Source of the DNA: Roseivirga ehrenbergii
GTDB lineage: Bacteria > Bacteroidota > Bacteroidia > Cytophagales > Cyclobacteriaceae
DNA length: 64,000 nt
Direction of reading: 5' to 3'
Assembly (NCBI RefSeq): GCF_001593005.1
Contig: NZ_LQZQ01000004.1
Coordinates: 124,001-188,000 of the forward strand
Of this stretch, positions 1 through 64,000 are shown one piece after another. A program made the position numbers and the translations under genes. How positions within the stretch are numbered: position 1 is the first letter of the stretch; every line of letters begins with the position of its first letter. Under the pieces are notes generated by a model. It had not been told where the DNA came from and made no database searches. It worked only from the letters and a program-made list of their open reading frames with translations.

Positions 1-1294
1 TTTCATAACCAAACCACACCCATATTACTGTATACAACAAGGCAATCATTACCACACCGGTAATAAGTAGTATTTGAACATGTTCCCAATAGGTTTTCAA
101 TGATTTACGATTAAATACCTTCGGCTGATTGTACGGAATCTGTTTTTGTAACAAATCGCTCAAAGTACTAAAAGAGGCGATACTAAATTCTAGAACTCCA
201 ACAAGCAGGAAGAATATTAGAATTGCGATATCCATGCCAACCTCATAATTCTTTTCATAATACACTGCATAGGGCAACAGGCCATCGGCAGAAGTAGACC
301 ATGCTAGAATCCGATCAATGAAAATGAAGACGAAAAACAGTAAACCATAAAAGAAATAGCGGTAATTACGGTAAATCATTACGGCCGCTTTTGAAGTAGC
401 TCTACTCACATTTCGGGTGGCTTTCATCTTCTTATTGAAGAAGTAGTTCAAGTAAATCACCATTAAAATGATAGCTACCCAAATCCCTATCCAGTGAGTA
501 AAGTAAGTATCTATATTAGTAAATAGTTTCAAGCTCAGTGCTAATCCAGTCGCCACAACAAAGGCAACTGTAATCATCCAGCGCTGCTTCAAGGGGTGAA
601 AAACAGCAGAAATAAGCAGCAAAATTCCTATTGAAAAGGAATAGATATATACGATGTAGAGAAAACGATATGGGTAAATATTTGCAAAGAAATTAACAAC
701 CAATAGCAGCACACTCAGCACCGACATGAACAATAAGCCATCCTTAATTACTTCGATGGTACTTTTTCTCGCCATCACAAAATCATTGTTATACCAATAA
801 TGTGATATTTGCCGACCAATGACCTGAACAAAACCGCCAGTTCCTACAAGACCAAAAATAACCCCAAGCACCACAGCTGTGGATTGAAGTTGGTTAAAGC
901 CGATATACGTCCAAAGTGAATACCCAAAAAGAATAATGGTTAGAATTTGAATAAAAACCGGAAGCCCATGAAAAAGCCCTAACGGATAGTAATAAAAGAA
1001 ATACTTTGTTTTAATTCGAAGATAGTCGGAGGCAGAAGTTACTTCACTTTTAAACTGATCATTCACTTTTAATTTACTTGGGTGAACAGCTATAAAATCG
1101 GCACTCGTAATTTGACTAAAGACTATTTTAGCCAGCTCCTGCAAATCGTCTACACCATAATCAGTCTTAGCATCAATTGCTCTAATACTCATGGATTCGA
1201 GCATAGCACGCACAACATTTACGTTGACAGGCTTACCTACCTTATCGTAAACATCTAAACCCAGCTGCTCTATTTTACGCTCAAACTCCTTCAT
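1..1294 (-). CDS. pelG: PelG-like exopolysaccharide membrane transporter (partial, 3' end outside window)
   Basis: 431 codons are open with no stop, so the C-terminus lies beyond the left edge. About 125 soluble residues come first, followed by at least nine hydrophobic segments. The stretch with DRILAWST and then, after a short linker, YEVGMDIAILIFFLLVGVLE resembles the conserved DKW-W...YDSAMFLAY region of PelG, the inner-membrane partner of Pel polysaccharide synthesis. The adjacent upstream gene is a PelF-type glycosyltransferase, which strengthens the call. The ATG is preceded by GGAGGT, an unusually good Shine-Dalgarno site for this phylum, 13 bases after the pelF stop, so the two are one transcript. 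The soluble N-terminus is longer than in Pseudomonas PelG. A generic polysaccharide flippase is the alternative. Confidence 0.65.
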   Translation of the reverse strand, partial: MKEFERKIEQLGLDVYDKVGKPVNVNVVRAMLESMSIRAIDAKTDYGVDDLQELAKIVFSQITSADFIAVHPSKLKVNDQFKSEVTSASDYLRIKTKYFFYYYPLGLFHGLPVFIQILTIILFGYSLWTYIGFNQLQSTAVVLGVIFGLVGTGGFVQVIGRQISHYWYNNDFVMARKSTIEVIKDGLLFMSVLSVLLLVVNFFANIYPYRFLYIVYIYSFSIGILLLISAVFHPLKQRWMITVAFVVATGLALSLKLFTNIDTYFTHWIGIWVAIILMVIYLNYFFNKKMKATRNVSRATSKAAVMIYRNYRYFFYGLLFFVFIFIDRILAWSTSADGLLPYAVYYEKNYEVGMDIAILIFFLLVGVLEFSIASFSTLSDLLQKQIPYNQPKVFNRKSLKTYWEHVQILLITGVVMIALLYTVIWVWFGYE

Positions 1295-1300
1295 CCAATC

Positions 1301-1306
1301 ACCTCC
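1301..1306 (-). promoter_or_regulatory. Shine-Dalgarno site of pelG
   Basis: The coding-strand sequence GGAGGT lies 7 bases before the ATG, in the short pelF-pelG gap. Strong SD sites are rare in Bacteroidota, so it fixes the start and suggests strong independent initiation of the second cistron. Confidence 0.7.
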
Positions 1307-1307
1307 A

Positions 1308-2831
1308 TTATTTCTTTAAACCCTTTGCATAAACTGACTCATAAATGTTTTCATAAGACCTAATGAAAATATCGAGAGTGAAATTATCGATCACACGCTG
1401 ACGGGCCTTTTTACCCATTTCCATTCTCAGTTCATTATTGGTAAGCAATTCAACTACCTTACCTCCTATTGCCTCTGGGTCTCTGGGTTTGCATACAAAA
1501 CCAGTACCTTCCTCAATCGCCTCACTTACTCCTCCAACATCGGTAGCTACAACCGGTATGCCACAACTCATCGACTCTAAAACTGTAAAGGGAAAGCCTT
1601 CTGAAATAGAAGTAAGAATTGAGATGTCTCCTTCACTAAAAATTAGGTGTGGCTGACTATGAAAACCTTTGAGAAAGAAGTTATTTTCTAAGCCTAATTC
1701 TTGAATTAAAGCTTCACATTCTTCTGTATATTCAGGCACTGCATTTTTATCTCCGTAGACCAAATACTGAACATCTGGTATCTTCTTCATTACTACCGCG
1801 CATGACCGGATCATGGTAAGCACATCCTTTAATTCAAAGATTCTAGCTACTGCTACAACGGTAGGAATTCCCTTTAAATGTTCAGGCTTTTCTCTAGGCA
1901 CAAACCTTTCATGATCTACACCATTATAGGTGATTTCAACTTTTTCTCTATCGGCTCCATACATCAGCTCCCAAGTAATATTGAATTTATTCACTGAGAG
2001 AATTTTATCGGCCTTGTAGTAAGAAAGTCGAGTAATACATTCTGTTAGTTTTATCAGAAATACCTTTATGAAATATGAGTAGTCAGAACGATTAATATAA
2101 AGTAAACGCTCCCTTACGTACACCCCATGTTCTGTAATCATGAGTGGAGTACCGTATCTATATTTTAAAACCAGGGCTGGAATCAATGGGAAACCAGAAA
2201 GCGTAATGTGTGATACATCCACTTTTTCAATGGCTATGGAAAAGGGAATCAAAAACCTATACAACCAGCGTAAACCAACAGTTAAATCAAAAAGTGTAGC
2301 TTCTACGCCTCCAGCCTCTGTTTCTTGAATAGCTTCTTCCTGAAAAACGCGCCATACCTCTTCGCTCTTCATGGTTTCCTTGTAGTCGTAGTCCTTAAAG
2401 TATTCCCACATACTCCGGAACACAAAATCAAGCGCCTCCATGTTCTCAGAATCACTGTAAAGTAGGTCCAAGAATTTTTTAAAAATGGGAACAAAGTGCT
2501 TTTGGATGGCTTCTGGTGAAGTATTTTCTTTCTTACTAACAACCTTATAGTATTCTCTACTAAAGCTAACATAGTCTTGAGGTTCGTCTGGAGCCCAAAG
2601 CGGAACTTGAATGACCTTTTTTACATTCTCGCTAAGCTCAAAAATAGGTTCCTTCTCAAAGCCAGCATTGATGGAATATAGTGTATAGTTAACGTTTGAC
2701 ACCCTATCGCAGAGCATGTGGCTCCATGTAGAAATTCCTCCTCCATAAAACGGATAGGTCCCTTCTGAGATTAACAATACATCGATTTTTCCCTTCTTTT
2801 TAGTAGGCATATAGTTGGTACGGGGTGTCAT
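1308..2831 (-). CDS. pelF: PelF-type GT4 family glycosyltransferase
   Basis: This cytosolic glycosyltransferase should polymerise or extend a Pel-like exopolysaccharide from a nucleotide sugar. The N-terminus carries LLISEGTYPFYGGGISTW, the hallmark of PelF (DUF3492 region). The C-terminal GT4 nucleotide-binding part has EGFPFTVLESMSCGIPVVAT at about residues 411-430, followed by DVGGVSEAI, with the family's E-x7-E pattern. Its 507 residues match the usual PelF length. A second in-frame ATG at codon 7 (MPTKKKGK) is a possible alternative start. It is followed by the pelG-like gene; the other pel genes would have to lie left of the window. Confidence in the PelF family is high, in the exact polymer low. 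Confidence 0.85.
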   Translation of the reverse strand: MTPRTNYMPTKKKGKIDVLLISEGTYPFYGGGISTWSHMLCDRVSNVNYTLYSINAGFEKEPIFELSENVKKVIQVPLWAPDEPQDYVSFSREYYKVVSKKENTSPEAIQKHFVPIFKKFLDLLYSDSENMEALDFVFRSMWEYFKDYDYKETMKSEEVWRVFQEEAIQETEAGGVEATLFDLTVGLRWLYRFLIPFSIAIEKVDVSHITLSGFPLIPALVLKYRYGTPLMITEHGVYVRERLLYINRSDYSYFIKVFLIKLTECITRLSYYKADKILSVNKFNITWELMYGADREKVEITYNGVDHERFVPREKPEHLKGIPTVVAVARIFELKDVLTMIRSCAVVMKKIPDVQYLVYGDKNAVPEYTEECEALIQELGLENNFFLKGFHSQPHLIFSEGDISILTSISEGFPFTVLESMSCGIPVVATDVGGVSEAIEEGTGFVCKPRDPEAIGGKVVELLTNNELRMEMGKKARQRVIDNFTLDIFIRSYENIYESVYAKGLKK

Positions 2832-2900
2832 TCATTGTAAATCCATCATTAAAGTATGGACACACGTATTGAATGAGTATATTTTATACAAAAATAACAT

Positions 2901-2943
2901 AATAAAGTTGAGGAATAATTTAAAGCTATTGCTCAACTTTATT
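2901..2943 (-). terminator. Terminator downstream of pyc
   Basis: A perfect 12-bp inverted repeat (AATAAAGTTGAG / CTCAACTTTATT) with a 19-base loop lies just past the pyc stop. On the minus strand it is followed by a T-rich stretch. It separates pyc from the downstream pelF gene; the stem is AT-rich, so strength is uncertain. Confidence 0.6.
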
Positions 2944-2990
2944 CTTTAATACACACAGTTTGTTTAAATATTTGGTAAGCCGATTTTTAG

Positions 2991-5900
2991 CTACTCCATT
3001 TCTATTACCAAATCTTCTTGATCTAGCATAGTTCCAGCCATTAAGTGAATTTTCTTCACTTTACCGGCTTTTGGAGCAGAAACCGTAGTTTCCATTTTCA
3101 TCGCTTCAATCACAAATAATCCAGTATTGGCTTTTACTTCTTGCCCTTCCTTCACTTTAATTTCTGCCAATCGGCCTTGCAAAGGTGAGCCAATCTCATT
3201 TTCGGCTTCTGCTTTACGATGAACTGCTTTGGTTACTTTTACATTCTGATCTTTTACTTCAATGACTCTGGTTTGACCGTTCAAATCGAAATATACTTTT
3301 CTTATAGCATCTTCGTCTGGCTCAGACTTATGTAGCATTTTTACAATGATATGTTTGCCCTTGCCTATTTGAACAAACACTTCTTCGTTCTCTTTTAAAC
3401 CATAGAAAAACGCTTTTGTTGGAAGATGTCGTACTTCTCCGTAAGTCAGCCAGTGCTCATAGAAATCCCTGAACACTTTTGGATAAAGTTTATAAGACAG
3501 AAAGTCTAATTCATCACAATATTCATCAAAGTCGATTTGAAACTGCTTAAACTCTTTATCGAAATCCACTGGCTCTAAATGAGCATTTGGCCGATCGGTA
3601 TAAGCCGTTTTTCCTTTGAGAATAATTTTCGAAAGCTCTTGAGGGAAACCTCCAGGAGTTTGTCCTAAATCTCCTCTGAATAAACTCACCACCGATTCTG
3701 GAAATGAAAGAGACTCTCCACGGGTCATTATATCTTCAACCGTTAGGTTATTCGAGGTCATATAAATGGCCATATCGCCCACCACTTTTGATGATGGGGT
3801 TACTTTAACTATATCTCCAAATAACTTATTGACGATTGCGTAATTCCTTTTTACTTCTTCAAACTTATGCTCTAAACCTAAGGCTGTTGCTTGCGGGCGT
3901 AAATTAGAATATTGCCCCCCAGGAATTTCATGGTCATATACTTCTGCCGTGCCTGCTTTTAAGCCACTTTCAAACGGATAATAGTATTCACGAACGTCTT
4001 CCCAATAATTAGAATACTCATTCAGTTTTGATAAGTTGATTTTTGGATCTCTTTCATGACCTTCTAAACAAGCCACTATTGAGTTAAAATTCGGTTGTGA
4101 AGTAAGACCCGACATTGATGCAATGGCCACATCAACAATATCGACTCCGGCCTCAATGGCGTGGAAATAAGTTGTGGCTTGCATTGAAGAAGTATCGTGG
4201 GTATGCAAATGAATTGGCATTTCCACCGACTCCTTTAAGGCTGTTATCAACTTGGTGGCGGCTCTAGGCTTTAATAAACCTGCCATGTCCTTTATACAAA
4301 GTATATGTGCACCTTCATCTTCCAAAGCCTTGGCCATGTCGATGTAATATTGAAGATTGTATTTTGAGTTTGCATCTAGCACATCGCCTGTATAACAAAT
4401 ACAAGCCTCTGCTACCGAATTAGTTCTTTCCCGAACCGTTTTGATACTCACTTTCATGTTTTCAATCCAGTTCAGCGAATCAAAAATTCTGAAAACGTCC
4501 ATACCATACTCAGCCGTTTTCTCTACAAACCGCTCAATCAGGTTGTCTGGATAAGCCGTATAGCCCACACCGTTAGAACCTCTCAACAACATTTGAGTTA
4601 AGGTATTAGGCGCAGCTTCGCGAATAAGTTTTAGTCTGTCCCATGGATTTTCATTTAAGAATCGCATGGAAACATCGAAAGTGGCACCGCCCCACATTTC
4701 TAGAGAGAAAATCTCTGGGTGATTTTTCGTGAAACCATCGGTTACTTTAAGAATATCCAAAGTCCGCATTCGGGTGGCCAAAAGCGATTGATGAGCATCA
4801 CGAAAAGTGGTGTCAGTAAACAAAATCTGTTTCTGATCTTTTACCCATTTCACCAAGCCTTCTGGTCCGCCTTCCGTCAATATCTGTTTTGTGCCTCTAG
4901 GATGAGAAGCAAGTCTATCGCTGGCTGGTATTTTCGGCTCTCTAAAATGAACGTACGGATCGATTCGCTTTACATTTGGATTTCCATTTACTGCTACTTC
5001 ACCCAAGTAATTTAGTAGACGCGTTGCGCGGTTCATAAACCTTGGCATTTCAAAAAGCTCAGGGTGCGATTCAATAAACTTTACCGTGGCTTCACCATTA
5101 TAAAAGGTAGGATGCTTCAGTACGTTTTCGAGAAAACCCTTATTGGTTTTCACTCCTCTTATTCTAAATTCTGAAAGTGCCCTTTGCAGCCTTTGTGAAG
5201 CCCCCTTCAATGTTCTTCCCTTTGCCGAAATCTTCACCAGCATGGAGTCGAAGAATGGCGATATGGTTACGCCTGCATAGCAATTTCCGGCATCGAGCCT
5301 GATACCAAATCCACCCGCACTTCTATAAGCTATAATGGTTCCATAGTCTGGTTTGAAACCATTTTCAGGATCTTCAGTGGTAATTCTACACTGTATTGCA
5401 AAACCATTGCACTGTATATCTGACTGATCCTTAATGAAAATTCTAGGGTCAGAAAGCGGGTAACCTTGGGCAATTTCTATTTGTGAACGAACAATATCAA
5501 TTCCAGTAATCTCTTCGGTAATAGTATGTTCTACCTGAACCCTTGGATTTACTTCAATGAAATAAATATTCTCTTCGGCATCCACTAAAAACTCAACCGT
5601 ACCAACGTTGTTATAATTTACCTCTTTGGTAATTTTTAGGGCGTACTCATACAACTTATCGCGAGTGGCTTGACTTAAATTTATAGATGGCGCTACCTCC
5701 ACTACCTTTTGATACCTTCTTTGGACCGAGCAATCTCGCTCATACAAATGCACCAAATGGCCATAATTATCACCCATAATCTGCACTTCGATGTGCTTAG
5801 GATTATCGATGAATTTTTCAAGAAACATGGTGTCGTCACCAAAAGCTTTTGAGGCTTCACTTTTGGCTTCGTTAAAGGCTTTTTCGAGCTCCACTTCTTC

Positions 5901-6437
5901 ACGCACAACGCGCATTCCACGGCCTCCACCGCCTGCTGCAGCTTTCACCATTACAGGAAAACCAATTCTTTTAGCTTCTTTTAAAGCAACATCAAACGAA
6001 TTTAGCGATTCCTGACTGTCTTCAATTAAAGGCACTTGGGCTTTACGAGCTACAATTTTCGCTTGCACTTTATCGCCAAGCCTTTCCATTACTTCAGGTT
6101 CAGGCCCAATAAAGATGATCCCCGCTTCTTTACATGCCCTTACAAAATGTACGTTCTCGGAAAGAAATCCATATCCCGGATGAATAGCGTCTACGCCTTC
6201 GTTTTTAGCCAAAGTAATAATCTCTTGAATATCGAGATAAGGCTTTAAGGGCTCTTCATTTTCACCTATCTGATACGCTTCGTCTGCTTTATATCTATGT
6301 AATGAGTAGCGATCTTCATAAGTATACATGGCCACCGTTCTGATTTTCAATTCAGAAGCAGCGCGTAAAACACGGATGGCAATTTCGCCACGATTGGCGA
6401 CCAGCAGTTTTTTTATTTTCTTGATTTTAGGTCCCAT
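2991..6437 (-). CDS. pyc: Pyruvate carboxylase
   Basis: Single-chain biotin enzyme that carboxylates pyruvate to oxaloacetate (anaplerosis). The order is biotin carboxylase (LLVANRGEIAIRV near residue 11; ATP-grasp GGGGRGM at 169-175; EVNPRVQVEH around 296-305), carboxyltransferase (DTTFRDAHQSL at 543-553), and C-terminal biotinyl domain with EAMKMET, the biotinylated Lys being about 1114. The 1148 residues equal the usual length. The start MGPKIKKIKKLLVANRG fits the family. No Shine-Dalgarno precedes it; the AGGAGG nearby is on the opposite strand. It appears monocistronic, with its own terminator. Confidence 0.97.
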   Translation of the reverse strand: MGPKIKKIKKLLVANRGEIAIRVLRAASELKIRTVAMYTYEDRYSLHRYKADEAYQIGENEEPLKPYLDIQEIITLAKNEGVDAIHPGYGFLSENVHFVRACKEAGIIFIGPEPEVMERLGDKVQAKIVARKAQVPLIEDSQESLNSFDVALKEAKRIGFPVMVKAAAGGGGRGMRVVREEVELEKAFNEAKSEASKAFGDDTMFLEKFIDNPKHIEVQIMGDNYGHLVHLYERDCSVQRRYQKVVEVAPSINLSQATRDKLYEYALKITKEVNYNNVGTVEFLVDAEENIYFIEVNPRVQVEHTITEEITGIDIVRSQIEIAQGYPLSDPRIFIKDQSDIQCNGFAIQCRITTEDPENGFKPDYGTIIAYRSAGGFGIRLDAGNCYAGVTISPFFDSMLVKISAKGRTLKGASQRLQRALSEFRIRGVKTNKGFLENVLKHPTFYNGEATVKFIESHPELFEMPRFMNRATRLLNYLGEVAVNGNPNVKRIDPYVHFREPKIPASDRLASHPRGTKQILTEGGPEGLVKWVKDQKQILFTDTTFRDAHQSLLATRMRTLDILKVTDGFTKNHPEIFSLEMWGGATFDVSMRFLNENPWDRLKLIREAAPNTLTQMLLRGSNGVGYTAYPDNLIERFVEKTAEYGMDVFRIFDSLNWIENMKVSIKTVRERTNSVAEACICYTGDVLDANSKYNLQYYIDMAKALEDEGAHILCIKDMAGLLKPRAATKLITALKESVEMPIHLHTHDTSSMQATTYFHAIEAGVDIVDVAIASMSGLTSQPNFNSIVACLEGHERDPKINLSKLNEYSNYWEDVREYYYPFESGLKAGTAEVYDHEIPGGQYSNLRPQATALGLEHKFEEVKRNYAIVNKLFGDIVKVTPSSKVVGDMAIYMTSNNLTVEDIMTRGESLSFPESVVSLFRGDLGQTPGGFPQELSKIILKGKTAYTDRPNAHLEPVDFDKEFKQFQIDFDEYCDELDFLSYKLYPKVFRDFYEHWLTYGEVRHLPTKAFFYGLKENEEVFVQIGKGKHIIVKMLHKSEPDEDAIRKVYFDLNGQTRVIEVKDQNVKVTKAVHRKAEAENEIGSPLQGRLAEIKVKEGQEVKANTGLFVIEAMKMETTVSAPKAGKVKKIHLMAGTMLDQEDLVIEME

Positions 6438-6561
6438 AAAGAAAGGAGGTGTTCTTAAAAAGGTAAGTTAACAGAATATGGGATAAACGGCTATGAATAG
6501 AGCCTTATGATTTTCAAAAAAAGGATTTTATTTACCAAGACTACAAACAAGAGTGCAGTTT

Positions 6562-7488
6562 TCAAAAACGATTTCGGTCAAGACCCAACCGAATCAAAAA
6601 ACCAATCAACCGTAGTTTAACGGCACCTCGACCTATTTTTTTTACCAAAACAATGTAGCTCTCAGCTAAGCCATAAGCCTGATAACGAATGCATTGACGA
6701 TGTTCATAGGACAGCCTTTGGTAAAGTGAATCTAACTCTGATTTGCTTTTACATAAGCTGAAAGCCTTTCTACAAACGGTAAATATCGACTGCATCTGAT
6801 CATTATGCTGATGCTTATACCTCAATGCCGACATACTGCTTGTCAATTTGCGTTTCTGCATCAGAATCTCATCTAGAAAAGTGTATTTATAGTAACGAGA
6901 GGAACGCACCCAAAAATCAAAATCTTCATAAGCCAAGCTTTCATCATAGCCACCCATTCTATCGAAAACACTTTTGCGAATGACCATAGTAGGGGTGCAA
7001 ATGAAGTAGCGCTTAAGCACCATTTCGAAAATATCGCCTTGAGGAATTTCAGAAATCAACTTCTTAGCTCGAAGGGTGTCATTATGATTGCCAATTGTTT
7101 CTGACTTAGAATTGATGTAGTCAGCGTTGCTAAAACAAACCCCGTATTCTTCACCTAACGTTTCAAGTCGTTCTACACTTTTTCTTAAAAATTCAGGCTG
7201 CATTACATCGTCTAAAGCGAAATCAATGAGATACTTCCCTTTTGCTAAAGCTAAGCCCTTATTGAAGGTTCGAGTGTAGCCCTCATTTTGAGTATTAGGA
7301 ATAAAAACCACTTCTGGTTTACCCTGAATCATCTTTTCAATTTCTCCAACGCTAGTATCTGAGCTTCCATCGTCCAAAACAATGATTTCTATTTCAGTAT
7401 AAATTTGGGCGAAAACCGACTTTAAAGCCTCACTTATATAAGGAGCATGATTATAGGAAATGCATATTACCGAAACGAGTGGATTCAT
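6562..7488 (-). CDS. Family 2 glycosyltransferase
   Basis: Predicted cytoplasmic inverting glycosyltransferase (GT-A fold) of a surface polysaccharide operon. It opens with VSVICISYNHAPYISEALKSV, carries LDDGSSD at residues 38-44, and has a second acidic region with DFALDD that should bind the metal and nucleotide sugar. Length 308 is normal. The ATG overlaps the stop of the Wzx-like gene by ATGA, so translation is coupled. The sugar donor and acceptor cannot be told from sequence. It is the last gene of the operon. Confidence 0.9.
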   Translation of the reverse strand: MNPLVSVICISYNHAPYISEALKSVFAQIYTEIEIIVLDDGSSDTSVGEIEKMIQGKPEVVFIPNTQNEGYTRTFNKGLALAKGKYLIDFALDDVMQPEFLRKSVERLETLGEEYGVCFSNADYINSKSETIGNHNDTLRAKKLISEIPQGDIFEMVLKRYFICTPTMVIRKSVFDRMGGYDESLAYEDFDFWVRSSRYYKYTFLDEILMQKRKLTSSMSALRYKHQHNDQMQSIFTVCRKAFSLCKSKSELDSLYQRLSYEHRQCIRYQAYGLAESYIVLVKKIGRGAVKLRLIGFLIRLGLDRNRF

Positions 7489-8747
7489 TTGAATAAGAAT
7501 TTCCTGTTAAACAGAATGAGGATAAGGAAGAAGCCGATGTAGCGCCATAAGTAAGCCAATGTAAGGGCTTCTAAATTAAACCGGTCCATTAATAAATACA
7601 CCAGCGTAACATAGATAAGAGCTGAAAATAACTGTGCTACAATGTATTTTACGGTTTGCACTTTGGCCGAAAGTAAATAAGCCAACAGGTAAGAAAGAAT
7701 ACAAAAGAAGTCGCCAATGGCCTGAAAACGCACCAAATAGGCTGCTCTTTCAAAGCCTTTTGCAAAGAAGAGGTTTAATATAAATTCACGATTGAAGTAA
7801 TAAATCCCCAAGCAAATAACGGTTATGAAGCCTACGAAACCCATTACCTTGAGTACATAGCTCCTTAAGGCAACTTCATCATGAATAAGCGATGCCATTT
7901 TAGGATAATACACCACTCCTACCGTGCCGCTAAACACCAACAAATAACTACTCGACATTTTGGCTACGGACTGCCAAAGCCCAGTGCGGTCTAGGCCATA
8001 CAGTTCAATTACATAATCACGGACCATAAAATCCAACAGTTTGCCAAGCACAATGGAGCTAATGGCCATCAGAACGAACTGACTTATTTTCTTCAATGAA
8101 GCTCCATCGGGGGTTCCAATCCGTAGCTTAACCTTATTTCTATTTAGAATAAAGTAAACCAGCGAACAGAAAAACATAAGCCCATAGCCTACCACAAAAC
8201 TAAGCAGTGCCTGGTCTAAGTTACCTAAGCTTACCGCCCAGAGTACCACCGCCACCAGAAGAATAATTCCCGAAATACTAACTAAGGCATAGCCTTTTAC
8301 ATCTCGAAAAGAAAGAATTACTGAATTGAGTAAGCCGGTCATCAACATTAGAAAGATGGCCGGAAGGAAAATTGTCAGAAACTGACCAATGCTATAAAAC
8401 TCTACAAATCGACTAAAAAAGTAATCTCTTCTCCAAAAAAAAAGCAAACAGAAAATGGCTATAAATATCAGGTTAGTTACCCAAAAGCCTGTTTGCCAAA
8501 GTTTATGTTTACTCTCTTCACTGGCTTTAGGGTCCGACCAATGCTTCATTACGGCCCTATTGATTCCTTCAGAAGGAAGCAGCGTAAATAATGAAGTAAG
8601 GTTTTGAAAGTGAGAGAGTAGCGTAATTCCATTGGTACCGAAGAAAACCGCAAAGAGTTTATTGATAGTAAGGCCACCAATGGCGCGAAAGACCACTGCG
8701 AGAAAAGACCATCGAGAACTTTTAAAGAATTGAGACGCCAACAGCAA
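7485..8747 (-). CDS. Wzx-type O-antigen/lipid-linked oligosaccharide flippase
   Basis: Polytopic inner-membrane protein of 420 residues with about 12 hydrophobic segments. The N-terminus INKLFAVFFGTNGITLLSHFQNLTSL matches the WzxE-like motif (fG..Gi.ll..fQN...l), so it probably flips undecaprenyl-linked oligosaccharide units to the periplasm. The only plausible start is TTG (codons L-L-A-S-Q), 11 bases after the acyltransferase stop. The gene overlaps the downstream glycosyltransferase by 4 bases. Another member of the polysaccharide transporter (PST) family remains possible, but the operon context favours an O-antigen or capsule flippase. Confidence 0.85.
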   Translation of the reverse strand: MLLASQFFKSSRWSFLAVVFRAIGGLTINKLFAVFFGTNGITLLSHFQNLTSLFTLLPSEGINRAVMKHWSDPKASEESKHKLWQTGFWVTNLIFIAIFCLLFFWRRDYFFSRFVEFYSIGQFLTIFLPAIFLMLMTGLLNSVILSFRDVKGYALVSISGIILLVAVVLWAVSLGNLDQALLSFVVGYGLMFFCSLVYFILNRNKVKLRIGTPDGASLKKISQFVLMAISSIVLGKLLDFMVRDYVIELYGLDRTGLWQSVAKMSSSYLLVFSGTVGVVYYPKMASLIHDEVALRSYVLKVMGFVGFITVICLGIYYFNREFILNLFFAKGFERAAYLVRFQAIGDFFCILSYLLAYLLSAKVQTVKYIVAQLFSALIYVTLVYLLMDRFNLEALTLAYLWRYIGFFLILILFNRKFLFK

Positions 8748-8758
8748 AAGATTTAATG

Positions 8759-9694
8759 CTAAGATACGGCTTTCCGAAAACTGTAGCTCAAAAAGCTTTG
8801 GCCTCCTAAGTGCGACTTAAACTGTTTGAGTCCTTCGTTTACCCTACCGTTTAGGTAAGACGTACCTAAATCAAGGTAGTTTAATTCCTTGGCTCTACAA
8901 AAATCATAAAGCCCTTCTGTAAGCAAAACCACTGGACTCAATTGGTCATATTCAGGATGATGTGCTGGAGAGAAATTATAAAGCACTTTATCAGAAGCTA
9001 AAATGCCAATGGTAGCTGCTATAATTCGCTCATCATCTTTCACTACAAAAGGAATATAGGCTTCAGGGTTTAGCTTTTGCGCCAATTTCATCTGAGGCCA
9101 ATCCATGGAGAATTCGTAGCCCTTTTTCTGACGCTGGTTCCTCACGAAATCAAATACATCGGCCAATTTGTGCTTTGGAAGCCTACTGAACTCAAAGCCC
9201 CCCTCTTTGCATTTCTTCAATTTTCGAACTTCCATTGAGGCCAAGTTTAGCTCAAAGACTTGATCAGTAACAGGAATGGCTTGGTATTCTAACTCTTCCA
9301 TTAATTCAAAACCTGCATAAACCAAGTTCTCCTTCTGTAAGCGTGTATTAGTGAAATAACAATCAGGCGCCAATTTCATTTGGATGGAATTCACACCTCG
9401 TTCTTTGAGCTTTCTCAGAACTTCAAAAATAAAGAAGGTAATTTCTCTGCTGGTCAAATCATGAGCTAAAGCAAAACCTCCAAAAGGAGCTCGATAAGGA
9501 CTAAAAGCGGTTCCTTCTTCCAAAGAAAAACCAATATGACCTACGCCAACTTTGGTTGCGTTATCAAGTAAGTAGAAATGGATTTGCGGCAATTGGTTAT
9601 TGCCAATAAGAAAATTAGGTTGTGTATAAAGCAGTTCAGAAAAATCCTTTTTGATATTCTCTGGTAAAGCCTCAGTCACTTTTAGGTTTCTCAT
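8759..9694 (-). CDS. GNAT/FemAB-fold acyltransferase of polysaccharide operon
   Basis: This 311-residue protein has no signal peptide or membrane segment. The C-terminal half contains a FemAB/GNAT-like pattern: FVVKDDERIIAATIGILASDKVLYNFSPAHH, then LDLGTSYLNGRVNEGLKQFKSHLGG, where a G(L)xxFKxxxGG tail is typical of FemAB-like transferases. Its position between a dTDP-sugar ketoisomerase and a flippase suggests acylation of an amino sugar, which is inference. The ATG overlaps the ketoisomerase stop by ATGA. The usual FdtC/QdtC acetyltransferases are left-handed beta-helices, and this is not one, so the assignment to a sugar is open. Confidence 0.6.
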   Translation of the reverse strand: MRNLKVTEALPENIKKDFSELLYTQPNFLIGNNQLPQIHFYLLDNATKVGVGHIGFSLEEGTAFSPYRAPFGGFALAHDLTSREITFFIFEVLRKLKERGVNSIQMKLAPDCYFTNTRLQKENLVYAGFELMEELEYQAIPVTDQVFELNLASMEVRKLKKCKEGGFEFSRLPKHKLADVFDFVRNQRQKKGYEFSMDWPQMKLAQKLNPEAYIPFVVKDDERIIAATIGILASDKVLYNFSPAHHPEYDQLSPVVLLTEGLYDFCRAKELNYLDLGTSYLNGRVNEGLKQFKSHLGGQSFLSYSFRKAVS

Positions 9695-10077
9695 TTGAAC
9701 TCAGAGCGTTTTCTTATGTAATCATTCTCATCAAACTCATCGGAGGCGAGCCCAATCATTATGGCGTTTTTACTGAAAATCATTCGCCCCCACCACATGG
9801 GTGGAATATAAAGCGCTTTATCTGCCCTATCTAAAGTGCAATTGAATAGGTCACCTTTTTTAGATTCTAGCAAAACTTCAACTTTACCCTTGATAGCAAC
9901 AATAACCTGCTCACCGGTTTTATGAGCATGGTCCCCCCTTACTTGCTGTTCTGGCAAATCGTATAGCCAATACACACGTTTTATTTCAAAAGGAATGCTT
10001 TTCAATTCTTCTAAATAAGTAAGGTTTCCCCTCAAATCGGGTTTCGAATCGAATGTATACACTTCAGGTTTTTTCAC
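9691..10077 (-). CDS. WxcM/FdtA-like dTDP-sugar 3,4-ketoisomerase
   Basis: Small cupin of 128 residues. RVYWLYDLPEQQVRGDHAHK (motif RGDHAHK at 47-53) followed by EQVIVAIKG and IPPMWWGRM is the signature of FdtA/QdtA/WxcM proteins, which convert dTDP-4-keto-6-deoxyglucose to the 3-keto isomer for 3-amino sugars such as Fuc3NAc or Qui3NAc. The start is GTG (MKKPEVYTF). It is the first gene of a four-gene overlapping operon, divergent from the EamA transporter. The expected aminotransferase is not in this operon, so the complete sugar pathway cannot be read here. Confidence 0.85.
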   Translation of the reverse strand: MKKPEVYTFDSKPDLRGNLTYLEELKSIPFEIKRVYWLYDLPEQQVRGDHAHKTGEQVIVAIKGKVEVLLESKKGDLFNCTLDRADKALYIPPMWWGRMIFSKNAIMIGLASDEFDENDYIRKRSEFK

Positions 10078-10118
10078 GGCAGTTATTTAATCACTAAAGT
10101 AACAATTAATCTATTCTG

Positions 10119-10126
10119 TATCTTCG
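10119..10126 (+). promoter_or_regulatory. -7 box of EamA transporter gene
   Basis: TATCTTCG differs from the Bacteroidota -7 consensus TAnnTTTG at one base and ends 6 bases before the ATG. This predicts a leaderless or nearly leaderless transcript. No clear -33 element was found. Confidence 0.45.
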
Positions 10127-10132
10127 CGCGCT

Positions 10133-11005
10133 ATGCTTTACCTTTTACTCGCAATACTTGGCAATGTTGCCGTTTTTCTTTCCTTTAGATCGTTTACACG
10201 ATATAAAATCAACACCTTTCCTGCCATTGTTACCAATTACTTGATTTGTGTAATTACAGGAAGTATTTATGTGGGCTTTGGGCATATAAAATCCAACATC
10301 GCTTTCGATCAACCTTGGTTCTATAGCGCTTCGGCATTAGGGCTATTGTTTATAGGCACATTTTACCTGATGGCCTTAACCACCCAGTTAAGAGGTGTTG
10401 CTGTGGCCACAGTGGCCAGTAAAATGTCCTTGGCCATTCCAGTTTTGTTTAGTCTATTTATTCTGAAAATAGGAACTTCTGAACTAGGCCCATGGAACTA
10501 CATTGGTATCGTTACCGCCTTTGTAGCCATCTTTTTGGTATCGAAGAAAAAGGTTTCATTAGAGATAAAAGAGCCATTACCCCTTGGCTATGTAGCCTTA
10601 CCTTTTGCTGTTTTTTTACTGGGCGGGGCATTAGACACTTGGCTAAACTACGCCAGCGAAAACTTGATTGAATCGCACATTGAAGGCATTTACCCTATCA
10701 TTACTTTCGGTACAGCTTTCCTTATTGGTAGCATTGTAATTTTGGTGCGTGAAATTAAAGTGCGTAAAAAAGACATTTTAGGAGGTCTCTACTTAGGCAT
10801 ACCGAATTACTTTTCAATTTACTTTCAAATCAAAGCACTTTCTGCTTTCGACAATAATGGTGCAATTCTTTACCCTGTACTGAACATCGGAATCATCATT
10901 GCTTCCACAGTTTTCGCAGCCTTTATTTTTAGAGAATACCCGAGCAAGCTGAATATTATAGGAATAGCACTTGCCATTGCAGCACTTATTCTCATCAGCA
11001 TGTAA
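10133..11005 (+). CDS. EamA/DMT-family membrane transporter
   Basis: 290 residues made almost wholly of hydrophobic helices (about ten), from YLLLAILGNVAVFLSF to the C-terminal IGIALAIAALILISM. This fits the drug/metabolite transporter superfamily of small EamA-like exporters. The substrate is unknown. The two halves look like the usual internal duplication, with the second half beginning near ALPFAVFLLGGALDTW. It stands alone, divergent from the polysaccharide operon and convergent with floA, with a shared terminator downstream. Confidence 0.75.
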   Translation: MLYLLLAILGNVAVFLSFRSFTRYKINTFPAIVTNYLICVITGSIYVGFGHIKSNIAFDQPWFYSASALGLLFIGTFYLMALTTQLRGVAVATVASKMSLAIPVLFSLFILKIGTSELGPWNYIGIVTAFVAIFLVSKKKVSLEIKEPLPLGYVALPFAVFLLGGALDTWLNYASENLIESHIEGIYPIITFGTAFLIGSIVILVREIKVRKKDILGGLYLGIPNYFSIYFQIKALSAFDNNGAILYPVLNIGIIIASTVFAAFIFREYPSKLNIIGIALAIAALILISM

Positions 11006-11010
11006 AACAA

Positions 11011-11038
11011 AAAAAGGCCGCCTTTGCAGACAGCCTTT
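11011..11038. terminator. Bidirectional terminator between EamA gene and floA
   Basis: AAAAGGC / GCCTTTT stem between two convergent genes, flanked by an A-run on the left and T-run on the right, so it can act in both directions. Confidence 0.6.
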
Positions 11039-11061
11039 TGAAGTTCTCCCGAGGAAGATTA

Positions 11062-12066
11062 TTATTTTTTATCCTTGTCGTCAGACTTTCTTCTTGAAGT
11101 CGATTTTTGCTCTGGATTAGCAATGGATTCTCTCATGTCGGTATCGGCCTGAATGTTCTCCATTTTATAATAATCCATCACTCCCAAACGACCACTTCTG
11201 AAAGCTTCGGCCAATGCTTTAGGTACTTCTGCTTCTGCTTCAATTACCTTAGCTCTTGCCTCTTGCGACTTGGCTTTCATTTCTTGTTCTTGAGCAACGG
11301 CCATTGCACGTCTTTCTTCCGCCTTAGCTTCGGCTACTTTCAAGTCGGCTTGCGCTTGGTCAGTTTGAAGTATCGCACCAATGTTCACCCCTACATCTAC
11401 ATCTGCAATGTCAATAGAAAGAATTTCGAATGCCGTTCCCGCATCCAAACCACGGCTTAGTACTAGTTTCGAAATTTTATCTGGGTTGGCTAATACTTCT
11501 TTATGAGAAGCAGCAGAACCAATTGAAGTTACAATACCTTCACCAACTCTGGCAAGAATAGTGTCTTCACCAGCTCCCCCAACTAATTGCTGAATGTTAG
11601 CACGAACTGTTACTCTTGCCACAGCAACCAACTGAATACCATCGGCAGCCACAGCAGCTACTTTAGGTGTAGTGATTACTTTTGGGTTTACTGAAATCTG
11701 TACTGCTTCAAATACATCTCTACCCGCAAGATCAATTGCTGTAGCTTGTTTAAAGCCTAAAGTGATATTTGCTTTGTCGGCAGAAATAAGTGCTTTAATT
11801 ACGGAAGGAACATGACCGCCTGCTAGGTAATGCGTTTCAAGTTCAGTAGTAGTAAGCTCCAAACCCGCTTTTGTAGCCGTAATCATAGCGTCTACCACAA
11901 TTCTTGGTGGTACTTTTCTAATACGCATGAACACAAGTTCAAGCAAGCCTACCTTAACATTCGAAAACCTAGCCGTAATCCATAGATTGACCGGTACGAA
12001 ATAGAAAAAAGCAAAAAACAGAATTATACCGGCTCCAATGGCAACCAGCGTTATGTATTCATTCAT
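11062..12066 (-). CDS. floA: Flotillin-like protein FloA
   Basis: Membrane scaffold of the flotillin/SPFH group thought to organise functional membrane microdomains. One N-terminal hydrophobic hairpin ([25 protein letters not shown]) is followed by the conserved core ([46 protein letters not shown]) and an Ala/Glu-rich coiled-coil segment ([23 protein letters not shown]). The C-terminus is short, basic and Lys/Asp-rich. The 334 residues match bacterial FloA/YqfA. The upstream NfeD gene ends two bases before it, the standard NfeD-flotillin pairing. Confidence 0.95.
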
Positions 12067-12068
12067 AT

Positions 12069-12542
12069 CTAATTATTTATTCGTTCAACTGTAATTCTAT
12101 TCCCTAGAACTTTAATGATTTCAATTCTACTACCTGATTCAATGTGAGAACCCATGGAAACTACTTCGTAACTTTTATCTCCAAACTCTCCTTTGCCAAC
12201 AGGCTTTAAATCAGAAATTGCAATTCCTTCCATCCCAACTTCCAGGCCCAAGGAGTAGCCCTCATTGAATTTACCCTTGTTGGTGTCTTTGAGTGAAAAC
12301 CGATCCCAGGATTTCGATTTAAAGCTAAAATAAATGGCCACCACCGAAATAAGAAAAGAGCCCACAAGCATATAGTTACCTGCTAAAGCACCGTGTTTCT
12401 CATAGGTAAGGTAAATCCCCGCGCATGTAAGGGCAAAACCAACCACGCCTACTACGGTAGTACCCGGTACAAAGAGCAATTCTATATAAATTAGAATCAA
12501 CCCAATGATCACCAATAAAATAATAGCAATCCACTCTCCCAT
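12069..12542 (-). CDS. NfeD-family membrane protein
   Basis: 157 residues: membrane helices in the first half ([59 protein letters not shown]), then a small C-terminal beta domain ([51 protein letters not shown]) typical of the NfeD OB fold. The short form lacks the ClpP-like protease domain. It lies directly upstream of floA and probably works with it at the membrane. The 47-bp gap after proS suggests possible co-transcription with the synthetase. Confidence 0.9.
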
Positions 12543-12589
12543 TTGCTCAGCTTTTTAAACTTGTCCGAATATACTATTTATTAGTAATA

Positions 12590-14068
12590 TCAGTACGCTT
12601 TTGCAAAAAGTACTCGGCCAGCAGATGGTTTTCCAGAGTAGATACAAACTCCAGCTTCTTCTTTTCTATCTAAAGGAATACAACGTATGGTTGCTTTAGT
12701 CTCTGTTTTAATCTTGTCTTCAGTTTCGGCTGTACCATCCCAATGAGCAGAAACAAAACCTCCCTGTCCATCAATGACTTTTTTGAAATCATCATAAGTA
12801 TCCACCTCAGTAGTATTTTCTGCTCTGAAATCGAATGCTTTTTGATAAATAGAATTTTGAATCTCGTCTAATAAAGCTTCTACTTTGTCAGCCAAGTTGC
12901 CTTCTAAGCTAAAAAGCTCCTTGACACCTGTGTCTCTTCGGGCAATTTCAACAGTGTTGTTCTCTAAATCTTTTGGTCCAATAGCCAACCTTACCGGCAC
13001 TCCTTTTAATTCCCATTCGGCAAATTTGAAACCTGGCTTGTAAGTGTCACGGTTATCGAATTTCACAGAAATACCTTTGGCTTTCAAACCTTTGGTAAGC
13101 TCGGCTACTTTATCAGAAATGGTTTGAAGCTGCTCTTCTCCTTTATATATAGGCACAATCACCACCTGAATAGGCGCCAATTTTGGAGGAAGCACCAAGC
13201 CTTGATCATCTGAATGCGCCATAATCAACGCTCCGATCAACCTTGTACTTACACCCCAGGAAGTTCCCCAAACGAAATCTTGTACTCCTTCTTTATTCGT
13301 GAATTTCACATCGAAAGCCTTTGCGAAATTCTGACCTAAAAAGTGGGAAGTTCCCGCTTGAAGCGCTTTTCCGTCTTGCATCAAAGCTTCGATACAATAG
13401 GTTTCCACAGCACCTGCAAATCTTTCGCTTTCTGATTTTATTCCTTTTACCACTGGCATGGCCATATAATTCTCAGCGAACTCAGCATAGACATTCATCA
13501 TTTGCACAGATTCGTCTATGGCTTCTTGCTTAGTAGCATGTGCGGTATGCCCTTCTTGCCAAAGAAATTCGGCAGTTCTTAAGAAAAGACGAGTTCGCAT
13601 TTCCCAGCGAACCACGTTGGCCCATTGGTTTATGAGTAGAGGCAAATCTCTGTAAGATTGCACCCAGTTCTTATAAGTGTTCCAAATTACTGTTTCTGAA
13701 GTTGGCCTAACAATAAGCTCTTCCTCCAATTTAGCATCAGGATCGACTACAACTCCCTTTCCGTCAGGGTCGTTCATCAAACGATAATGAGTGACTACGG
13801 CACATTCCTTAGCAAACCCCTCTACATGGTCAGCTTCCTTACTTAGGTATGATTTTGGAATGAAAAGAGGAAAGTACGCATTCACATGCCCAGTCTCTTT
13901 AAACATTCGGTCAATTTCTGCCTGCATTTTCTCCCAGATGGAAAAGCCATAGGGTTTGATTACCATGCAACCACGAACAGGTGAATTTTCAGCTAAATCT
14001 GCTTTTTTCACCAGCTCATTGTACCACAACGAGTAATCTTCACTTCTTTTTGGTAATCCTTTGCTCAT
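12590..14068 (-). CDS. proS: Prolyl-tRNA synthetase (archaeal/eukaryotic type)
   Basis: Charges tRNA-Pro with proline. At 492 residues it lacks the ~180-residue editing insertion of the E. coli type. It begins [21 protein letters not shown], with class II motif 2 around [24 protein letters not shown] and motif 3 near [26 protein letters not shown]. The C-terminus CIPLDR...[18 protein letters not shown] is the zinc-type tail of ProS type 3. The ATG lies about 50 bases downstream of a perfect -7 box. It is followed by nfeD-floA on the same strand. Confidence 0.97.
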
Positions 14069-14121
14069 ATCAGTTGTTTGGTATGAATCTTGTTTGTTAA
14101 TGGTTGTTAAAATAGTTGATA

Positions 14122-14129
14122 CAAAGATA
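14122..14129 (-). promoter_or_regulatory. -7 box of proS
   Basis: TATCTTTG on the minus strand is a perfect TAnnTTTG match. It predicts a 5' leader of about 45-50 bases. A possible -33 element (TTGG) lies about 22 bases upstream. Confidence 0.6.
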
Positions 14130-14187
14130 TATCATTCGATTATTTTATCGACCAATTTTGATAAATACACGTTAACATAAAAAAGCC

Positions 14188-14194
14188 AAGGAGG
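14188..14194 (+). promoter_or_regulatory. Strong Shine-Dalgarno site
   Basis: AAGGAGG lies seven bases before the ATG of the Ser/Arg-rich lipoprotein gene. A full SD is unusual in this phylum and fixes the start. Confidence 0.7.
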
Positions 14195-14201
14195 AAACAT
14201 C

Positions 14202-15701
14202 ATGAAAAGACGAGACTACATCCGGATATTAATGGCACCACTCAGTATGCTTACGGTGTTTGCATGCTCACCAAACCAATTTCAATCTACCCAAGAGTAT
14301 GATGATGTATACTTTACATCAGCAGACAGAACAAGCAAACCAACGATTATTGAATCGACAAAAGAAATTGAGTCTTCTAACGAAAAAGCATTTTCGCTGG
14401 GTGACTATTCAAGCGAATCGATAGACCCCTCTTTGGTAAGTAAATACAATAATAGCCAGGACGGAGAAGTAGTCTATTTTGAAGAAGGCCCTCTAGTAAC
14501 CAAAGCCAGCGAGCTGAACTATGATGATTTCGTTTATGATTACGAAAATGAAAATCTAGCCTATTACGAACTTCCTTTGGATTGGAACACAGACTGGGAT
14601 AAATGGAGTTTCAATAAATTAATGGCAAATGATTTTCAGTTCCAGTTGGCTTGGTATGAACAATACTATTTAAACCGTGATTTCAGAATGAACAACTACC
14701 TATCAGGTAGATATGGTAGCAGGAGAAACGGAGGAACAGTACCGAGAGTTGGTCTAGATTTATTTGGAGCAAGTTCGTTTTACCCTGGTTTCGGTGTAAG
14801 TATGTCTTTTGTAAGTTTAAATAACTTCTACGGTCCATCTAATCTATTTTGGTCACCAATTTATGATCCATTCTGGACTTATGGCGGTTTTTACTCACCA
14901 TACTATACCGCGTTTAGTTATGGCCGCCCCTATCCACGATATGGTTGGGATAGATGGAACAGATACTCACCTTACTATAGCTACAACAGGTATTACACCA
15001 GTAATTATTACTACAACAATGAGGGAAGTCTAGTAAATAGAGATGGTAGAGATGTTACCAGAGGTGCTAGAATATCATCAACTTCTGTAAGTAGTGTAAG
15101 AACTGATGCTGTAAATGGTTCAACTCCAAATACACGTTCGGCTAGATATGCTAGTGATTTAGGTGCTAGAGGATCTAGAGCTGGTGGTTCTACTGATGGC
15201 TATCAAGTAATTGGAGGAAGAAATAGTTCTACAGCTACTACAGCTGGCAATACTAGAAGTTCAAGGGTTAATACCAATGCTTATCAGTTTTCTAACGACA
15301 GTCGATTAACACGTTCAAACGTAGTAAGAAGCAGCACAGCTAGAAGTAGCAGAAGCACTTCAACTACTTCTCGTGTGACTTCAGGTAGAAGCAGTTCTTC
15401 AAGTAGTAACTTATTTAGCAGATCAAGTTCTACAAGATCGGCAACACCTACTTACAGCCGATCTTCAAGCAGTAGCAGAAGTTCTGGTGTGTCGAGCAGT
15501 AGGTCTTCCTCAAGCTCATCAAGAAGCAGCGGAGTTTCTTCTAGTAGAAGTAGCAGTTCTTCTTCGAGCAGATCATCGGGAACAGTGAGTAGTTCTTCTT
15601 CACGAAGTTCTAGCTCTAGCAGCCGCTCTGGAAATACCAGCAGTTCTAGCTCATCAAGAAGTAGTAGTAACAGTTCATCAAGAAGCGGAAGAGGTAATTA
15701 A
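14202..15701 (+). CDS. Ser/Arg-rich surface lipoprotein, function unknown
   Basis: 499 residues. MKRRDYIRILMAPLSMLTVFAC gives a lipoprotein signal with lipid-modified Cys22. Next comes an acidic region (EYDDVYFTSADR), then a Tyr/Trp/Asn-rich middle (PFWTYGGFYSPYYTAF, SYNRYYTSNYYYNN), and from about residue 290 to the end a low-complexity tail of Ser runs broken by Arg (RSSSSSRSSG repeated). The tail is basic and probably disordered. I recognise no enzyme domain. The gene has a strong SD and is followed 25 bases later by a FadL-like porin gene, suggesting an outer-envelope operon. The role may be structural or adhesive; that is inference. Confidence 0.8.
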   Translation: MKRRDYIRILMAPLSMLTVFACSPNQFQSTQEYDDVYFTSADRTSKPTIIESTKEIESSNEKAFSLGDYSSESIDPSLVSKYNNSQDGEVVYFEEGPLVTKASELNYDDFVYDYENENLAYYELPLDWNTDWDKWSFNKLMANDFQFQLAWYEQYYLNRDFRMNNYLSGRYGSRRNGGTVPRVGLDLFGASSFYPGFGVSMSFVSLNNFYGPSNLFWSPIYDPFWTYGGFYSPYYTAFSYGRPYPRYGWDRWNRYSPYYSYNRYYTSNYYYNNEGSLVNRDGRDVTRGARISSTSVSSVRTDAVNGSTPNTRSARYASDLGARGSRAGGSTDGYQVIGGRNSSTATTAGNTRSSRVNTNAYQFSNDSRLTRSNVVRSSTARSSRSTSTTSRVTSGRSSSSSSNLFSRSSSTRSATPTYSRSSSSSRSSGVSSSRSSSSSSRSSGVSSSRSSSSSSSRSSGTVSSSSSRSSSSSSRSGNTSSSSSSRSSSNSSSRSGRGN

Positions 15702-15726
15702 TACAACTCACAAAAACTCACAAAAT

Positions 15727-17265
15727 ATGAAACTTGGAATAAAGCTTATTATGATAAGCCTGGGCGTGGTTTGCCTATTTCAAACCTCTCAGGCACAAAT
15801 TCAACAAGGCTCTTTTGGTTATTATAATGATGCCTTAAGGTATAGTCAATTACAAAACTTTGGAACTGCGAGGTTTTCAGCATTAGCAGGTTCTGGTTCG
15901 GCACTTGGTGGAGACATTAGCTCTGCTATTTACAACCCCGCTGGGCTTGGTGTTTTCAATAGATCTCAATTCACCTTTACCCCTAGTTTTTCAACTTTAC
16001 AAACAGAGGGAAACTCGTTTGGCACTATTAATAAGGATGAAGCCACCAAATTCACCATTGCTAATTTAGGCGTAGTGATCAATTTCAATAAAGGAGATCT
16101 TGTTCCTGGAACATTTAGAGGAGGATCATTGGCCGTTACTTACAATAGAATTAACGACTTTAATCGAAATGTACTGTCCAGCGGATTCAACGGCAACAAC
16201 TCCATTATTGATAATATGCTCCAGCAGGCCGATGGCTTTTTTCCAGAAGAGCTTAATGGAATAGCTCAAACTGGATACGACCATTATATTATCAACCCTG
16301 ACCCGAATGATGAAACACTCTATCATTCTCCCGTTTTAGGTTTTCCCACACAAACAGAAACTCTTAGAACCAAAGGCTATACCGATCAAGTGAATATTGC
16401 CTACGGAACCAATTTTGACGACAAAATGTATTTAGGTGCTGGAATGGGAATTACCTCTTCTAGCTACACGAATAGTAGAATTTATACTGAAAGCTTTACC
16501 AACGAACCGCTTAAATCTTTTGCCATAGATGAAAGACTAGAATTGAATGGAACGGGTGTAAACTTCAATATTGGCGCAATTATTCGTCCTATGGATGCTT
16601 TGAGAGTGGGCTTATCTTACACATCTCCTACCTACAACAACTTTAATGAAGAGGGAGACAATATTTACGTTTCGGACTGGAACAATTACGATGTTTCAAA
16701 TTTTAGAGATAACCAAGGCAACCGCATCATTTTGGAAGACACTGTTCTGAACAGATTAGAAACCGCAACGGACATATTTGTTTCTACTTTCAATTTAAGG
16801 ACACCTTCAAAACTGAATGCTGGCTTGGCCTTTTTCTTCAATAAAAACGGATTTATCACAGCCGATATCGAGCATTTGAATTACGCTAACGCCAATATTT
16901 CATCGAATGATTTCTTTACTGGGCCTGACAATGCCACCATTGAAAATATTTACAATTCTGTAACCAACATTAAATTAGGTGGAGAATACCGCTACGAGAT
17001 GTTTAGGTTTAGGCTAGGTTATGCAAACTATGGCGACCCATATAAAAGTAATTTTGACGGAGTAGAATTAGATAGATCGAGAAAGATTGTTTCCGGTGGT
17101 TTAGGAATTAACATGGGGAAATACTTCTTCGATTTAGCTCTAGTAAACACCAAATATGATCAATCATTTAGAAGCTATAGGATGGCCGTGCTCGAAGATT
17201 CTCCATTGACAATCATTAAGCACAATTTTACAAATGCAAAACTGACTTTTGGATTGAATTTCTAA
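15727..17265 (+). CDS. OmpP1/FadL-family outer-membrane transport protein
   Basis: Predicted outer-membrane beta-barrel of 512 residues. The signal peptide MKLGIKLIMISLGVVCLF...SQAQ is followed by ARFSALAGSGSALGGDISSAIYNPAGL, whose NPAGL box is characteristic of FadL/TodX channels that admit hydrophobic compounds. The rest alternates amphipathic strands and ends in ...AKLTFGLNF with a terminal Phe, as outer-membrane barrels do. The substrate is unknown; databases often name such proteins hemin receptor. It is probably co-transcribed with the preceding lipoprotein. Confidence 0.85.
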   Translation: MKLGIKLIMISLGVVCLFQTSQAQIQQGSFGYYNDALRYSQLQNFGTARFSALAGSGSALGGDISSAIYNPAGLGVFNRSQFTFTPSFSTLQTEGNSFGTINKDEATKFTIANLGVVINFNKGDLVPGTFRGGSLAVTYNRINDFNRNVLSSGFNGNNSIIDNMLQQADGFFPEELNGIAQTGYDHYIINPDPNDETLYHSPVLGFPTQTETLRTKGYTDQVNIAYGTNFDDKMYLGAGMGITSSSYTNSRIYTESFTNEPLKSFAIDERLELNGTGVNFNIGAIIRPMDALRVGLSYTSPTYNNFNEEGDNIYVSDWNNYDVSNFRDNQGNRIILEDTVLNRLETATDIFVSTFNLRTPSKLNAGLAFFFNKNGFITADIEHLNYANANISSNDFFTGPDNATIENIYNSVTNIKLGGEYRYEMFRFRLGYANYGDPYKSNFDGVELDRSRKIVSGGLGINMGKYFFDLALVNTKYDQSFRSYRMAVLEDSPLTIIKHNFTNAKLTFGLNF

Positions 17266-17278
17266 AACCTAGTTTTAG

Positions 17279-17797
17279 CTAAGACTTTAAATACGAGATG
17301 ACTTTATCCAGTGTGATTCTGTTGTCTCGTATTTTTATTTTGGCCTCATTATAAAAAGAGAGTCTTCTTTCGGCCAAATCACGCACTTCCTGAATCAAAT
17401 CTTGCTGATCGTAACTTTTAAAAAGGGGCCTTTTTTCAACGCCTTGATCCAATATTCTCAAGGCTAAATCTCCAGGACTAACATCTAAAAATATCGTGGT
17501 TCCCATTTCATTCATGTGGTCCATATTGAAATGGAAACAAGGTGCTCCTCCACCGGTAGCCATCACAAATTGTTCATTGGCAGAACCTAGATTTCTGAGT
17601 GTCTCCTTTTCTTTAATTCTGAAGTTCCCCTCTCCTTGAAAATCGAAGTATTCGGGAATGGACTGCCCCACCACCTTAACAATTTCAGCGTCCAAGTCCA
17701 TAAACTGGACACCTAAATGTTCGGCCAATTGTTTTCCAATTGTAGTTTTACCCGAGGCTGGCAAGCCCACTAAATAAATCCTGCCGATTTGATTCAT
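17279..17797 (-). CDS. aroK: Shikimate kinase
   Basis: Phosphorylates shikimate to shikimate-3-phosphate, the step between AroE and AroA. Walker A GLPASGKTT at residues 11-19, shikimate-binding DLDAEI near 36, and the ATGGGAPC glycine-rich loop near 80 are all present, with RPLF in the lid region. Length 172 is standard. The start overlaps the preceding stop by one base (TAATG). It is the last gene of a three-gene unit, away from the aro genes near 49-54 kb. Confidence 0.95.
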   Translation of the reverse strand: MNQIGRIYLVGLPASGKTTIGKQLAEHLGVQFMDLDAEIVKVVGQSIPEYFDFQGEGNFRIKEKETLRNLGSANEQFVMATGGGAPCFHFNMDHMNEMGTTIFLDVSPGDLALRILDQGVEKRPLFKSYDQQDLIQEVRDLAERRLSFYNEAKIKIRDNRITLDKVISYLKS

Positions 17798-18789
17798 TAT
17801 CTAAAATTAGACATTAAATCACTGGCCGATGGAATATCGTTGTAATGCCATTTCTTTAAGATTGTTCCGTTTTCTATCAGCACTAAACCCGGGTTTGAGC
17901 GTACCATAGTTTTGAGCAAAGTAGCATCGGAATACACATAAGGAATAGCCAATTGAACACTATGCCTTAACTCTTCAAACTGTTCACCAGAAGAAGCTGT
18001 TACTGCAATTGCCTCCACTTGATTTCCTAAAGCACTAATCAATGAGTTTAAATCAAGGTATGAATCCGCATCGGTTTTGTTCGCTTCGTGAATTACCACC
18101 AATAACTTTCTTCCTGTCAGAATATTTTGTGTTTCGTCTGCCGTATCGCTCCACATGGCAAAATTAGTGATTTTAGGCACCTCATTTGGGTCATTTCCGG
18201 GGGGCAGCATTTCGGTAGGAATATGGGTTCCTTCCTTATAAGCTCTGAAATCGATAAAAGGTAAATGAGCAATGGCCAAGAATGAAATCACCAAGCAAAA
18301 CACAAGCGTTCCTGCCAAAGCAATTGACTTAGTTTTAATGCCAGCTGTAAGTTCTTCTCTCTTCCGATTAATAAATAGCACCAGTATTAAAACCAAGAGA
18401 ATGATGTCTTTAGTAAACGACTCCCATGGCGTAAGTTTAATGGCATCACCAAAACAACCGCAGTCGGTTACTTTATTGAAATAGGCCGAATAGAAAGTAA
18501 GGAAGGTGAAAAACACAATCATGGCCAAGAGCAACTTGGTTACGATTTGCGGCTTATACCTCAACAAGACTGCTAATCCCAGCACTATTTCCAAAGTAGA
18601 AAGCAGTACCGAAAGGAATAATGCAGCTGGTTTTAGTGCATCAAAAAATGGAGCAATATCCACTGAAAAAACGGTGAAATATTCTTCCAATTTAATCTGC
18701 GTCCCTACAGGATCGTTAATCTTAATAAGACCAGAGAAAATAAAAAGTCCTCCAACCAAATACCTTGAAATCGAGGTTAATAGCTTCAT
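17797..18789 (-). CDS. DoxX-family membrane protein with C-terminal thioredoxin-like region (BT_3928 type)
   Basis: 330 residues if started at MKLLTSISRYLVG. I chose this start because its ATG overlaps the upstream DUF1599 stop as ATGA; the open frame continues 10 codons further up. Four N-terminal helices (RYLVGGLFIFSGLIKINDPVG, PAALFLSVLLSTLEIVLGLAVLL, LLAMIVFFTFLTFYSAY, DIILLVLILVLFI) resemble DoxX/MauE, with a conserved CGCFG after helix 3. A further helix leads to a periplasmic domain with KLLVVIHEANKTDADSYLDL, like a thioredoxin fold without CxxC. Such genes are common next to DUF1599 in Bacteroidota. Function is not established. Confidence 0.75.
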   Translation of the reverse strand: MKLLTSISRYLVGGLFIFSGLIKINDPVGTQIKLEEYFTVFSVDIAPFFDALKPAALFLSVLLSTLEIVLGLAVLLRYKPQIVTKLLLAMIVFFTFLTFYSAYFNKVTDCGCFGDAIKLTPWESFTKDIILLVLILVLFINRKREELTAGIKTKSIALAGTLVFCLVISFLAIAHLPFIDFRAYKEGTHIPTEMLPPGNDPNEVPKITNFAMWSDTADETQNILTGRKLLVVIHEANKTDADSYLDLNSLISALGNQVEAIAVTASSGEQFEELRHSVQLAIPYVYSDATLLKTMVRSNPGLVLIENGTILKKWHYNDIPSASDLMSNFR

Positions 18790-19334
18790 GATTTTGAAAA
18801 TTTCATTAAGATCAAGCAAAACACTGCGTAGTTGATCATGTCTTGATAATTGGCATCAATTCCTTCAGAAATGATGGTTTGCCCTTGGTTGTCTTCAATC
18901 TGCTTCACGCGGAGCAATTTCATCAGAATAATATCCGTCATAGAACTCACCCGCATGTCGCGCCAAGCTTCACCATAATCGTGATTTTTATTCATCAACA
19001 GATTAAAAGTGCTTTCTACTTTTTGGTCGTACAAAGGCTCAAGGGTTTCCACTTCCATTTCGAAGGGGTCATCTTCGCTCAACTCCATCTGGATCAACGC
19101 AATAATGCAGTAATTGATAATGCCAATAAACTCTCCAGCAATATCATCGTCAACCTTCTGATTTCCTTTATTCTGAATAGATTGAATGCGCTTGGCCTTG
19201 ATAAAAATCTGATCCGTAATAGAAGGCAGCCTGAGTATTCTCCATGCCGTTCCGTAATCTTTGGTCTTCTTCAGAAATATGTCTTTACAGGCCTCTATAA
19301 CTTGCTTATATTCGCCTACCGTTTGCTCCTTCAA
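18786..19334 (-). CDS. DUF1599 protein (duplicated DYGxAW domain)
   Basis: 182 residues made of two copies of one domain. DYGTAWR at 26-32 and DYGEAWR at 119-125 occupy equivalent places, each followed by a helix with a KxxR pattern (KAKRIQSI, KLLRVKQI) and a C-terminal INY(C/A) helix. This is DUF1599, suspected to act on nucleotides because related domains occur in phage nucleotide-modification loci; that is family lore, not shown here. The only start compatible with the conserved N-terminus is TTG. It is divergent from folP, and translation of the DoxX gene is coupled to its stop. Confidence 0.8.
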   Translation of the reverse strand: MKEQTVGEYKQVIEACKDIFLKKTKDYGTAWRILRLPSITDQIFIKAKRIQSIQNKGNQKVDDDIAGEFIGIINYCIIALIQMELSEDDPFEMEVETLEPLYDQKVESTFNLLMNKNHDYGEAWRDMRVSSMTDIILMKLLRVKQIEDNQGQTIISEGIDANYQDMINYAVFCLILMKFSKS

Positions 19335-19365
19335 GTTGAGTGATTTTAATTGCTAAAGGGAATTT

Positions 19366-20223
19366 TTGAAAGCGAAAGATAAAATATTTCAGGTTAAAAA
19401 GACATTGAACTTACGTGGAAATCTAGTTTCGCTCGATACGCCAGCGGTAATGGGTATTTTAAACATTACCCCCGATAGCTTTTATTCGCTTGGCAGACAA
19501 AACACTGAGAAAGAAATTCTATCAACAGCTGAAAATATGCTGGCAGAAGGCGCCCTCATTTTAGATATTGGTGGTTATTCTTCTCGCCCAAATGCCGAAG
19601 ATATAAGTACCGAAATTGAAACTGACCGAATCAGTAAAGCTCTAGCGCTTATAATTAAAGAATTTCCAGAAGCCTATATTTCTATCGATACATTTAGAAG
19701 TTCGGTAGCCAAGGTTGCAATCGACCAAGGCGCCTGCATTATCAACGATATTTCTGGCGGAACATTAGACACCAACATGTTTGAGACTGTTGCTAAATTG
19801 AATGTGCCCTACATTATGATGCACATGAGAGGAACACCTCAAAACATGGCTCAGCAAACCGACTATAAAAATTTATTAAAAGAGGTTATATTATTCTTCA
19901 GCGAAAGAGTAGAAAAACTTCGAATTTTGGGCGTAAACGACATTATTCTTGATCCTGGTTTTGGTTTTGCAAAAACCGCAAAACAGAGTTATGAGATTCT
20001 CCAAAATTTGGATTATTTTAAAGGATTGCGGTTACCTTTGCTCACTGGCTTATCCAGAAAATCTATGATTTATAAAACTCTAGGTATTTCGGCTGAAGAA
20101 GCACTCAATGGCACTACTGCCTTAAATATGGCTGCGCTTATAAATGGGGCTTCTATTCTTAGGGTACACGATGTGAAAGCCGCAGTAGAAACAGTTAAAT
20201 TATATAAAGCAATACATCCTTGA
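19366..20223 (+). CDS. folP: Dihydropteroate synthase
   Basis: Condenses p-aminobenzoate with dihydropterin pyrophosphate in folate synthesis. NITPDSF lies at 33-39, followed by GGYSSRP, SIDTFRSSVA, IINDISGG, MHMRGTPQ, DPGFGFAKT and GLSRKSMIYK, covering all family motifs. The start is TTG, since an in-frame stop lies 12 bases upstream and the first ATG falls inside the first strand. AAAGGG a few bases upstream may help initiation. The stop overlaps the cdaA start (TTGA), an arrangement found widely in Bacteroidota. Confidence 0.96.
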   Translation: MKAKDKIFQVKKTLNLRGNLVSLDTPAVMGILNITPDSFYSLGRQNTEKEILSTAENMLAEGALILDIGGYSSRPNAEDISTEIETDRISKALALIIKEFPEAYISIDTFRSSVAKVAIDQGACIINDISGGTLDTNMFETVAKLNVPYIMMHMRGTPQNMAQQTDYKNLLKEVILFFSERVEKLRILGVNDIILDPGFGFAKTAKQSYEILQNLDYFKGLRLPLLTGLSRKSMIYKTLGISAEEALNGTTALNMAALINGASILRVHDVKAAVETVKLYKAIHP

Positions 20224-21068
20224 TTTACGCTTTTAAAATAGGATTTCTAGAAGTACGATGGGTCGATATTATCGATATCCTGCTCGTAAGTGTATTGCTA
20301 TATCAGGTTTACAAGCTCTTAAAGGGAAGTGTTGCTGTAAGGGTGTTAGTTGGTTTTCTCTCGCTTTACCTTATTTATTTGGTAGTTAGGGCTGCTCAAA
20401 TGGAGTTACTGGCAGGTATTCTTGGTCAGTTTATGGGGGTTGGAGTTTTAGCCGCTATCATTATTTTCTCTCAAGAAATTAGAAAGTTCTTACTTATTCT
20501 AGGCAAAACTTCCTTCCGAAAAAATGGAGTGCTTGAATCACTACTGATTTGGCGGAAAAAGAAACCTAAAGTGAACATGAATCTTACCGCAGTAATTGAA
20601 GCCTCAAAGAGTTTATCAGGTTCAAATACGGGTGCTCTGATGGTATTTTCTAGAAACACCGAACTCAAATTTTATGCAGATTCTGGTGACCTACTCGATG
20701 CCTTTATTTCCAAAAGACTACTGATTTCTATCTTCAACAAATACAGCCCATTGCACGATGGTGCGGTAATTCTGTACGAAGGAAAAATAAAAGCGGCACG
20801 TTGTTTATTACCTGTTAGCGAAAGAGAAAACCTACCTGCGCAATACGGCTTACGACACAGAGCCGCATTGGGAATGTCTGAGGCCACCGACACCCTTATT
20901 CTCATTATTTCAGAAGAAACTGGGCAAATGTCGATTGCAAGAAATGGCAAAATAGATAGTAACCTTTCGGCCCCAGAAATCAGGAAAAAGCTGAATAGAT
21001 ACCTAAACGAGGAAGAAGAGGAAGCTACCGAAACCGACAAGAAAGAAAGCCTTGAAGTGGCCTCTTAA
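20220..21068 (+). CDS. cdaA: Diadenylate cyclase CdaA
   Basis: Makes cyclic di-AMP from two ATP at the inner membrane. Three N-terminal helices (VDIIDILLVSVLLYQVY, VRVLVGFLSLYLIYLVV, FMGVGVLAAIIIFSQEI) precede the DisA_N domain, with the catalytic DGA motif at 180-182 and RHR at 212-214. It has 282 residues and a Glu-rich tail. It begins with TTG, overlapping the folP stop by four bases, so translation is coupled. No c-di-AMP phosphodiesterase or riboswitch is visible here. Confidence 0.95.
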   Translation: MIYAFKIGFLEVRWVDIIDILLVSVLLYQVYKLLKGSVAVRVLVGFLSLYLIYLVVRAAQMELLAGILGQFMGVGVLAAIIIFSQEIRKFLLILGKTSFRKNGVLESLLIWRKKKPKVNMNLTAVIEASKSLSGSNTGALMVFSRNTELKFYADSGDLLDAFISKRLLISIFNKYSPLHDGAVILYEGKIKAARCLLPVSERENLPAQYGLRHRAALGMSEATDTLILIISEETGQMSIARNGKIDSNLSAPEIRKKLNRYLNEEEEEATETDKKESLEVAS

Positions 21069-21083
21069 TTAAAAAAACGCTTT

Positions 21084-22247
21084 CTAAAACTCTTTAAACT
21101 TCACCCAAAGCAACACCGGATTCTGAGAAGATTGTATTCCTTCAAGGGTTGATCCCTCAAGAAACTTATAGTTCTCGCTATTTAAAGTACTCAGCAATTG
21201 CGGTAAATCTTCTGGCAGAATACTAAATAACATTCTATCGTCCTCCCAAGTTAATGGAGACAATGAGAGTTGTTGATTACCTTCCCCTTTCAAATCGAAA
21301 ATCTCATAATTTCTTGTGCTTCTATTCAGTACAAACTGAGAATAATCGGCCAAAGAAGTATAATAAGTAAGGTAAATGAGTTTATCGTTTACAAAAGGGT
21401 TCATTGCCCAAACTTGACCATCTTCCCTAATTCGGCTCATCACGCTTGGGTCTTGCATTGCAATCCCCTCTCCGTTCCAAAACCAATTTTTACCAAAATC
21501 AATTTGAGCAATTGGCTTGCTCTTCTTGTCTTTCAAATAGAAAATAGTATCGTTCAATACAGAATGATATGTTAAATCCTCTTTATACGGTTTAAAGCTA
21601 TTTATCGACAAAAGTAGTGGCACCCTTAAAAGTCCAGTATTAGGGTTTGCCATCGCTTCTACATTAAACTCCTTATCCATAAAAAGCACATTGTAAAAAA
21701 GGCTGTCTTGATAAGGATAGTAGTTCATATTGGCTACATAACCATCATGGTATGGGAAAATATGTGTTGGATTGAAAGGGAGGTTGATACGATCAAGTTC
21801 TTCGCCTTGTATATTATAGCTTACCAAGCGCCTGTTAAAATAAATAGAGATAGAATCTGAATTTGTCCAAGAGCTTTGAATGAACATATACTCATTTAAA
21901 CTGCTGCCTTTATGGCTAAACGTACCCAAAAACTTGCCGTCTTTGGTATAGGAGAAAATTTCTCCTTTTCGGGCGGTAGCGAAATAGAGCTTATCATCCT
22001 CTCCCCTTTCAAATGACATTACATCACTCAACTTGGCTTCCTCGGTTTCTTCCAAAGCCAATATTTCCACATTATCAATTAAATCTGTAAACGCAGTTCG
22101 TTTGCTTTCAACATTGATAGAGTAAGCACGGAACTGATCTGCATCTACATCAACCGTTGTGGTACTTTGGGATTTGTTATCTGAACATGAAAAGACCAAC
22201 AGGCCAACTAAAACGAATGTTAATACTGCTTTTACCCTCGATTTCAT
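21084..22247 (-). CDS. Six-bladed beta-propeller lipoprotein, array copy 1
   Basis: 387 residues from the ATG that begins MKSRVKAVLTFVLVG; a GTG 7 codons upstream is open but spoils the signal peptide. Lipobox VFSC gives lipid-modified Cys21. The mature part starts DADQFRAYSINVES and matches its neighbours throughout: LALEETEEAKLS, YSYTKDGKFLGTFSHKG, DFGKNWFWN and the C-terminal SSQNPVLLWVKFKEF. This is the BF3222-like six-bladed propeller family of Bacteroidota; no ligand is known. It is the most 3' member of the array and convergent with cdaA. In this copy GPEEY is replaced by SLNEY. Confidence 0.8.
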   Translation of the reverse strand: MKSRVKAVLTFVLVGLLVFSCSDNKSQSTTTVDVDADQFRAYSINVESKRTAFTDLIDNVEILALEETEEAKLSDVMSFERGEDDKLYFATARKGEIFSYTKDGKFLGTFSHKGSSLNEYMFIQSSWTNSDSISIYFNRRLVSYNIQGEELDRINLPFNPTHIFPYHDGYVANMNYYPYQDSLFYNVLFMDKEFNVEAMANPNTGLLRVPLLLSINSFKPYKEDLTYHSVLNDTIFYLKDKKSKPIAQIDFGKNWFWNGEGIAMQDPSVMSRIREDGQVWAMNPFVNDKLIYLTYYTSLADYSQFVLNRSTRNYEIFDLKGEGNQQLSLSPLTWEDDRMLFSILPEDLPQLLSTLNSENYKFLEGSTLEGIQSSQNPVLLWVKFKEF

Positions 22248-22267
22248 TCTTAAATTCTTTGTAATCA

Positions 22268-23425
22268 CTAGTTAAAGTCTTTGAACTTCACCCACAATAA
22301 TACTGGGTTTTCTGAAGATTCTATACTTTCTAGCGTACTCCCTTTTTTGAAAGTGGCGTTTTCACTACCAATTTCCTTGATTAATTCGGCCAAATCGTAA
22401 GAATTGAAACTAGCAAGCAATACGTCTTCATCCCATTTAATAGGAACAAAAGCATAATTCTCCTCCACATTCTTTTTAGTATCTATTTGATAATAGTTTC
22501 CTGAATTTCTGTCAATCAACAGCCGAAACACCTCCGAGAAGCTCGTATTGAAATTCAAATAAATTTTCGAATTACCCACCTTAGAATAGAAAATCCATAC
22601 TTTTCCACTCTCCTGAATACTACCCATCGCCTTTTGCCCATCAGCCCTCATTTTTTCATCATTCCATAAATACTCCGATCCAAAATCAAGTTTAAGCAAT
22701 GGCTTGGTGGTTTTTTCTTGAATTAGAAAAACGGTATCACCAAAAATCTCTTTATACAGGAGGCCATCACCATAAGCCTCCAGACTGTTTACACTACTCA
22801 CGATAGGAAAAGGCACTACGTCTTTATATGGGTTCTCCATCCCCTCAATCTTCAACTGATCGTCATAGAAAACGATATTAAATTTAAGCGAATCGTTGAT
22901 CGGTATTCCACTCATATCACCTACATAACCATCCTGGTAAGGGTAGTAATGAGTAGGTTTAACATTTGGTTTTATCTGTCCCACATATTTCCCGTCAAAA
23001 TCATACTTATTTATTTTTCCTCGCTGGCCATCATGGATGAACAAAGTGTCTTTCTTTATCCAAAGGCTTTGCAAGCTTCCGTATTCTTCAGGCCCATCAC
23101 CTTTTCTATTGAAAGTGGAAATGAACTTTCCTTCATTAGAATAAATAAAAACATCACCCTCTGACCCGCTAGGAAAAATGATTCTGTTGTTTGCTTGAGA
23201 AAAATTATAGACCCCGCTTAAAAGTCCTTCATCCGTTTCTTCCAAACCCATTATTTCAATGGACTCAATCATTTCCGAGAGTTTTCGTTTCTCTGATTCT
23301 ATAGACAGAGAAATGACCTTAAACTCGTCATTGGTTTGATTTTTCTCTTCAGTAATACTCTCTTTTTGACTGCCACAGGCTGTAAACAATGCAGTAACTA
23401 ATAGCGCTGGAAAAACTCGTTTCAT
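22268..23425 (-). CDS. Six-bladed beta-propeller lipoprotein, array copy 2
   Basis: 385 residues. MKRVFPALLVTALFTAC gives lipid-modified Cys17. Blade-type repeats are visible as FIYSNEGKFISTFNRKGDGPEEYGSLQSLW, KYDFDGKYVGQI and YYPYQDGYVGDM. The C-terminus is GSTLESIESSENPVLLWVKFKD. It is closest to copies 1 and 3, sharing SSVNSLEAYGDGL and LLKLDFGSEYLWND. Its stop lies 20 bases before the copy 1 ATG, so the two are probably co-transcribed. Periplasmic or surface location is predicted. Confidence 0.8.
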   Translation of the reverse strand: MKRVFPALLVTALFTACGSQKESITEEKNQTNDEFKVISLSIESEKRKLSEMIESIEIMGLEETDEGLLSGVYNFSQANNRIIFPSGSEGDVFIYSNEGKFISTFNRKGDGPEEYGSLQSLWIKKDTLFIHDGQRGKINKYDFDGKYVGQIKPNVKPTHYYPYQDGYVGDMSGIPINDSLKFNIVFYDDQLKIEGMENPYKDVVPFPIVSSVNSLEAYGDGLLYKEIFGDTVFLIQEKTTKPLLKLDFGSEYLWNDEKMRADGQKAMGSIQESGKVWIFYSKVGNSKIYLNFNTSFSEVFRLLIDRNSGNYYQIDTKKNVEENYAFVPIKWDEDVLLASFNSYDLAELIKEIGSENATFKKGSTLESIESSENPVLLWVKFKDFN

Positions 23426-23438
23426 ATATTCTGATTTC

Positions 23439-24602
23439 TTATTTCAATTCTTTAAACTTTACCCACAATAATACCGGGTTTTCTGATGATTCTATTTCTT
23501 CTAAAGTAGTGCCTTGACGGAATTTGACCTTTTCTTCACCCAAGTCATTTATAAACGCTCGAACATCGGGAGATTGCAGACTAACCATAAACCTATCTTC
23601 TTCCCATTTAATAGGCGTCATCGCATACTTTGTTGCAGCACCTTTGTTCACTTTGACAGTCTTTTGAATTCCAGACATACGGTCTATCAGTACTTTAAAA
23701 ACATCTTTGAACGATGTTTTATAGCTCAAGTAAATCCACTTTTCATTTATGTAAGAATCGACCCACCAAACCAAGTCTGTTTCACGAATAAGACCAGTTG
23801 TTCTTGGGTTGTTTTTTATTGTTTCTTCTGTCCAAAGCCACTCCTCACCAAAATCAAATTTAAGCAGTGGCCGAACTTGATTCTTTTCAATAAGAAAAAC
23901 TGAATCGCTTTTAAACCCATGGTAAATGAGGTCTTTCCCATAAGGTTGAAAACTATTGACACTGCTACCTACATATAGAATCAGTGGTGATAAGTATGGA
24001 TTAGCCATTTGTTTGACTTCCATATTTTCATCGAGAAAAAGGACATTGAACTGTAATGAATCTTGAAAGGCTGTATAATCCAAATCGGCAACAAACCCTT
24101 TATCATATGTAAAAAAGCTCTTAGCTGAGAACGGGAGTTTCCAACTTCTCAAATGATTGCCCTCCAGGTCATATGAAAGTAATCTTCGTCTATTGATATC
24201 GGATACAAAAATGCGATCTCCATCCACCCAGAAACTCCAGATGAACTCATACTCTCCTGGGCCATTCCCTACATGGCTAAACTTACTAATGAACTCTCCT
24301 TCTTTGGAATAAGAATAAATACTGCCGTCATTTCCACTGGGAAAAATAATTCTATCCTCTGTGCTAGACACTTTAAATACACTGCTCAACAACGACTCAG
24401 CCGTCTCTTCCAATCGCATGACTTCAACTTCTTCAATCAATTCAAAAATTGAAACAGCTTTGGCCTCCGTATCGATTTTAAAAGTTTTGAACTCATCTGT
24501 CGCAACAGCCTGCTCTGTTTGCTTCTGTTCGTTACCTGAAGAGCAGGAGACCATCAGCCCCAGAAGCAACATTAGGATTCCAAATCTAAGCTTCATATTC
24601 AT
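23439..24602 (-). CDS. Six-bladed beta-propeller lipoprotein, array copy 3
   Basis: 387 residues. MNMKLRFGILMLLLGLMVSC gives Cys20. The start overlaps the copy 4 stop by ATGA, which fixes it and shows translational coupling. Conserved blocks include RLEETAESLLSSVFKV, SKFSHVGNGPGEYEFIWSFW, GSSVNSFQPYGKDLIYHG and the tail GTTLEEIESSENPVLLWVKF. It aligns end to end with copies 1 and 2. No catalytic motif is visible; the fold suggests ligand or protein binding. Confidence 0.8.
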   Translation of the reverse strand: MNMKLRFGILMLLLGLMVSCSSGNEQKQTEQAVATDEFKTFKIDTEAKAVSIFELIEEVEVMRLEETAESLLSSVFKVSSTEDRIIFPSGNDGSIYSYSKEGEFISKFSHVGNGPGEYEFIWSFWVDGDRIFVSDINRRRLLSYDLEGNHLRSWKLPFSAKSFFTYDKGFVADLDYTAFQDSLQFNVLFLDENMEVKQMANPYLSPLILYVGSSVNSFQPYGKDLIYHGFKSDSVFLIEKNQVRPLLKFDFGEEWLWTEETIKNNPRTTGLIRETDLVWWVDSYINEKWIYLSYKTSFKDVFKVLIDRMSGIQKTVKVNKGAATKYAMTPIKWEEDRFMVSLQSPDVRAFINDLGEEKVKFRQGTTLEEIESSENPVLLWVKFKELK

Positions 24603-25777
24603 TTGGTAAACTCTTTAAACTTCACCCACATCAACACTGGATTTTCAGAGGATTCAATTTTTTCTAAAGTAGTGCCCTCACGGTAATTGATTTGATTTTC
24701 ATCCAAGGCTGATAAAATGTTAGGTACATCGGCTGTGGTGACAGAGAACATCAGTCGATCTTTTTCCCAACCCAAGTATAAAAACTCTTCACTCACAGAT
24801 TTACCCTTCGGCATTTCCATTCGCTTGACCTTACCACTCATTCTGTCAATTAAGAAATACTCCCAATGCGAATAGCCGATCAAGGCATCTGCATAAATGT
24901 GTTTTTGACCAATCGCCATGCCTATTACCCAAGCTTTATTCTCGGCTTCTACTTTCTGCCAAACCTCAGAAGTAGGTTCAGGTCTGTCTGTCCAAAACCA
25001 ATCCTCCTTAAAATCAAAATGCACCAAAGGGGCGAGTTTATCATTTGTATATGCGTAAATGGTGTCACTAAAAACCCTGAAAAGCTGCACTCCATCTTGA
25101 TATGGAATCACAGTGGAGTAATTAGTAGGCCTCCACATTCCATTAGGTGCATCCTTATATTTCAGAAATGCTTTTTCCAGTTTCAAATCTTTGTCCAGCT
25201 TCGCGAACTTGTAATAAGAGGTGTCATTGATGGGGAGATAATTCATTTCAGCAACGTAGCCATCTTTATAAGGCCGAATATCTCCAACCCGAAGTTGATC
25301 AGGTAATTTACGTGAGTCGACAAACTCACCTTCAGTGGTGTGCCGATAAATCACCGATTTGGGCATTGAATACACAGCGACCAAACCGTTCTCCATCCAT
25401 AAACTTTCGATTGATCCATACTCTTCTGGCCCCTGTCCTTGACGGTTTATTTTATTCTTGAAATTTCCATTTTCGTCAAAAAAGTAGATTGTCGTATGTT
25501 CATTCGTCCCCATCTTTTTATCTGTATGAAAGACAAAGCCATCATCGAGCCTGTTGATTTTGCGGATTGTAGATAAAAGCGACTCATCGGTTTCTTCCAA
25601 TTGCATCAGCTCTACCGATTCAATCATATCTATAAAATTCTCTTTGGGCAAATCCAAATCGAGATGATATGATTTGAAATCATCTAAACCCGTGACCTGC
25701 TTGTCGTTAACGCCTCCCTTTTCAGCGCAGCTAAAAACAAGTGTAAGCATTAAAAAGCCGAATAATTTATTCTTCAT
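24599..25777 (-). CDS. Six-bladed beta-propeller lipoprotein, array copy 4
   Basis: 392 residues. MKNKLFGFLMLTLVFSCAEKGG gives Cys17. The first 22 residues are almost identical to those of the broken copy 6, which points to recent duplication. NRQGQGPEEYGSIESLW, YRHTTEGEFVDSRKLP, VIPYQDGVQLFRVFSDTIY and the tail GTTLEKIESSENPVLMWVKFKE are the family blocks. The copy 3 start overlaps its stop. The upstream spacer carries a 23-bp sequence repeated before another copy. Confidence 0.8.
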   Translation of the reverse strand: MKNKLFGFLMLTLVFSCAEKGGVNDKQVTGLDDFKSYHLDLDLPKENFIDMIESVELMQLEETDESLLSTIRKINRLDDGFVFHTDKKMGTNEHTTIYFFDENGNFKNKINRQGQGPEEYGSIESLWMENGLVAVYSMPKSVIYRHTTEGEFVDSRKLPDQLRVGDIRPYKDGYVAEMNYLPINDTSYYKFAKLDKDLKLEKAFLKYKDAPNGMWRPTNYSTVIPYQDGVQLFRVFSDTIYAYTNDKLAPLVHFDFKEDWFWTDRPEPTSEVWQKVEAENKAWVIGMAIGQKHIYADALIGYSHWEYFLIDRMSGKVKRMEMPKGKSVSEEFLYLGWEKDRLMFSVTTADVPNILSALDENQINYREGTTLEKIESSENPVLMWVKFKEFTK

Positions 25778-25781
25778 TTCT

Positions 25782-25804
25782 AAAATCTAGTTACTCAATA
25801 CTAT
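25782..25804. repeat. 23-bp spacer repeat, first occurrence
   Basis: This spacer segment, beginning AAAATCTAGTTAC and ending CAATACTAT, recurs exactly at 27044-27066 between later array members. A shortened variant stands at 28244-28259. It is probably a by-product of tandem duplication of the propeller genes. Confidence 0.7.
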
Positions 25805-25808
25805 CTAC

Positions 25809-26948
25809 TTACTCTTTAAACTTCACCCACATCAGTACAGGGTTTTCTGAAGATTCTATTTCTTCTAAGGTTGTGCCCCTTCTGAACTTTATTCGAGACT
25901 GATCCAACTCACTTATCAAAGTAATTAAGTCGTTGGACTGAATCGAGCCAAAAAAAGAATTGCCTTCCCATTTTATCGGAGAAATTGTATACCGCCCATC
26001 GCCTTGGTTCTGCAGGTCGATTGAAACGACTGCCCCAGTAAGCCTATTTATGAGAAAGGGTTGAGTATCTGTCATTATATAGGTGGCAGTTAGCCAAATA
26101 TGCTCCTCTCCAATGTACGAGTTAATATTATCCACCTTTTCGCCCTTGCTCGGCATATACATTTTAGGGTTCATTTTAGCCTCTTCAGTCCAATACCATT
26201 TCTCCCCAAAATCAAAATGAGCCAGTGGTCTGACTTGATTATTCTGGACCAGATACAACGAATCACTCATTACCCCTAAATAAGTAGCCCCATTACCATA
26301 GGGCTTTAATGAAGGAGAATTAGAGAAGTAATACATTTTTGGGAAAGCATTAAAGGGCAAAAGTGCTTTTCCCAACTTATATTCTGAATTGACCACTACT
26401 ACCCTATACTTGAGTGAATCTTCAATCACCCCATAATTCAAGTCATACACGAAACCATTTTTTATTGGGTAAACATGATGAGCGTAATAGGGAACTCTAA
26501 CTGAACTTATAAAATTACCGTTGAAATCATATCGTTTAATATGCTGACTTGCTTTAGAAAAAATGGCAATCGTATCTCCCTCAATCCAAAAATCATAAAT
26601 GTCAGCATACTCATCTGGCCCTGATCCTTTATGATTGAAACCATGCATAAAGTCACCCTCTTTATTAAAAAAAATGATTCCAACCTTTTCGCTGGCCATA
26701 ACGAAGCCATCGCTGTACTCTTGTAAACGACTTGCATAACCAAGCAGTGATTCTGGCGTTTCTTCAAGCCTCATTACTCCAAGGGTATCTATTAAGTCGG
26801 CCAGCTTAGTTTGAGACATATCCATGTCTATTTTATAAGATCGAAACTCATCTATGTCCAAACCAGATTTATCTAAGCTCTCTGACTTACCATCAGAACA
26901 GCTCCATACGACTATTAGAAGTAGTAAAACAGAAAAATATATTCTCAT
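25809..26948 (-). CDS. Six-bladed beta-propeller lipoprotein, array copy 5
   Basis: 379 residues from the ATG that begins MRIYFSVLLLLIVVWSC (Cys17). The frame is open 32 codons further upstream, but that stretch runs through a palindromic repeat and would bury the signal peptide, so I reject it. Family blocks: EETPESLLGYASRL, FNHKGSGPDEYADIYDFW, YPIKNGFVYDLNYG, HFDFGEKWYWTE and the tail GTTLEEIESSENPVLMWVKFKE. It is separated from copy 6 by a 136-bp spacer that holds two repeats. Confidence 0.8.
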   Translation of the reverse strand: MRIYFSVLLLLIVVWSCSDGKSESLDKSGLDIDEFRSYKIDMDMSQTKLADLIDTLGVMRLEETPESLLGYASRLQEYSDGFVMASEKVGIIFFNKEGDFMHGFNHKGSGPDEYADIYDFWIEGDTIAIFSKASQHIKRYDFNGNFISSVRVPYYAHHVYPIKNGFVYDLNYGVIEDSLKYRVVVVNSEYKLGKALLPFNAFPKMYYFSNSPSLKPYGNGATYLGVMSDSLYLVQNNQVRPLAHFDFGEKWYWTEEAKMNPKMYMPSKGEKVDNINSYIGEEHIWLTATYIMTDTQPFLINRLTGAVVSIDLQNQGDGRYTISPIKWEGNSFFGSIQSNDLITLISELDQSRIKFRRGTTLEEIESSENPVLMWVKFKE

Positions 26949-26973
26949 TGTCAATTGTATGTTTAGTAAACAA

Positions 26974-27016
26974 CCTTTTGGAGGGACTTTAAGGGTGAAG
27001 AAAACCCTCCAAAAGG
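26974..27016. repeat. Palindromic CCTCCAAAAG element, copy A
   Basis: CCTTTTGGAGGG and CCCTCCAAAAGG form a perfect 12-bp inverted repeat around a 19-base loop, in the spacer between two array genes. The same stem sequence recurs at 45940-46021 and 62477-62557 with longer loops. This copy is the shortest and has the arms in the opposite order. Confidence 0.65.
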
Positions 27017-27043
27017 CAGTATCCCATATTTTTCCATTTATCA

Positions 27044-27066
27044 AAAATCTAGTTACTCAATACTAT
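27044..27066. repeat. 23-bp spacer repeat, second occurrence
   Basis: Exact second copy of the segment at 25782-25804. The next bases (TACTATGTACTA) also match the spacer ahead of copy 7, showing that spacers were duplicated along with the genes. Confidence 0.7.
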
Positions 27067-27084
27067 GTACTAAATACCCTCTTA

Positions 27085-28239
27085 TCAATACTCCTCCTTA
27101 AACTTCACCCACATCAGCACTGGGTTTTCGGAAGATTCTATTTCTTCTAAAGTGGTGCCTTGGCGAAATTTGATTTGACTGTCTTCCAGTTCTGATAGAA
27201 AGGAAGCTATTTGCGTAGATTGAATTGAGAAAATCATGCTTTCTTTATCCCAGCCTTCGGCCTTTATGCTAAACGTATCCCCTTGCTTGCGAAAATCAAG
27301 ATTATGCGTTTCGTCTGTAGCTCTATTGATCAAAAAAATGGTGAGCTAGTTGTGCTTCCAAAACTCCCTAGTCCCATGACATAAATGTACTTTTCTCCCA
27401 TATACATGATGGCATCCCATATGCCATCATGATTTTGAAGCTCTTCAATATATTTAGCGCTAACTTCCCCCTTACCTCTCCAAAACCATTCTTTACCAAA
27501 ATCTAAATGAGCAATAGGCCCAAACTCCTGATCCTTTAAAAAATATATTGTATCACTTAGCATTCGAAAAAACAGCACCCCATTATTATAAGAAGAGACG
27601 GTCTGAAAGTTTTTGTAGATAGTGAAGGAAGGCGAAGTTTTATAAGGTAAATAGGTCGCTTCTACTTCTAAATTCTCATCTAAAAATGCATATCTAAACC
27701 TAGCAGAATCATCTATCAACTCATAGTTCATATCCATGGCATAACCATTTTCATAACCAAGAACATGACCAACCTGATATGGTAATTTTTTCGAATCAAT
27801 AAAGCTTCCGTCAATAGTATACCTGTTCACCTTGGTGTCAATTTTTGAATAAATTGATAGTGTGTCACCCACCAACCACATATCATCTATTCCAGTATAT
27901 TCTTCAGGCCCATTTCCTTTTCTATTTACTTTACTAACTAGGTTTCCTAGCCAAATCAAATACATAGACATTAGCCCCTCCTCCGCTCAAAAACACCAAA
28001 TAGTCATCAGTTTTTTTAAGGTTTGACACGTCAGACAAAAGTGAATTGTCCGTTTCTTCAAGTTTTACAATTTCGACCGATTCTACTAGGTTTGAAAAGC
28101 GCTCTTTGGGCTGATTTATATCCAAATGATAAGACCTGAATTCATCCAGATTGACAGCTTCCTTGTTGCTAGTACCTCCCTTTTCAGCGCAGCTAAAAAC
28201 AAGTGTAAGCGTCAAAAAACTGAATAATTTATTCTTCAT
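27085..28239 (-). pseudogene. Six-bladed beta-propeller lipoprotein, array copy 6, broken by two frameshifts
   Basis: Three consecutive reading frames together cover one family member. The first (start MKNKLFSFLTLTLVFSC, Cys17) runs to ...NVYVFDLAR and leaves frame at the T3 run at 27943-27945; removing one base restores NLVSKVNRKGNGPEEY exactly as in the paralogues. The second continues to ...GSTTSSPFF and leaves frame in a seven-base A/T run at 27332-27338; one extra base restores PFFLINRAT. The third carries the conserved tail GTTLEEIESSENPVLMWVKF. One insertion and one deletion keep the total a multiple of three (384 residues if repaired). As written, only a 101-residue product is made. 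Sequencing error is the alternative. Confidence 0.8.
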
Positions 28240-28266
28240 CTCTAAAATCTAAATACTATGTACTAC

Positions 28267-29427
28267 CTACTCCCTCTTAAACTTCACCCACATCAATACT
28301 GGGTTCTCTGAAGACTCAATTTCTTCTAAAGTAGTGCCTTGGCGGAATTTGATTTGGTCTTCGTTAAGTTCGGAGAGGAACGATCTCATATCTGGGGACT
28401 GTACAGTGAAAATTAAACGGTCATCGTCCCAATCCATAGCCACCGCTACCCCCTTAGGTTTATCCTTAGTGCGCATATCTACAGATCGAATTTGACCAGT
28501 AGCCCTGTCAATTAAATAGCTAGGAGGGGCTTTTTCTTGACTTACTCCCGAAAAGGTGTACACCCAAATCGCCTTAATACTAATTTGAGCATGAACGCTC
28601 CACAATTTATCGGTGGTTTGCATTGCGCCACCAAATGCTTGAAGCAAATCCCTACTTTCATTCCAGTACCAGTCTTGACCGAAATCGAAGTGAATAAATG
28701 GTGTAAACTGGTTATCACTCAACCTATAAACCGTGTCGCTCATCATTCTCAATAGCGTAACTCCATCTTTATACGGGCTAATCGGGTTCATACTTAAACT
28801 CATCCACATATCCATTTTATTGTCTACAGGTAGATACATTCCGCTTAGTTGCAGATCCTTACCCAGCGAGGCGTATCTATAATAAGATGTGTCGTTAATG
28901 GGACTGTAATTCATCTCCATAGCATAAGCCCCATTATACCCATGAACATGAGCACCCGCAACAGGTAAGGTGACAGTAGAAATAAAATCGCCTTCGAGAC
29001 TATAGCGTTTTACTGTCTTTTTACTGGAAGTGTAAACAGCCAAGGTATCTGACTCCATCCATATGTTGGAAACAGCCTGATACTCTTCTGGGCCATCGCC
29101 CTGTCTGTTGATCTTGTTCACAAATGCGCCATTCCTATCAAAAACAAACACATCGCTTTCCATTGTACTGCTGTTAAAAACTAAGTAATCCTTAGTTTGC
29201 TGAAGGTTTCGAACATAAGCCAACAAAGAATTATCCGTTTCTTCAAGCCTTACTACCTCCACTGATTCAATTAAATCGGCAAAACGTTCTTGGGGCTGGT
29301 CACCATCCAGACGGTAAGATTTAAAATCATCGGTAACGACTACGGCTTCAGTTTCTTCTTCAGAAGTGTTTTTTGAGCATGAAAATGTGACCAACAGTAG
29401 GAGAAAAAATAGGCTAAACTGCTTCAT
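28267..29427 (-). CDS. Six-bladed beta-propeller lipoprotein, array copy 7
   Basis: 386 residues. MKQFSLFFLLLLVTFSC gives Cys17, followed by a Glu/Thr-rich linker and VTDDFKSYRLDGDQPQERFADLIESVEVVRLEETDNSLLAYV. INRQGDGPEEYQAVSNIW, YSLEGDFIST, YRYASLGKDLQ and the tail GTTLEEIESSENPVLMWVKFK are the family blocks. It is most like copies 4 and 6. It is the first gene of the contiguous run; 391 bp of non-coding DNA lie upstream. Confidence 0.8.
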   Translation of the reverse strand: MKQFSLFFLLLLVTFSCSKNTSEEETEAVVVTDDFKSYRLDGDQPQERFADLIESVEVVRLEETDNSLLAYVRNLQQTKDYLVFNSSTMESDVFVFDRNGAFVNKINRQGDGPEEYQAVSNIWMESDTLAVYTSSKKTVKRYSLEGDFISTVTLPVAGAHVHGYNGAYAMEMNYSPINDTSYYRYASLGKDLQLSGMYLPVDNKMDMWMSLSMNPISPYKDGVTLLRMMSDTVYRLSDNQFTPFIHFDFGQDWYWNESRDLLQAFGGAMQTTDKLWSVHAQISIKAIWVYTFSGVSQEKAPPSYLIDRATGQIRSVDMRTKDKPKGVAVAMDWDDDRLIFTVQSPDMRSFLSELNEDQIKFRQGTTLEEIESSENPVLMWVKFKRE

Positions 29428-29818
29428 AGTTTTTTTGAGGTTGAAGGAAGTTTGAACTTGATAATTAGGTCAAGCATTCACTAACAAGAATAACTAAAAG
29501 AATAGTCGCTTCAAAAGAATAACAGATCAAATTTGATTTTGTGTATTCTATAGTTTTCAGATGGTATAAGATGAAAAATACCCCCAACTTCCCAAGGCGC
29601 ATTACTGCCAAATAGAGCCCTTTGTCATTTTATCGCAAGGCCTAAACCGGTGATTAAATCTCCTTTCGGCATGACATATATCAGGATTCGGCAACAGGGC
29701 ATTCGCTAACTTCATGACATGAAAGCAAAAGCATTTAAACTGCTGATCGTTGCGGATTGTGTCTGATAATCATCACGGGGATTGTGCTTTTATTCCAAAC
29801 CACCTAACTATTGAGATT
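29428..29818. other. Intergenic region, no gene seen
   Basis: Divergent spacer between copy 7 and the DUF2892 gene. It should carry both promoters, but I found no clear TAnnTTTG box. It holds a perfect 12-bp palindrome ATCAAATTTGAT at 29526-29537, possibly an operator. Only very short open frames occur. Confidence 0.4.
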
Positions 29819-30025
29819 ATGAAAAAGAACATGGGAAGTGCTGACAAAGCCGTAAGAATTTTAATCGCAGTGGCTATTGCGATACTTTATTTTGGCAACA
29901 TAGTAACGGGTACTTTGGGCATTGTATTATTGGTGTTGGCCGCAGTATTTCTTCTGACCAGCTTGGTGAGCTTTTGCCCACTTTATACGCTTGTGGGACT
30001 CAATACTTGTCCAGCAAAAAGATAG
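29819..30025 (+). CDS. Small DUF2892 (YgaP-like) membrane protein
   Basis: 68 residues from ATG at MKKNMGSADKAVRI. The start 23 codons further up lacks support, since the family begins with this MKxNMGxxDRxxR motif. Two hydrophobic helices (ILIAVAIAILYFGN and LGIVLLVLAAVFLLTSLVSFCPLYTLVGLNTC) end in the conserved CPLYxLxGxxTC with two Cys. In YgaP this part is the membrane anchor of a rhodanese; here it stands alone. It is the only gene in the array region on the opposite strand and splits copy 8 from the rest. Confidence 0.85.
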   Translation: MKKNMGSADKAVRILIAVAIAILYFGNIVTGTLGIVLLVLAAVFLLTSLVSFCPLYTLVGLNTCPAKR

Positions 30026-30031
30026 CATAAA

Positions 30032-30064
30032 AAGAGGCCATCAGATTGAATCCAATGGCCTCTT
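30032..30064. terminator. Terminator between DUF2892 gene and propeller copy 8
   Basis: Perfect 10-bp stem AAGAGGCCAT / ATGGCCTCTT with a 13-base loop between convergent genes. A-rich on the left, weak T-run on the right; it may serve both directions. Confidence 0.6.
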
Positions 30065-30086
30065 CACCAAAAAACATAAGAGATTT

Positions 30087-31259
30087 TCATTTTTTTGAAA
30101 AGTCTTTAATAAGGATGCGCACTAAAACTGGGTTTTCGGACGATGCTATTTCTTCCAAACTAGTCCCTCCTCGGAAAGACCAATTCTTTGAACTGGCTTC
30201 AGACACCAATCCAACAGCATCTAGTGCAGGAAGAAAGGCATAAAAAGTATCATCAGACTCCCAATGGCTCACTTGTAAATCGAAGGACTCCTTTTTTGAA
30301 GACCTTTCAAGGTCAATGAGAATGGCTTCAGCATTGCTTCTGTCAATCACATGTTGCAACCTTAAGTTGCCACTTCTTCCGTAAAGTGATGAGGTAATAA
30401 CATACCGTGAACCTATTTTAGGCTTAATCGACCAAACCTTCTCCCCTTCTCTTAATCCTTTGATTACATCCGGACCAAATGGGTCGTAATTATCCCAATG
30501 CCAATTGCTACCAAATTCGAAATGTATGAATGGAACGAATTTATCTTTCTGATACAGATAGACCGTATCGGAGTTTGCTCTATAGTAGCCAACTGATTTC
30601 TTATACTTAAACAGCGGACTTTGTGAAAGCATGGTGGCAATGGGAGCTTTCGTAAATGGTAAATACCTTCCTGCAATACCCAGATTTCCATCAAGCTTTA
30701 CCACTTTATATTTCGACTGATCTTCAAGACTACTGAAGTTCATATCGAGGAAGTAGTTTCCAGAAATACCCAAAGCATGCCCCGCAGTCAATTTCAGTTT
30801 ATTACTACTCGCGAAATCACCGTTGAGTCGATAGCGTTTGATGTCATTTAAAGAAGTATGGACAGCTATTAAATCGCCTTCTATCCAAATATCTTTGATT
30901 GAAGGATATTCTTCAGGAGCGTTTCCTTGTCGGTTGATTCGATTAATGAGTTTACCCTGATCACTAAAAACGAAAATATCGCCCTTATACTTATTGCCCA
31001 TAAAGACAAACTTATCTCCGACTACATGGACATCTCCAACACTTCCCAATAAAGACTCTGATGTTTCTTCTAATCGGATAAACTCGACTTCTTCAATGAG
31101 GTCAATGAGTTTGATTTTTCGGTCATTCTTGCTCAGGCCATAAGATACGAAGGAGTCCGAGACTTTTCCCTGCCCAATAACTTGAGCAGAGAAAAGGCAC
31201 ATGATGGCTAAGGTTTGTAGGCCTTGGATTAGCCTTCTTTGATCATAAATTTTCTGCAT
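30087..31259 (-). CDS. Six-bladed beta-propeller secreted protein, array copy 8 (divergent)
   Basis: 390 residues. Unlike the other seven it has no lipobox Cys; LQTLAIMCLFSAQVIGQG looks like a signal peptidase I sequence, so the product should be free in the periplasm or exported. It keeps RLEETSESLLGSVGDV, RINRQGNAPEEYPSIKDIW, YRLNGDFAS, HFEFGSNWHWDN and a diverged tail GTSLEEIASSENPVLVRILIKD. It is the most distant member and lies 64 bases after kbl on the same strand, so it may belong to the threonine-catabolism transcript. Confidence 0.8.
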   Translation of the reverse strand: MQKIYDQRRLIQGLQTLAIMCLFSAQVIGQGKVSDSFVSYGLSKNDRKIKLIDLIEEVEFIRLEETSESLLGSVGDVHVVGDKFVFMGNKYKGDIFVFSDQGKLINRINRQGNAPEEYPSIKDIWIEGDLIAVHTSLNDIKRYRLNGDFASSNKLKLTAGHALGISGNYFLDMNFSSLEDQSKYKVVKLDGNLGIAGRYLPFTKAPIATMLSQSPLFKYKKSVGYYRANSDTVYLYQKDKFVPFIHFEFGSNWHWDNYDPFGPDVIKGLREGEKVWSIKPKIGSRYVITSSLYGRSGNLRLQHVIDRSNAEAILIDLERSSKKESFDLQVSHWESDDTFYAFLPALDAVGLVSEASSKNWSFRGGTSLEEIASSENPVLVRILIKDFSKK

Positions 31260-31323
31260 ACACCAATATAATCTACAACAGACTATACTGCATATTCAAA
31301 TAGTGATGAACGGGCTGATTTTA

Positions 31324-32517
31324 TTAAATCACTCCTAAATCTTTACCCACTTCGGTAAAGGCTTGAATGGCTTTGTCTAAATGGTGCATTTCGTGCCCAG
31401 CAGAAACCTGAACTCTAATTCTGGCTTGGCCTTTCGCTACTACAGGGTAGAAGAAGCCAATCACGTAAATGCCTTTTTCAAGAAGCGCATCGGCCATTTT
31501 TTGAGCTAGTTTGGCATCGTAAAGCATTACAGGTACAATAGCGTGCTCGCCTGGCTTAATATCAAAACCAGCTTCGGTCATTTTACTTCTGAAGTACTTG
31601 GTGTTTTCCTCCAATTTATCGCGAAGAGTGGTAGCTTCAGAAAGCATATCGAATACCGCGATAGACGCACCTACAATAGAAGGTGCCAAAGTGTTTGAAA
31701 ATAAATAAGGTCTTGAACGCTGACGAAGAATTTCGATCACTTCTTTTTTACCAGAAGTAAAACCACCAGACGCACCACCAAGGGCTTTCCCCAAAGTACC
31801 AGTGATAATATCTACACGGTCCATGCAGTTTCTGAATTCGTGTACTCCTCTGCCAGTTTTACCCATAAACCCTGTTGAATGACATTCGTCTGTCATCACT
31901 AAAGCTTTGTATTTATCAGCCAAATCGCAGATTTTATCCAACTGTGCAATCGTGCCGTCCATTGAGAAAACACCATCGGTTACAATAATCTTATTCTTCG
32001 CTCCCTTAGCATCTGCATCTTTTAATTGCTGCTCTAAGCTTTCCATATCGTTATGGTCGTAACGGAAACGCATGGCTTTACACAAACGCACACCATCAAT
32101 AATTGAAGCATGGTTTAGCCCATCTGAAATAATCGCGTCTTCGGCACCCAATAACGGTTCAAAAACACCACCATTAGCATCGAAGGCTGCGGCATAAAGA
32201 ATGGTATCTTCCATGCCCAAAAATTCTGAAATCTTTTGCTCCAGCTCCTTGTGAATATCTTGTGTTCCACAAATAAAACGAACCGAAGACATACCGAAAC
32301 CATGCGTATCGATCGCCTTTTTTGCGGCTTCAACCACCTTAGGGTGTGAAGACAACCCTAAATAGTTATTCGCACAAAAGTTGATTACTTCTCTTCCATC
32401 GGCAGTTTTGATATCGGCCGCTTGGGGAGTGGTAATGATTCTTTCTTTTTTATAAAGTCCGGCTTCTTTGATTTCTGCTAGTTCAGCCTGAAGTTTGGGT
32501 TGGAGTGTATCGAACAT
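31324..32517 (-). CDS. kbl: 2-amino-3-ketobutyrate CoA ligase (glycine C-acetyltransferase)
   Basis: PLP enzyme that cleaves 2-amino-3-ketobutyrate with CoA to glycine and acetyl-CoA, the second step of threonine breakdown. It has [14 protein letters not shown], the aspartate motif DECHSTGF at 210-217 and PLP Lys244 in [13 protein letters not shown]. 397 residues match Kbl. The first step (tdh) is encoded nearby on the other strand. A small conserved gene ends two bases upstream of its ATG, so both share the promoter of that gene. Other alpha-oxoamine synthases (BioF-like) are less likely given the context. Confidence 0.95.
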
Positions 32518-32519
32518 AA

Positions 32520-32783
32520 TTAATTTGTTTTCGGTTTGGGCCTCATCATCACTTTAGGGCGGGCTTGCGCTGTTGGCGTTGCCTTTTCCTGCACTTCTTC
32601 TTTTAATGGAAATGCTCTCCTAATTGGGTTAATGAGAAATAATTTTTGAGCTGTAAAGCTATTAGGGTGCATTTGGTCGTATAAAACTTTGAATTTAGAC
32701 CACTGTTCGGGCTGCCCTTTTTTAAAAGCATCCGAGTCAATTTTCTTGTCTTTTAAATAAGATTCAAAGTCCTTGATTTCCAT
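32520..32783 (-). CDS. Small conserved hypothetical protein upstream of kbl
   Basis: 87 residues. [20 protein letters not shown], then [27 protein letters not shown], then a Pro/Lys/Ala-rich basic tail. No signal peptide, membrane helix or known catalytic motif. I do not recognise a named domain. A consensus -7 box ends 7 bases before the ATG, so the mRNA is probably leaderless and continues into kbl. The conserved-looking central helix and firm promoter argue it is a real gene. Confidence 0.75.
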
Positions 32784-32790
32784 CGCAATG

Positions 32791-32798
32791 CAAATATA
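32791..32798 (-). promoter_or_regulatory. -7 box of the hypothetical-kbl operon
   Basis: TATATTTG (minus strand) fits TAnnTTTG perfectly and stands 7 bases from the ATG, predicting a leaderless transcript. Confidence 0.6.
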
Positions 32799-33005
32799 AA
32801 AAATATGGGTTCCGAACGACTATTCGTATTGGCAAAGGTTTTACTTATTCTATTCCATTCGCTAATATTGCAGCGCAATTCGGTCAGGGGTTTCATGGAG
32901 TCTAGCTCTTAATAACCTAATACCGTTCAGAAACTTTCTATTCCCAAAGCAGAAAAAGAAGAATAGATTTCTGATTCAACGATTACAACTAAAACTAAGA
33001 AGCAA

Positions 33006-33956
33006 ATGACTAGAGTACTTATCATCGGAGCGAGTGGACAATTAGGATCGGAACTGACTATTGCGCTCGGTGAGGTTTTTGGAAACGAAAACATCATTGC
33101 TTCTGATATTTCTTCACCACACGCCAACATTGCTGGTTTCACTTTCGAAAAACTAGATGTAATGAATGCGGCTCAGTTGAAGGAAGTTGTTGAAAAGCAT
33201 TCGATCACACAGATATATCATTTGGCGGCCATCCTTTCTGCCAAAGGCGAATCTAATCCTCAGTGGGCTTGGAACTTGAACATGACCAGCTTATTGAATG
33301 TGTTGGAATTGGCCAAAGAGAAAAAGCTAGACAAAATTTACTGGCCAAGTTCTATTGCCGTTTTCGGGCCGAACACGCCTTTGGACAATACGCCTCAGTT
33401 CTGTGAAAAAGACCCCAACACCGTATATGGCATCAGCAAATTAGCTGGTGAAAGATGGTGCGAATACTACTTCGATAAATACGGAGTGGATGTTAGAAGC
33501 ATCAGGTACCCAGGCCTTATCGGTTACAAATCATTACCGGGTGGTGGCACAACAGATTACGCTGTAGATATTTACCACAAAGCATTGAAAGGCGAGAAAT
33601 TCACCTGCTTCTTAAAAGAAGACACGGCCTTGCCAATGATGTATATGTCTGATGCGATTAAGGCAACCATCGACCTGATGCAGGCACCTGCAGAACAAGT
33701 GAAAGTACGTTCTAGCTACAACCTTTCGGCCATTAGCTTTACACCAAAAGAAATGGCTGCTTCTATTCAAAAGCAAATGCCTGAATTCGAAATTGATTAT
33801 GCGCCAGATTTCCGTCAGGCCATAGCCGATAGCTGGCCAAACACGATTGATGATTCTCAAGCCAGAGAAGATTGGGGTTGGAAACACGATTTCAGCCTTG
33901 ATGCCATGACGGAAGACATTCTTAAAAACCTTCCTCCACTTTTGGATAAGTTTTAG
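33006..33956 (+). CDS. tdh: L-threonine 3-dehydrogenase, epimerase/SDR type
   Basis: 316 residues with an extended short-chain dehydrogenase fold. NAD-binding GASGQLG at 8-14, HLAAILSAKGE near 72-82, SSIAVFGP near 115-122 and the catalytic pair Y141/K145 in YGISKLAGERW. YPGLIGYKSLPGGGTTDYAVDIY matches the bacterial epimerase-like threonine dehydrogenases described from Flavobacterium and Cytophaga. It oxidises threonine to 2-amino-3-ketobutyrate, the substrate of the divergent kbl product. No consensus promoter is evident; TAGATTTC at 32964-32971 is a weak candidate. A generic sugar epimerase is the alternative, made unlikely by the neighbour. Confidence 0.9.
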   Translation: MTRVLIIGASGQLGSELTIALGEVFGNENIIASDISSPHANIAGFTFEKLDVMNAAQLKEVVEKHSITQIYHLAAILSAKGESNPQWAWNLNMTSLLNVLELAKEKKLDKIYWPSSIAVFGPNTPLDNTPQFCEKDPNTVYGISKLAGERWCEYYFDKYGVDVRSIRYPGLIGYKSLPGGGTTDYAVDIYHKALKGEKFTCFLKEDTALPMMYMSDAIKATIDLMQAPAEQVKVRSSYNLSAISFTPKEMAASIQKQMPEFEIDYAPDFRQAIADSWPNTIDDSQAREDWGWKHDFSLDAMTEDILKNLPPLLDKF

Positions 33957-34013
33957 GGTTAGTTATTAGTGTATTGGTTGATTAGTTATTGGTCATTAGT
34001 CACCATTGTAACA

Positions 34014-34098
34014 CTGTCGCAGGCTCTCCGATTTACCTGCCCTTAGGCAGGACCTATGACTCCCCATAGACACAAGGAATCCGTCCGCCTGAAAAAGC
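34014..34098 (+). repeat. Intergenic repeat starting CTGTCGCAGG, copy 1
   Basis: CTGTCGCAGGCTCTCC is followed after insertions by GACACAAGGAATCCGTCCG and a GAAAAAG tail. It aligns with the copy at 35752-35816 in the same orientation. This copy carries an extra small hairpin (CCTGCC / GGCAGG). The preceding bases consist of TTAGTTATTRGT-like short repeats. No coding potential. Confidence 0.6.
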
Positions 34099-34238
34099 CA
34101 AGCCATAGATCCCACTTAACCATAAGAAGGAGTTCCCAAAACATCCTTTTTCCCAATTATTAAAAAAATCACTCCAACACCGAAGGTTTTTTTCTTAGAT
34201 GCCATCTAATCATTCGTACAAACAAAAATTGACGAAAC

Positions 34239-35651
34239 ATGGCATATCCAAAGGAGAAGTTCCTACTTAAATTTTCTGTAGCACTTTTATTAATCCTAAG
34301 CCTCTTTTTCGTGGCTTGTGGCAACGATGATGATGTGGATTTTGAGGAAGAAGTGGTTGAAGAGGTTGATGATACGGATTTTATAGCCGCAGACTGGACC
34401 ACAGAAACGCACAGCAATGATGCAGACCCGAATTTTGACGAGGTGTTTGAAGACAATGCGGTAAAGAGATTAGACATCGTAATTACGCCCACCCGTTGGC
34501 AAAGTATGTTGGACGATATGACCAGCTTATACGGAACCTTTGGCACCCGATCTGGCGGTAGTTTTTCAGATGACAACCCCATTTTTGTTCCAGCCGAAGT
34601 ATTCTATGAAGGCACTGAATGGTATCGCGTTGGCGTTCGCTTTAAAGGCAACTCTAGCTTACAAAGCACTTGGCAAAGTGGTAATTTGAAATTATCCTTT
34701 AAACTCGATTTTGATGAGTTTGAAGATGACTACCCACAAATTAAGAATCAGCGTTTTTATGGGTTTAAAAAACTGAGCCTTAAAAACAATTATGACGACA
34801 AATCTATGCTGCGCGAAAAAGTAGCTGCTGATGTTTTCAAGAATGCAGGCTTGGCCAGTTCGCACACAGCATTTTATACCGTGTATGTAGACCATGGTGA
34901 TGGCCCAACTTATTTCGGCTTATACACTTTGGTAGAAGAAGTAGACGATACCTTAATCGATACTCAGTTTGACGATAACGATGGAAACTTGTATCAGCCC
35001 GATGGCGATGGAGCTAGCTTTGCCGCTGGAACTTTCAGTGAGTCGGTATTCGTAAAAGACACGAATGAAGATGATGCGGATTGGTCGGACATTCAAAGTC
35101 TATTTACTATCCTACATGATGATACCAGAACTTCGGACCCTGCTGCATGGAGAGCAAATTTGGAAGCTGTATTTGACACAGACGTTTTCTTAAAGTACTT
35201 GGCTACCAACACGGTAATCCAAAACTGGGATACTTACGGAAGAATGACACACAACTATTTCTTGTACAATAATCCCGACAATAATTTGCTGACGTGGATT
35301 CCTTGGGACAACAATGAAGCACTTCAAGACGGGAAAATGCAAGGCTCACTGGAATTAGATTTCTCAGACCTATCAGCTGCAGAATGGCCTTTGATTGGAT
35401 ACTTATATGCTGACGAAACCTATAAAGCTAAATACGATGCCTATATGAAAGAAGTAGTGGATGGGGCATTTAACGCAACAACTATGCAGACAATATATAC
35501 CAATTATGCTGCCTTAATAGAATCATATGCCACAACTGAAATTTCAGGACATACATTCTTGAATAGTAGCTCAGAATTTCAAACCGCTGTTAATCAGCTG
35601 AAGTCACATGCCACGCAACGTGCTTCTGCGGTCAGTGCTTATTTGAGGTAA
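34239..35651 (+). CDS. CotH kinase family lipoprotein
   Basis: 470 residues. LLLILSLFFVAC gives lipid-modified Cys27, followed by a very acidic linker. The CotH core is present: VGVRFKGNSSLQ, FYGFKKLSLKNNYDDKSMLREKVAADVF, and the conserved catalytic-region motif WIPWDNNEAL at 353-362. CotH proteins are atypical kinases that phosphorylate proteins; in Bacteroidota they are usually outer-membrane lipoproteins of unknown substrate. A 15-bp palindrome TTAGATGCCATCTAA lies 30 bases upstream of the ATG, and the gene is bracketed by two copies of an intergenic repeat. Confidence 0.88.
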   Translation: MAYPKEKFLLKFSVALLLILSLFFVACGNDDDVDFEEEVVEEVDDTDFIAADWTTETHSNDADPNFDEVFEDNAVKRLDIVITPTRWQSMLDDMTSLYGTFGTRSGGSFSDDNPIFVPAEVFYEGTEWYRVGVRFKGNSSLQSTWQSGNLKLSFKLDFDEFEDDYPQIKNQRFYGFKKLSLKNNYDDKSMLREKVAADVFKNAGLASSHTAFYTVYVDHGDGPTYFGLYTLVEEVDDTLIDTQFDDNDGNLYQPDGDGASFAAGTFSESVFVKDTNEDDADWSDIQSLFTILHDDTRTSDPAAWRANLEAVFDTDVFLKYLATNTVIQNWDTYGRMTHNYFLYNNPDNNLLTWIPWDNNEALQDGKMQGSLELDFSDLSAAEWPLIGYLYADETYKAKYDAYMKEVVDGAFNATTMQTIYTNYAALIESYATTEISGHTFLNSSSEFQTAVNQLKSHATQRASAVSAYLR

Positions 35652-35684
35652 TATATTTAGGCTGTTGCCGAAGCCTAATAGATT

Positions 35685-35710
35685 AAGAGGCGCAGATTTA
35701 TGCGCCTCTT
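35685..35710 (+). terminator. Terminator of cotH gene
   Basis: Perfect 10-bp stem AAGAGGCGCA / TGCGCCTCTT with a 6-base loop, 33 bases after the stop. Its T-tail is short. Confidence 0.7.
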
Positions 35711-35751
35711 TACGTTTCTCTTTACATGGAAAGTTTGGTTTGAATTATACG

Positions 35752-35816
35752 CTGTCGCAGGTTCTCCAAACCTGTGATTACTTATGGACACTAGGACTCT
35801 GTCCGAATGAAAAGAC
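35752..35816 (+). repeat. Intergenic repeat starting CTGTCGCAGG, copy 2
   Basis: CTGTCGCAGGTTCTCC, then AACCTGTG (forming a CAGGTT / AACCTG hairpin), then GGACACTAGGACTCTGTCCG (a GGACA / TGTCC hairpin) and GAAAAG. It shares its ends and order with the copy upstream of cotH. The hairpin content suggests a REP-type element. Confidence 0.6.
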
Positions 35817-35840
35817 ACCTTATCTGTGTTGCTGAAAAAC

Positions 35841-35863
35841 CCCGAAGTCTCGGAGCCTACGGG
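35841..35863. repeat. REP-like imperfect palindrome
   Basis: CCCGAAGTCTC and GAGCCTACGGG form an imperfect inverted repeat around one base. It adjoins the CTGTCGCAGG repeat and, with it, fills the spacer between cotH and the SirB1-like gene. Confidence 0.45.
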
Positions 35864-35928
35864 ATGACTTAACGCGGACTAAAACAGAAACTATCATTTC
35901 TAGAGAATGCAGCGTATCTCTCAACACC

Positions 35929-36798
35929 CTACTCCATATCAATGGCCTTGTCTGCCAAAATTTCGATCAGAGATTTAATTTCCTCTACCTTTTCGGTGTT
36001 GCCCAGTTTTTCATGGGCGATAGAAAGATTTCGCAATACACGAACCACAATATCTACATTAGTGCAAGGCTCATAATATTGATCCTTCGGTGTCAGCTTT
36101 AGGTTGGCTACATAGTCGTCAACTTCCTTTTTAGAGAAAATCAAGCCACGATTGAAAGCATTGATATAAAACTGACTCTCCCCTTTTTTATAGGTAAGCA
36201 CAAATAGGTTTGGCAAATTCACACCGTATATAGGAAGCTTCAATTTTTGAGCAACCAAGGCATACACTACGCAAAGAGAAACTGGGTTTCCTTTTTTGGT
36301 CTGAAGCACCACATTCATCATAGAGTTTCCAGTAGAATGGAAATTCTTAGTATTCGCTCCAAATTTGAGTTTATTGAAAATAACTGAATTCAATATTTTC
36401 ACCTGGTCCACCGGATGCACATCGGTTCTAAACTCCAGCCAAGCCTCGTAATAAATTTGCTCTAGTTCCTTTTTCAGGTCATCATATTCTAAATCAGGAT
36501 ATTGATAAGTATTCACCAACCACATTCCTTCCAAAAGATCGTCACCGTCTTTTTCCTTCCAAGCTTCCAGCTTTTCTCTGAGCAGTTGAAACTGAAGAGA
36601 ATGCACCAGCTCCTCAATTCTTTTCTGCACTCTTGGGTTAAAACTTCCCTCCCATTCAAATTCTAAATAAGGGATAATATGAGTGCCTAGCGATTTGATT
36701 TTGCTTTCCACATGATCAACCACTTCAGCGTCATCATCTTCTAGCAGCGAAATCAATGCTTTTAATTCTTTATTGGTCAGGTTTTCTGTTTCGTTCAT
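35929..36798 (-). CDS. SirB1/transglutaminase-like family protein
   Basis: 289 residues, soluble. The first 60 residues look helical and HEAT-like (ELKALISLLEDDDAEVVDHVESKIKSLG). The core has FHSTGNSMMNVVLQTKKGNPVSLCVVYALVAQKLKLPIYGVNLPNLF, the SirB1 signature (GNPxSLxxxYxxxAxxLxLPxxGVxxPxxF) at about 170-199. The transglutaminase-like Cys176 is present, but the classic His-Asp pair is not obvious. SirB1-type proteins have no settled function. It starts two bases after the carboxylase stop, so it is probably co-transcribed with it. Confidence 0.75.
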   Translation of the reverse strand: MNETENLTNKELKALISLLEDDDAEVVDHVESKIKSLGTHIIPYLEFEWEGSFNPRVQKRIEELVHSLQFQLLREKLEAWKEKDGDDLLEGMWLVNTYQYPDLEYDDLKKELEQIYYEAWLEFRTDVHPVDQVKILNSVIFNKLKFGANTKNFHSTGNSMMNVVLQTKKGNPVSLCVVYALVAQKLKLPIYGVNLPNLFVLTYKKGESQFYINAFNRGLIFSKKEVDDYVANLKLTPKDQYYEPCTNVDIVVRVLRNLSIAHEKLGNTEKVEEIKSLIEILADKAIDME

Positions 36799-36800
36799 TA

Positions 36801-38435
36801 TCAGGTCTGAATAATCCCTACATTGAATTGTTCACGAATTGGTGCATGATTGGCCGCTTGAATCCCCTTGGCAATCACCTTTCTGGTGTCTAAAGGATCA
36901 ATAATTCCATCTACCCAAATGCGAGAAGCCGCATAATACGGACTCAATTGCTCATTGTAGCTGTCTGTGATTTCTTCTAACAACTTCTTCTCTGCTTCTG
37001 GTTCAATTACTTTACCCTGTGCTTTTAGCGAGGCTACTTTGATTTGAAGTAATGTTTTGGCTGCTGCTGCACCACTCATTACCGCCATTTGAGCGGTTGG
37101 CCAAGCGTAAATCAATCGTGGATCATAAGCCTTTCCGCACATAGCATAATTACCTGCCCCATATGAATTACCAATTACTATGGTAAATTTTGGCACTACA
37201 GAATTGGCCATGGCATTTACCATTTTGGCTCCATCTTTAATAATTCCTCCGTGCTCTGCGCGACTGCCGACCATAAAGCCGCTAACATCTTGCAAAAACA
37301 CCAATGGAATTTTACGTTGGTTACAGTTCATGATAAATCGCGCTGACTTATCGGCTGAATCGGAATAAATTACTCCGCCCATCTGCATTTCGCCCTTTTT
37401 CGATTTTACAATCAAACGCTGGTTGGCTACAATTCCTACAGCCCAACCCTCTATTCGGGCATAGCCACAAACGATAGATTTGCCATAAGCCTCTTTATAT
37501 TCATCAAACTCAGAGTCATCTACTATACGCTTAATGATTTCTTTGATCTCGTAAGGTTTTACCCTACTATCAGGCATAATACCATAAATTTCTTCTGGGT
37601 TTTCCTTTGGTGCCTTAGGCTCTTTTCTATCGAAACCTGCTTTTTCAAACTCTCCAATTTTATCAAAAACGCTTCGGATATAATCTAAACAAGCCTGATC
37701 ATTCGGAAACTTGTTGTCCGTTACACCAGATATTTCAGAGTGAGTTGTAGCGCCACCTAAAGTTTCATTGTCAATATCTTCACCAATAGCAGCTTTTACT
37801 AGGTAAGAACCTGCTAAGAAAATAGAACCGGTTTTATCAACTATAGCAGCCTCATCGCTCATAATTGGCAAATAAGCACCACCAGCAACACAGCTACCCA
37901 TAATTGCGGCTACTTGAATTATGCCCATAGAGGACATTTTCGCATTGTTCCTGAACTGTCTTCCGAAGTGTTCTTTATCGGGAAAAATTTCATCTTGCAT
38001 TGGAAGAAACACACCTGCACTATCTACCAAGTAAATGATTGGCAGACGGTTTTCCATCGCAATTTCTTGAGCACGAAGGTTCTTTTTTGCCGTAATCGGA
38101 AACCAAGCCCCTGCTTTCACGGTGGCATCGTTGGCTACAATCATGCAGTCGCGACCGCTTACCTGACCTATACCTGTGACTACACCGCCAGAAGGGCAAC
38201 CGCCTACATCGGCATACATGCCATCACCAGCCAAAGCCGCTACTTCTAAAAAGTCGCTACCATCATCAATAAGGTATTCGATTCTTTCGCGAGCGGTGAG
38301 TTTGCCTTTTTTATGTTGTGATTCAATCTTTTTTTCGCCTCCACCCAATTTTACTTTCTTGAGTTTTTCATCGAGTCTATACACCAATTGGCGCATAGTG
38401 TCATCGTTTTTATTGAATTCAATATCCATATGCAA
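36801..38435 (-). CDS. Acyl-CoA carboxylase beta subunit, methylcrotonyl-CoA type
   Basis: Carboxyltransferase subunit of a biotin-dependent acyl-CoA carboxylase, 544 residues. KLTARERIEYLIDDGSDFLEVAALAGDGMY, GGVVTGIGQVSGRDCMIVANDATVKAGAWFPIT, VDSAGVFLPMQDEIFPDKEHFGRQFRN and IGNSYGAGNYAMCGKAYDPRL match MccB more closely than PccB. It would transfer CO2 from carboxybiotin to 3-methylcrotonyl-CoA in leucine breakdown. No biotin-carrying alpha subunit lies in the window. A second ATG two codons in (MDIEF) is an equally good start. A second, PccB-like paralogue is at 58.7-60.3 kb. Confidence 0.88.
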   Translation of the reverse strand: MHMDIEFNKNDDTMRQLVYRLDEKLKKVKLGGGEKKIESQHKKGKLTARERIEYLIDDGSDFLEVAALAGDGMYADVGGCPSGGVVTGIGQVSGRDCMIVANDATVKAGAWFPITAKKNLRAQEIAMENRLPIIYLVDSAGVFLPMQDEIFPDKEHFGRQFRNNAKMSSMGIIQVAAIMGSCVAGGAYLPIMSDEAAIVDKTGSIFLAGSYLVKAAIGEDIDNETLGGATTHSEISGVTDNKFPNDQACLDYIRSVFDKIGEFEKAGFDRKEPKAPKENPEEIYGIMPDSRVKPYEIKEIIKRIVDDSEFDEYKEAYGKSIVCGYARIEGWAVGIVANQRLIVKSKKGEMQMGGVIYSDSADKSARFIMNCNQRKIPLVFLQDVSGFMVGSRAEHGGIIKDGAKMVNAMANSVVPKFTIVIGNSYGAGNYAMCGKAYDPRLIYAWPTAQMAVMSGAAAAKTLLQIKVASLKAQGKVIEPEAEKKLLEEITDSYNEQLSPYYAASRIWVDGIIDPLDTRKVIAKGIQAANHAPIREQFNVGIIQT

Positions 38436-38532
38436 GTGTTAGCCCGATAAGAACGGGAGTATGTGTATTTACCTTTGATCTAAAGTAAACCCAAGATTTA
38501 ATGATATCAAAAAGATTTATTCGCTCAGGAAT

Positions 38533-39486
38533 TTATTTTTTCTTCTTGTCTGCTGGAGGCCTGTTCTTTCTTCCAAAAATTGAAAAATGAACATAGCGTT
38601 TTGGGTTCTCTCTCAGGTCTATGAACAGACTATCTAAATCGGTCATAGAACTATTCAACGCATTATATAGCGAATCATTGGTCATCAGTTTACCTAGAGT
38701 TCCTTCATTAGAATTGAGCCTACTCATAAATTCTTGAGTGCTCATAAGCACCGAATCCATTCGCATTAAGCGCGATTCTACATCTATAGCATTAAGCTTT
38801 TCACCCAAAGCTGTGTATTCATCCAATAGTGGTCGAACACCACCCATGGCCGCTACAATAGAATCGGTAACATACTCAATTCTAAGGTTGATTTGCTCCA
38901 TACCAGAATTGAGCGTACCAGCCATATAAGTCAAGGAGTCGGAAAAGTGTTTAAAGTTATCTATTGCTAAAGCAATGGTGTCGGCTCTAGACGCGAATGG
39001 TTCCAGTACATCGTTTATTTTTTTTACCACAGAATTTAAGCTGTTAGCCGCTGAAAGGCCTTCTTCGGTAATCATTTCGGTAATTCCTCTGTCCATTTCA
39101 CCGCTCAAAAAATCACCACTTTCAAGTATCCGCTCACCGTCTTGGTTTAAAATCAGCTGTACTTCCAAGGCCCCAAGAATATCTGGTTTGGCCAATCGAG
39201 CCACGGTACCCTCTTTCATTTTGATGGTGTTGTCGATAGCGAGTGTTACCAATATTTCGTTATAGGCATCTGAGCTGAATTTACGCTCAAGCACCGTACC
39301 AACATTTAATCCGTTAAGAATTACCCTGTCGCCCTTATTTAAGCCACTGATATTACTATACTTAACGTAATAGGTGTTTAATGGGGAAAAAACATCGAGT
39401 CCCCTTAAATAGTTGAAACCTATATAAAGTGAGCCCAACATGAGCACCGCAAATAAACCGACTTTAAATTCTCTTCCCTTTGCCAC
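38533..39486 (-). CDS. MlaD/MCE-domain lipid transport protein
   Basis: 317 residues. One N-terminal helix (VGLFAVLMLGSLYIGFNYL) anchors the protein in the inner membrane. The MCE domain follows: YYVKYSNISGLNKGDRVILNGLNVGTVLERKF, then IKMKEGTVARLAKPDILGALEVQL. A long helical region with regularly spaced Leu then reaches a basic C-terminus (KKKK). MCE proteins shuttle phospholipids across the periplasm. No permease or ATPase (MlaE, MlaF) adjoins it. It starts three bases after the amidase stop, so the two form an envelope operon. Confidence 0.9.
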   Translation of the reverse strand: MAKGREFKVGLFAVLMLGSLYIGFNYLRGLDVFSPLNTYYVKYSNISGLNKGDRVILNGLNVGTVLERKFSSDAYNEILVTLAIDNTIKMKEGTVARLAKPDILGALEVQLILNQDGERILESGDFLSGEMDRGITEMITEEGLSAANSLNSVVKKINDVLEPFASRADTIALAIDNFKHFSDSLTYMAGTLNSGMEQINLRIEYVTDSIVAAMGGVRPLLDEYTALGEKLNAIDVESRLMRMDSVLMSTQEFMSRLNSNEGTLGKLMTNDSLYNALNSSMTDLDSLFIDLRENPKRYVHFSIFGRKNRPPADKKKK

Positions 39487-39489
39487 TAT

Positions 39490-40296
39490 CTACCTTGTTG
39501 ATTCCAAATAGTTAATATAATCTCGAATTGCTCTAAAAATTGCCGAAGCTAAATAATCCTGTACTTCAGCAGATCCCAGCTCTCTTTCCTCTTTTGGGTT
39601 GGTAAGATAGCCAAGTTCTATCAAAACACTAGGCATAGAGGTATTCCATAATACCCATAAACTTGACTGCTTCACTCCTCTACTCTTCCTTCCTGCCCTT
39701 TTAGAAAACTGATCTTCAACGTTTTGCGCAAGCAAAATGCTATTTTCTTGAAATGCTTCCTGCATAATAGAAAAAGCAATATTTACTTCGGGCGAAGTAG
39801 GATCAAAGCCTTGATACTTCTCTTTATAGTCTTCTTCTAACAAGATTACAGAGTTTTCTCTTTTGGCTACTTCAAAGTTTCTGCCCTCATTTTTAACCCC
39901 CATTACATAGGTTTCTGTTCCATATACGTGCTCATTGCCCGCAGGCATGGCATTGGCATGAATAGAAACGAATAAATCAGCATCCGCCTTATTTGCCACA
40001 GTGGCACGGACTTTGAGATCGTGGTAAACATCAGTTTTTCTAGTATAAACAACCTCAACGTTGTCTAAAAGTTCATTTAAATACTCACCTACTTTCATGG
40101 AAACGGCCAATACCACATCTTTTTCTAATAAGTTTTTGCCGCGCGTACCAGGATCTTTTCCTCCATGACCTGGGTCAATCACCACTTTAAATTTAGGCTT
40201 AGCCGCTTGAGAAAGCCCTTGATATGGAGCAAAAACTATTAAAGCCAATGACAAAGCAAGAAGAACAAGCCTATTATTTTTTATTTTGGTTCGCAT
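39490..40296 (-). CDS. N-acetylmuramoyl-L-alanine amidase (Amidase_3)
   Basis: 268 residues from MRTKIKNNRLVLLALSLALIVFAPYQGLSQ, a good signal peptide. The frame is open 82 codons further upstream through lptD, which I reject. KVVIDPGHGGKDPGT supplies the zinc His (about 44), SIHANAMP the second His region, and VLIELGYLTNPKEE the catalytic Glu. It hydrolyses the amide bond between MurNAc and the stem peptide. CATTTTTG-type bases at 40324-40331 on its strand may be its -7 box. Its ATG stands four bases from the first ATG of the divergent lptD. Confidence 0.93.
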   Translation of the reverse strand: MRTKIKNNRLVLLALSLALIVFAPYQGLSQAAKPKFKVVIDPGHGGKDPGTRGKNLLEKDVVLAVSMKVGEYLNELLDNVEVVYTRKTDVYHDLKVRATVANKADADLFVSIHANAMPAGNEHVYGTETYVMGVKNEGRNFEVAKRENSVILLEEDYKEKYQGFDPTSPEVNIAFSIMQEAFQENSILLAQNVEDQFSKRAGRKSRGVKQSSLWVLWNTSMPSVLIELGYLTNPKEERELGSAEVQDYLASAIFRAIRDYINYLESTR

Positions 40297-40300
40297 AGAA

Positions 40301-43102
40301 ATGGTTATTAGAATACCTTTACACAAAAATCTGAATTTTTTCCATAAAGCGAAAAATCCTTTGGTCTCTGTTAGAAACATATCTTTCATATTAGTTTTAC
40401 TCCTGATGGCGTTTGGCCTAACGGCCCAAGAAGGAGGTTTAAAGAATGATCCTGTTAAGATCGAACCTACTCCGCTCAGCACCAGTCCAACAACAACCAG
40501 ACCAGTTGGCACAGACACCCTCAAAATCAAGAACAATGGCATAGAAACTACTATTTTGTACTATGCCGAAGATTCGATTATTACCAAAACTGCTACGAAT
40601 GTAACGTACTTATACGGAAATGCTTACATCGAGTATGGCGATATTAAATTAGATGCTGCACAAATTATTATCGATAGAAATCAAAATGAACTTATTGCCA
40701 AGGGTGTTCAAGACTCTACAGGCAGCTGGATTGGGCTTCCTGTTTTTCAAGATAAGGGCGGAGTGTATGAAACTCGGGGTATTCGCTACAACTTCGCAAC
40801 CAACCGCGCCAAAATTACAGGCGTAGTAACCAAGCAAGATGAAGGCTACGTTTCAGGTGAAGAAATCAAAAAGAACCAAGATGGTAGCGCCTATATTAAA
40901 GGTGGAAAGTTTATTCCTTGTGCCGACTTGTTGGCCACTACCTACATTAAGGCTGATAAAATCAAGGTAATTCCAGGCGATAAAATCATTACTGGCCCTG
41001 CCCAATTATATATTGGCGATATCCCCACCATATTCGCTCTGCCTTTTGCGTTTTTCCCCGATGTAAAAAGTGATGCGCAATCTGGAATTCTGTTTCCAAA
41101 ATATGGGGAAGAAAGGGTGCGAGGAATTTTCTTGCGCGAAGGAGGGTATTTCTTTGGCAATAATGAGTACATAAGAACAGCCGTTACAGGTGATTATTAC
41201 TCGAAGGGAAGTTTTGGATTAAACGTACGCTCTACTTACAAAAAACGATATAAGTATAGCGGCAGCATAGACCTAAGGTATAACAAAAGTAAAACCCCAG
41301 AAATAGAAGAAAACCCATTGAATTCAAACGACTTTTGGGTTTCCATTTCTCACAGGCCAGAATCAAGAGGTAAAACTCGTTTTTCGGCAAGTATTAATGC
41401 AGGAACAAGTTCATACAACAACAATAATATTTCGACCGAAAACTTCCAGAACACGATTCGTTCAGAGTTCCGTTCGAACATATCGCTAACAGGAAGTTTC
41501 GCGAATAACCGCTTTAGTTATGGCTTAAATGCCCGTCATTCGCAGAATATTCAAACCAATATTCTTGATGTATCTCTGCCTGATTTTTCTTTGAACATGA
41601 CCCGGGTTATGCCATTTTCAACCGCCAAGCAAGAAGCTTTAAAGAGGCTTTCTTTCTCTTGGGCCTTCAGTACATCAAATAAGATCACCAACTTAATCAG
41701 ACCAAATACCGCTGGATTTGACATTTCCAATTCTACCAGTGAGGCCGATACCTTAGCAGTTACTTTTGCCAAACTTCCAGAGTTATTTGCCAATGCCCAA
41801 AACGGTGCAAAACACTCAATTCCTATTTCCACTTCATTTCCATTTTTGAAAAACTTTAACGTTTCTCCTTCTATCAATTTTCAGGAACTATGGTATTTAC
41901 AGGAACTCGATTACACCTATTTAGAAGATGAGAATGCGGTTAGAATAGACACATTAAATGGCTTTTCTAGAGCCTCTACCTACGGGGCTAACGTTAACGT
42001 TTCTACTCAATTATATGGTACTAAAAACTTTAAACCTAGTAGTAAAATTGAATCTTTACGCCATATCATGCAGCCCAGTTTAAGTTTCAGTTACCGTCCT
42101 GATTTTGGGCAAGAGAAGTATGGTTATTATAAAAACATTCAAGTAGACACCACTTCTACCGGAGAGCCGGTTTATCAGTTTTTATCTAAATACAACGGCT
42201 TTGTGTTTGGAAGTCCATCATTAGGAGAATCGGCAGCCATTAGTTTTAACGTTAGTAATAAAGTTGAAATGAAAGTAAGGAACGATACCACCAAATCTGA
42301 AAAGGTGTCGATTCTTGAGAACCTTTCGTTTTCTACCAGCTACAATTTTCTGGCCGACTCATTCAATCTTTCGGATTATAATATAGCCGCAAGAACTACA
42401 CTGTTTAAAAACAAAATCGACATTAGTGCGGGTATAGTTTTAGACCCTTACACTTATTTAACCACCAATGATGGCGAGGGCGATGTAATCAAAAGGGTAG
42501 ATGTAATTGCACTAACACAAGGCAAAGGGCTTGGAAAAATAAGAAGTGGGCGTTTTTCTTTGAGCACAAACCTCAATTCAAAGGCATCAAATAATAATTC
42601 GTCTTCATCTATGAGAGGCGGAGCTGGTGGTATGGCGGCAATTGAAGGAGGTGGATTTTTAAACGGAGAAGACGATGGCTATGGCACTTTAAATAACGGA
42701 GATATGGTGAATCAACAGCGGGTACCTCAATATTTTGACGACCCCAATGCTTATGTTGATATTTCCGTACCATGGAACGTTAGGTTCAGTTATAATTACT
42801 CCTTTAGCCAAAATTTATTTAATAATAAGTTTTCTACAACCACACGTCAATCCATTAAAATGAATGGCCAAGTGGCCGTTTCCGAAAAGTGGCAACTCAC
42901 TTTTAATACGGGTTATGATGTAGAATTAAAAGAGTTTACACAAAGTTCATTAGGCGTTTACCGCGACCTAGGCTGTTGGGAGTTAACAGGTAATTGGATT
43001 CCATTCGGACGATTTACCTCCTACTCTATCGACATTCAAATTAAAGCTTCGGCACTTAAAGATTTGAAACTTAGCCGCAGAAGAAGCTTCTTCGATAATT
43101 GA
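40301..43102 (+). CDS. lptD: LptD-like LPS assembly outer-membrane protein
   Basis: About 934 residues from the first ATG. An OstA/LptA-like N-terminal part is clear: ITKTATNVTYLYGNAYIEYGDIKLDAAQIIIDRNQNELIAKGV, then GIRYNFATNRAKITGVV and GGKFIPCADLLATTYIKADKIKVIPGDKIITGPAQLYIGDIPTIFALPF. A large C-terminal beta-barrel follows. It should insert LPS into the outer leaflet. Start choice is open: the ATG gives a long basic leader before the signal helix ISFILVLLLMAFGLTAQ, whereas a TTG at 40361 would give a compact signal peptide and leave room for TACCTTTA at 40314-40321 as its -7 box. A further TTG at 40286 is unlikely. Confidence 0.88.
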   Translation: MVIRIPLHKNLNFFHKAKNPLVSVRNISFILVLLLMAFGLTAQEGGLKNDPVKIEPTPLSTSPTTTRPVGTDTLKIKNNGIETTILYYAEDSIITKTATNVTYLYGNAYIEYGDIKLDAAQIIIDRNQNELIAKGVQDSTGSWIGLPVFQDKGGVYETRGIRYNFATNRAKITGVVTKQDEGYVSGEEIKKNQDGSAYIKGGKFIPCADLLATTYIKADKIKVIPGDKIITGPAQLYIGDIPTIFALPFAFFPDVKSDAQSGILFPKYGEERVRGIFLREGGYFFGNNEYIRTAVTGDYYSKGSFGLNVRSTYKKRYKYSGSIDLRYNKSKTPEIEENPLNSNDFWVSISHRPESRGKTRFSASINAGTSSYNNNNISTENFQNTIRSEFRSNISLTGSFANNRFSYGLNARHSQNIQTNILDVSLPDFSLNMTRVMPFSTAKQEALKRLSFSWAFSTSNKITNLIRPNTAGFDISNSTSEADTLAVTFAKLPELFANAQNGAKHSIPISTSFPFLKNFNVSPSINFQELWYLQELDYTYLEDENAVRIDTLNGFSRASTYGANVNVSTQLYGTKNFKPSSKIESLRHIMQPSLSFSYRPDFGQEKYGYYKNIQVDTTSTGEPVYQFLSKYNGFVFGSPSLGESAAISFNVSNKVEMKVRNDTTKSEKVSILENLSFSTSYNFLADSFNLSDYNIAARTTLFKNKIDISAGIVLDPYTYLTTNDGEGDVIKRVDVIALTQGKGLGKIRSGRFSLSTNLNSKASNNNSSSSMRGGAGGMAAIEGGGFLNGEDDGYGTLNNGDMVNQQRVPQYFDDPNAYVDISVPWNVRFSYNYSFSQNLFNNKFSTTTRQSIKMNGQVAVSEKWQLTFNTGYDVELKEFTQSSLGVYRDLGCWELTGNWIPFGRFTSYSIDIQIKASALKDLKLSRRRSFFDN

Positions 43103-43160
43103 TTTTTTGAGGAGTTAGATGTTAGATAATAGAGCTTAGACTGTTGCCAACCATAAGTTT

Positions 43161-43266
43161 AAATGGTTAAAACCATTTCGCAGAGACATACCCACAACCA
43201 TAGCCCACGGTTTAAACCGTGGGCTATGGTAATGCAACTCCGCTCTGAACCGTTTTAACGGTTTCT
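43161..43266. repeat. Cluster of REP-like palindromes
   Basis: Three inverted repeats in about 105 bp: AAATGGTT / AACCATTT at 43161-43178; a perfect 34-bp palindrome at 43197-43230 with arms CCATAGCCCACGG around TTTAAA; and AACCGTT / AACGGTT at 43249-43264. All share the core pattern AACC...TTTTAA...GGTT. This looks like a bacterial interspersed mosaic element. It may also end lptD transcripts. No REP-associated transposase gene lies in the window. Confidence 0.7.
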
Positions 43267-43341
43267 CATTAGGCGCAAAAATTGGCTTTAAAAAAATCTC
43301 TGTGCCGCTGTTTTATTTGAATTCTTATTAAGAAGTTTTTA

Positions 43342-43359
43342 ATAACTTACGTAAGTTAT
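43342..43359. promoter_or_regulatory. Perfect 18-bp palindrome upstream of the HEAT-repeat gene
   Basis: ATAACTTACGTAAGTTAT is self-complementary over its full length and ends 42 bases before the chosen start. It could be an operator for a dimeric regulator; no regulator is linked to it. Confidence 0.35.
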
Positions 43360-43401
43360 ATGCGCCATGAATGTGGTGGGTATATAACGTTACCTGCCAT
43401 A

Positions 43402-44007
43402 ATGAGTAATTGGGAAAAACTAAACGAAGAATTGAAACAGGCTGGAGTTCCACAACGAACTTTTATGAATGAACCCATGGAGCCAGTTGACACTTTGGTT
43501 AACACTGACATTTCATCTAAGCCCTTCAACAACATTTTACTCAACTACCTGAGTAAGCTCTCTGGTAACGAATGTGAAATGGTTGTGAGAGCCTTAACGG
43601 AGAAATCAAATAAAGAAATCTCATCTGAGCTTATTCCATTATTTGACCGTACTGACTTGAGTGAAGGGAACCTTTGGGCCGTTGGACATGCCTTAAATAT
43701 TATAAAAGACAAATCAAGAATTAATGAATACATCAGAATTTGCAAGAATTCCGAACTCGGAGCGGCAAGAAGTGAGATAATCCGTTTTCTCGGTTCTATC
43801 CGAACTCCTGATATTTATGATCTTCTCACTGAACTTCTTAACGACTTGACAATACGGTTTGCTGTAATTGAGGCTCTCGGTCGAATGAACAATTCGGAAG
43901 CAGTTGAACTTCTGAATTCACTAGAACTTGAACCGAAATCCGTTGAGAACCGGAACCGGACAACAGCACTCAAGCGGCTCCAAAGAGCGCCAGCCAAAAG
44001 ACGTTAA
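43402..44007 (+). CDS. HEAT-repeat protein of unknown function
   Basis: 201 residues from MSNWEKLNEELKQAGVPQ; an ATG 14 codons upstream gives MRHECGGYITLPAI, which looks like leader rather than protein. Helical pairs repeat (FNNILLNYLSKLSGNECEMVVRALTEK; AARSEIIRFLGSIRTPDIYDLLTELLNDLTIRFAVIEALGRMNNSEAVELLNSL), giving an alpha-solenoid that probably binds a protein partner. It ends in a basic tail. Codon choice at the 3' end (CGG, CCG, GCG) is richer in GC than its neighbours. It sits alone between a REP cluster and a terminator; an acquired gene is possible. Confidence 0.7.
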   Translation: MSNWEKLNEELKQAGVPQRTFMNEPMEPVDTLVNTDISSKPFNNILLNYLSKLSGNECEMVVRALTEKSNKEISSELIPLFDRTDLSEGNLWAVGHALNIIKDKSRINEYIRICKNSELGAARSEIIRFLGSIRTPDIYDLLTELLNDLTIRFAVIEALGRMNNSEAVELLNSLELEPKSVENRNRTTALKRLQRAPAKRR

Positions 44008-44022
44008 TCAATTGATACGTAA

Positions 44023-44052
44023 AAAGCCATTTCACTCTCGCAAAATGGCTTT
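44023..44052. terminator. Bidirectional terminator between HEAT gene and lysS
   Basis: AAAGCCATTT / AAATGGCTTT, 10-bp stem with a 10-base loop between convergent genes, A-rich on the left and T-rich on the right. Confidence 0.7.
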
Positions 44053-44077
44053 CTGTATTTTTAGATTGGGTTAACTG

Positions 44078-45799
44078 TTAGTTCAACCAGCCTTCTATTT
44101 CTTCTAGGCTAGCCGCTTGCACCTCTTGAAGTTTGAGTTTCTTTCTCATGCCGCCCATATCGTTAAGCAGTTTTGAAGCCGTTTGTTCTTTGAGCTGCGC
44201 AATGGTATTAATGTTCAGTTTTCTAAGAATTTGAACCAGTTCTAATCGAACGCCTTCTTTTACAAACTCTTCATCCGTTGCCATTTTGGCTTTCTTCTCT
44301 GGCTTCATTTGAGGGAAGAACAATACATCTTGAATCGACTTTGAGTTGGTCATTATCATAGATAACCTGTCGATACCAATGCCCAAACCAGCGGTTGGCG
44401 GCATACCGTATTCCAAAGCACGAAGGAAATCTTCATCCAAGGTCATGGCTTCATCATCTCCTCTTTTGCCTAACTCCAGTTGTTCTTCAAAACGCGCCCT
44501 TTGATCGATTGGGTCGTTCAATTCAGAGAAGGCGTTACAAATTTCTTTACCGTTACAAATCGCTTCGAAACGCTCTACCAAACCTTCTTTGCTACGGTGC
44601 TTTTTCGCCAATGGCGACATTTCCACTGGGTAATCCGTGATGTAAGTAGGCTGAATCAGTTTGCCTTCACAGTGCTCACCAAAAATTTCATCAATGAGTT
44701 TCCCTTTCCCCATCGACTCATCGGTAGCCACTTTTAGTTTTTTGGCGGTTTCTCTCAGCTCGGTCTCGTTCATTTCAGAAATATCAATTCCTGTAAAATG
44801 CTCAATGGCTTCGAACATGGTAAAGCGTTTCCAAGGACGTTGGAAATCAATTACATTTTCACCCACCTGAACTTTGGTAGTTCCGTGTAAGTCAATGGCT
44901 ACTTTCTCTACCATTTCCTCCACTAAATCCATCATCCAATTGTAATCTTTGTAAGCCACATAAAGCTCTACTTGGGTAAATTCCGGATTATGGAAACGTG
45001 ACATTCCTTCGTTTCTGAAATCTTTAGAGAATTCGAAAACACCATCGAAGCCGCCTACAATTAATCTCTTTAGGTACAGTTCATTGGCAATGCGCAAATA
45101 AAGCGTCATGTCCAAAGTATTGTGATGCGTTTTAAAAGGCCTTGCTGCTGCCCCACCGTAAAGTGGTTGAAGAATTGGCGTTTCCACTTCTAAGTAACCT
45201 CTGTCAGCCAAGAACTGACGCATTGAGTTTACCATATGCGTTCTTTTAATGAAAGCTTCTTTTACATGTGGGTTCACCACCAAATCCACATAGCGCTGCC
45301 TGTAACGCTGCTCCGGGTCGGTAAAAGCATCGTGCACTTTGCCTTCGGCATCAGTTTTTGGTAATGGAAGTGGCTTTAAAGATTTAGTAAGCACGGTCAT
45401 TTCCGTAACGTGCACAGAAATTTCGCCTACCTGTGTTTTAAACACATAGCCTTTAATTCCAACAAAATCACCAATACTAAGAACCTTCTTGAAAACCGTA
45501 TTATAGAGCGTTTTGTCTTCGCCTTCGCAAATATCATCTCTTCTTACATAGACCTGAATTCGGCCTTGTGAGTCTTGAATTTCAGCAAAAGAGGCAGAGC
45601 CCATAATTCTACGGCTCATCATTCTACCTGCAATGGTAATCTGTTTAAAGCGTTCAGGATCCTTATCAAATCCTTCCTTAATTTCCTTTGAATAAGTGGT
45701 TACTTCATAGGTTTCTGAAGGATATGGGTTAATACCGAGCTTTTGAAGTTCCTCCCGCTCTTGTCTTCTGACAATTTCCTGTTCGCTTAAAATCTGCAT
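44078..45799 (-). CDS. lysS: Lysyl-tRNA synthetase, class II
   Basis: Charges tRNA-Lys. 573 residues from [27 protein letters not shown]; an ATG 11 codons further up is less likely because family members begin here. The N-terminal OB fold ([32 protein letters not shown]) binds the anticodon. Class II motifs are motif 2 [26 protein letters not shown] and motif 3 [18 protein letters not shown]. About 70 extra C-terminal residues after [12 protein letters not shown] form a helical domain ([23 protein letters not shown]) seen in Bacteroidota LysRS. Confidence 0.96.
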
Positions 45800-45853
45800 T
45801 GCTTTATTTTTTTCGAGGCGCAATTTAGTCATTCACTCACATTTATTAAACAA

Positions 45854-45871
45854 TTAAAAGCGGTCTCTATG
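45854..45871 (+). repeat. 18-bp direct repeat, left copy
   Basis: TTAAAAGCGGTCTCTATG; an identical copy lies at 46031-46048. Together they bracket a 159-bp segment containing palindromic element copy B. Confidence 0.75.
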
Positions 45872-45939
45872 TAGTATTCACCTGAACTCGATGAATAAAA
45901 CAGCCATAGTTTGGGTAGTGTGGAAATTTCTGAAGTTAG

Positions 45940-46021
45940 AAACCCTCCAAAAGTTCTTTGTTGTGCTTCAGATGAACCATTTATCCTATCTGATATTTGA
46001 GAGTCAACTTTTGGAGGGTTT
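45940..46021. repeat. Palindromic CCTCCAAAAG element, copy B
   Basis: Perfect 16-bp terminal inverted repeats (AAACCCTCCAAAAGTT and its complement) around a 50-base loop with its own hairpin (TCAGAT / ATCTGA). It lies in the divergent spacer between lysS and blaI and is the best preserved of three copies. The right arm contains GGAGG followed by an ATG at 46022. Confidence 0.75.
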
Positions 46022-46030
46022 ATGCAGAAT

Positions 46031-46048
46031 TTAAAAGCGGTCTCTATG
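46031..46048 (+). repeat. 18-bp direct repeat, right copy
   Basis: Exact repeat of the segment at 45854-45871, ten bases after the right arm of the palindromic element. Confidence 0.75.
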
Positions 46049-46065
46049 CTCTATCGAAAAATTTT

Positions 46066-46128
46066 ACTCCTAAATAATTAGGAGTTATCCGAAAAGTTTA
46101 AGACATTTCCGAAAGAATTAGGAGTTAT
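46066..46128 (+). promoter_or_regulatory. Candidate BlaI operator region
   Basis: ACTCCTAA-N4-TTAGGAGT is a perfect 8-bp inverted repeat at 46066-46085. The right half, extended as AATTAGGAGTTAT, is repeated exactly at 46116-46128, running into the blaI ATG. BlaI/MecI repressors bind dyads at their own promoter, so autoregulation is a reasonable inference. GGAG in the second copy may also act as a ribosome-binding site, so repressor and ribosome would compete there. Confidence 0.55.
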
Positions 46129-46486
46129 GAAAGACTTAACAAAAGCTGAAGAGCAAATAATGCAGATTGTTTGGGAGCATGACAAAATGTTTATCAAAGA
46201 CATTGTGGATCAAATGCCCGAGCCAAAACCAGCCTATAATACGGTAGGTACTTTCTTGAAAATTTTGGAAAACAAGGGTTTTGTAAACAGAGAGAAAGTG
46301 GGCAATACATTTTCTTATTCCGCTACAGTGAAAAAGAAAGCTTACACTAAAAACTTCATGAATGGGTTTTTGAGCAATTATTTCGAGGGCTCGGCTGAAA
46401 AGCTGTTTTCATTTATGATGCAGGAAAAAAAGCTAAGCCCCGAACAAGTGGAAGATTTGATGAAAAAACTAAAAGACCATGAATAG
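46127..46486 (+). CDS. blaI: BlaI/MecI-family transcriptional repressor
   Basis: 119 residues. The winged-helix begins LTKAEEQIMQIVWEHDKMFIKDIVDQMPEPKPAYNTVGTFLKILENKGFVNREKVGNTFSYSA, the standard BlaI DNA-binding domain with PAYNTV in the recognition helix. The C-terminal helices (KNFMNGFLSNYFEGSAEKLFSFMMQ) form the dimer. It overlaps blaR1 by eight bases (ATGAATAG), so the pair is translationally coupled. No beta-lactamase or PBP gene is adjacent, so the regulated target is unknown beyond probable self-control. Confidence 0.92.
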   Translation: MKDLTKAEEQIMQIVWEHDKMFIKDIVDQMPEPKPAYNTVGTFLKILENKGFVNREKVGNTFSYSATVKKKAYTKNFMNGFLSNYFEGSAEKLFSFMMQEKKLSPEQVEDLMKKLKDHE

Positions 46487-47696
46487 CTATTTAATAGAGT
46501 CTTCGATTTGCCTGGCAAGCTTTTATGGCTTCTATTGGCTCTTCCTTCGTGGGGAAAAATTACTTTCTGTGAATAGGTTTTACCTGTTATTCACAGTTGT
46601 GGTTTCAATGCTAATCCCTCTATTGAGTTTCGAAAGTCAATTTGCTTTTAGTTCAACAACAGCTTTGGCGGCTCAGGCTACTGCCTCCACGCCAATTGGT
46701 GTTACCGAAATTTCTACCCAAGCAAACCCACTGGTTTCTATCGAAGCCCTATACCTTTTAGGTTTAATCGTCTCGGTCATTATTCTGGTTTTCAAACTCT
46801 TCATTGTAAAGCGAAAAGTGGACAAGTGGCCTTCGTTACAGAACAACTGTATCGAAGTAGTTGAAACCGAAGGAAATGATGCCTATAGCTTCTTCAACAC
46901 CATTTTTGTGGGTAAAGAACTGAACAAAAACGAAAGCTTAAAACAGCAGATCATCGCGCATGAACTTGCTCATATTGAAGGAAGGCATTCACTGGATTTA
47001 CTGCTTTTTGAAGTACTCAAGTGCGTGTATTGGTTCAATCCATTTAGTTACCTCTACGCTAAATCCATCCGTCTTCAACATGAATACATAGCCGATCATT
47101 CGGTATTGCAACGTACGCATCCAAAACATTACGAAAGATCATTATTACAATTCGCCTTGGCCAAAGTGAACAGCAGTTTGATTTCCAGCTTTAACGAGCA
47201 CCCTATTCAGAAAAGATTAAAAATGATTCAAAAACTAAACTCAAATGTCATGAACAAATTAAAACCATTACTCGCCCTGCCTATTTTAGGCCTCTTATTT
47301 ATTGCTTACGCTTGTACAGATGCTATTGAACCCGTATTAGAAGATGAACTCGAAGAAGTTCTCATCGATGTGGAAGTTGAGGTTGAACCTTACCTTATAG
47401 AGTATCTCGATTCTGCACGCACTTCAGGTAATGAAATCATTTTCGAAAATGAAATTGAAGTGCCAGTAGAAATAATCGAGGTAAAAACCGTTAAAAGTGC
47501 ATTCAGACTACCTGTTTTGGACGACAAAGAATGGACAACAATTGAGGGGAAAAATACTAGAAGACTAAACACAGGAACTGTCACCACTTTTGAAGGAGAT
47601 AAAGTAGTTGAAAGCTTTAATCTCCCAATGATAACCATAACAGAAATTGTTGAACAACCTGTAACAGTCAAGAGTGCACTGAGAAAGAAAAATTAA
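46479..47696 (+). CDS. BlaR1-like M56 family metallopeptidase
   Basis: 405 residues. N-terminal helices (ICLASFYGFYWLFL, FYLLFTVVVSMLIPLLSF, LYLLGLIVSVIILVFKLFI) are followed by the cytoplasmic zinc protease: HELAH at 161-165 and HEYIADHSV at 201-209. A fourth helix (LKPLLALPILGLLFIAYAC) leads to an acidic periplasmic segment (EDELEEVLIDVEVEVEP) and about 130 residues without the penicillin-binding sensor domain of classical BlaR1. It probably inactivates BlaI by proteolysis on an unknown envelope signal. A TonB-like C-terminal domain, common in related proteins, is not seen. Confidence 0.88.
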   Translation: MNSYLIESSICLASFYGFYWLFLRGEKLLSVNRFYLLFTVVVSMLIPLLSFESQFAFSSTTALAAQATASTPIGVTEISTQANPLVSIEALYLLGLIVSVIILVFKLFIVKRKVDKWPSLQNNCIEVVETEGNDAYSFFNTIFVGKELNKNESLKQQIIAHELAHIEGRHSLDLLLFEVLKCVYWFNPFSYLYAKSIRLQHEYIADHSVLQRTHPKHYERSLLQFALAKVNSSLISSFNEHPIQKRLKMIQKLNSNVMNKLKPLLALPILGLLFIAYACTDAIEPVLEDELEEVLIDVEVEVEPYLIEYLDSARTSGNEIIFENEIEVPVEIIEVKTVKSAFRLPVLDDKEWTTIEGKNTRRLNTGTVTTFEGDKVVESFNLPMITITEIVEQPVTVKSALRKKN

Positions 47697-47715
47697 CATC
47701 AAAACAACACGCATA

Positions 47716-47752
47716 AAAAAGCCTGACCTAGTTCAACTAAGTCAGGCTTTTT
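47716..47752. terminator. Bidirectional terminator between blaR1 and proline dehydrogenase gene
   Basis: 12-bp stem AAAAAGCCTGAC / GTCAGGCTTTTT between convergent genes, with inner pairing TAGTT / ACTA and A- and T-runs on the outer sides. This is the strongest terminator in the window. Confidence 0.85.
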
Positions 47753-47775
47753 ACTTTACTTCAAAAGCGGTTAGC

Positions 47776-48987
47776 TTAAAATTTATCTTGGTGAGCAAAT
47801 TGTTTTTTGGTTCCTTTTCTTCTTTTTAACTCCTTCTTAATCAAAGTTAATTCGCGACCACTTTGTCCTTTTACAGAAGTGTTTTCATTCGCCCTTCTCA
47901 TCAAATAAGGAATGGTGGCCTTAATAGGTCCATAAGGCACGTATTTAATTACGTTATAGCCAGCAGCCGCCAAGTTGAATGAAATATGGTCGCTCATGCC
48001 ATACAACTGACCAAAGTAAACCCTTCTATCGTCTCTTGGTAAACCATACTTTTCTAGATAAAGCGTTACCAAATAATTACTCTTCTCGTTGTGTGAACCT
48101 GCAAAAAGGCCTATATCATCAATGTGTTTAATGCAATATTCTGTTGCTGCATCAAAATCTCTATCTGTTGCTTCTTTGTTAGGCTGAATTGGGTTTTCAT
48201 AACCCATGTCTTTCGCTCTTTCAGCTTCTTTTTCCATATAAGCACCACGCACTAACTTTGCGCCTAGCCTATAGTTGTTCTCTTTGGCATCGGCATGCAA
48301 CTCTTTCAAATGGCCTAACATGCTATGGGCATACATCTGAAATGTATAAAACACTAATGCCTTCTCTGTATTGTATTTGGCCATCATGTCCCTCGTAATT
48401 TCTGTTACGGGTTTCTGAATCCAAGTTTCTTCCGCATCAATCAAAACAGAAACATCCTTTCGCTTGGCTTCGGCACATATCATATCTACCCTTTTCTTTA
48501 CCCTTTCATAAGCAGCGGCTTCCTCTGCTGTCAGCTTTTCTCCTGCATGAATTTTGGTCAGTAAATCAAAATGAGCCAAGCCTGTAATCTTAAAAGCAGA
48601 AAACCGAATGAACTCATATTGGCTCGCTCGGTCTATAGTTCTCATTATCTCTTGTGCACTTCCATCAAATCCCTCCTCGGTTTTTTCACCTTCAACAGAA
48701 TAATCGAAAATGGCTCCAATACCAAAAGCCGCCAACTCATTGGTAGCACGCTGACATCCATCTAGCGTTTCACCTCCACAAAATAAATTGAAAATGGTTT
48801 TTTTAATGATTCCCTTTACTGGCAAACCTACATTCAACGACCACTTGGTAAGGGCCATTCCTACTTTTACCAATCCGGGAGATTGCATAGTAGAAAAGAT
48901 AAAATGCGCTTGCTTTAATGCTTCGTCAGTTCGAGCCGCAAAGGCATTCGTAAGGTTGTCAAAATCAACAAACTTTTTTAGTTCCAT
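47776..48987 (-). CDS. Proline dehydrogenase
   Basis: FAD enzyme that oxidises proline to pyrroline-5-carboxylate. 403 residues from MELKKFVDFDNL. The frame is open 11 codons further up, but that part contains the -7 box and cannot be translated from this promoter. Family motifs: VLIDAEETW, LGAKLVRGAYMEKE, GSHNEKSNYLV, and the flavin/substrate motif YGPIKATIPYLMRRANENTSV near the C-terminus. It is a free-standing PRODH without the aldehyde dehydrogenase half of PutA. Divergent from the aromatic operon. Confidence 0.93.
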   Translation of the reverse strand: MELKKFVDFDNLTNAFAARTDEALKQAHFIFSTMQSPGLVKVGMALTKWSLNVGLPVKGIIKKTIFNLFCGGETLDGCQRATNELAAFGIGAIFDYSVEGEKTEEGFDGSAQEIMRTIDRASQYEFIRFSAFKITGLAHFDLLTKIHAGEKLTAEEAAAYERVKKRVDMICAEAKRKDVSVLIDAEETWIQKPVTEITRDMMAKYNTEKALVFYTFQMYAHSMLGHLKELHADAKENNYRLGAKLVRGAYMEKEAERAKDMGYENPIQPNKEATDRDFDAATEYCIKHIDDIGLFAGSHNEKSNYLVTLYLEKYGLPRDDRRVYFGQLYGMSDHISFNLAAAGYNVIKYVPYGPIKATIPYLMRRANENTSVKGQSGRELTLIKKELKRRKGTKKQFAHQDKF

Positions 48988-49005
48988 AGCGATATTCAAA
49001 GTCCG

Positions 49006-49013
49006 CAAATATA
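49006..49013 (-). promoter_or_regulatory. -7 box of proline dehydrogenase gene
   Basis: TATATTTG on the minus strand, a perfect consensus, 18 bases before the MELKK start. It decides that start over the longer open frame. Confidence 0.65.
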
Positions 49014-49033
49014 GTAACAAACCAATAGTCTCC

Positions 49034-49041
49034 TACCTTTG
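49034..49041 (+). promoter_or_regulatory. -7 box of first aromatic operon
   Basis: TACCTTTG fits TAnnTTTG perfectly and lies 28 bases before the ATG of the first DAHP synthase gene. Twenty bases separate it from the divergent box of the proline dehydrogenase gene. Confidence 0.6.
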
Positions 49042-49069
49042 TTACTAATGAGTTGCAAACGAAATATAC

Positions 49070-50167
49070 ATGACTAATCTCCCTTTACACAGACGGTTAG
49101 ACAGCGACAAAAAGCCCATTATTATTGCCGGGCCTTGTAGCATAGAAAGCCAAAGTCAATTTTTAGAAACGCTTAAAGGATTAGACCTTTCTAAAGTAGA
49201 CTTTATCAGAGGCGGAATTTGGAAACCCAGAACCCGCCCCGGCTCTTTCGAAGGTATGGGCGAAGTGGCCTTTGAATGGGTGAAGGAAGTGCAAAAGGAA
49301 CTCGGTTTTAAGTTTGCTACCGAAGTAGCCTCCACCGAACATGTAGACATTGCTTTAAAAAATGGCGCTGGCTTATTGTGGATTGGGGCGCGCACTACCG
49401 TAAACCCATTTAACGTACAAGAAATTGCCGAAGCGCTCAGAGGCACAAACCTTCCTGTTTTTGTAAAGAACCCCATCAATCCAGATTTGTCGCTTTGGAA
49501 AGGGGCTTTAGAAAGGCTAATGAAATGTGACGTCAAAAACCTTGGTGCCATACACCGTGGCTTTCAAACTTTTCAGCAAAGCAAATACCGCAATACTCCG
49601 CTGTGGCAAATCCCAATGGAATTGAAAAGTGAATTTCCTGACTTGCCTTTGCTCTGCGACCCAAGCCATATTGGTGGGAAAAGAAACCTTATTGCTGAAT
49701 TATCGCAACGGGCTTTGGACCTTGATTTCGATGGTTTAATGATTGAAACTCATATTGACCCTGACAATGCACTTAGTGATAATGCGCAGCAATTAACACC
49801 CGAGGCCTTTAATCTTCTTTTAGAGAATTTAATTTTAAGGAATCATACTTCTAAAAACGAAGACTTTAACAATCAGCTAGACATTATCCGTGAGCAAATA
49901 GATCAAGCGGACAGGGAAATATTGGAAGCTATTGCCACCCGATTAAGCCTGGTTGAAAAAATTGGAGAGTTCAAAAAAGACAACAACGTGGCTATCTTTC
50001 AAATCAGCCGCTGGAAGGAGATTTTGCAATCCAGACCAGAATGGGCGAAATCTTTAAACTTAGACCCCGAATTTATTCGCGAACTTTACCGACATATTCA
50101 TCAGCAATCCGTAAGGATACAAACATCCGTATTTAATACAGAACAAGACAAACAACCTAATGACTGA
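49070..50167 (+). CDS. DAHP synthase-chorismate mutase fusion, copy 1
   Basis: 365 residues. The N-terminal domain (about 1-260) has GPCSIES at 21-27, GGIWKPRTRPGSFEGMG, GARTTVNPF, KNPINPD, HRGFQ and CDPSHIGG; it makes 3-deoxy-D-arabino-heptulosonate-7-phosphate from PEP and erythrose-4-phosphate. The C-terminal domain (from about 265) is a chorismate mutase type II helix bundle: LDIIREQIDQADREILEAIATRLSLVEKIGEFKKDNNV. The fusion is typical of Bacteroidota. It overlaps the following gene by eight bases (ATGACTGA). No leader peptide precedes it, unlike copy 2. Confidence 0.93.
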   Translation: MTNLPLHRRLDSDKKPIIIAGPCSIESQSQFLETLKGLDLSKVDFIRGGIWKPRTRPGSFEGMGEVAFEWVKEVQKELGFKFATEVASTEHVDIALKNGAGLLWIGARTTVNPFNVQEIAEALRGTNLPVFVKNPINPDLSLWKGALERLMKCDVKNLGAIHRGFQTFQQSKYRNTPLWQIPMELKSEFPDLPLLCDPSHIGGKRNLIAELSQRALDLDFDGLMIETHIDPDNALSDNAQQLTPEAFNLLLENLILRNHTSKNEDFNNQLDIIREQIDQADREILEAIATRLSLVEKIGEFKKDNNVAIFQISRWKEILQSRPEWAKSLNLDPEFIRELYRHIHQQSVRIQTSVFNTEQDKQPND

Positions 50168-50702
50168 ACTAGGACTACTCGGCCCTGACAACACTTATCA
50201 TGATATGGCTAGGCAAAAGTTTTTGCCCAATATGAACCATATGCTTTTCACCTCTTTTGATGAAATTTTTAAAGCGCTCAAAGAAAAGCGAATTAAAAAG
50301 GCATTGATTGCCATCAAAAACAACACCTCCGGATTAGTTGGAGATAACTTAGAGCGAATCAAAAACTCTGGTCATCGTATTCTGGAGCAATTTGAGCTGC
50401 CAATTCATCTTTGCTTGGGGAGTTTTAAGGCAACCAATATGGAGGGAATAAAGAAGATTTATTCTCACCCAATGGCAATCAAAGAGACCCAAAAATTCTT
50501 TGTCAAATACAGCCATATTACTTTCATTTCAAGTACTAGCACGGTAAGTGCCATTCATGAATTGAAGAATAACCGTGAGAAAAACGCAGGGGTAATTGCC
50601 AGCAAAGATGCTATAGAAGCCAATGATCTTATATTGTTATCAGAAAACATTGAAGACCATTCAACCAACAGCACTACTTTCGCTTTGGTAGAGAATGCTT
50701 AA
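50160..50702 (+). CDS. Prephenate dehydratase-like domain protein, catalytic residues altered
   Basis: 180 residues, equal to a PDT catalytic domain without the ACT regulatory domain. LGLLGPDNTYHDMARQKF matches the PDT opening (GPxGTxS..A). However, the normally conserved ENSxxG is here IKNNTSGLVGDNLE (residues 52-65), with Lys for the usual Glu, and the catalytic TRF motif reads TTF in NSTTFALV at 170-177. It may be a diverged enzyme or a regulatory remnant. Translation is coupled to the upstream DAHP synthase-mutase, whose product (prephenate) would be its substrate. No other PDT gene is in the window. Confidence 0.65.
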   Translation: MTELGLLGPDNTYHDMARQKFLPNMNHMLFTSFDEIFKALKEKRIKKALIAIKNNTSGLVGDNLERIKNSGHRILEQFELPIHLCLGSFKATNMEGIKKIYSHPMAIKETQKFFVKYSHITFISSTSTVSAIHELKNNREKNAGVIASKDAIEANDLILLSENIEDHSTNSTTFALVENA

Positions 50703-50744
50703 AAAATAATTTCATTTTATATTTTTCTTTAAAGAAGAGATACC

Positions 50745-50752
50745 TAAGTTTA
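50745..50752 (+). promoter_or_regulatory. Candidate -7 box of the attenuated aromatic operon
   Basis: TAAGTTTA differs from TAnnTTTG only at the last base and ends four bases before the leader-peptide ATG. This spacing predicts a leaderless leader mRNA, as for other genes here. No distinct -33 element was found; read-through from the upstream operon is also possible. Confidence 0.4.
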
Positions 50753-50756
50753 TCGC

Positions 50757-50834
50757 ATGTTAGCAGCAAGGACATCATTTTATTACTTTTTTTACTTTAG
50801 AACCCACTCGGGATCGGGCCTGCGCTATCATTAA
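50757..50834 (+). CDS. Phe/Tyr-rich leader peptide of aromatic operon attenuator
   Basis: 25 codons and a TAA. It begins M-L-A-A-R-T-S and then has seven aromatic codons in a row, Phe-Tyr-Tyr-Phe-Phe-Tyr-Phe (codons 8-14, bases 50778-50798), followed by RTHSGSGLRYH. Such a run is the hallmark of attenuator leader peptides like that of pheA in enterobacteria. It ends 25 bases before a terminator hairpin and 70 bases before a DAHP synthase gene. No other role is apparent. It is too short for ordinary gene finding. Expression is not shown. Confidence 0.8.
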   Translation: MLAARTSFYYFFYFRTHSGSGLRYH

Positions 50835-50882
50835 ATGAAATTGTAAAAATATTTTATTAGCCCGGTTCGAAAGAGTCGGGCT
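50815..50882 (+). promoter_or_regulatory. Attenuator: alternative antiterminator and terminator pairings
   Basis: CGGGC at 50815-50819 can pair with GCCCG at 50860-50864 (antiterminator). The same GCCCG with its flanking A can instead pair with CGGGCT at 50877-50882 (terminator). A ribosome stalled on the aromatic codons (to 50798) would leave 50815-50819 free and favour antitermination. One that reaches the stop codon at 50832-50834 would cover it and let the terminator form. The layout therefore gives the correct logic for induction by Phe/Tyr starvation. Confidence 0.7.
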
Positions 50883-50890
50883 TTTTTTTT
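50859..50890 (+). terminator. Rho-independent terminator of the attenuator
   Basis: AGCCCG / CGGGCT stem with a 12-base loop followed by nine T, ending 14 bases before the ATG of DAHP synthase copy 2. Its position ahead of the operon, not after a gene end, marks it as regulatory. Confidence 0.8.
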
Positions 50891-50904
50891 GACCAAACGT
50901 AATT

Positions 50905-51999
50905 ATGAACATCATCGACATTAAAGATTGGGGGCTAGGATTATCAGAGCATGTGCTCATTGCCGGCCCTTGCAGCGCAGAAAGTCCGCAGCAAATCGAA
51001 ACCATTGCCAAAGGCCTAAAAGGAAGTCCAGTTGAATTATTTAGGGCGGGTGTATGGAAACCAAGAACTAGGCCTGGCTCATTTGAAGGCGTTGGTGCCG
51101 AAGCTTTAGAATGGCTACAAATTGCCAAAGACATTCTGAATGTGCCCGTTACCGTAGAAGTAGCAAAAACAGAACATGTAGAAGCCGCTTTAAAAGCTGG
51201 TGTTGACGTGCTTTGGATTGGCGCTAGAACCACGGTAAACCCATTTTCGGTACAAGAGATTTGCGAAGCCTTAAAAGGCACCGACATTCCTGTAATGGTA
51301 AAAAACCCGATCAATCCAGACCTTCAACTTTGGTTAGGTGCGTTTGAAAGGCTTAATAAAGTAGGCATTAAAAAAGTAGCTGGCATTCACAGAGGTTTTT
51401 CCGATCCTTACGAAAAAAGATACCGCAACAAACCAGAGTGGTCGTTACCCATTCACTTAAAACGCATGATTCCTGGCATTTCTGTGATTTGTGATCCAAG
51501 CCATATTGCTGGCGCACGCGAAATTATTGGAGCCGTGAGTCAAAGGGCCATTAACTTTGGTTTGGACGGTTTAATGATTGAAACCCATCATGACCCAGAC
51601 AAGGCTTGGAGTGATGCCAAACAACAGATTACACCAGACACGCTCAAGATCATTTACGAAAGCCTAATTTTCAGAGAAAACGTAGATGAGCATCCAGAAA
51701 TGCTCAATGAATTGGAGCAGTTCAGACAAAAAATTGATTTACTAGATACCCAGTTGCTAGAACTTTTTGCCGAAAGATTCAAAGTAATAGAGCAGGTAGG
51801 TGACTATAAGCGTGAGCATAATTTGGCAGTTTACCAGCCTAGCCGTTGGGAAGAAGTAATGGAAAGCAGAATTCAGGATGGCTTGCGTAAAAACATGACG
51901 GAGAAGTTTATGAAAAGCCTTTTATTTGCTATTCACGAGGAATCGGTGAAAAAGCAAGAAGCACAACTGAAAGAAACCCGTCCATTAACAAAAGCATGA
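50905..51999 (+). CDS. DAHP synthase-chorismate mutase fusion, copy 2 (attenuator-controlled)
   Basis: 364 residues, same architecture as copy 1: GPCSAES at 21-27, RAGVWKPRTRPGSFEGVG, GARTTVNPF, KNPINPD, HRGFS and CDPSHIAGA in the synthase domain. LEQFRQKIDLLDTQLLELFAERFKVIEQVGDYKREHNLAVYQ makes up the mutase domain. Conservation with copy 1 points to duplication followed by division of labour. It follows the Phe/Tyr leader and overlaps aroB by ATGA. It probably supplies chorismate precursors when aromatic amino acids run short. Confidence 0.93.
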   Translation: MNIIDIKDWGLGLSEHVLIAGPCSAESPQQIETIAKGLKGSPVELFRAGVWKPRTRPGSFEGVGAEALEWLQIAKDILNVPVTVEVAKTEHVEAALKAGVDVLWIGARTTVNPFSVQEICEALKGTDIPVMVKNPINPDLQLWLGAFERLNKVGIKKVAGIHRGFSDPYEKRYRNKPEWSLPIHLKRMIPGISVICDPSHIAGAREIIGAVSQRAINFGLDGLMIETHHDPDKAWSDAKQQITPDTLKIIYESLIFRENVDEHPEMLNELEQFRQKIDLLDTQLLELFAERFKVIEQVGDYKREHNLAVYQPSRWEEVMESRIQDGLRKNMTEKFMKSLLFAIHEESVKKQEAQLKETRPLTKA

Positions 52000-53030
52000 G
52001 CCACATTGTAATTGACCACATAGAAACCAGCCTCAAGGCGGTATTAAAGGAAACTGACTTTACGCAACTAGCGGTTTTAGTCGATGAGAATACGCATGCG
52101 CATTGTTATCCTTTGGTTCAGGCCGTTTTGCCTGAGCATTTGCTCATTCAAATCACTTCGGGCGAAGAGCACAAAACGCTTCGCACTTGCGAACACATTT
52201 GGGAGCAATTCACCACAAACAATTTCGACAGAAAAGCATTGCTGATCAATTTGGGCGGTGGTGTAATTGGCGATATGGGTGGTTTCTGTGCGGTTACTTA
52301 CAAGCGTGGTATTAGATTTATCAACATCCCCACTACCCTATTGGCTGCTGTAGATGCCAATGTAGGCGGAAAGTTAGGAATCGATTTTATGGGTTTTAAA
52401 AACCATTTAGGCTTTTTTCAAGAGCCTGAAAGTGTTTTGATCGATCCGGTGTTTCTAAAAACCTTAGCGCCAAGAGAACTCAGGTCGGGTTTTGCAGAAG
52501 TAATTAAGCACGGACTGATAGCTGATGCTGATTATTTTGAACAAACTACTGCCCATGGTTTAGACATTGAAAACTGGGAGGCCGTGATTGCGCATTCCGT
52601 AGAAATAAAAACAGCTGTGGTAAAAGCCGACCCAAAAGAAGCTGGACTCAGAAAGATTTTAAACTATGGCCACACTATTGGCCACGCCATTGAAAGCTTC
52701 TATTTAAATACTGACAAAAAGCTTTTACACGGAGAGGCAATTGCGGCTGGAATGATCTGTGAAGCCTACTTGTCAAAAAAACTACTGGGTTTTTCGGAAG
52801 AAAATCTATTGCAAATTTCTCGCACCATTCTCGAAATTTATCCTGAAATTAACATCGCTAAAGAGGGCTTTTCAGGCATAGTAAAACTCATGTACCAAGA
52901 CAAAAAGAATCTTAACAACCTCCTCAACCATTCCCTTCTGATGGACATCGGAAAGGCCACTTACGATATCGCTGTAGACGAAAAAGACGTCATTGATGCA
53001 TTGTTCTATTTCATTAAACTGAAGCAATAA
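51996..53030 (+). CDS. aroB: 3-dehydroquinate synthase
   Basis: 344 residues. Cyclises DAHP to 3-dehydroquinate with NAD and a metal ion. GGGVIGDMGGFCAVTYKRGIRFINIPTTLLAAVDANVGGKLGID (87-130) holds the NAD-binding and substrate motifs. GFAEVIKHGLIAD, ILNYGHTIGHAIE and LLHGEAIAAGM supply metal-binding Glu and His residues. The start overlaps the preceding stop (ATGA), so it is translated from the attenuator-controlled mRNA. Confidence 0.96.
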   Translation: MSHIVIDHIETSLKAVLKETDFTQLAVLVDENTHAHCYPLVQAVLPEHLLIQITSGEEHKTLRTCEHIWEQFTTNNFDRKALLINLGGGVIGDMGGFCAVTYKRGIRFINIPTTLLAAVDANVGGKLGIDFMGFKNHLGFFQEPESVLIDPVFLKTLAPRELRSGFAEVIKHGLIADADYFEQTTAHGLDIENWEAVIAHSVEIKTAVVKADPKEAGLRKILNYGHTIGHAIESFYLNTDKKLLHGEAIAAGMICEAYLSKKLLGFSEENLLQISRTILEIYPEINIAKEGFSGIVKLMYQDKKNLNNLLNHSLLMDIGKATYDIAVDEKDVIDALFYFIKLKQ

Positions 53031-53032
53031 CC

Positions 53033-54247
53033 TTGGACACTATTCACCTTAAACACTCACCCCAACTTAGAGAAGTAGAAATTCCACTTCCTGCTTCTAA
53101 AAGTGAGAGCAATAGGGCCCTAATCATTAATGCACTTTCGGGCAATATTTCTGAAATCCAAAACTTATCAGAGGCCAGAGATACACAGACGATGATTCGG
53201 TTGTTGGCAAGCAAAGAAGAAACTTTAGATGTTTTAGATGCTGGAACCACCATGCGTTTTCTCACTGCCTTTTCTGTTTTGGGTGAAAGCTCAAGAATAC
53301 TTACAGGCACAGAAAGAATGCAGCAGCGTCCGATAAAAATTTTAGCAGATGCACTCAAAAGTATTGGAGCCAAAGTCAAGTTCTTAAAAGAAGAAGGCTT
53401 TCCTCCACTCAAGGTAAAACCGCTCAAAGAACAGAAATCCAATCGGATTAAGATGAAGGGCGATGTAAGCAGCCAATTTATATCGGCTGTATTAATGATT
53501 GCCCCGTGTTTGCCACAAGGACTTAGCTTAGAATTAAAAGGGAAAATCGGTTCTCGTCCTTATATCCAAATGACTTTGGACATGATGAAATTGTTTGGAA
53601 TCCACTCCAACTGGACCAACCAAACCATTGAAATTAAGCCTCAGCAATACAAAGATTACCCATATGTAGTAGAATCCGATTGGTCGGGTGCGAGCTACTG
53701 GTATAGTTTTGTGGCTTTAGCAGATAATGCCAAAATCAAATTGAAAGGGCTCAGACAAAAGTCACTTCAAGGCGATATTGCCATTGTACACATGATGAAT
53801 CAGCTTGGTGTGATGAGCACTTTTGAAGCCGATGGTGTGGTACTTCAGAAAATCCCTCATTCCAACGAGGTGAATTTTGACTTTAGTGATTGCCCAGATT
53901 TGGCCCAAACCATAGCCGTTGTTTGTGCAGCAAAGAAAATTCGATGCACTATGACAGGTTTAGAAAGCCTTGTGATCAAAGAAACCAACAGGGTGAAAGC
54001 CTTAAAAAAGGAATTGAAAAAATTTAAGGTCAAGTTAAAGGAAGTAGCACCAGAGGTATTTGAGGTCAGATCGAAATTTGAATTGAGTGATGAACCTATC
54101 GAAATTGAGACCTATGACGACCACAGAATGGCCATGGCTTTCGCTCCGCTTTGTGCTTTACAGGACATCATCATCGAAGACCCCAGCGTGGTCAACAAAT
54201 CATACCCAGGTTTTTGGAAAGACATTGAATTGGCAACAGGTCAGTAA
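53033..54247 (+). CDS. aroA: 3-phosphoshikimate 1-carboxyvinyltransferase (EPSP synthase)
   Basis: 404 residues. Joins PEP to shikimate-3-phosphate. LPASKSESNRALIINALSG near 19-37, DAGTTMRFLTAF at 69-80, SSQFISAVLMIAP, YVVESDWSGASYWY and ETYDDHRMAMAFAPL are the family blocks. In the PEP-site loop the usual NAGTAxRP reads DAGTTMRF, with Phe in place of Pro. It begins with TTG two bases after the aroB stop; no ATG precedes the conserved N-terminus. It is the last gene of the leader-DAHPS-aroB-aroA operon. Confidence 0.95.
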   Translation: MDTIHLKHSPQLREVEIPLPASKSESNRALIINALSGNISEIQNLSEARDTQTMIRLLASKEETLDVLDAGTTMRFLTAFSVLGESSRILTGTERMQQRPIKILADALKSIGAKVKFLKEEGFPPLKVKPLKEQKSNRIKMKGDVSSQFISAVLMIAPCLPQGLSLELKGKIGSRPYIQMTLDMMKLFGIHSNWTNQTIEIKPQQYKDYPYVVESDWSGASYWYSFVALADNAKIKLKGLRQKSLQGDIAIVHMMNQLGVMSTFEADGVVLQKIPHSNEVNFDFSDCPDLAQTIAVVCAAKKIRCTMTGLESLVIKETNRVKALKKELKKFKVKLKEVAPEVFEVRSKFELSDEPIEIETYDDHRMAMAFAPLCALQDIIIEDPSVVNKSYPGFWKDIELATGQ

Positions 54248-54262
54248 TAATGTCATTCAAAT

Positions 54263-54318
54263 TACTTTTGATCAATTGAACTAACTGACTTTCAAGACGG
54301 TTGGTCATACTATATTTC
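54263..54318 (+). promoter_or_regulatory. Candidate -7 boxes of ABC transporter gene
   Basis: Two candidates: TACTTTTG at 54263-54270 (perfect consensus, 58 bases before the ATG) and TATATTTC at 54311-54318 (one mismatch, 10 bases before the ATG). The spacing of the second fits the near-leaderless pattern seen elsewhere here. Confidence 0.4.
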
Positions 54319-54328
54319 AGCGTTTACC

Positions 54329-56080
54329 ATGGCAAAGAAGAAAAAGCTCGACAACATCACAATAGGTGAGGTTTTTAAAAGAATCATTTGGCCCAAAAGA
54401 GGGCTTTTACTTTTTGGACTGGTCTTAATACTACTGAGAAGTGCGGCCAGTTTGGTACTTCCGAAAGCCACTCAATACCTTATTGACGATGTGGTGGTGA
54501 ACAAAGACATGGAAATGCTGAAAACCGTTATCCTTGTCACCATTGCCGCCATTATCACCCAAGCCATTACTTCCTTTGCTCTCACTCGTATCCTCAGTGT
54601 TCAAGCGCAAAAACTCATTGCTGAACTTCGGGTTCAGGTACAAAAGAAAATTTTATCACTCCCCCTAAATTTCTTCGATAGCACCAAGTCGGGTGCATTA
54701 GTTTCAAGAATTATGACCGATGTAGAAGGCGTAAGAAATTTAGTAGGTACAGGCTTTGTTCAACTGATTGGTGGAACAATTACCGCTATAGCCGTACTCG
54801 TATTGTTAATCAACATGAACGCTAAACTCACCGCATTTGTAGTCGTTCCAGTTATTATTTTCGGTTTAATCGCCATGAAGGCCTTTGCCTATTTAAGACC
54901 AATATTTAGAAAAAGAGGCCAATTGAATGCTGAAGTTACAGGCCGTTTGACCGAAACCTTAAGCGGAGTTCGCGTAATCAAAGGCTTTGGTGCCGAATTA
55001 CAAGAAACCGAAAGCTTTGAAGGCGGTGTGAAATCGCTATATGAAAACGTAAAGCAAACACTTACCGCCACTGCCGTTGTTACGAGTTCAGCCACTTTCC
55101 TTTTGGCGGGTGTCGCGAGTACTGGTATTCTAGGTATTGGTGGTTATTATATCATTCAAGGCACCATGACTACTGGTGAGCTCTTCGCTTTTATTGGTTT
55201 GCTCGCTTTACTGATTGCGCCAATTGTTCAAATGTCGAACATTGGAAGCCAGATTACAGAAGCATTTGCTGGATTGGATCGTACTGAAGAGATTATGTTG
55301 ATGAAGGCGGAAGACGATGACGAAAACCGAACCATTAAGCTTAAAGAAACAGACGCCAATATCAAATTCGAAAATGTTTCATTCGCCTATGAAGAAGATA
55401 TAGACGTTTTGAAAAACATCAGTTTCGATGCACCTTCTGGAAGTGTTACTGCTTTGGTGGGAACCTCTGGCTCAGGTAAGTCTACTATTGCAGGTTTAGC
55501 CGCTTCATTCCTTAATCCGCGTGAAGGAAAAATCACCATTGATGGCATCGATCTTTCTACCGTACTACTAAAAAGCTATAGAAGAAAATTAGGTGTTGTA
55601 CTTCAAGATGACTTCCTTTTTGAAGGAACCATCCGCGAAAACATTCTTTTCCCAAGACCAGATTCTTCTGAAGAAGATTTACAGAATGCGGTGAAAGCAG
55701 CCTATGTAAATGAGTTTACCGATCGCTTTGAAAAAGGATTGGAAACCGTAATTGGTGAAAGAGGTGTAAAACTTTCTGGTGGCCAACGACAAAGAATTGC
55801 CATTGCTAGGGCGGTTTTGGCCGACCCAAAAATCCTTATTCTTGATGAAGCCACGTCTAACCTTGATACCGAAAGTGAATCATTCATTCAGGAAAGTTTA
55901 TCGAGCTTAATGAAGGGCAGAACCACTTTTGTAATTGCTCACCGCTTAAGCACCATTCGCAAAGCAGACCAAATTCTAGTGATTGAAAATGGTGAAATTG
56001 CCGAAAGAGGTACACACGATGAGTTGATTGTTAAAGAAGGCAGGTATTTCCAACTGTACACTTATCAGGCAAGAATCTAA
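54329..56080 (+). CDS. ABC transporter, fused membrane and ATPase domains
   Basis: 583 residues, a half-transporter of the MsbA/lipid and drug exporter type that works as a dimer. Six membrane helices (about 25-310) are followed by the ATPase: Walker A GTSGSGKST at 378-386, signature LSGGQRQRIAIARA, Walker B ILILDEATSNLD, and the switch His in VIAHRLSTI. Coupling helix region LPLNFFDSTKSGALVSRIMTDVEGVRNLV is typical. The substrate cannot be assigned. It stands alone with its own promoter. Confidence 0.93.
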   Translation: MAKKKKLDNITIGEVFKRIIWPKRGLLLFGLVLILLRSAASLVLPKATQYLIDDVVVNKDMEMLKTVILVTIAAIITQAITSFALTRILSVQAQKLIAELRVQVQKKILSLPLNFFDSTKSGALVSRIMTDVEGVRNLVGTGFVQLIGGTITAIAVLVLLINMNAKLTAFVVVPVIIFGLIAMKAFAYLRPIFRKRGQLNAEVTGRLTETLSGVRVIKGFGAELQETESFEGGVKSLYENVKQTLTATAVVTSSATFLLAGVASTGILGIGGYYIIQGTMTTGELFAFIGLLALLIAPIVQMSNIGSQITEAFAGLDRTEEIMLMKAEDDDENRTIKLKETDANIKFENVSFAYEEDIDVLKNISFDAPSGSVTALVGTSGSGKSTIAGLAASFLNPREGKITIDGIDLSTVLLKSYRRKLGVVLQDDFLFEGTIRENILFPRPDSSEEDLQNAVKAAYVNEFTDRFEKGLETVIGERGVKLSGGQRQRIAIARAVLADPKILILDEATSNLDTESESFIQESLSSLMKGRTTFVIAHRLSTIRKADQILVIENGEIAERGTHDELIVKEGRYFQLYTYQARI

Positions 56081-56228
56081 AGCCAACGGTATTACATTAT
56101 TCTGATACCCACTTCCCTTCTGACAGCGCCACGTTTAGCCAATTCTCGCACTTAAAAAGTTTTATGTAAATATGTTGAATATTTCATATTAATACTTCAT
56201 CTTTAAGTCCGTTTCACCTAAACGTTTT

Positions 56229-56738
56229 ATGAAAACTGTCACTAATTTAGTGCTCGTGCTATGCACGAGCCTAGTGGCTTTTCTCGGTACACCTCGTGCC
56301 GAAAAAGTTACTGGACCTTACACTAGTCCAATGCTCGAACAGATCGAGGGTACGGTTGATTTCTATCGTTCAGATACCACACTACATACTTCAGACATTC
56401 CGGAAAAGGATAACAAAAAAGAGTATCATATCTATTTTGAGAATCGTTCACGTGAAAAAATTGAAGTCGCCATTCGGTACAAAGAATACAATGGTGACTG
56501 GGTGACCTCGGGCTTCGAAGTTTTAGACCCAAATGAAAAGAAGTTAATGGGTAATTCTGACGAACAAACATACTTCTACTATGCTGCTACACAGCATAAA
56601 TCAAAAAAGAAGGTGTGGCAAGGAGATCATAAATTCGCTTTAAAAGAAGGCTCTAGAAAGAAGCTTGGCTTTAAGCGCCAAAACATTTGGGAGTGTTACA
56701 ATTCAGATGCGTGCAACGAGATTGCCGTATTTAAGTAA
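56229..56738 (+). CDS. Secreted protein with DUF1036-like domain
   Basis: 169 residues. MKTVTNLVLVLCTSLVAFLGTPRA is a likely signal peptide. The part IYFENRSREKIEVAIRYKEYNGDWVTSGFEVLDPNEKKLMGNSDEQTYFYYAA resembles DUF1036 (N-x-T...VAIxYxxxxxWVTxGWxxLxPGExxx), small secreted domains of unknown role. The rest is Lys-rich. Two Cys near the end (ECYNSDAC) could form a disulfide. Single gene with its own terminator; the family match is by eye. Confidence 0.6.
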   Translation: MKTVTNLVLVLCTSLVAFLGTPRAEKVTGPYTSPMLEQIEGTVDFYRSDTTLHTSDIPEKDNKKEYHIYFENRSREKIEVAIRYKEYNGDWVTSGFEVLDPNEKKLMGNSDEQTYFYYAATQHKSKKKVWQGDHKFALKEGSRKKLGFKRQNIWECYNSDACNEIAVFK

Positions 56739-56746
56739 CCTTGTAT

Positions 56747-56775
56747 GAGGAAGCTGCTGGGGCTTCCTCTTTTTA
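56747..56775 (+). terminator. Terminator of DUF1036-like gene
   Basis: GAGGAAGC / GCTTCCTC stem with a 7-base loop, followed by TTTTTATTTT, right after the stop. The T-run overlaps the stop codon of the convergent BtuF-like gene. Confidence 0.8.
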
Positions 56776-57552
56776 TTTTAGGTTTGCGAAATAAGAAGGG
56801 GCTTGTATTAACCTACTTCCATACCAACTGAACATTTCACCATCTACAAGCTGAACATCACAATTAGGTAAAACTGCCTTTAATTCGGTAATGTGCTTTT
56901 CTTTAAAAGGGTAAGGTTCCGAAGAAAGAAGAATAGCTTCTGGCGCTAATTCTTGAATAGCCTCTAGTGTAAGTTCTGGATAACGTGTTTCTGAAAGCAC
57001 ATTTTCAAAGCCAGCGAAATCCATCATTTCATCAATAAAAGTTGCTCTGCCTGCCCCCATATAAGGCTTCTTCCAAATAAGATACAGCGCCCTTTTTCTC
57101 GACTTATAGGGAAGCAAAGCAAAACCTTCTTTCACCTTTTCAACAATAGAAATGGATTTGGCCCTTTCATCTACCAAATTACCAATGGCCAAAATCATAT
57201 CGAAAGCCTCATCCAACCCAGTGATATCACTCATCCAAACTGGGTATTTCTTATCGAGTTCTTCTATGCCTTCAAGGTAATTTTCTTCTTTGTTCCCAAT
57301 GATTAGATCAGGTTTGAGCTCATCAATTACATTGAACTTAAACTGCTTGGTGCCACCCACAAAGGTTTTGGATTGATGCCATTCGCTTGGGTGTATACAA
57401 AACTTGGTGACCCCAACAACGCGGTCACCAAGTCCTAAATCATATAATAACTCTGTTTGGGAAGGTACTAAAGAAACAATGCGCTGAGGCAAACTAGGCA
57501 CTTCGACCTTTCGCCCCATTTGATCCAACACTACTCTTACACTCCCTTCCAA
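56773..57552 (-). CDS. BtuF-like helical-backbone metal/cobalamin receptor
   Basis: 259 residues. DQMGRKVEVPSLPQRIVSLVPSQTELLYDLGLGDRVVGVTKFC, LKPDLIIGNKEEN and WKKPYMGAGRATFIDEMMDFAGFEN are the periplasmic-binding (class III) pattern of BtuF/FecB-like proteins. There is no signal peptide, a common feature of this Bacteroidota group, so its location is unclear. It starts with TTG five bases after the M42 peptidase stop; the next ATG (MGRKVEV) would remove a conserved strand. No BtuCD genes are adjacent. Ligand (cobalamin or heme-like metal chelate) is inference. Confidence 0.75.
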   Translation of the reverse strand: MEGSVRVVLDQMGRKVEVPSLPQRIVSLVPSQTELLYDLGLGDRVVGVTKFCIHPSEWHQSKTFVGGTKQFKFNVIDELKPDLIIGNKEENYLEGIEELDKKYPVWMSDITGLDEAFDMILAIGNLVDERAKSISIVEKVKEGFALLPYKSRKRALYLIWKKPYMGAGRATFIDEMMDFAGFENVLSETRYPELTLEAIQELAPEAILLSSEPYPFKEKHITELKAVLPNCDVQLVDGEMFSWYGSRLIQAPSYFANLK

Positions 57553-57557
57553 ACCAA

Positions 57558-58628
57558 TTACTTTAAATAGCTGAAATCATGATCGGCAGGCAATTGAATA
57601 ATGAATTGATACATCAATTCAATTACTTTCTCAATATCACTTTCGTGCGCAGTTTCTACGGTAGTGTGCATGTACTTCAAAGCCAAAGAGATTAAAGCTG
57701 AAGGCACCCCTTCGTTTGAATAAGCAAAAGCATCGGTATCGGTGCCCGTTGATCTTGAGCTTGCATGACGCTGGAAGTCAATCTTATTTTTCTCCGCAAC
57801 TTCGATAAGCATTTTTAATACATTGTTATGTACCGCTGGGCCATAAGCCAACACAGGGCCTAAACCGCATTTCTGATCGCCTTGCAATTGCTTTTCATAC
57901 ATTGGCGAAGCCGTATCGTGACATACATCTGTAATGATGGCTACGTCTGGTTTAATTCTAGCGGCAATCATTTCTGCCCCTCGCAAACCAATTTCTTCTT
58001 GTACCGAATTGACCACATAAAGACCAAATGGAAGCTTCCTACCTTCCTCATGGAGTCTTCTGGCTACTTCGGCAATCATGAAACCACCAATACGGTTATC
58101 GAGTGCACGCCCACACCAGAACTTCTTATTCAGTTTGAAAACTTCATCGTCAAAAGTAATTACGGTTCCCACATGAACACCCATATCGAGCACTTCCTGT
58201 TTCGACTCCGCTCCCACATCGATAAAGATATTTTTCAGTGAAGGTGATTTTTCAGAAGCCTTATCACGCACGTGAATGGCTGGCCAGCCGAAAACACCTT
58301 TTACTATTCCTTTTTCGGTGTGAATGTTCACTCTTTTAGAAGGTGCTATTTGGTGATCAGAACCACCATTTCGAACTACATAAATGTAACCGTTGTCGTC
58401 AATGTAGTTTACGAACCAGCTGATCTCATCGGCATGTGCTTCGATTACTACCTTAAACTTTGCATCAGGATTGATTACCCCTACTGCCGTTCCGTATTTG
58501 TCCGTGAAATAGGTATCTGTAAATGGCTTAATATAATCTAGCCAGATTTGTTGACCTGAAGCTTCAAAACCTGTTGGCGAAGCATTATTTAAATATTTGG
58601 TAAGGAATTCCTGACTCTTTTGATTCAT
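57558..58628 (-). CDS. M42 family metallopeptidase (glutamyl aminopeptidase/endoglucanase-like)
   Basis: 356 residues from MNQKSQEFLTKYLNNASPTGFE. The frame is open 12 codons upstream but begins inside a terminator hairpin, so the shorter start is chosen. Two-metal aminopeptidase motifs: VIEAHADEISWFV (His-Ala-Asp), GRALDNRIGG, SVQEEIGLRGAEM (catalytic Glu-Glu), TDVCHDT, and KYMHTTVETAHESDIE at the end. It probably trims peptides in the cytoplasm as a large oligomer. It is followed directly by the BtuF-like gene. Confidence 0.92.
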   Translation of the reverse strand: MNQKSQEFLTKYLNNASPTGFEASGQQIWLDYIKPFTDTYFTDKYGTAVGVINPDAKFKVVIEAHADEISWFVNYIDDNGYIYVVRNGGSDHQIAPSKRVNIHTEKGIVKGVFGWPAIHVRDKASEKSPSLKNIFIDVGAESKQEVLDMGVHVGTVITFDDEVFKLNKKFWCGRALDNRIGGFMIAEVARRLHEEGRKLPFGLYVVNSVQEEIGLRGAEMIAARIKPDVAIITDVCHDTASPMYEKQLQGDQKCGLGPVLAYGPAVHNNVLKMLIEVAEKNKIDFQRHASSRSTGTDTDAFAYSNEGVPSALISLALKYMHTTVETAHESDIEKVIELMYQFIIQLPADHDFSYLK

Positions 58629-58650
58629 AATTTTCGGTATTCTAAATGCT

Positions 58651-58672
58651 AAAAAACTGGCCAAGGCCAGTT
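58651..58672 (-). terminator. Terminator between pccB and M42 peptidase gene
   Basis: AACTGGCC / GGCCAGTT with a two-base loop, followed on the minus strand by TTTT. It closes the pccB transcript and shows that the peptidase start must lie downstream of it. Confidence 0.75.
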
Positions 58673-58704
58673 CTATAATTTAATTCAGTACGGAGAAATC
58701 CTTC

Positions 58705-60285
58705 TTACAAAGGAATGTTCCCGTGTTTCTTTTTCGGCAGTGTGGCCACCTTGTTCTCCAACATGGTAAAGGCCCTAATAAGTTTCTTGCGGGTGTCTTG
58801 CGGTAGAATAACTTCATCCACATAACCTCTTCGGGCAGCACGATAAGGGTTGGCAAACTTCTCAGTGTATTCGTCTACTTTCTCTTCGAGTTTGGCCTCT
58901 GGATCATCGGCAGCAGCAATTTCTCTTTTGAAAATGATTTCTGCAGCACCCTTAGCTCCCATTACAGCAATTTCAGCCGAAGGCCAAGCATAGTTCATAT
59001 CTGCCCCAATATGCTTTGAGTTCATTACATCATAGGCCCCACCGTAAGCCTTTCTCGTAATTACGGTAATTCTTGGCACTGTAGCTTCTGAAAAAGCATA
59101 CAACAACTTGGCTCCATTGGTGATAATGGCATTCCATTCTTGGTCTGTACCCGGTAAGAAACCTGGCACATCTTCTAACACCAATAAAGGCACATTGAAA
59201 CAGTCGCAGAAACGCACAAAACGTGCACCTTTTACACTCGAATCAATATCTAAAACCCCGGCCATAGAAGCCGGTTGGTTTCCTACAATACCAATACTTC
59301 TTCCACCAATTCGGGCAAAGCCGACCACAATGTTTTCAGCATAGTTTTTATGGACTTCGAAGAAAGAATCTTCATCAACCAAACCTTCAATTACCTCACG
59401 CATATCGTAAGGCTGATTCGGGTTTTCGGGAATAATATCATTTAATACGGTTCTTACCGCATCTTCATTTAAATCATATTCATATACTGGAGCCGTATCT
59501 TCACAATTTTGAGGAATGTAAGACAACAGTTGTTTGATTTCATTAATGCACTGCACCTCGTTGACAGAAGCGAAGTGTGTTACTCCACTTTTTGTACTGT
59601 GCGTGCTGGCGCCTCCTAGTTCTTCAGAAGTTACTTCCTCTTGCGTTACAGTTTTTACCACATTTGGCCCCGTAACAAACATATAAGAAGTGTTTTCTAC
59701 CATAAAGATGAAATCGGTAATGGCTGGTGAATACACCGCACCTCCTGCACATGGCCCCATAATGGCAGAAATTTGAGGTACTACGCCTGAAGCCAAAGTA
59801 TTTCTATAAAAGATGTCGGCATAACCGCCAAGCGACACTACGCCTTCTTGAATACGAGCTCCACCAGAATCGTTCAAGCCAATCACTGGCGCTCCGTTCT
59901 TCATGGCCAAATCCATAACCTTGACAATCTTTTCGGCATGCGTTTCAGAAAGAGAACCTCCAAATACGGTGAAATCTTGTGAATAAACATATACCAAACG
60001 GCCATGAACCGTTCCGTACCCCGTCACTACCCCATCACCCAAGTAGATTTCCTTTTCAAGACCAAAATCCGTAGCTCTATGTTCTACAAACTTGCCTATT
60101 TCTTCAAAGCTTCCTTCATCTAACAAGAGCTCAAGACGTTCTCTAGCAGTAAGCTTACCTCTTTTATGCTGGCTATCTATCCGTTTCTGGCCTCCACCCA
60201 ATAAGGCTTCTGCATTTTTCTGCTCTAACCATTCAATTTTTTCTGCTTTGGTCTTGTGCTTTTTAAGCGGGGTATTCTTAGCCAT
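58705..60285 (-). CDS. pccB: Propionyl-CoA carboxylase beta subunit
   Basis: 526 residues. [105 protein letters not shown] and [30 protein letters not shown] are the PccB carboxyltransferase blocks. It converts propionyl-CoA to methylmalonyl-CoA with a biotinylated alpha subunit encoded elsewhere. It has its own consensus promoter and terminator. The MccB-like paralogue at 36.8-38.4 kb differs in these blocks, so the two likely serve different acyl-CoAs. Confidence 0.93.
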
Positions 60286-60307
60286 AGATGTGGTTTTATA
60301 TACTCGC

Positions 60308-60315
60308 CAAAGATA
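60308..60315 (-). promoter_or_regulatory. -7 box of pccB
   Basis: TATCTTTG on the minus strand, perfect consensus, 22 bases before the ATG; predicts a short leader of about 15 bases. Confidence 0.6.
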
Positions 60316-60402
60316 TACAGGTCAACACAAAAAAAGAACATAATCGGCATCTATTACCTTTCAATGAACACCCATATTTTAATAGAATGCCTTATATTCG
60401 CC

Positions 60403-60410
60403 CATCTTTG
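60403..60410 (+). promoter_or_regulatory. -7 box of ppx/gppA gene
   Basis: CATCTTTG has one mismatch to TAnnTTTG and lies nine bases before the ATG. It supports the internal start and a very short leader that still holds GAGGGG as a ribosome-binding site. Confidence 0.5.
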
Positions 60411-60419
60411 CAGAGGGGC

Positions 60420-61376
60420 ATGAAAGAGAGAATAGCAGTTATTGATTTGGGCACTAATACCTTCCACTTATTTATAGTGGAGTTGAGCAAGTGCGAAGTC
60501 AAAACCCTATACCGCGAGAAAATAGCCGTAAAAATTGGCAAGAATGGCATAAGTAAAGGGAGAATCTCAGCGGACGCCAAGAAAAGAGCCTTACATACCC
60601 TTCAGGTTTTCAAAACTATTATTGATCAATTCGAGGTAAAAACTGTAACGGGAGTTGCCACCAGCGCTATCCGATCGGCTAAAAATGGCCAACAACTGTT
60701 GGATGAGATCAAAGAAAAAACTTCTATCGACATTCAAATTATTTCTGGTGACCGTGAAGCTGAACTCATTTTCTATGGAGTGAAGTCTACTTTTCACCTC
60801 ACAGAAACGCCACAGTTGGTCATGGATATTGGGGGCGGAAGTGTAGAGTTTATTATTGGAAACAACGAAGAAATCTTCTGGAAACAAAGCTTCGAAATTG
60901 GAGCACAAAGGCTTTTGGATAAATTCCATAAAGAGGATCCAATGCCTCAAGAAAGTATAGAAGAAATGGACTCTTGGCTCGAAACTGAACTTTCTAGCTT
61001 AGTAAGTGCGATTGAAGAGTTCAAGCCTCAAGGCTTAATTGGATGTTCGGGCACCTTTGACACCCTTTCTGAAATTTACATGAAAGAGAATGGAATCGAA
61101 AGAGCTCAGAATAGCTTGATTTTCCAATTCCCGATAGAAGCAAACAACCGTATTTACAAAGAACTGATTACCAAGAACAGGAAAGAACGAATGCATATAC
61201 CTGGCATGGTAACCATGCGTGTAGATATGATTGTTGTAGCCAGTTGCTTAATACAGTTTGTATTAAAACACATGAATACCGAAAATATTACAGCCTGCGC
61301 TTACGCATTAAAAGAAGGGCTTTTATATACTTCGTTTTCGCACATTAAGATTTCGGAGAAAAGCACTCCGAATTAA
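60420..61376 (+). CDS. Ppx/GppA family exopolyphosphatase
   Basis: 318 residues from MKERIAVIDLGTNTFHLFIVE. The frame is open 44 codons further up through the promoter, which is rejected. ASKHA-fold motifs: IDLGTNTFHL (phosphate 1), VATSAIRSAKNG, ISGDREAELIF, VMDIGGGSVEFIIG (phosphate 2) and GCSGTFDTL. The protein has the two-domain short form without the HD extension of E. coli Ppx. It hydrolyses polyphosphate or pppGpp; sequence does not decide which. Ldh-family gene follows after 11 bases. Confidence 0.9.
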   Translation: MKERIAVIDLGTNTFHLFIVELSKCEVKTLYREKIAVKIGKNGISKGRISADAKKRALHTLQVFKTIIDQFEVKTVTGVATSAIRSAKNGQQLLDEIKEKTSIDIQIISGDREAELIFYGVKSTFHLTETPQLVMDIGGGSVEFIIGNNEEIFWKQSFEIGAQRLLDKFHKEDPMPQESIEEMDSWLETELSSLVSAIEEFKPQGLIGCSGTFDTLSEIYMKENGIERAQNSLIFQFPIEANNRIYKELITKNRKERMHIPGMVTMRVDMIVVASCLIQFVLKHMNTENITACAYALKEGLLYTSFSHIKISEKSTPN

Positions 61377-61387
61377 AAAATAAAAGC

Positions 61388-62461
61388 ATGTCGAATTATT
61401 CTTACCAAGATTTATATCAGTTTTCTCATTCTGTTTTCATTAAAATGGGTTGTTCAGAAGCAGATGCTACCCAGGCTTGTGAAACGCTTCTTTCTGCCGA
61501 CTTAAGGGGAATCGACTCTCATGGAGTAGCGCGACTTACTGGCTACGTTAGGCTTTGGGAAAAAGGAAGAATTAATGCGAGCCCGAACATCAAAGTAACT
61601 TATGAAACCCCAAGCACAGCCGTTGTTGATGGGGATGCGGGCTTGGGTTTAGTCGTTGCTCCTTTCGCTATGAGAGTAGCCATGGAAAAGGCAAAGAATG
61701 TAGGAACAGGCTGGGTTTCGGTAAAAAACTCTAACCACTATGGCATTGCTGGTTTTCACTCATTATTGGCTGCCCAAAACGACATGATTGGCATTTCAAT
61801 GACCAATGCCAGTCCCTTAGTTTCTCCAACTTTTTCTAAAGAAAGACTTTTAGGTACCAATCCAATTGCCATTGCAATTCCAGCCGGAAACGAACCTCCC
61901 TTTGTGGGCGACTTTGCTACCACCACTGCTGCCAATGGTAAACTCGAAATACTGCAAAGAAAGGGAGAACCTGTGCCTCAGGGTTGGGTGCAAGACAAAG
62001 ATGGTATAGATACCACCAATGCTTTCGGGGTAAAAGAAGGGGGCGCTTTACGTCCTTTAGGTGGAAGTAGGTTACACGGAAGCCATAAAGGCTATATTAT
62101 GGGCTCTGTTGTGGATATTTTCTCTGCTGTACTCTCAGGTGCCAATTATGGCCCTTGGGCACCTCCATTTGTAAGCTTTATGGACCCAGTAAGTGACCCC
62201 GTTGGCGAAGGCCTAGGTCATTTCTTTGGCGCTATGCGTGTAGATGCTTTCCGCCCTGCAACAGAGTTTAAAGAGCATATGGACAATTGGATTCAGCGAT
62301 TTAGAAGCTCAACTCCTGTAGATTCAGAACAGCCTGTGCTTATTCCCGGTGACCCAGAACGCGAAATGGAGAAAATAAGAATGGAGCAAGGAATTCCACT
62401 ACTTCAACCCGTGGTAGATGATTTGAAAGAAGTAGGTAAGAAGTTTGGGATTGATTTCTAA
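61388..62461 (+). CDS. Malate/L-lactate dehydrogenase-family (Ldh2) oxidoreductase
   Basis: 357 residues. DLRGIDSHGVARLTGYVRLWEKGRIN, AVVDGDAGLGLVVAPFAMRVAMEKAK, VKNSNHYGIAGFHSLLA and LLGTNPIAIAIPAGNEPPFVGDFATTTAANGKLEILQRKGEPVPQGW are the NAD(P)-dependent type 2 malate/lactate/ureidoglycolate dehydrogenase blocks, with His in the SHG and NHYG motifs. Substrate specificity cannot be read. It is co-directional with the phosphatase gene and probably shares its mRNA. Confidence 0.92.
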   Translation: MSNYSYQDLYQFSHSVFIKMGCSEADATQACETLLSADLRGIDSHGVARLTGYVRLWEKGRINASPNIKVTYETPSTAVVDGDAGLGLVVAPFAMRVAMEKAKNVGTGWVSVKNSNHYGIAGFHSLLAAQNDMIGISMTNASPLVSPTFSKERLLGTNPIAIAIPAGNEPPFVGDFATTTAANGKLEILQRKGEPVPQGWVQDKDGIDTTNAFGVKEGGALRPLGGSRLHGSHKGYIMGSVVDIFSAVLSGANYGPWAPPFVSFMDPVSDPVGEGLGHFFGAMRVDAFRPATEFKEHMDNWIQRFRSSTPVDSEQPVLIPGDPEREMEKIRMEQGIPLLQPVVDDLKEVGKKFGIDF

Positions 62462-62476
62462 AAACCAGAGTAGAAG

Positions 62477-62557
62477 AACCCTCCAAAAGTTCCTATTTGG
62501 ACTTTAAACACAGTGAATTACCACTGATGATGTAATTATATCAACTTTTGGAGGCTT
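62477..62557. repeat. Palindromic CCTCCAAAAG element, copy C
   Basis: CCTCCAAAAGTT / AACTTTTGGAGG (12 bp, plus AA/TT after one mismatch) around a 51-base loop that holds CAGTG / CACTG. It lies between two convergent genes and may double as their terminator. Outer arms match copy B; the loop sequence does not. Confidence 0.7.
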
Positions 62558-62583
62558 TTCCCAAATTTGAAATCAAGCTTAGA

Positions 62584-63159
62584 TCAAAAAGTAATCCCCC
62601 CTCGTATTACCAATGCACTTCCGTAAGGTGACCTAAGGTCATCATGAAGCAGGTTATATAATACCGTTATATTTACTCCGCCCTTTCCAAAAATAGGTTG
62701 AAATGCACCGCCTCCTATAAATAAGCCTGGCACCCATTCCCGATTCGTAGCTTCACTAAAAGGATCTGGGGCAAATTCAACATTCAAAGCCTCAAACTCC
62801 ATATGGGCAAAATAAGTCTCGAAAATATTATGCCTTAAGAAAGTACGTCCACCATATACACTACTACTTACTTTAAATTCGTCACGTGAAGGTAGAAGCG
62901 CGTACTTACGGGAAAGGTAAAGATACGTGGCACCCAAACCCGCAGAAAAGTCCTGAGTAATCATATAACCAGCCAGCGGTGAAACATCGATATAAGTAAA
63001 GTTGGTGCCGAGATTGAATGAAAAATTTCCTCCAAAATAAACCCGATCCATAAAACTAACAGAATCCGCTTCTTGAGGTTCTTCCTCGAAGTAAATCTGA
63101 GCCTGAAGGCTTGAAAAGCTTATAAAAAAGAAGGCGACAAGGGTGAATAGTTTTCTCAT
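62584..63159 (-). CDS. Predicted small outer-membrane beta-barrel protein
   Basis: 191 residues. MRKLFTLVAFFFISFSSLQAQ is a signal peptide. The mature part alternates Gly- and aromatic-rich strands (VYFGGNFSFNLGTNFTYIDVSPLAGYMITQDFSAGLGATYLYL) and ends ...ALVIRGGITF with C-terminal Phe, as expected for an eight-strand barrel. I recognise no specific family beyond general Bacteroidota outer-membrane beta-barrel proteins. Located downstream of ftsB on the same strand but separated by a weak terminator. Confidence 0.7.
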   Translation of the reverse strand: MRKLFTLVAFFFISFSSLQAQIYFEEEPQEADSVSFMDRVYFGGNFSFNLGTNFTYIDVSPLAGYMITQDFSAGLGATYLYLSRKYALLPSRDEFKVSSSVYGGRTFLRHNIFETYFAHMEFEALNVEFAPDPFSEATNREWVPGLFIGGGAFQPIFGKGGVNITVLYNLLHDDLRSPYGSALVIRGGITF

Positions 63160-63175
63160 AGTTCTGATAACGAAA

Positions 63176-63196
63176 AAGTCCTCAAAAAGAGGACTT
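63176..63196 (-). terminator. Weak terminator downstream of ftsB
   Basis: AAGTCCTC / GAGGACTT with a five-base loop, followed by a short T-run on the minus strand, between ftsB and the outer-membrane protein gene. Confidence 0.55.
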
Positions 63197-63219
63197 GGTA
63201 TGCATATTTTTTTCTTGAT

Positions 63220-63519
63220 TTAGTCTTCCGTTACTATGACGAAAAGATCTTCAGATGGTTTCTTCATTAAGTACTTTTCTCTTGCAAACTTTTCAAGCAA
63301 CTCCTGATTAGTCGTCAACTCTTCTTTATTCTTCAGCACTTCTACTTTTTTCTCTAGGTAGTATTCTTTCTGTTTTTCAAGATTACTTAGTTTCGACTTC
63401 AGCCTAATCTGAGTCACGATGTCATTTGAGTCTACAAACAGCATCCAAATAATAAAAAACGTTCCGAAGAGGAAATAAAAACTCTTTGCGAAGCGAGGAA
63501 CCTTGGTGAAAGCCTTCAT
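63220..63519 (-). CDS. FtsB/DivIC-family septum formation protein
   Basis: 99 residues. One membrane helix (SFYFLFGTFFIIWMLFVDSNDIV), then a coiled coil (RLKSKLSNLEKQKEYYLEKKVEVLKNKEELTTNQELLEKFAREKY) and the conserved closing YLMKKPSEDLFVIV. This is the DivIC/FtsB architecture, a bitopic linker in the divisome with FtsL and FtsQ. Its position directly after eno is the same as in many bacteria. A consensus -7 box four bases from the ATG indicates a leaderless message. Confidence 0.92.
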   Translation of the reverse strand: MKAFTKVPRFAKSFYFLFGTFFIIWMLFVDSNDIVTQIRLKSKLSNLEKQKEYYLEKKVEVLKNKEELTTNQELLEKFAREKYLMKKPSEDLFVIVTED

Positions 63520-63523
63520 AGTA

Positions 63524-63531
63524 CAAAAGTA
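63524..63531 (-). promoter_or_regulatory. -7 box of ftsB
   Basis: TACTTTTG on the minus strand, perfect TAnnTTTG, four bases from the ATG; TTTTG about 21 bases further upstream may be the -33 element. Confidence 0.6.
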
Positions 63532-63611
63532 ACTAACTTTTTAGCACAAAATCAAAAGTATGACGATTTACTGTTAACGAATCTGGTAGGCTTTTAATTA
63601 CACGTAAAACA

Positions 63612-63645
63612 AAAAGACTTCATCCTTTACAGAATGAAGTCTTTT
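63612..63645 (-). terminator. Terminator of eno
   Basis: 12-bp perfect stem AAAAGACTTCAT / ATGAAGTCTTTT with a 10-base loop, followed by T-rich sequence on the minus strand, 24 bases past the eno stop. Confidence 0.8.
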
Positions 63646-63668
63646 AACTATTAAGTATTGTATTCGGC

Positions 63669-64000
<332 letters not shown>

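Follow-up and report, generated by a model that had tools for sequence, protein, structure and literature searches.

Introduction

Six-bladed propellers of the DUF5128 group are common in Bacteroidota. The families DUF5128 (PF17170; 4raa is B. fragilis BF0058), DUF4934 (PF16288) and DUF4221 (3s9j) share the sequence family or the fold of the genes described here. A literature search, with subscription journals and preprints mostly outside its scope, returned no function for DUF5128, DUF4934 or DUF4221, no use of 'NVEALA' and no paper joining 'Roseivirga' with 'beta-propeller'; its matches to PF14055 were off the subject and, by their titles, mostly concerned malaria parasite genes. Compared with their DUF5128 and DUF4934 relatives, the Roseivirga propellers stand in a tandem array that recombines and has no peptide genes.

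Tandem propellers of the same superfamily, with variable bodies like those of the array, occur in the NVEALA peptide-propeller cassettes of Bacteroidales, found in Phocaeicola plasmid records, and the cysteine-rich precursor-propeller pairs of Cyclobacteriaceae are likewise similar in their propellers. The array proteins fall in the same DUF5128/TolB_like group as the propellers of NVEALA-type cassettes. However, most cassette propellers are preceded by a precursor peptide, and none was found in the Roseivirga array. BtuG and XusB are ligand-binding propeller lipoproteins of Bacteroidota, seven-bladed according to excerpts of PMC10404256 and PMC13142918. The array also encodes propeller lipoproteins, but BtuG and XusB are surface-exposed and lie beside a TonB-dependent transporter, whereas the array propellers are six-bladed, have no such transporter and mostly lack an export signal. 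A polysaccharide utilisation locus is marked by a SusC/SusD pair, which is absent from the ten genes around the array. Acquired interbacterial defence clusters consist of orphan immunity gene arrays without toxins and show turnover and horizontal exchange. The array resembles them in these two features, a likeness drawn here at the level of genes.

Results and Discussion

The window is the whole 64,000-nt stretch of Roseivirga ehrenbergii DNA that was analysed (contig NZ_LQZQ01000004.1, positions 124,001 to 188,000). Its propeller genes occupy 21084-31259, all on the minus strand, between a kbl-like aminotransferase gene on the right (31324..32517, minus strand; named from sequence; Pfam Aminotran_1_2) and the convergent diadenylate cyclase gene cdaA on the left (20220..21068, plus strand). 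The first-pass annotation had seen eight full-length paralogues in one direction over 10 kb. Direction and extent hold, and all eight genes are homologous, but copy F (27085..28239) carries two frameshifts, near 27948 and within the T run 27332-27338, which leave remnants of 101, 213 and 82 aa; seven copies are intact. An intact orthologue of F was found in R. echinicomitans. Every protein submitted matched DUF5128 (8/8; 72-121 bits against a Pfam gathering cut-off of 22.9), F being entered as its 213-aa piece, and the six other intact copies are 28-41% identical to copy G, far above chance.

As had been proposed, seven copies, F included, have a lipobox cysteine and one, copy H (30087..31259; Pfam and sequence), has a plain signal peptide without a lipobox, as judged by eye. 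Orthologous to H is e0 of R. echinicomitans; no orthologue was present in R. seohaensis, where the same flanking genes were inspected. The 659-nt gap between H and G contains a YgaP-like_TM (DUF2892-type) gene on the opposite strand (29750..30025, plus strand). Because this gene separates H from G, the probable operon is G-F-E-D-C-B-A without H, opening with G (28267..29427) and closing with A (21084..22268). A YgaP-like_TM gene was also found at loci L050 and L051. The coupled pairs noticed earlier are D/C (24599..25777 and 23439..24602), with a 4-nt overlap, and B/A (B, 22268..23425), whose overlap of 1 nt as called depends on the start of A, possibly a later one. The most likely start of copy E (25809..26948) is 26948, a longer reading frame running into the F-E spacer (26949..27084, minus strand). 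This spacer carries a hairpin at 26975-27016, which was found with up to three mismatches at five places in two of 19 Roseivirga genomes, all of them inside arrays; a genome-wide repeat was thus ruled out. The ten neighbouring genes (15727-21068 and 29750-35651) include no SusC/SusD, CAZyme, regulator or TonB-dependent transporter, in agreement with the first-pass annotation, which had noted no SusC/D, enzyme or regulator.

The model of copy E, whose structure alone was predicted, is a confident propeller (pLDDT 87.7, pTM 0.84), which bears out the fold first suggested. It has 24 strands in order, forming six four-stranded blades, with the N- and C-terminal strands closing the ring; the blades were assigned by the author from the DSSP string alone, the coordinates not being at hand. 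The model matches 4raa with Z 28.7 over 331 residues and 3s9j with Z 15.6 over 288. The closing blade (the first strand and the ENPVL..KF end) is conserved across bodies, and the remainder is divergent. A concentration of variable positions on one face of the propeller was not borne out: top and bottom loops, all counted, did not differ significantly (p = 0.118), and no clear class of replacement was seen between orthologues. Leaving out two loops chosen post hoc gave p = 0.0016, which was not counted as a test. At the conserved C-terminus, pS was 0.45-1.0 in all 21 window pairs. Since synonymous sites there have mostly diverged, the conservation owes much to constraint, and gene conversion as its sole source was rejected for most pairs. 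The pair s1/s2 of R. seohaensis is an exception, with a C-terminal pS of 0.14.

Across 19 Roseivirga genomes, one per species, the kbl-cdaA site holds from 0 to 9 propeller copies and is empty in five, absences being weaker evidence in the incomplete genomes G008 (84%) and G017 (80%). Copy order and content differ even among close species. Orthologous bodies are 68-100% identical per segment, apart from window copy G, whose allele is divergent from those of both close species (49-65%). Window copy C and s5 of R. seohaensis have bodies 91-95% identical and N-termini only 21% identical, while s4 and s5 share their first 60 of 60 nt on bodies merely 22-35% alike; the signal peptide of copy D is common to F, e4 and e5. 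These comparisons indicate that signal-peptide/spacer modules have been swapped between unrelated bodies. Against R. echinicomitans, dS was 0.16 for D, 0.19 for E and 0.08 for F, lower than in any of 16 background genes (range 0.35 to saturated); against R. seohaensis, dS was saturated for G and 0.75 for B, higher than in any of 36 background genes. Both backgrounds are limited to genes that satisfied cut-offs on identity and coverage. The dS values indicate that copies D, E and F were exchanged between species and that G and B were replaced. The variable repertoire that the first-pass annotation had envisaged is therefore present across the 19 genomes, with differing copy number, order and content and with recombining modules.

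Diversifying selection, which had been offered as the cause, was not found in the sense of an omega above 1. Where dS was unsaturated, omega of orthologous bodies was 0.06-0.22, which means purifying selection, and it never exceeded 1 in any such body. The sole N-terminal omega above 1 (1.13, wF/e2) concerns the broken copy and about 30 codons. The comparison of copy number and order that had been suggested, made here across species, thus revealed a cluster that is not fixed, as expected, but with orthologues under purifying selection. It is possible, although unlikely, that redundant copies in a recombination-prone tandem array undergo near-neutral birth and death under weak selection, with no special specificity of single copies. 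The broken copy F, the empty sites and the fact that omega exceeded the background median in all ten unsaturated body comparisons are in line with such a process. On the other hand, orthologous bodies are under purifying selection and deep paralogue lineages are maintained in three species, as seen in a tree restricted to copies above 200 bits and 330 aa; the third copy of G009 (64 bits) and one match of 22 bits in G015 fell short of these limits.

A surface or periplasmic location had also been proposed for the lipoproteins. The Bacteroidota export signal consists of at least two acidic residues within six after the cysteine, as an excerpt of PMC12578637 describes it. It is present in one of the seven window lipoproteins (E only) and in 16 of 17 SusD-like lipoproteins of the genus; the lipobox cysteine was detected in 57 of 64 propeller rows and 17 of 30 SusD loci, the others being dropped, and the automatic picks for own_C3, G002_4 and L126 are possibly wrong. 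On these sequence features, the propeller lipoproteins probably lie at the outer membrane, turned towards the periplasm. Surface lipoproteins that capture ligands in the manner of BtuG or XusB, or antigens varied by phage, glycan or self-recognition pressure, are the most improbable of the alternatives considered. Turnover and interspecies exchange would fit a variable surface module, excerpts of PMC10404256 and PMC13142918 describe Bacteroides propeller lipoproteins that capture ligands at the surface, and one Parabacteroides propeller comes after a SusC/SusD pair. Nevertheless, the rarity of the export signal, the missing TonB-dependent transporter in the ten neighbouring genes and an omega well below 1 speak against a surface role, and surface capture was rejected as the leading reading by the export-signal test. 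Evidence of phage, glycan or self-recognition pressure was not found, and none of seven proteins matched PADLOC defence models at E 0.1.

The array propellers may have partners elsewhere in the genome. RND1, one permease of a two-permease RND/HlyD exporter cluster, is present together with a DUF5128 propeller in 15 of the 19 genus genomes and both are missing from the other four; neither occurs alone, and RND1 presence changes four times on the genus tree. The corresponding counts in the family are 20 genomes with both, 4 with RND1 only, 1 with the propeller only and 35 with neither (p = 4.8e-11, with no correction for kinship). Beyond the genus, at least five of 24 RND1 homologues have a DUF5128 match within 2 kb (0.16 expected), two of the five being distant (33 and 37% identity), and at 19 of the 24 none was found among the matches listed. 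A propeller profile search gave a match within 1.5 kb in 7 of 26 RND1 loci, own and same-genus loci included, with two of the matches weak. Pfam assigned no family to nine of ten RND1-neighbour proteins (one of the ten from Roseivirga itself) and identified the tenth as an RND piece, so that no named propeller family appeared among them. The link of RND1 with propellers is a correlation and could reflect shared lifestyle.

It seems to us unlikely that the propellers serve the RND pump as accessory subunits, binding substrates or assisting assembly in the periplasm, in which case the array would widen the substrate range and peptides would be uninvolved. Co-occurrence and linkage with RND1 agree with this role, as does the presence of RND2 in 14 of the 19 genomes (missing from the four without RND1 and from G008). 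In 14 of 15 RND1-bearing Roseivirga genomes, DUF4221 or DUF5128 propellers are found a few kb or less from the pump, and in Parabacteroides a tripartite pump (MFP-RND-OMF) is directly followed by a propeller. Yet no propeller could be recognised close to the pump of G010, the array and the pump of R. ehrenbergii lie on separate contigs, and no pump was recognised in the peptide-propeller stretch L212, where part of the proteins was scanned.

The reading we favour draws on these peptide-propeller loci. At five loci of other Bacteroidota, a propeller is the next gene after 16 of 19 variable secreted-peptide precursors: 5 of 6 at L153 (the sixth at the stretch edge), 2 of 2 at L157, 1 of 1 at L203, 8 of 9 at L212 and 0 of 1 at L211, with one weak TolB_like match below the cut-off. 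The peptides of L153 and L157, about 100 aa long, were judged by eye to be NVEALA-like; Pfam and NCBIfam assigned them no family, with one chance-level match at E 10. Neither the spacers of the array nor the Roseivirga stretches examined, a small part of each genome, yielded a precursor; the motif scan used there failed to pick up the Cyclobacteriaceae type in its control loci (0 at both L153 and L157). PF14055 had no match in the whole R. ehrenbergii genome. Four of seven annotated Bacteroidales propeller loci have no adjacent peptide or exporter. Among plasmid records, copy G matched 10 of 72,556, all from Phocaeicola or Parabacteroides, and several of the matching records resemble chromosome fragments. 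Among phage records, copy D matched one of 50,697, an unannotated 4.2-kb fecal contig.

Conclusions

We tentatively favour, with considerable reserve, the explanation that the array is a turnover-prone repertoire of periplasm-facing propellers that bind peptides and act alongside the RND exporter, as the orphan half of peptide cassettes. Its evolutionary turnover is well supported by the gene comparisons, and the function is inferred. The fixed kbl-cdaA site holds a changeable stock of six-bladed propeller lipoproteins, probably at the outer membrane and facing the periplasm. Comparison of the genomes shows gain and loss of whole genes and exchange of bodies between species, presumably through homologous recombination, for which the junctions of 3' end, spacer and signal peptide, alike in many inner copies, may act as shared homology. 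The propellers are predicted to bind small molecules that are exported or come in from outside; variable secreted peptides are the likeliest ligands, because propellers of this superfamily come after peptide precursors, gene by gene, in other Bacteroidota. They would act beside the two-permease RND/HlyD exporter, both being kept and lost together, and the Roseivirga array, as the propeller half without peptide genes, may be an orphan binding or protection set. The propellers might also be cognate immunity or receptor binders of hypervariable peptides, with array and pump forming an adaptive periplasmic defence against the peptides of neighbours; we regard this as distinctly unlikely. In that defence reading, the RND pump would expel what the swappable propeller cassettes catch.

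The comparison offers two testable partners for these propellers, the variable secreted peptides and the two-permease RND exporter. Genomes that differ naturally in copy number at a single site, from 0 to 9, also form a series well suited to tests of function, exchange and specificity. Should protection against secreted peptides prove to be their role, the propellers would represent a variable envelope defence of a new kind.

Results

The array occupies the minus strand between two Pfam-identified genes, kbl (31324-32517) and cdaA (20220-21068, convergent with the array), and comprises eight homologous genes transcribed in the order H, G, F, E, D, C, B, A. All eight match DUF5128 (Pfam) above the cut-off, F through a 213-aa piece; the genome as a whole gives 19 matches, including two pieces of F. 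The first-pass annotation had described eight full-length propeller paralogues in one direction. Number and direction hold, but F is broken by two frameshifts (27332-27338 and about 27948). F also differs from an intact orthologue by an in-frame 12 nt at a direct repeat; it could be a long-standing pseudogene, or the assembly could be wrong here. H indeed has no lipobox, as had been remarked, but it stands apart: because an opposite-strand YgaP-like_TM gene separates it from G, the probable operon runs from G to A. Within it, D/C and B/A overlap, the F-E spacer measures 136 nt and contains a hairpin, and the three remaining spacers are 13-31 nt long. Nearby genes encode a two-stretch DUF1599 "nucleotide modification associated" protein (18786-19334, minus strand), which in the genus adjoins folP and cdaA, a CotH kinase-type protein (34239-35651, plus strand) and a FadL/OMPP1-type outer-membrane transport protein (15727-17265, plus strand) about 3.8 kb from the array end.

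Comparison of 19 Roseivirga genomes shows a fixed site with changing content. Copies are absent from five genomes (G001, G003, G011, G013 and G017), in which kbl and cdaA abut or overlap by a few bases. The site holds one copy and a 621-aa gene in G004, two in G007, two with RND exporter genes between them in G018, three in G009 (including a weak third at 64 bits), four in G010, six in G002, eight in the window, and nine each in the sister genomes R. seohaensis (G005) and R. echinicomitans (G014). Contig breaks leave at least four copies in G012 and at least six in G015, both with RND genes within. G008 has one copy beside cdaA, with kbl elsewhere; neither the kbl-cdaA junction nor a copy at that place was found in G006 and G016. 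Wherever copies and kbl lie on one stretch, they read the same way. Array presence changes at least five times on a five-gene tree, and the protein tree contains deep paralogue lineages, of which some are common to the three close species and others have expanded in a single lineage. A further tandem propeller run is present in G015 (locus L057, contig C455); several of its members have no lipobox, and one seems to be divided between two ORFs.

Variation in copy number and order extends to the three close species. The order is H G F* E D C B A in the window (F* being the broken F), G s2 E D C s6 s7 B A in R. seohaensis and H G F E e4 D e6 B A in R. echinicomitans. Per segment, orthologous bodies are 78-100% identical and paralogues 13-58%, apart from G (window versus both species 49-65%, s1 versus e1 68-83%) and A versus e8 (68-82%). 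Signal peptides are out of step with bodies. Window copy C and s5 share 91-95% in the body and 21% at the N-terminus; for window copy D and s4 the values are 85-90% and 45%. The bodies of s4 and s5 are only 22-35% alike, yet their first 60/60 nt are identical and the upstream spacer is common to both; an alignment of junctions s3>4 and s4>5 extends for 290 nt with 88.6% identity. The hairpin spacer occurs at five places in two of the 19 genomes, in arrays only. This pattern shows module swapping, and we infer that recombination takes place at the junctions.

Synonymous divergence (dS) in neighbouring genes had a median of 0.23 (0.07-0.52, n=36) against R. seohaensis and 1.20 (0.35 to saturated, n=16) against R. 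echinicomitans. Against the latter, the bodies of D (0.16), E (0.19) and F (0.08) lie below every one of the 16 background genes; H reaches 0.44, B 0.78, and A is saturated. Part of the low D/E/F values may reflect one larger exchanged tract, because the two lowest background values (0.35 and 0.49) belong to the kbl-side genes. Against R. seohaensis, B (0.75) exceeds all 36 background genes, C (0.39), D (0.49) and E (0.27) are inside their range, and A is at 0.17. G is saturated against both species. Omega for bodies with unsaturated dS is 0.06-0.21, and 0.22 for s3/e3 in a separate comparison; background medians are 0.033-0.038. The array thus turns over by exchange, with each lineage remaining constrained. 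Of the variation under diversifying pressure that had been proposed, the variation is borne out by interspecies exchange and changing content; diversifying selection is not seen in the bodies, which are under purifying selection. Overall, this account of the array's anatomy and evolution is very probably correct.

The model of copy E has six four-stranded blades by our own assignment, the last closed by the N-terminal strand and the conserved ENPVL..KF end. Its best fold match is 4raa (Z 28.7), then 3s9j (DUF4221, Z 15.6), followed by general propellers, none above Z 12.9; family and fold are established. Strands of the closing blade are the most conserved (entropy 1.24 and 1.66 bits), and several loops of blades 2-5 the most variable. 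A more variable propeller face did not emerge on mapping: the loops of the two faces, taken whole, did not differ significantly (p = 0.118).

A surface or periplasmic location had also been suggested. PMC12578637 describes a sign of surface lipoproteins, worked out for other orders of the phylum: at least two acidic residues no more than six positions from the lipid Cys. SusD-like lipoproteins of Roseivirga carry this sign in 16/17 cases and propellers in 15/57; the counts are 1/7 for window copies and 5/24 for array copies of the three close species (p = 3e-6 versus SusD). Since most copies lack it, they are more likely to face the periplasm.

Elsewhere in the genome that carries the array, a lone DUF5128 propeller and a 148-aa lipoprotein lie between an HlyD-type adaptor and RND1, an AcrB-family permease (C1:288677-291793); RND2, a second permease, comes after the adaptor. 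RND1 is present in 15/19 Roseivirga genomes, and the four without it (G001, G003, G011, G017) are exactly those without a strong DUF5128 match (two with none, two with one weak match each). RND2 is present in 14/19, missing from the same four and from G008 (84% complete). On the tree RND1 is gained or lost four times, though part of that pattern would also fit a single loss with a single regain. A DUF5128 or DUF4221 gene lies a few kb from the pump genes in 14 of the 15 genomes with RND1, G010 being the exception. A family survey of 60 genomes, which sought RND1 and not RND2, found both in 20, RND1 only in 4, the propeller only in 1 and neither in 35 (p = 4.8e-11, uncorrected for kinship). Outside the genus, 5, 7 and 10 of 24 RND1 homologues, distant ones (33-37% identity) included, had a DUF5128 match within 2, 5 and 10 kb (expected 0.16, 0.27 and 0.45), and in Parabacteroides a propeller directly follows a complete MFP-RND-OMF set. 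Judged by these distributions, DUF5128 propellers are statistically linked to RND1.

Gene order elsewhere suggests secreted peptides as a possible second partner. In two other Cyclobacteriaceae genomes (L153, L157), genes for propellers and for proteins of 90-125 aa alternate; the latter share a single conserved leader and have a Cys-rich, hypervariable end. A propeller comes next in 7/8 (one TolB_like), the eighth lying at the stretch edge. In Phocaeicola, a Pfam-recognised NVEALA precursor stands before a DUF5128 propeller, and 8/9 tandem NVEALA-like precursors precede propellers (DUF5128, TolB_like or, once, our own profile), the ninth being followed by DUF1573. For one plasmid NVEALA gene of B. 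fragilis, the next gene gives a weak TolB_like match that falls short of the cut-off. In total, 16/19 precursors have a propeller next. A Parabacteroides locus combines a TIGR04149 RiPP precursor, radical-SAM genes, three propellers and a peptidase ABC exporter. Neither peptide nor exporter adjoined four other Bacteroidales propeller loci, and no precursor peptide was found in the Roseivirga array and stretches examined. A Wzy_C (O-antigen-ligase-like) protein with TPR repeats is a candidate third recurring partner, present in three propeller or peptide-propeller clusters (L152:9024-10949, L153:7805-9670 and, weakly, L212:22664-24130). In Parabacteroides (L210:731-8101), propellers twice directly follow TPR proteins around a BlaI/M56 sensor pair.

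Discussion

The proteins of the array belong to a known family. Among the papers searched, none mentions NVEALA, DUF5128, DUF4934, DUF4221 or PF17170. BtuG and XusB are described as seven-bladed surface propellers adjoining TonB-dependent transporters (PMC10404256, PMC13142918); the array differs from them in blade number, location signal and neighbouring genes. A function of the propellers as peptide partners is a tentative proposal, somewhat less likely than not. The propellers would bind peptides or small molecules and may have a protective or carrier role. The likeliest function of the array is to supply a set of proteins that bind small molecules, whether these are being exported or coming in.
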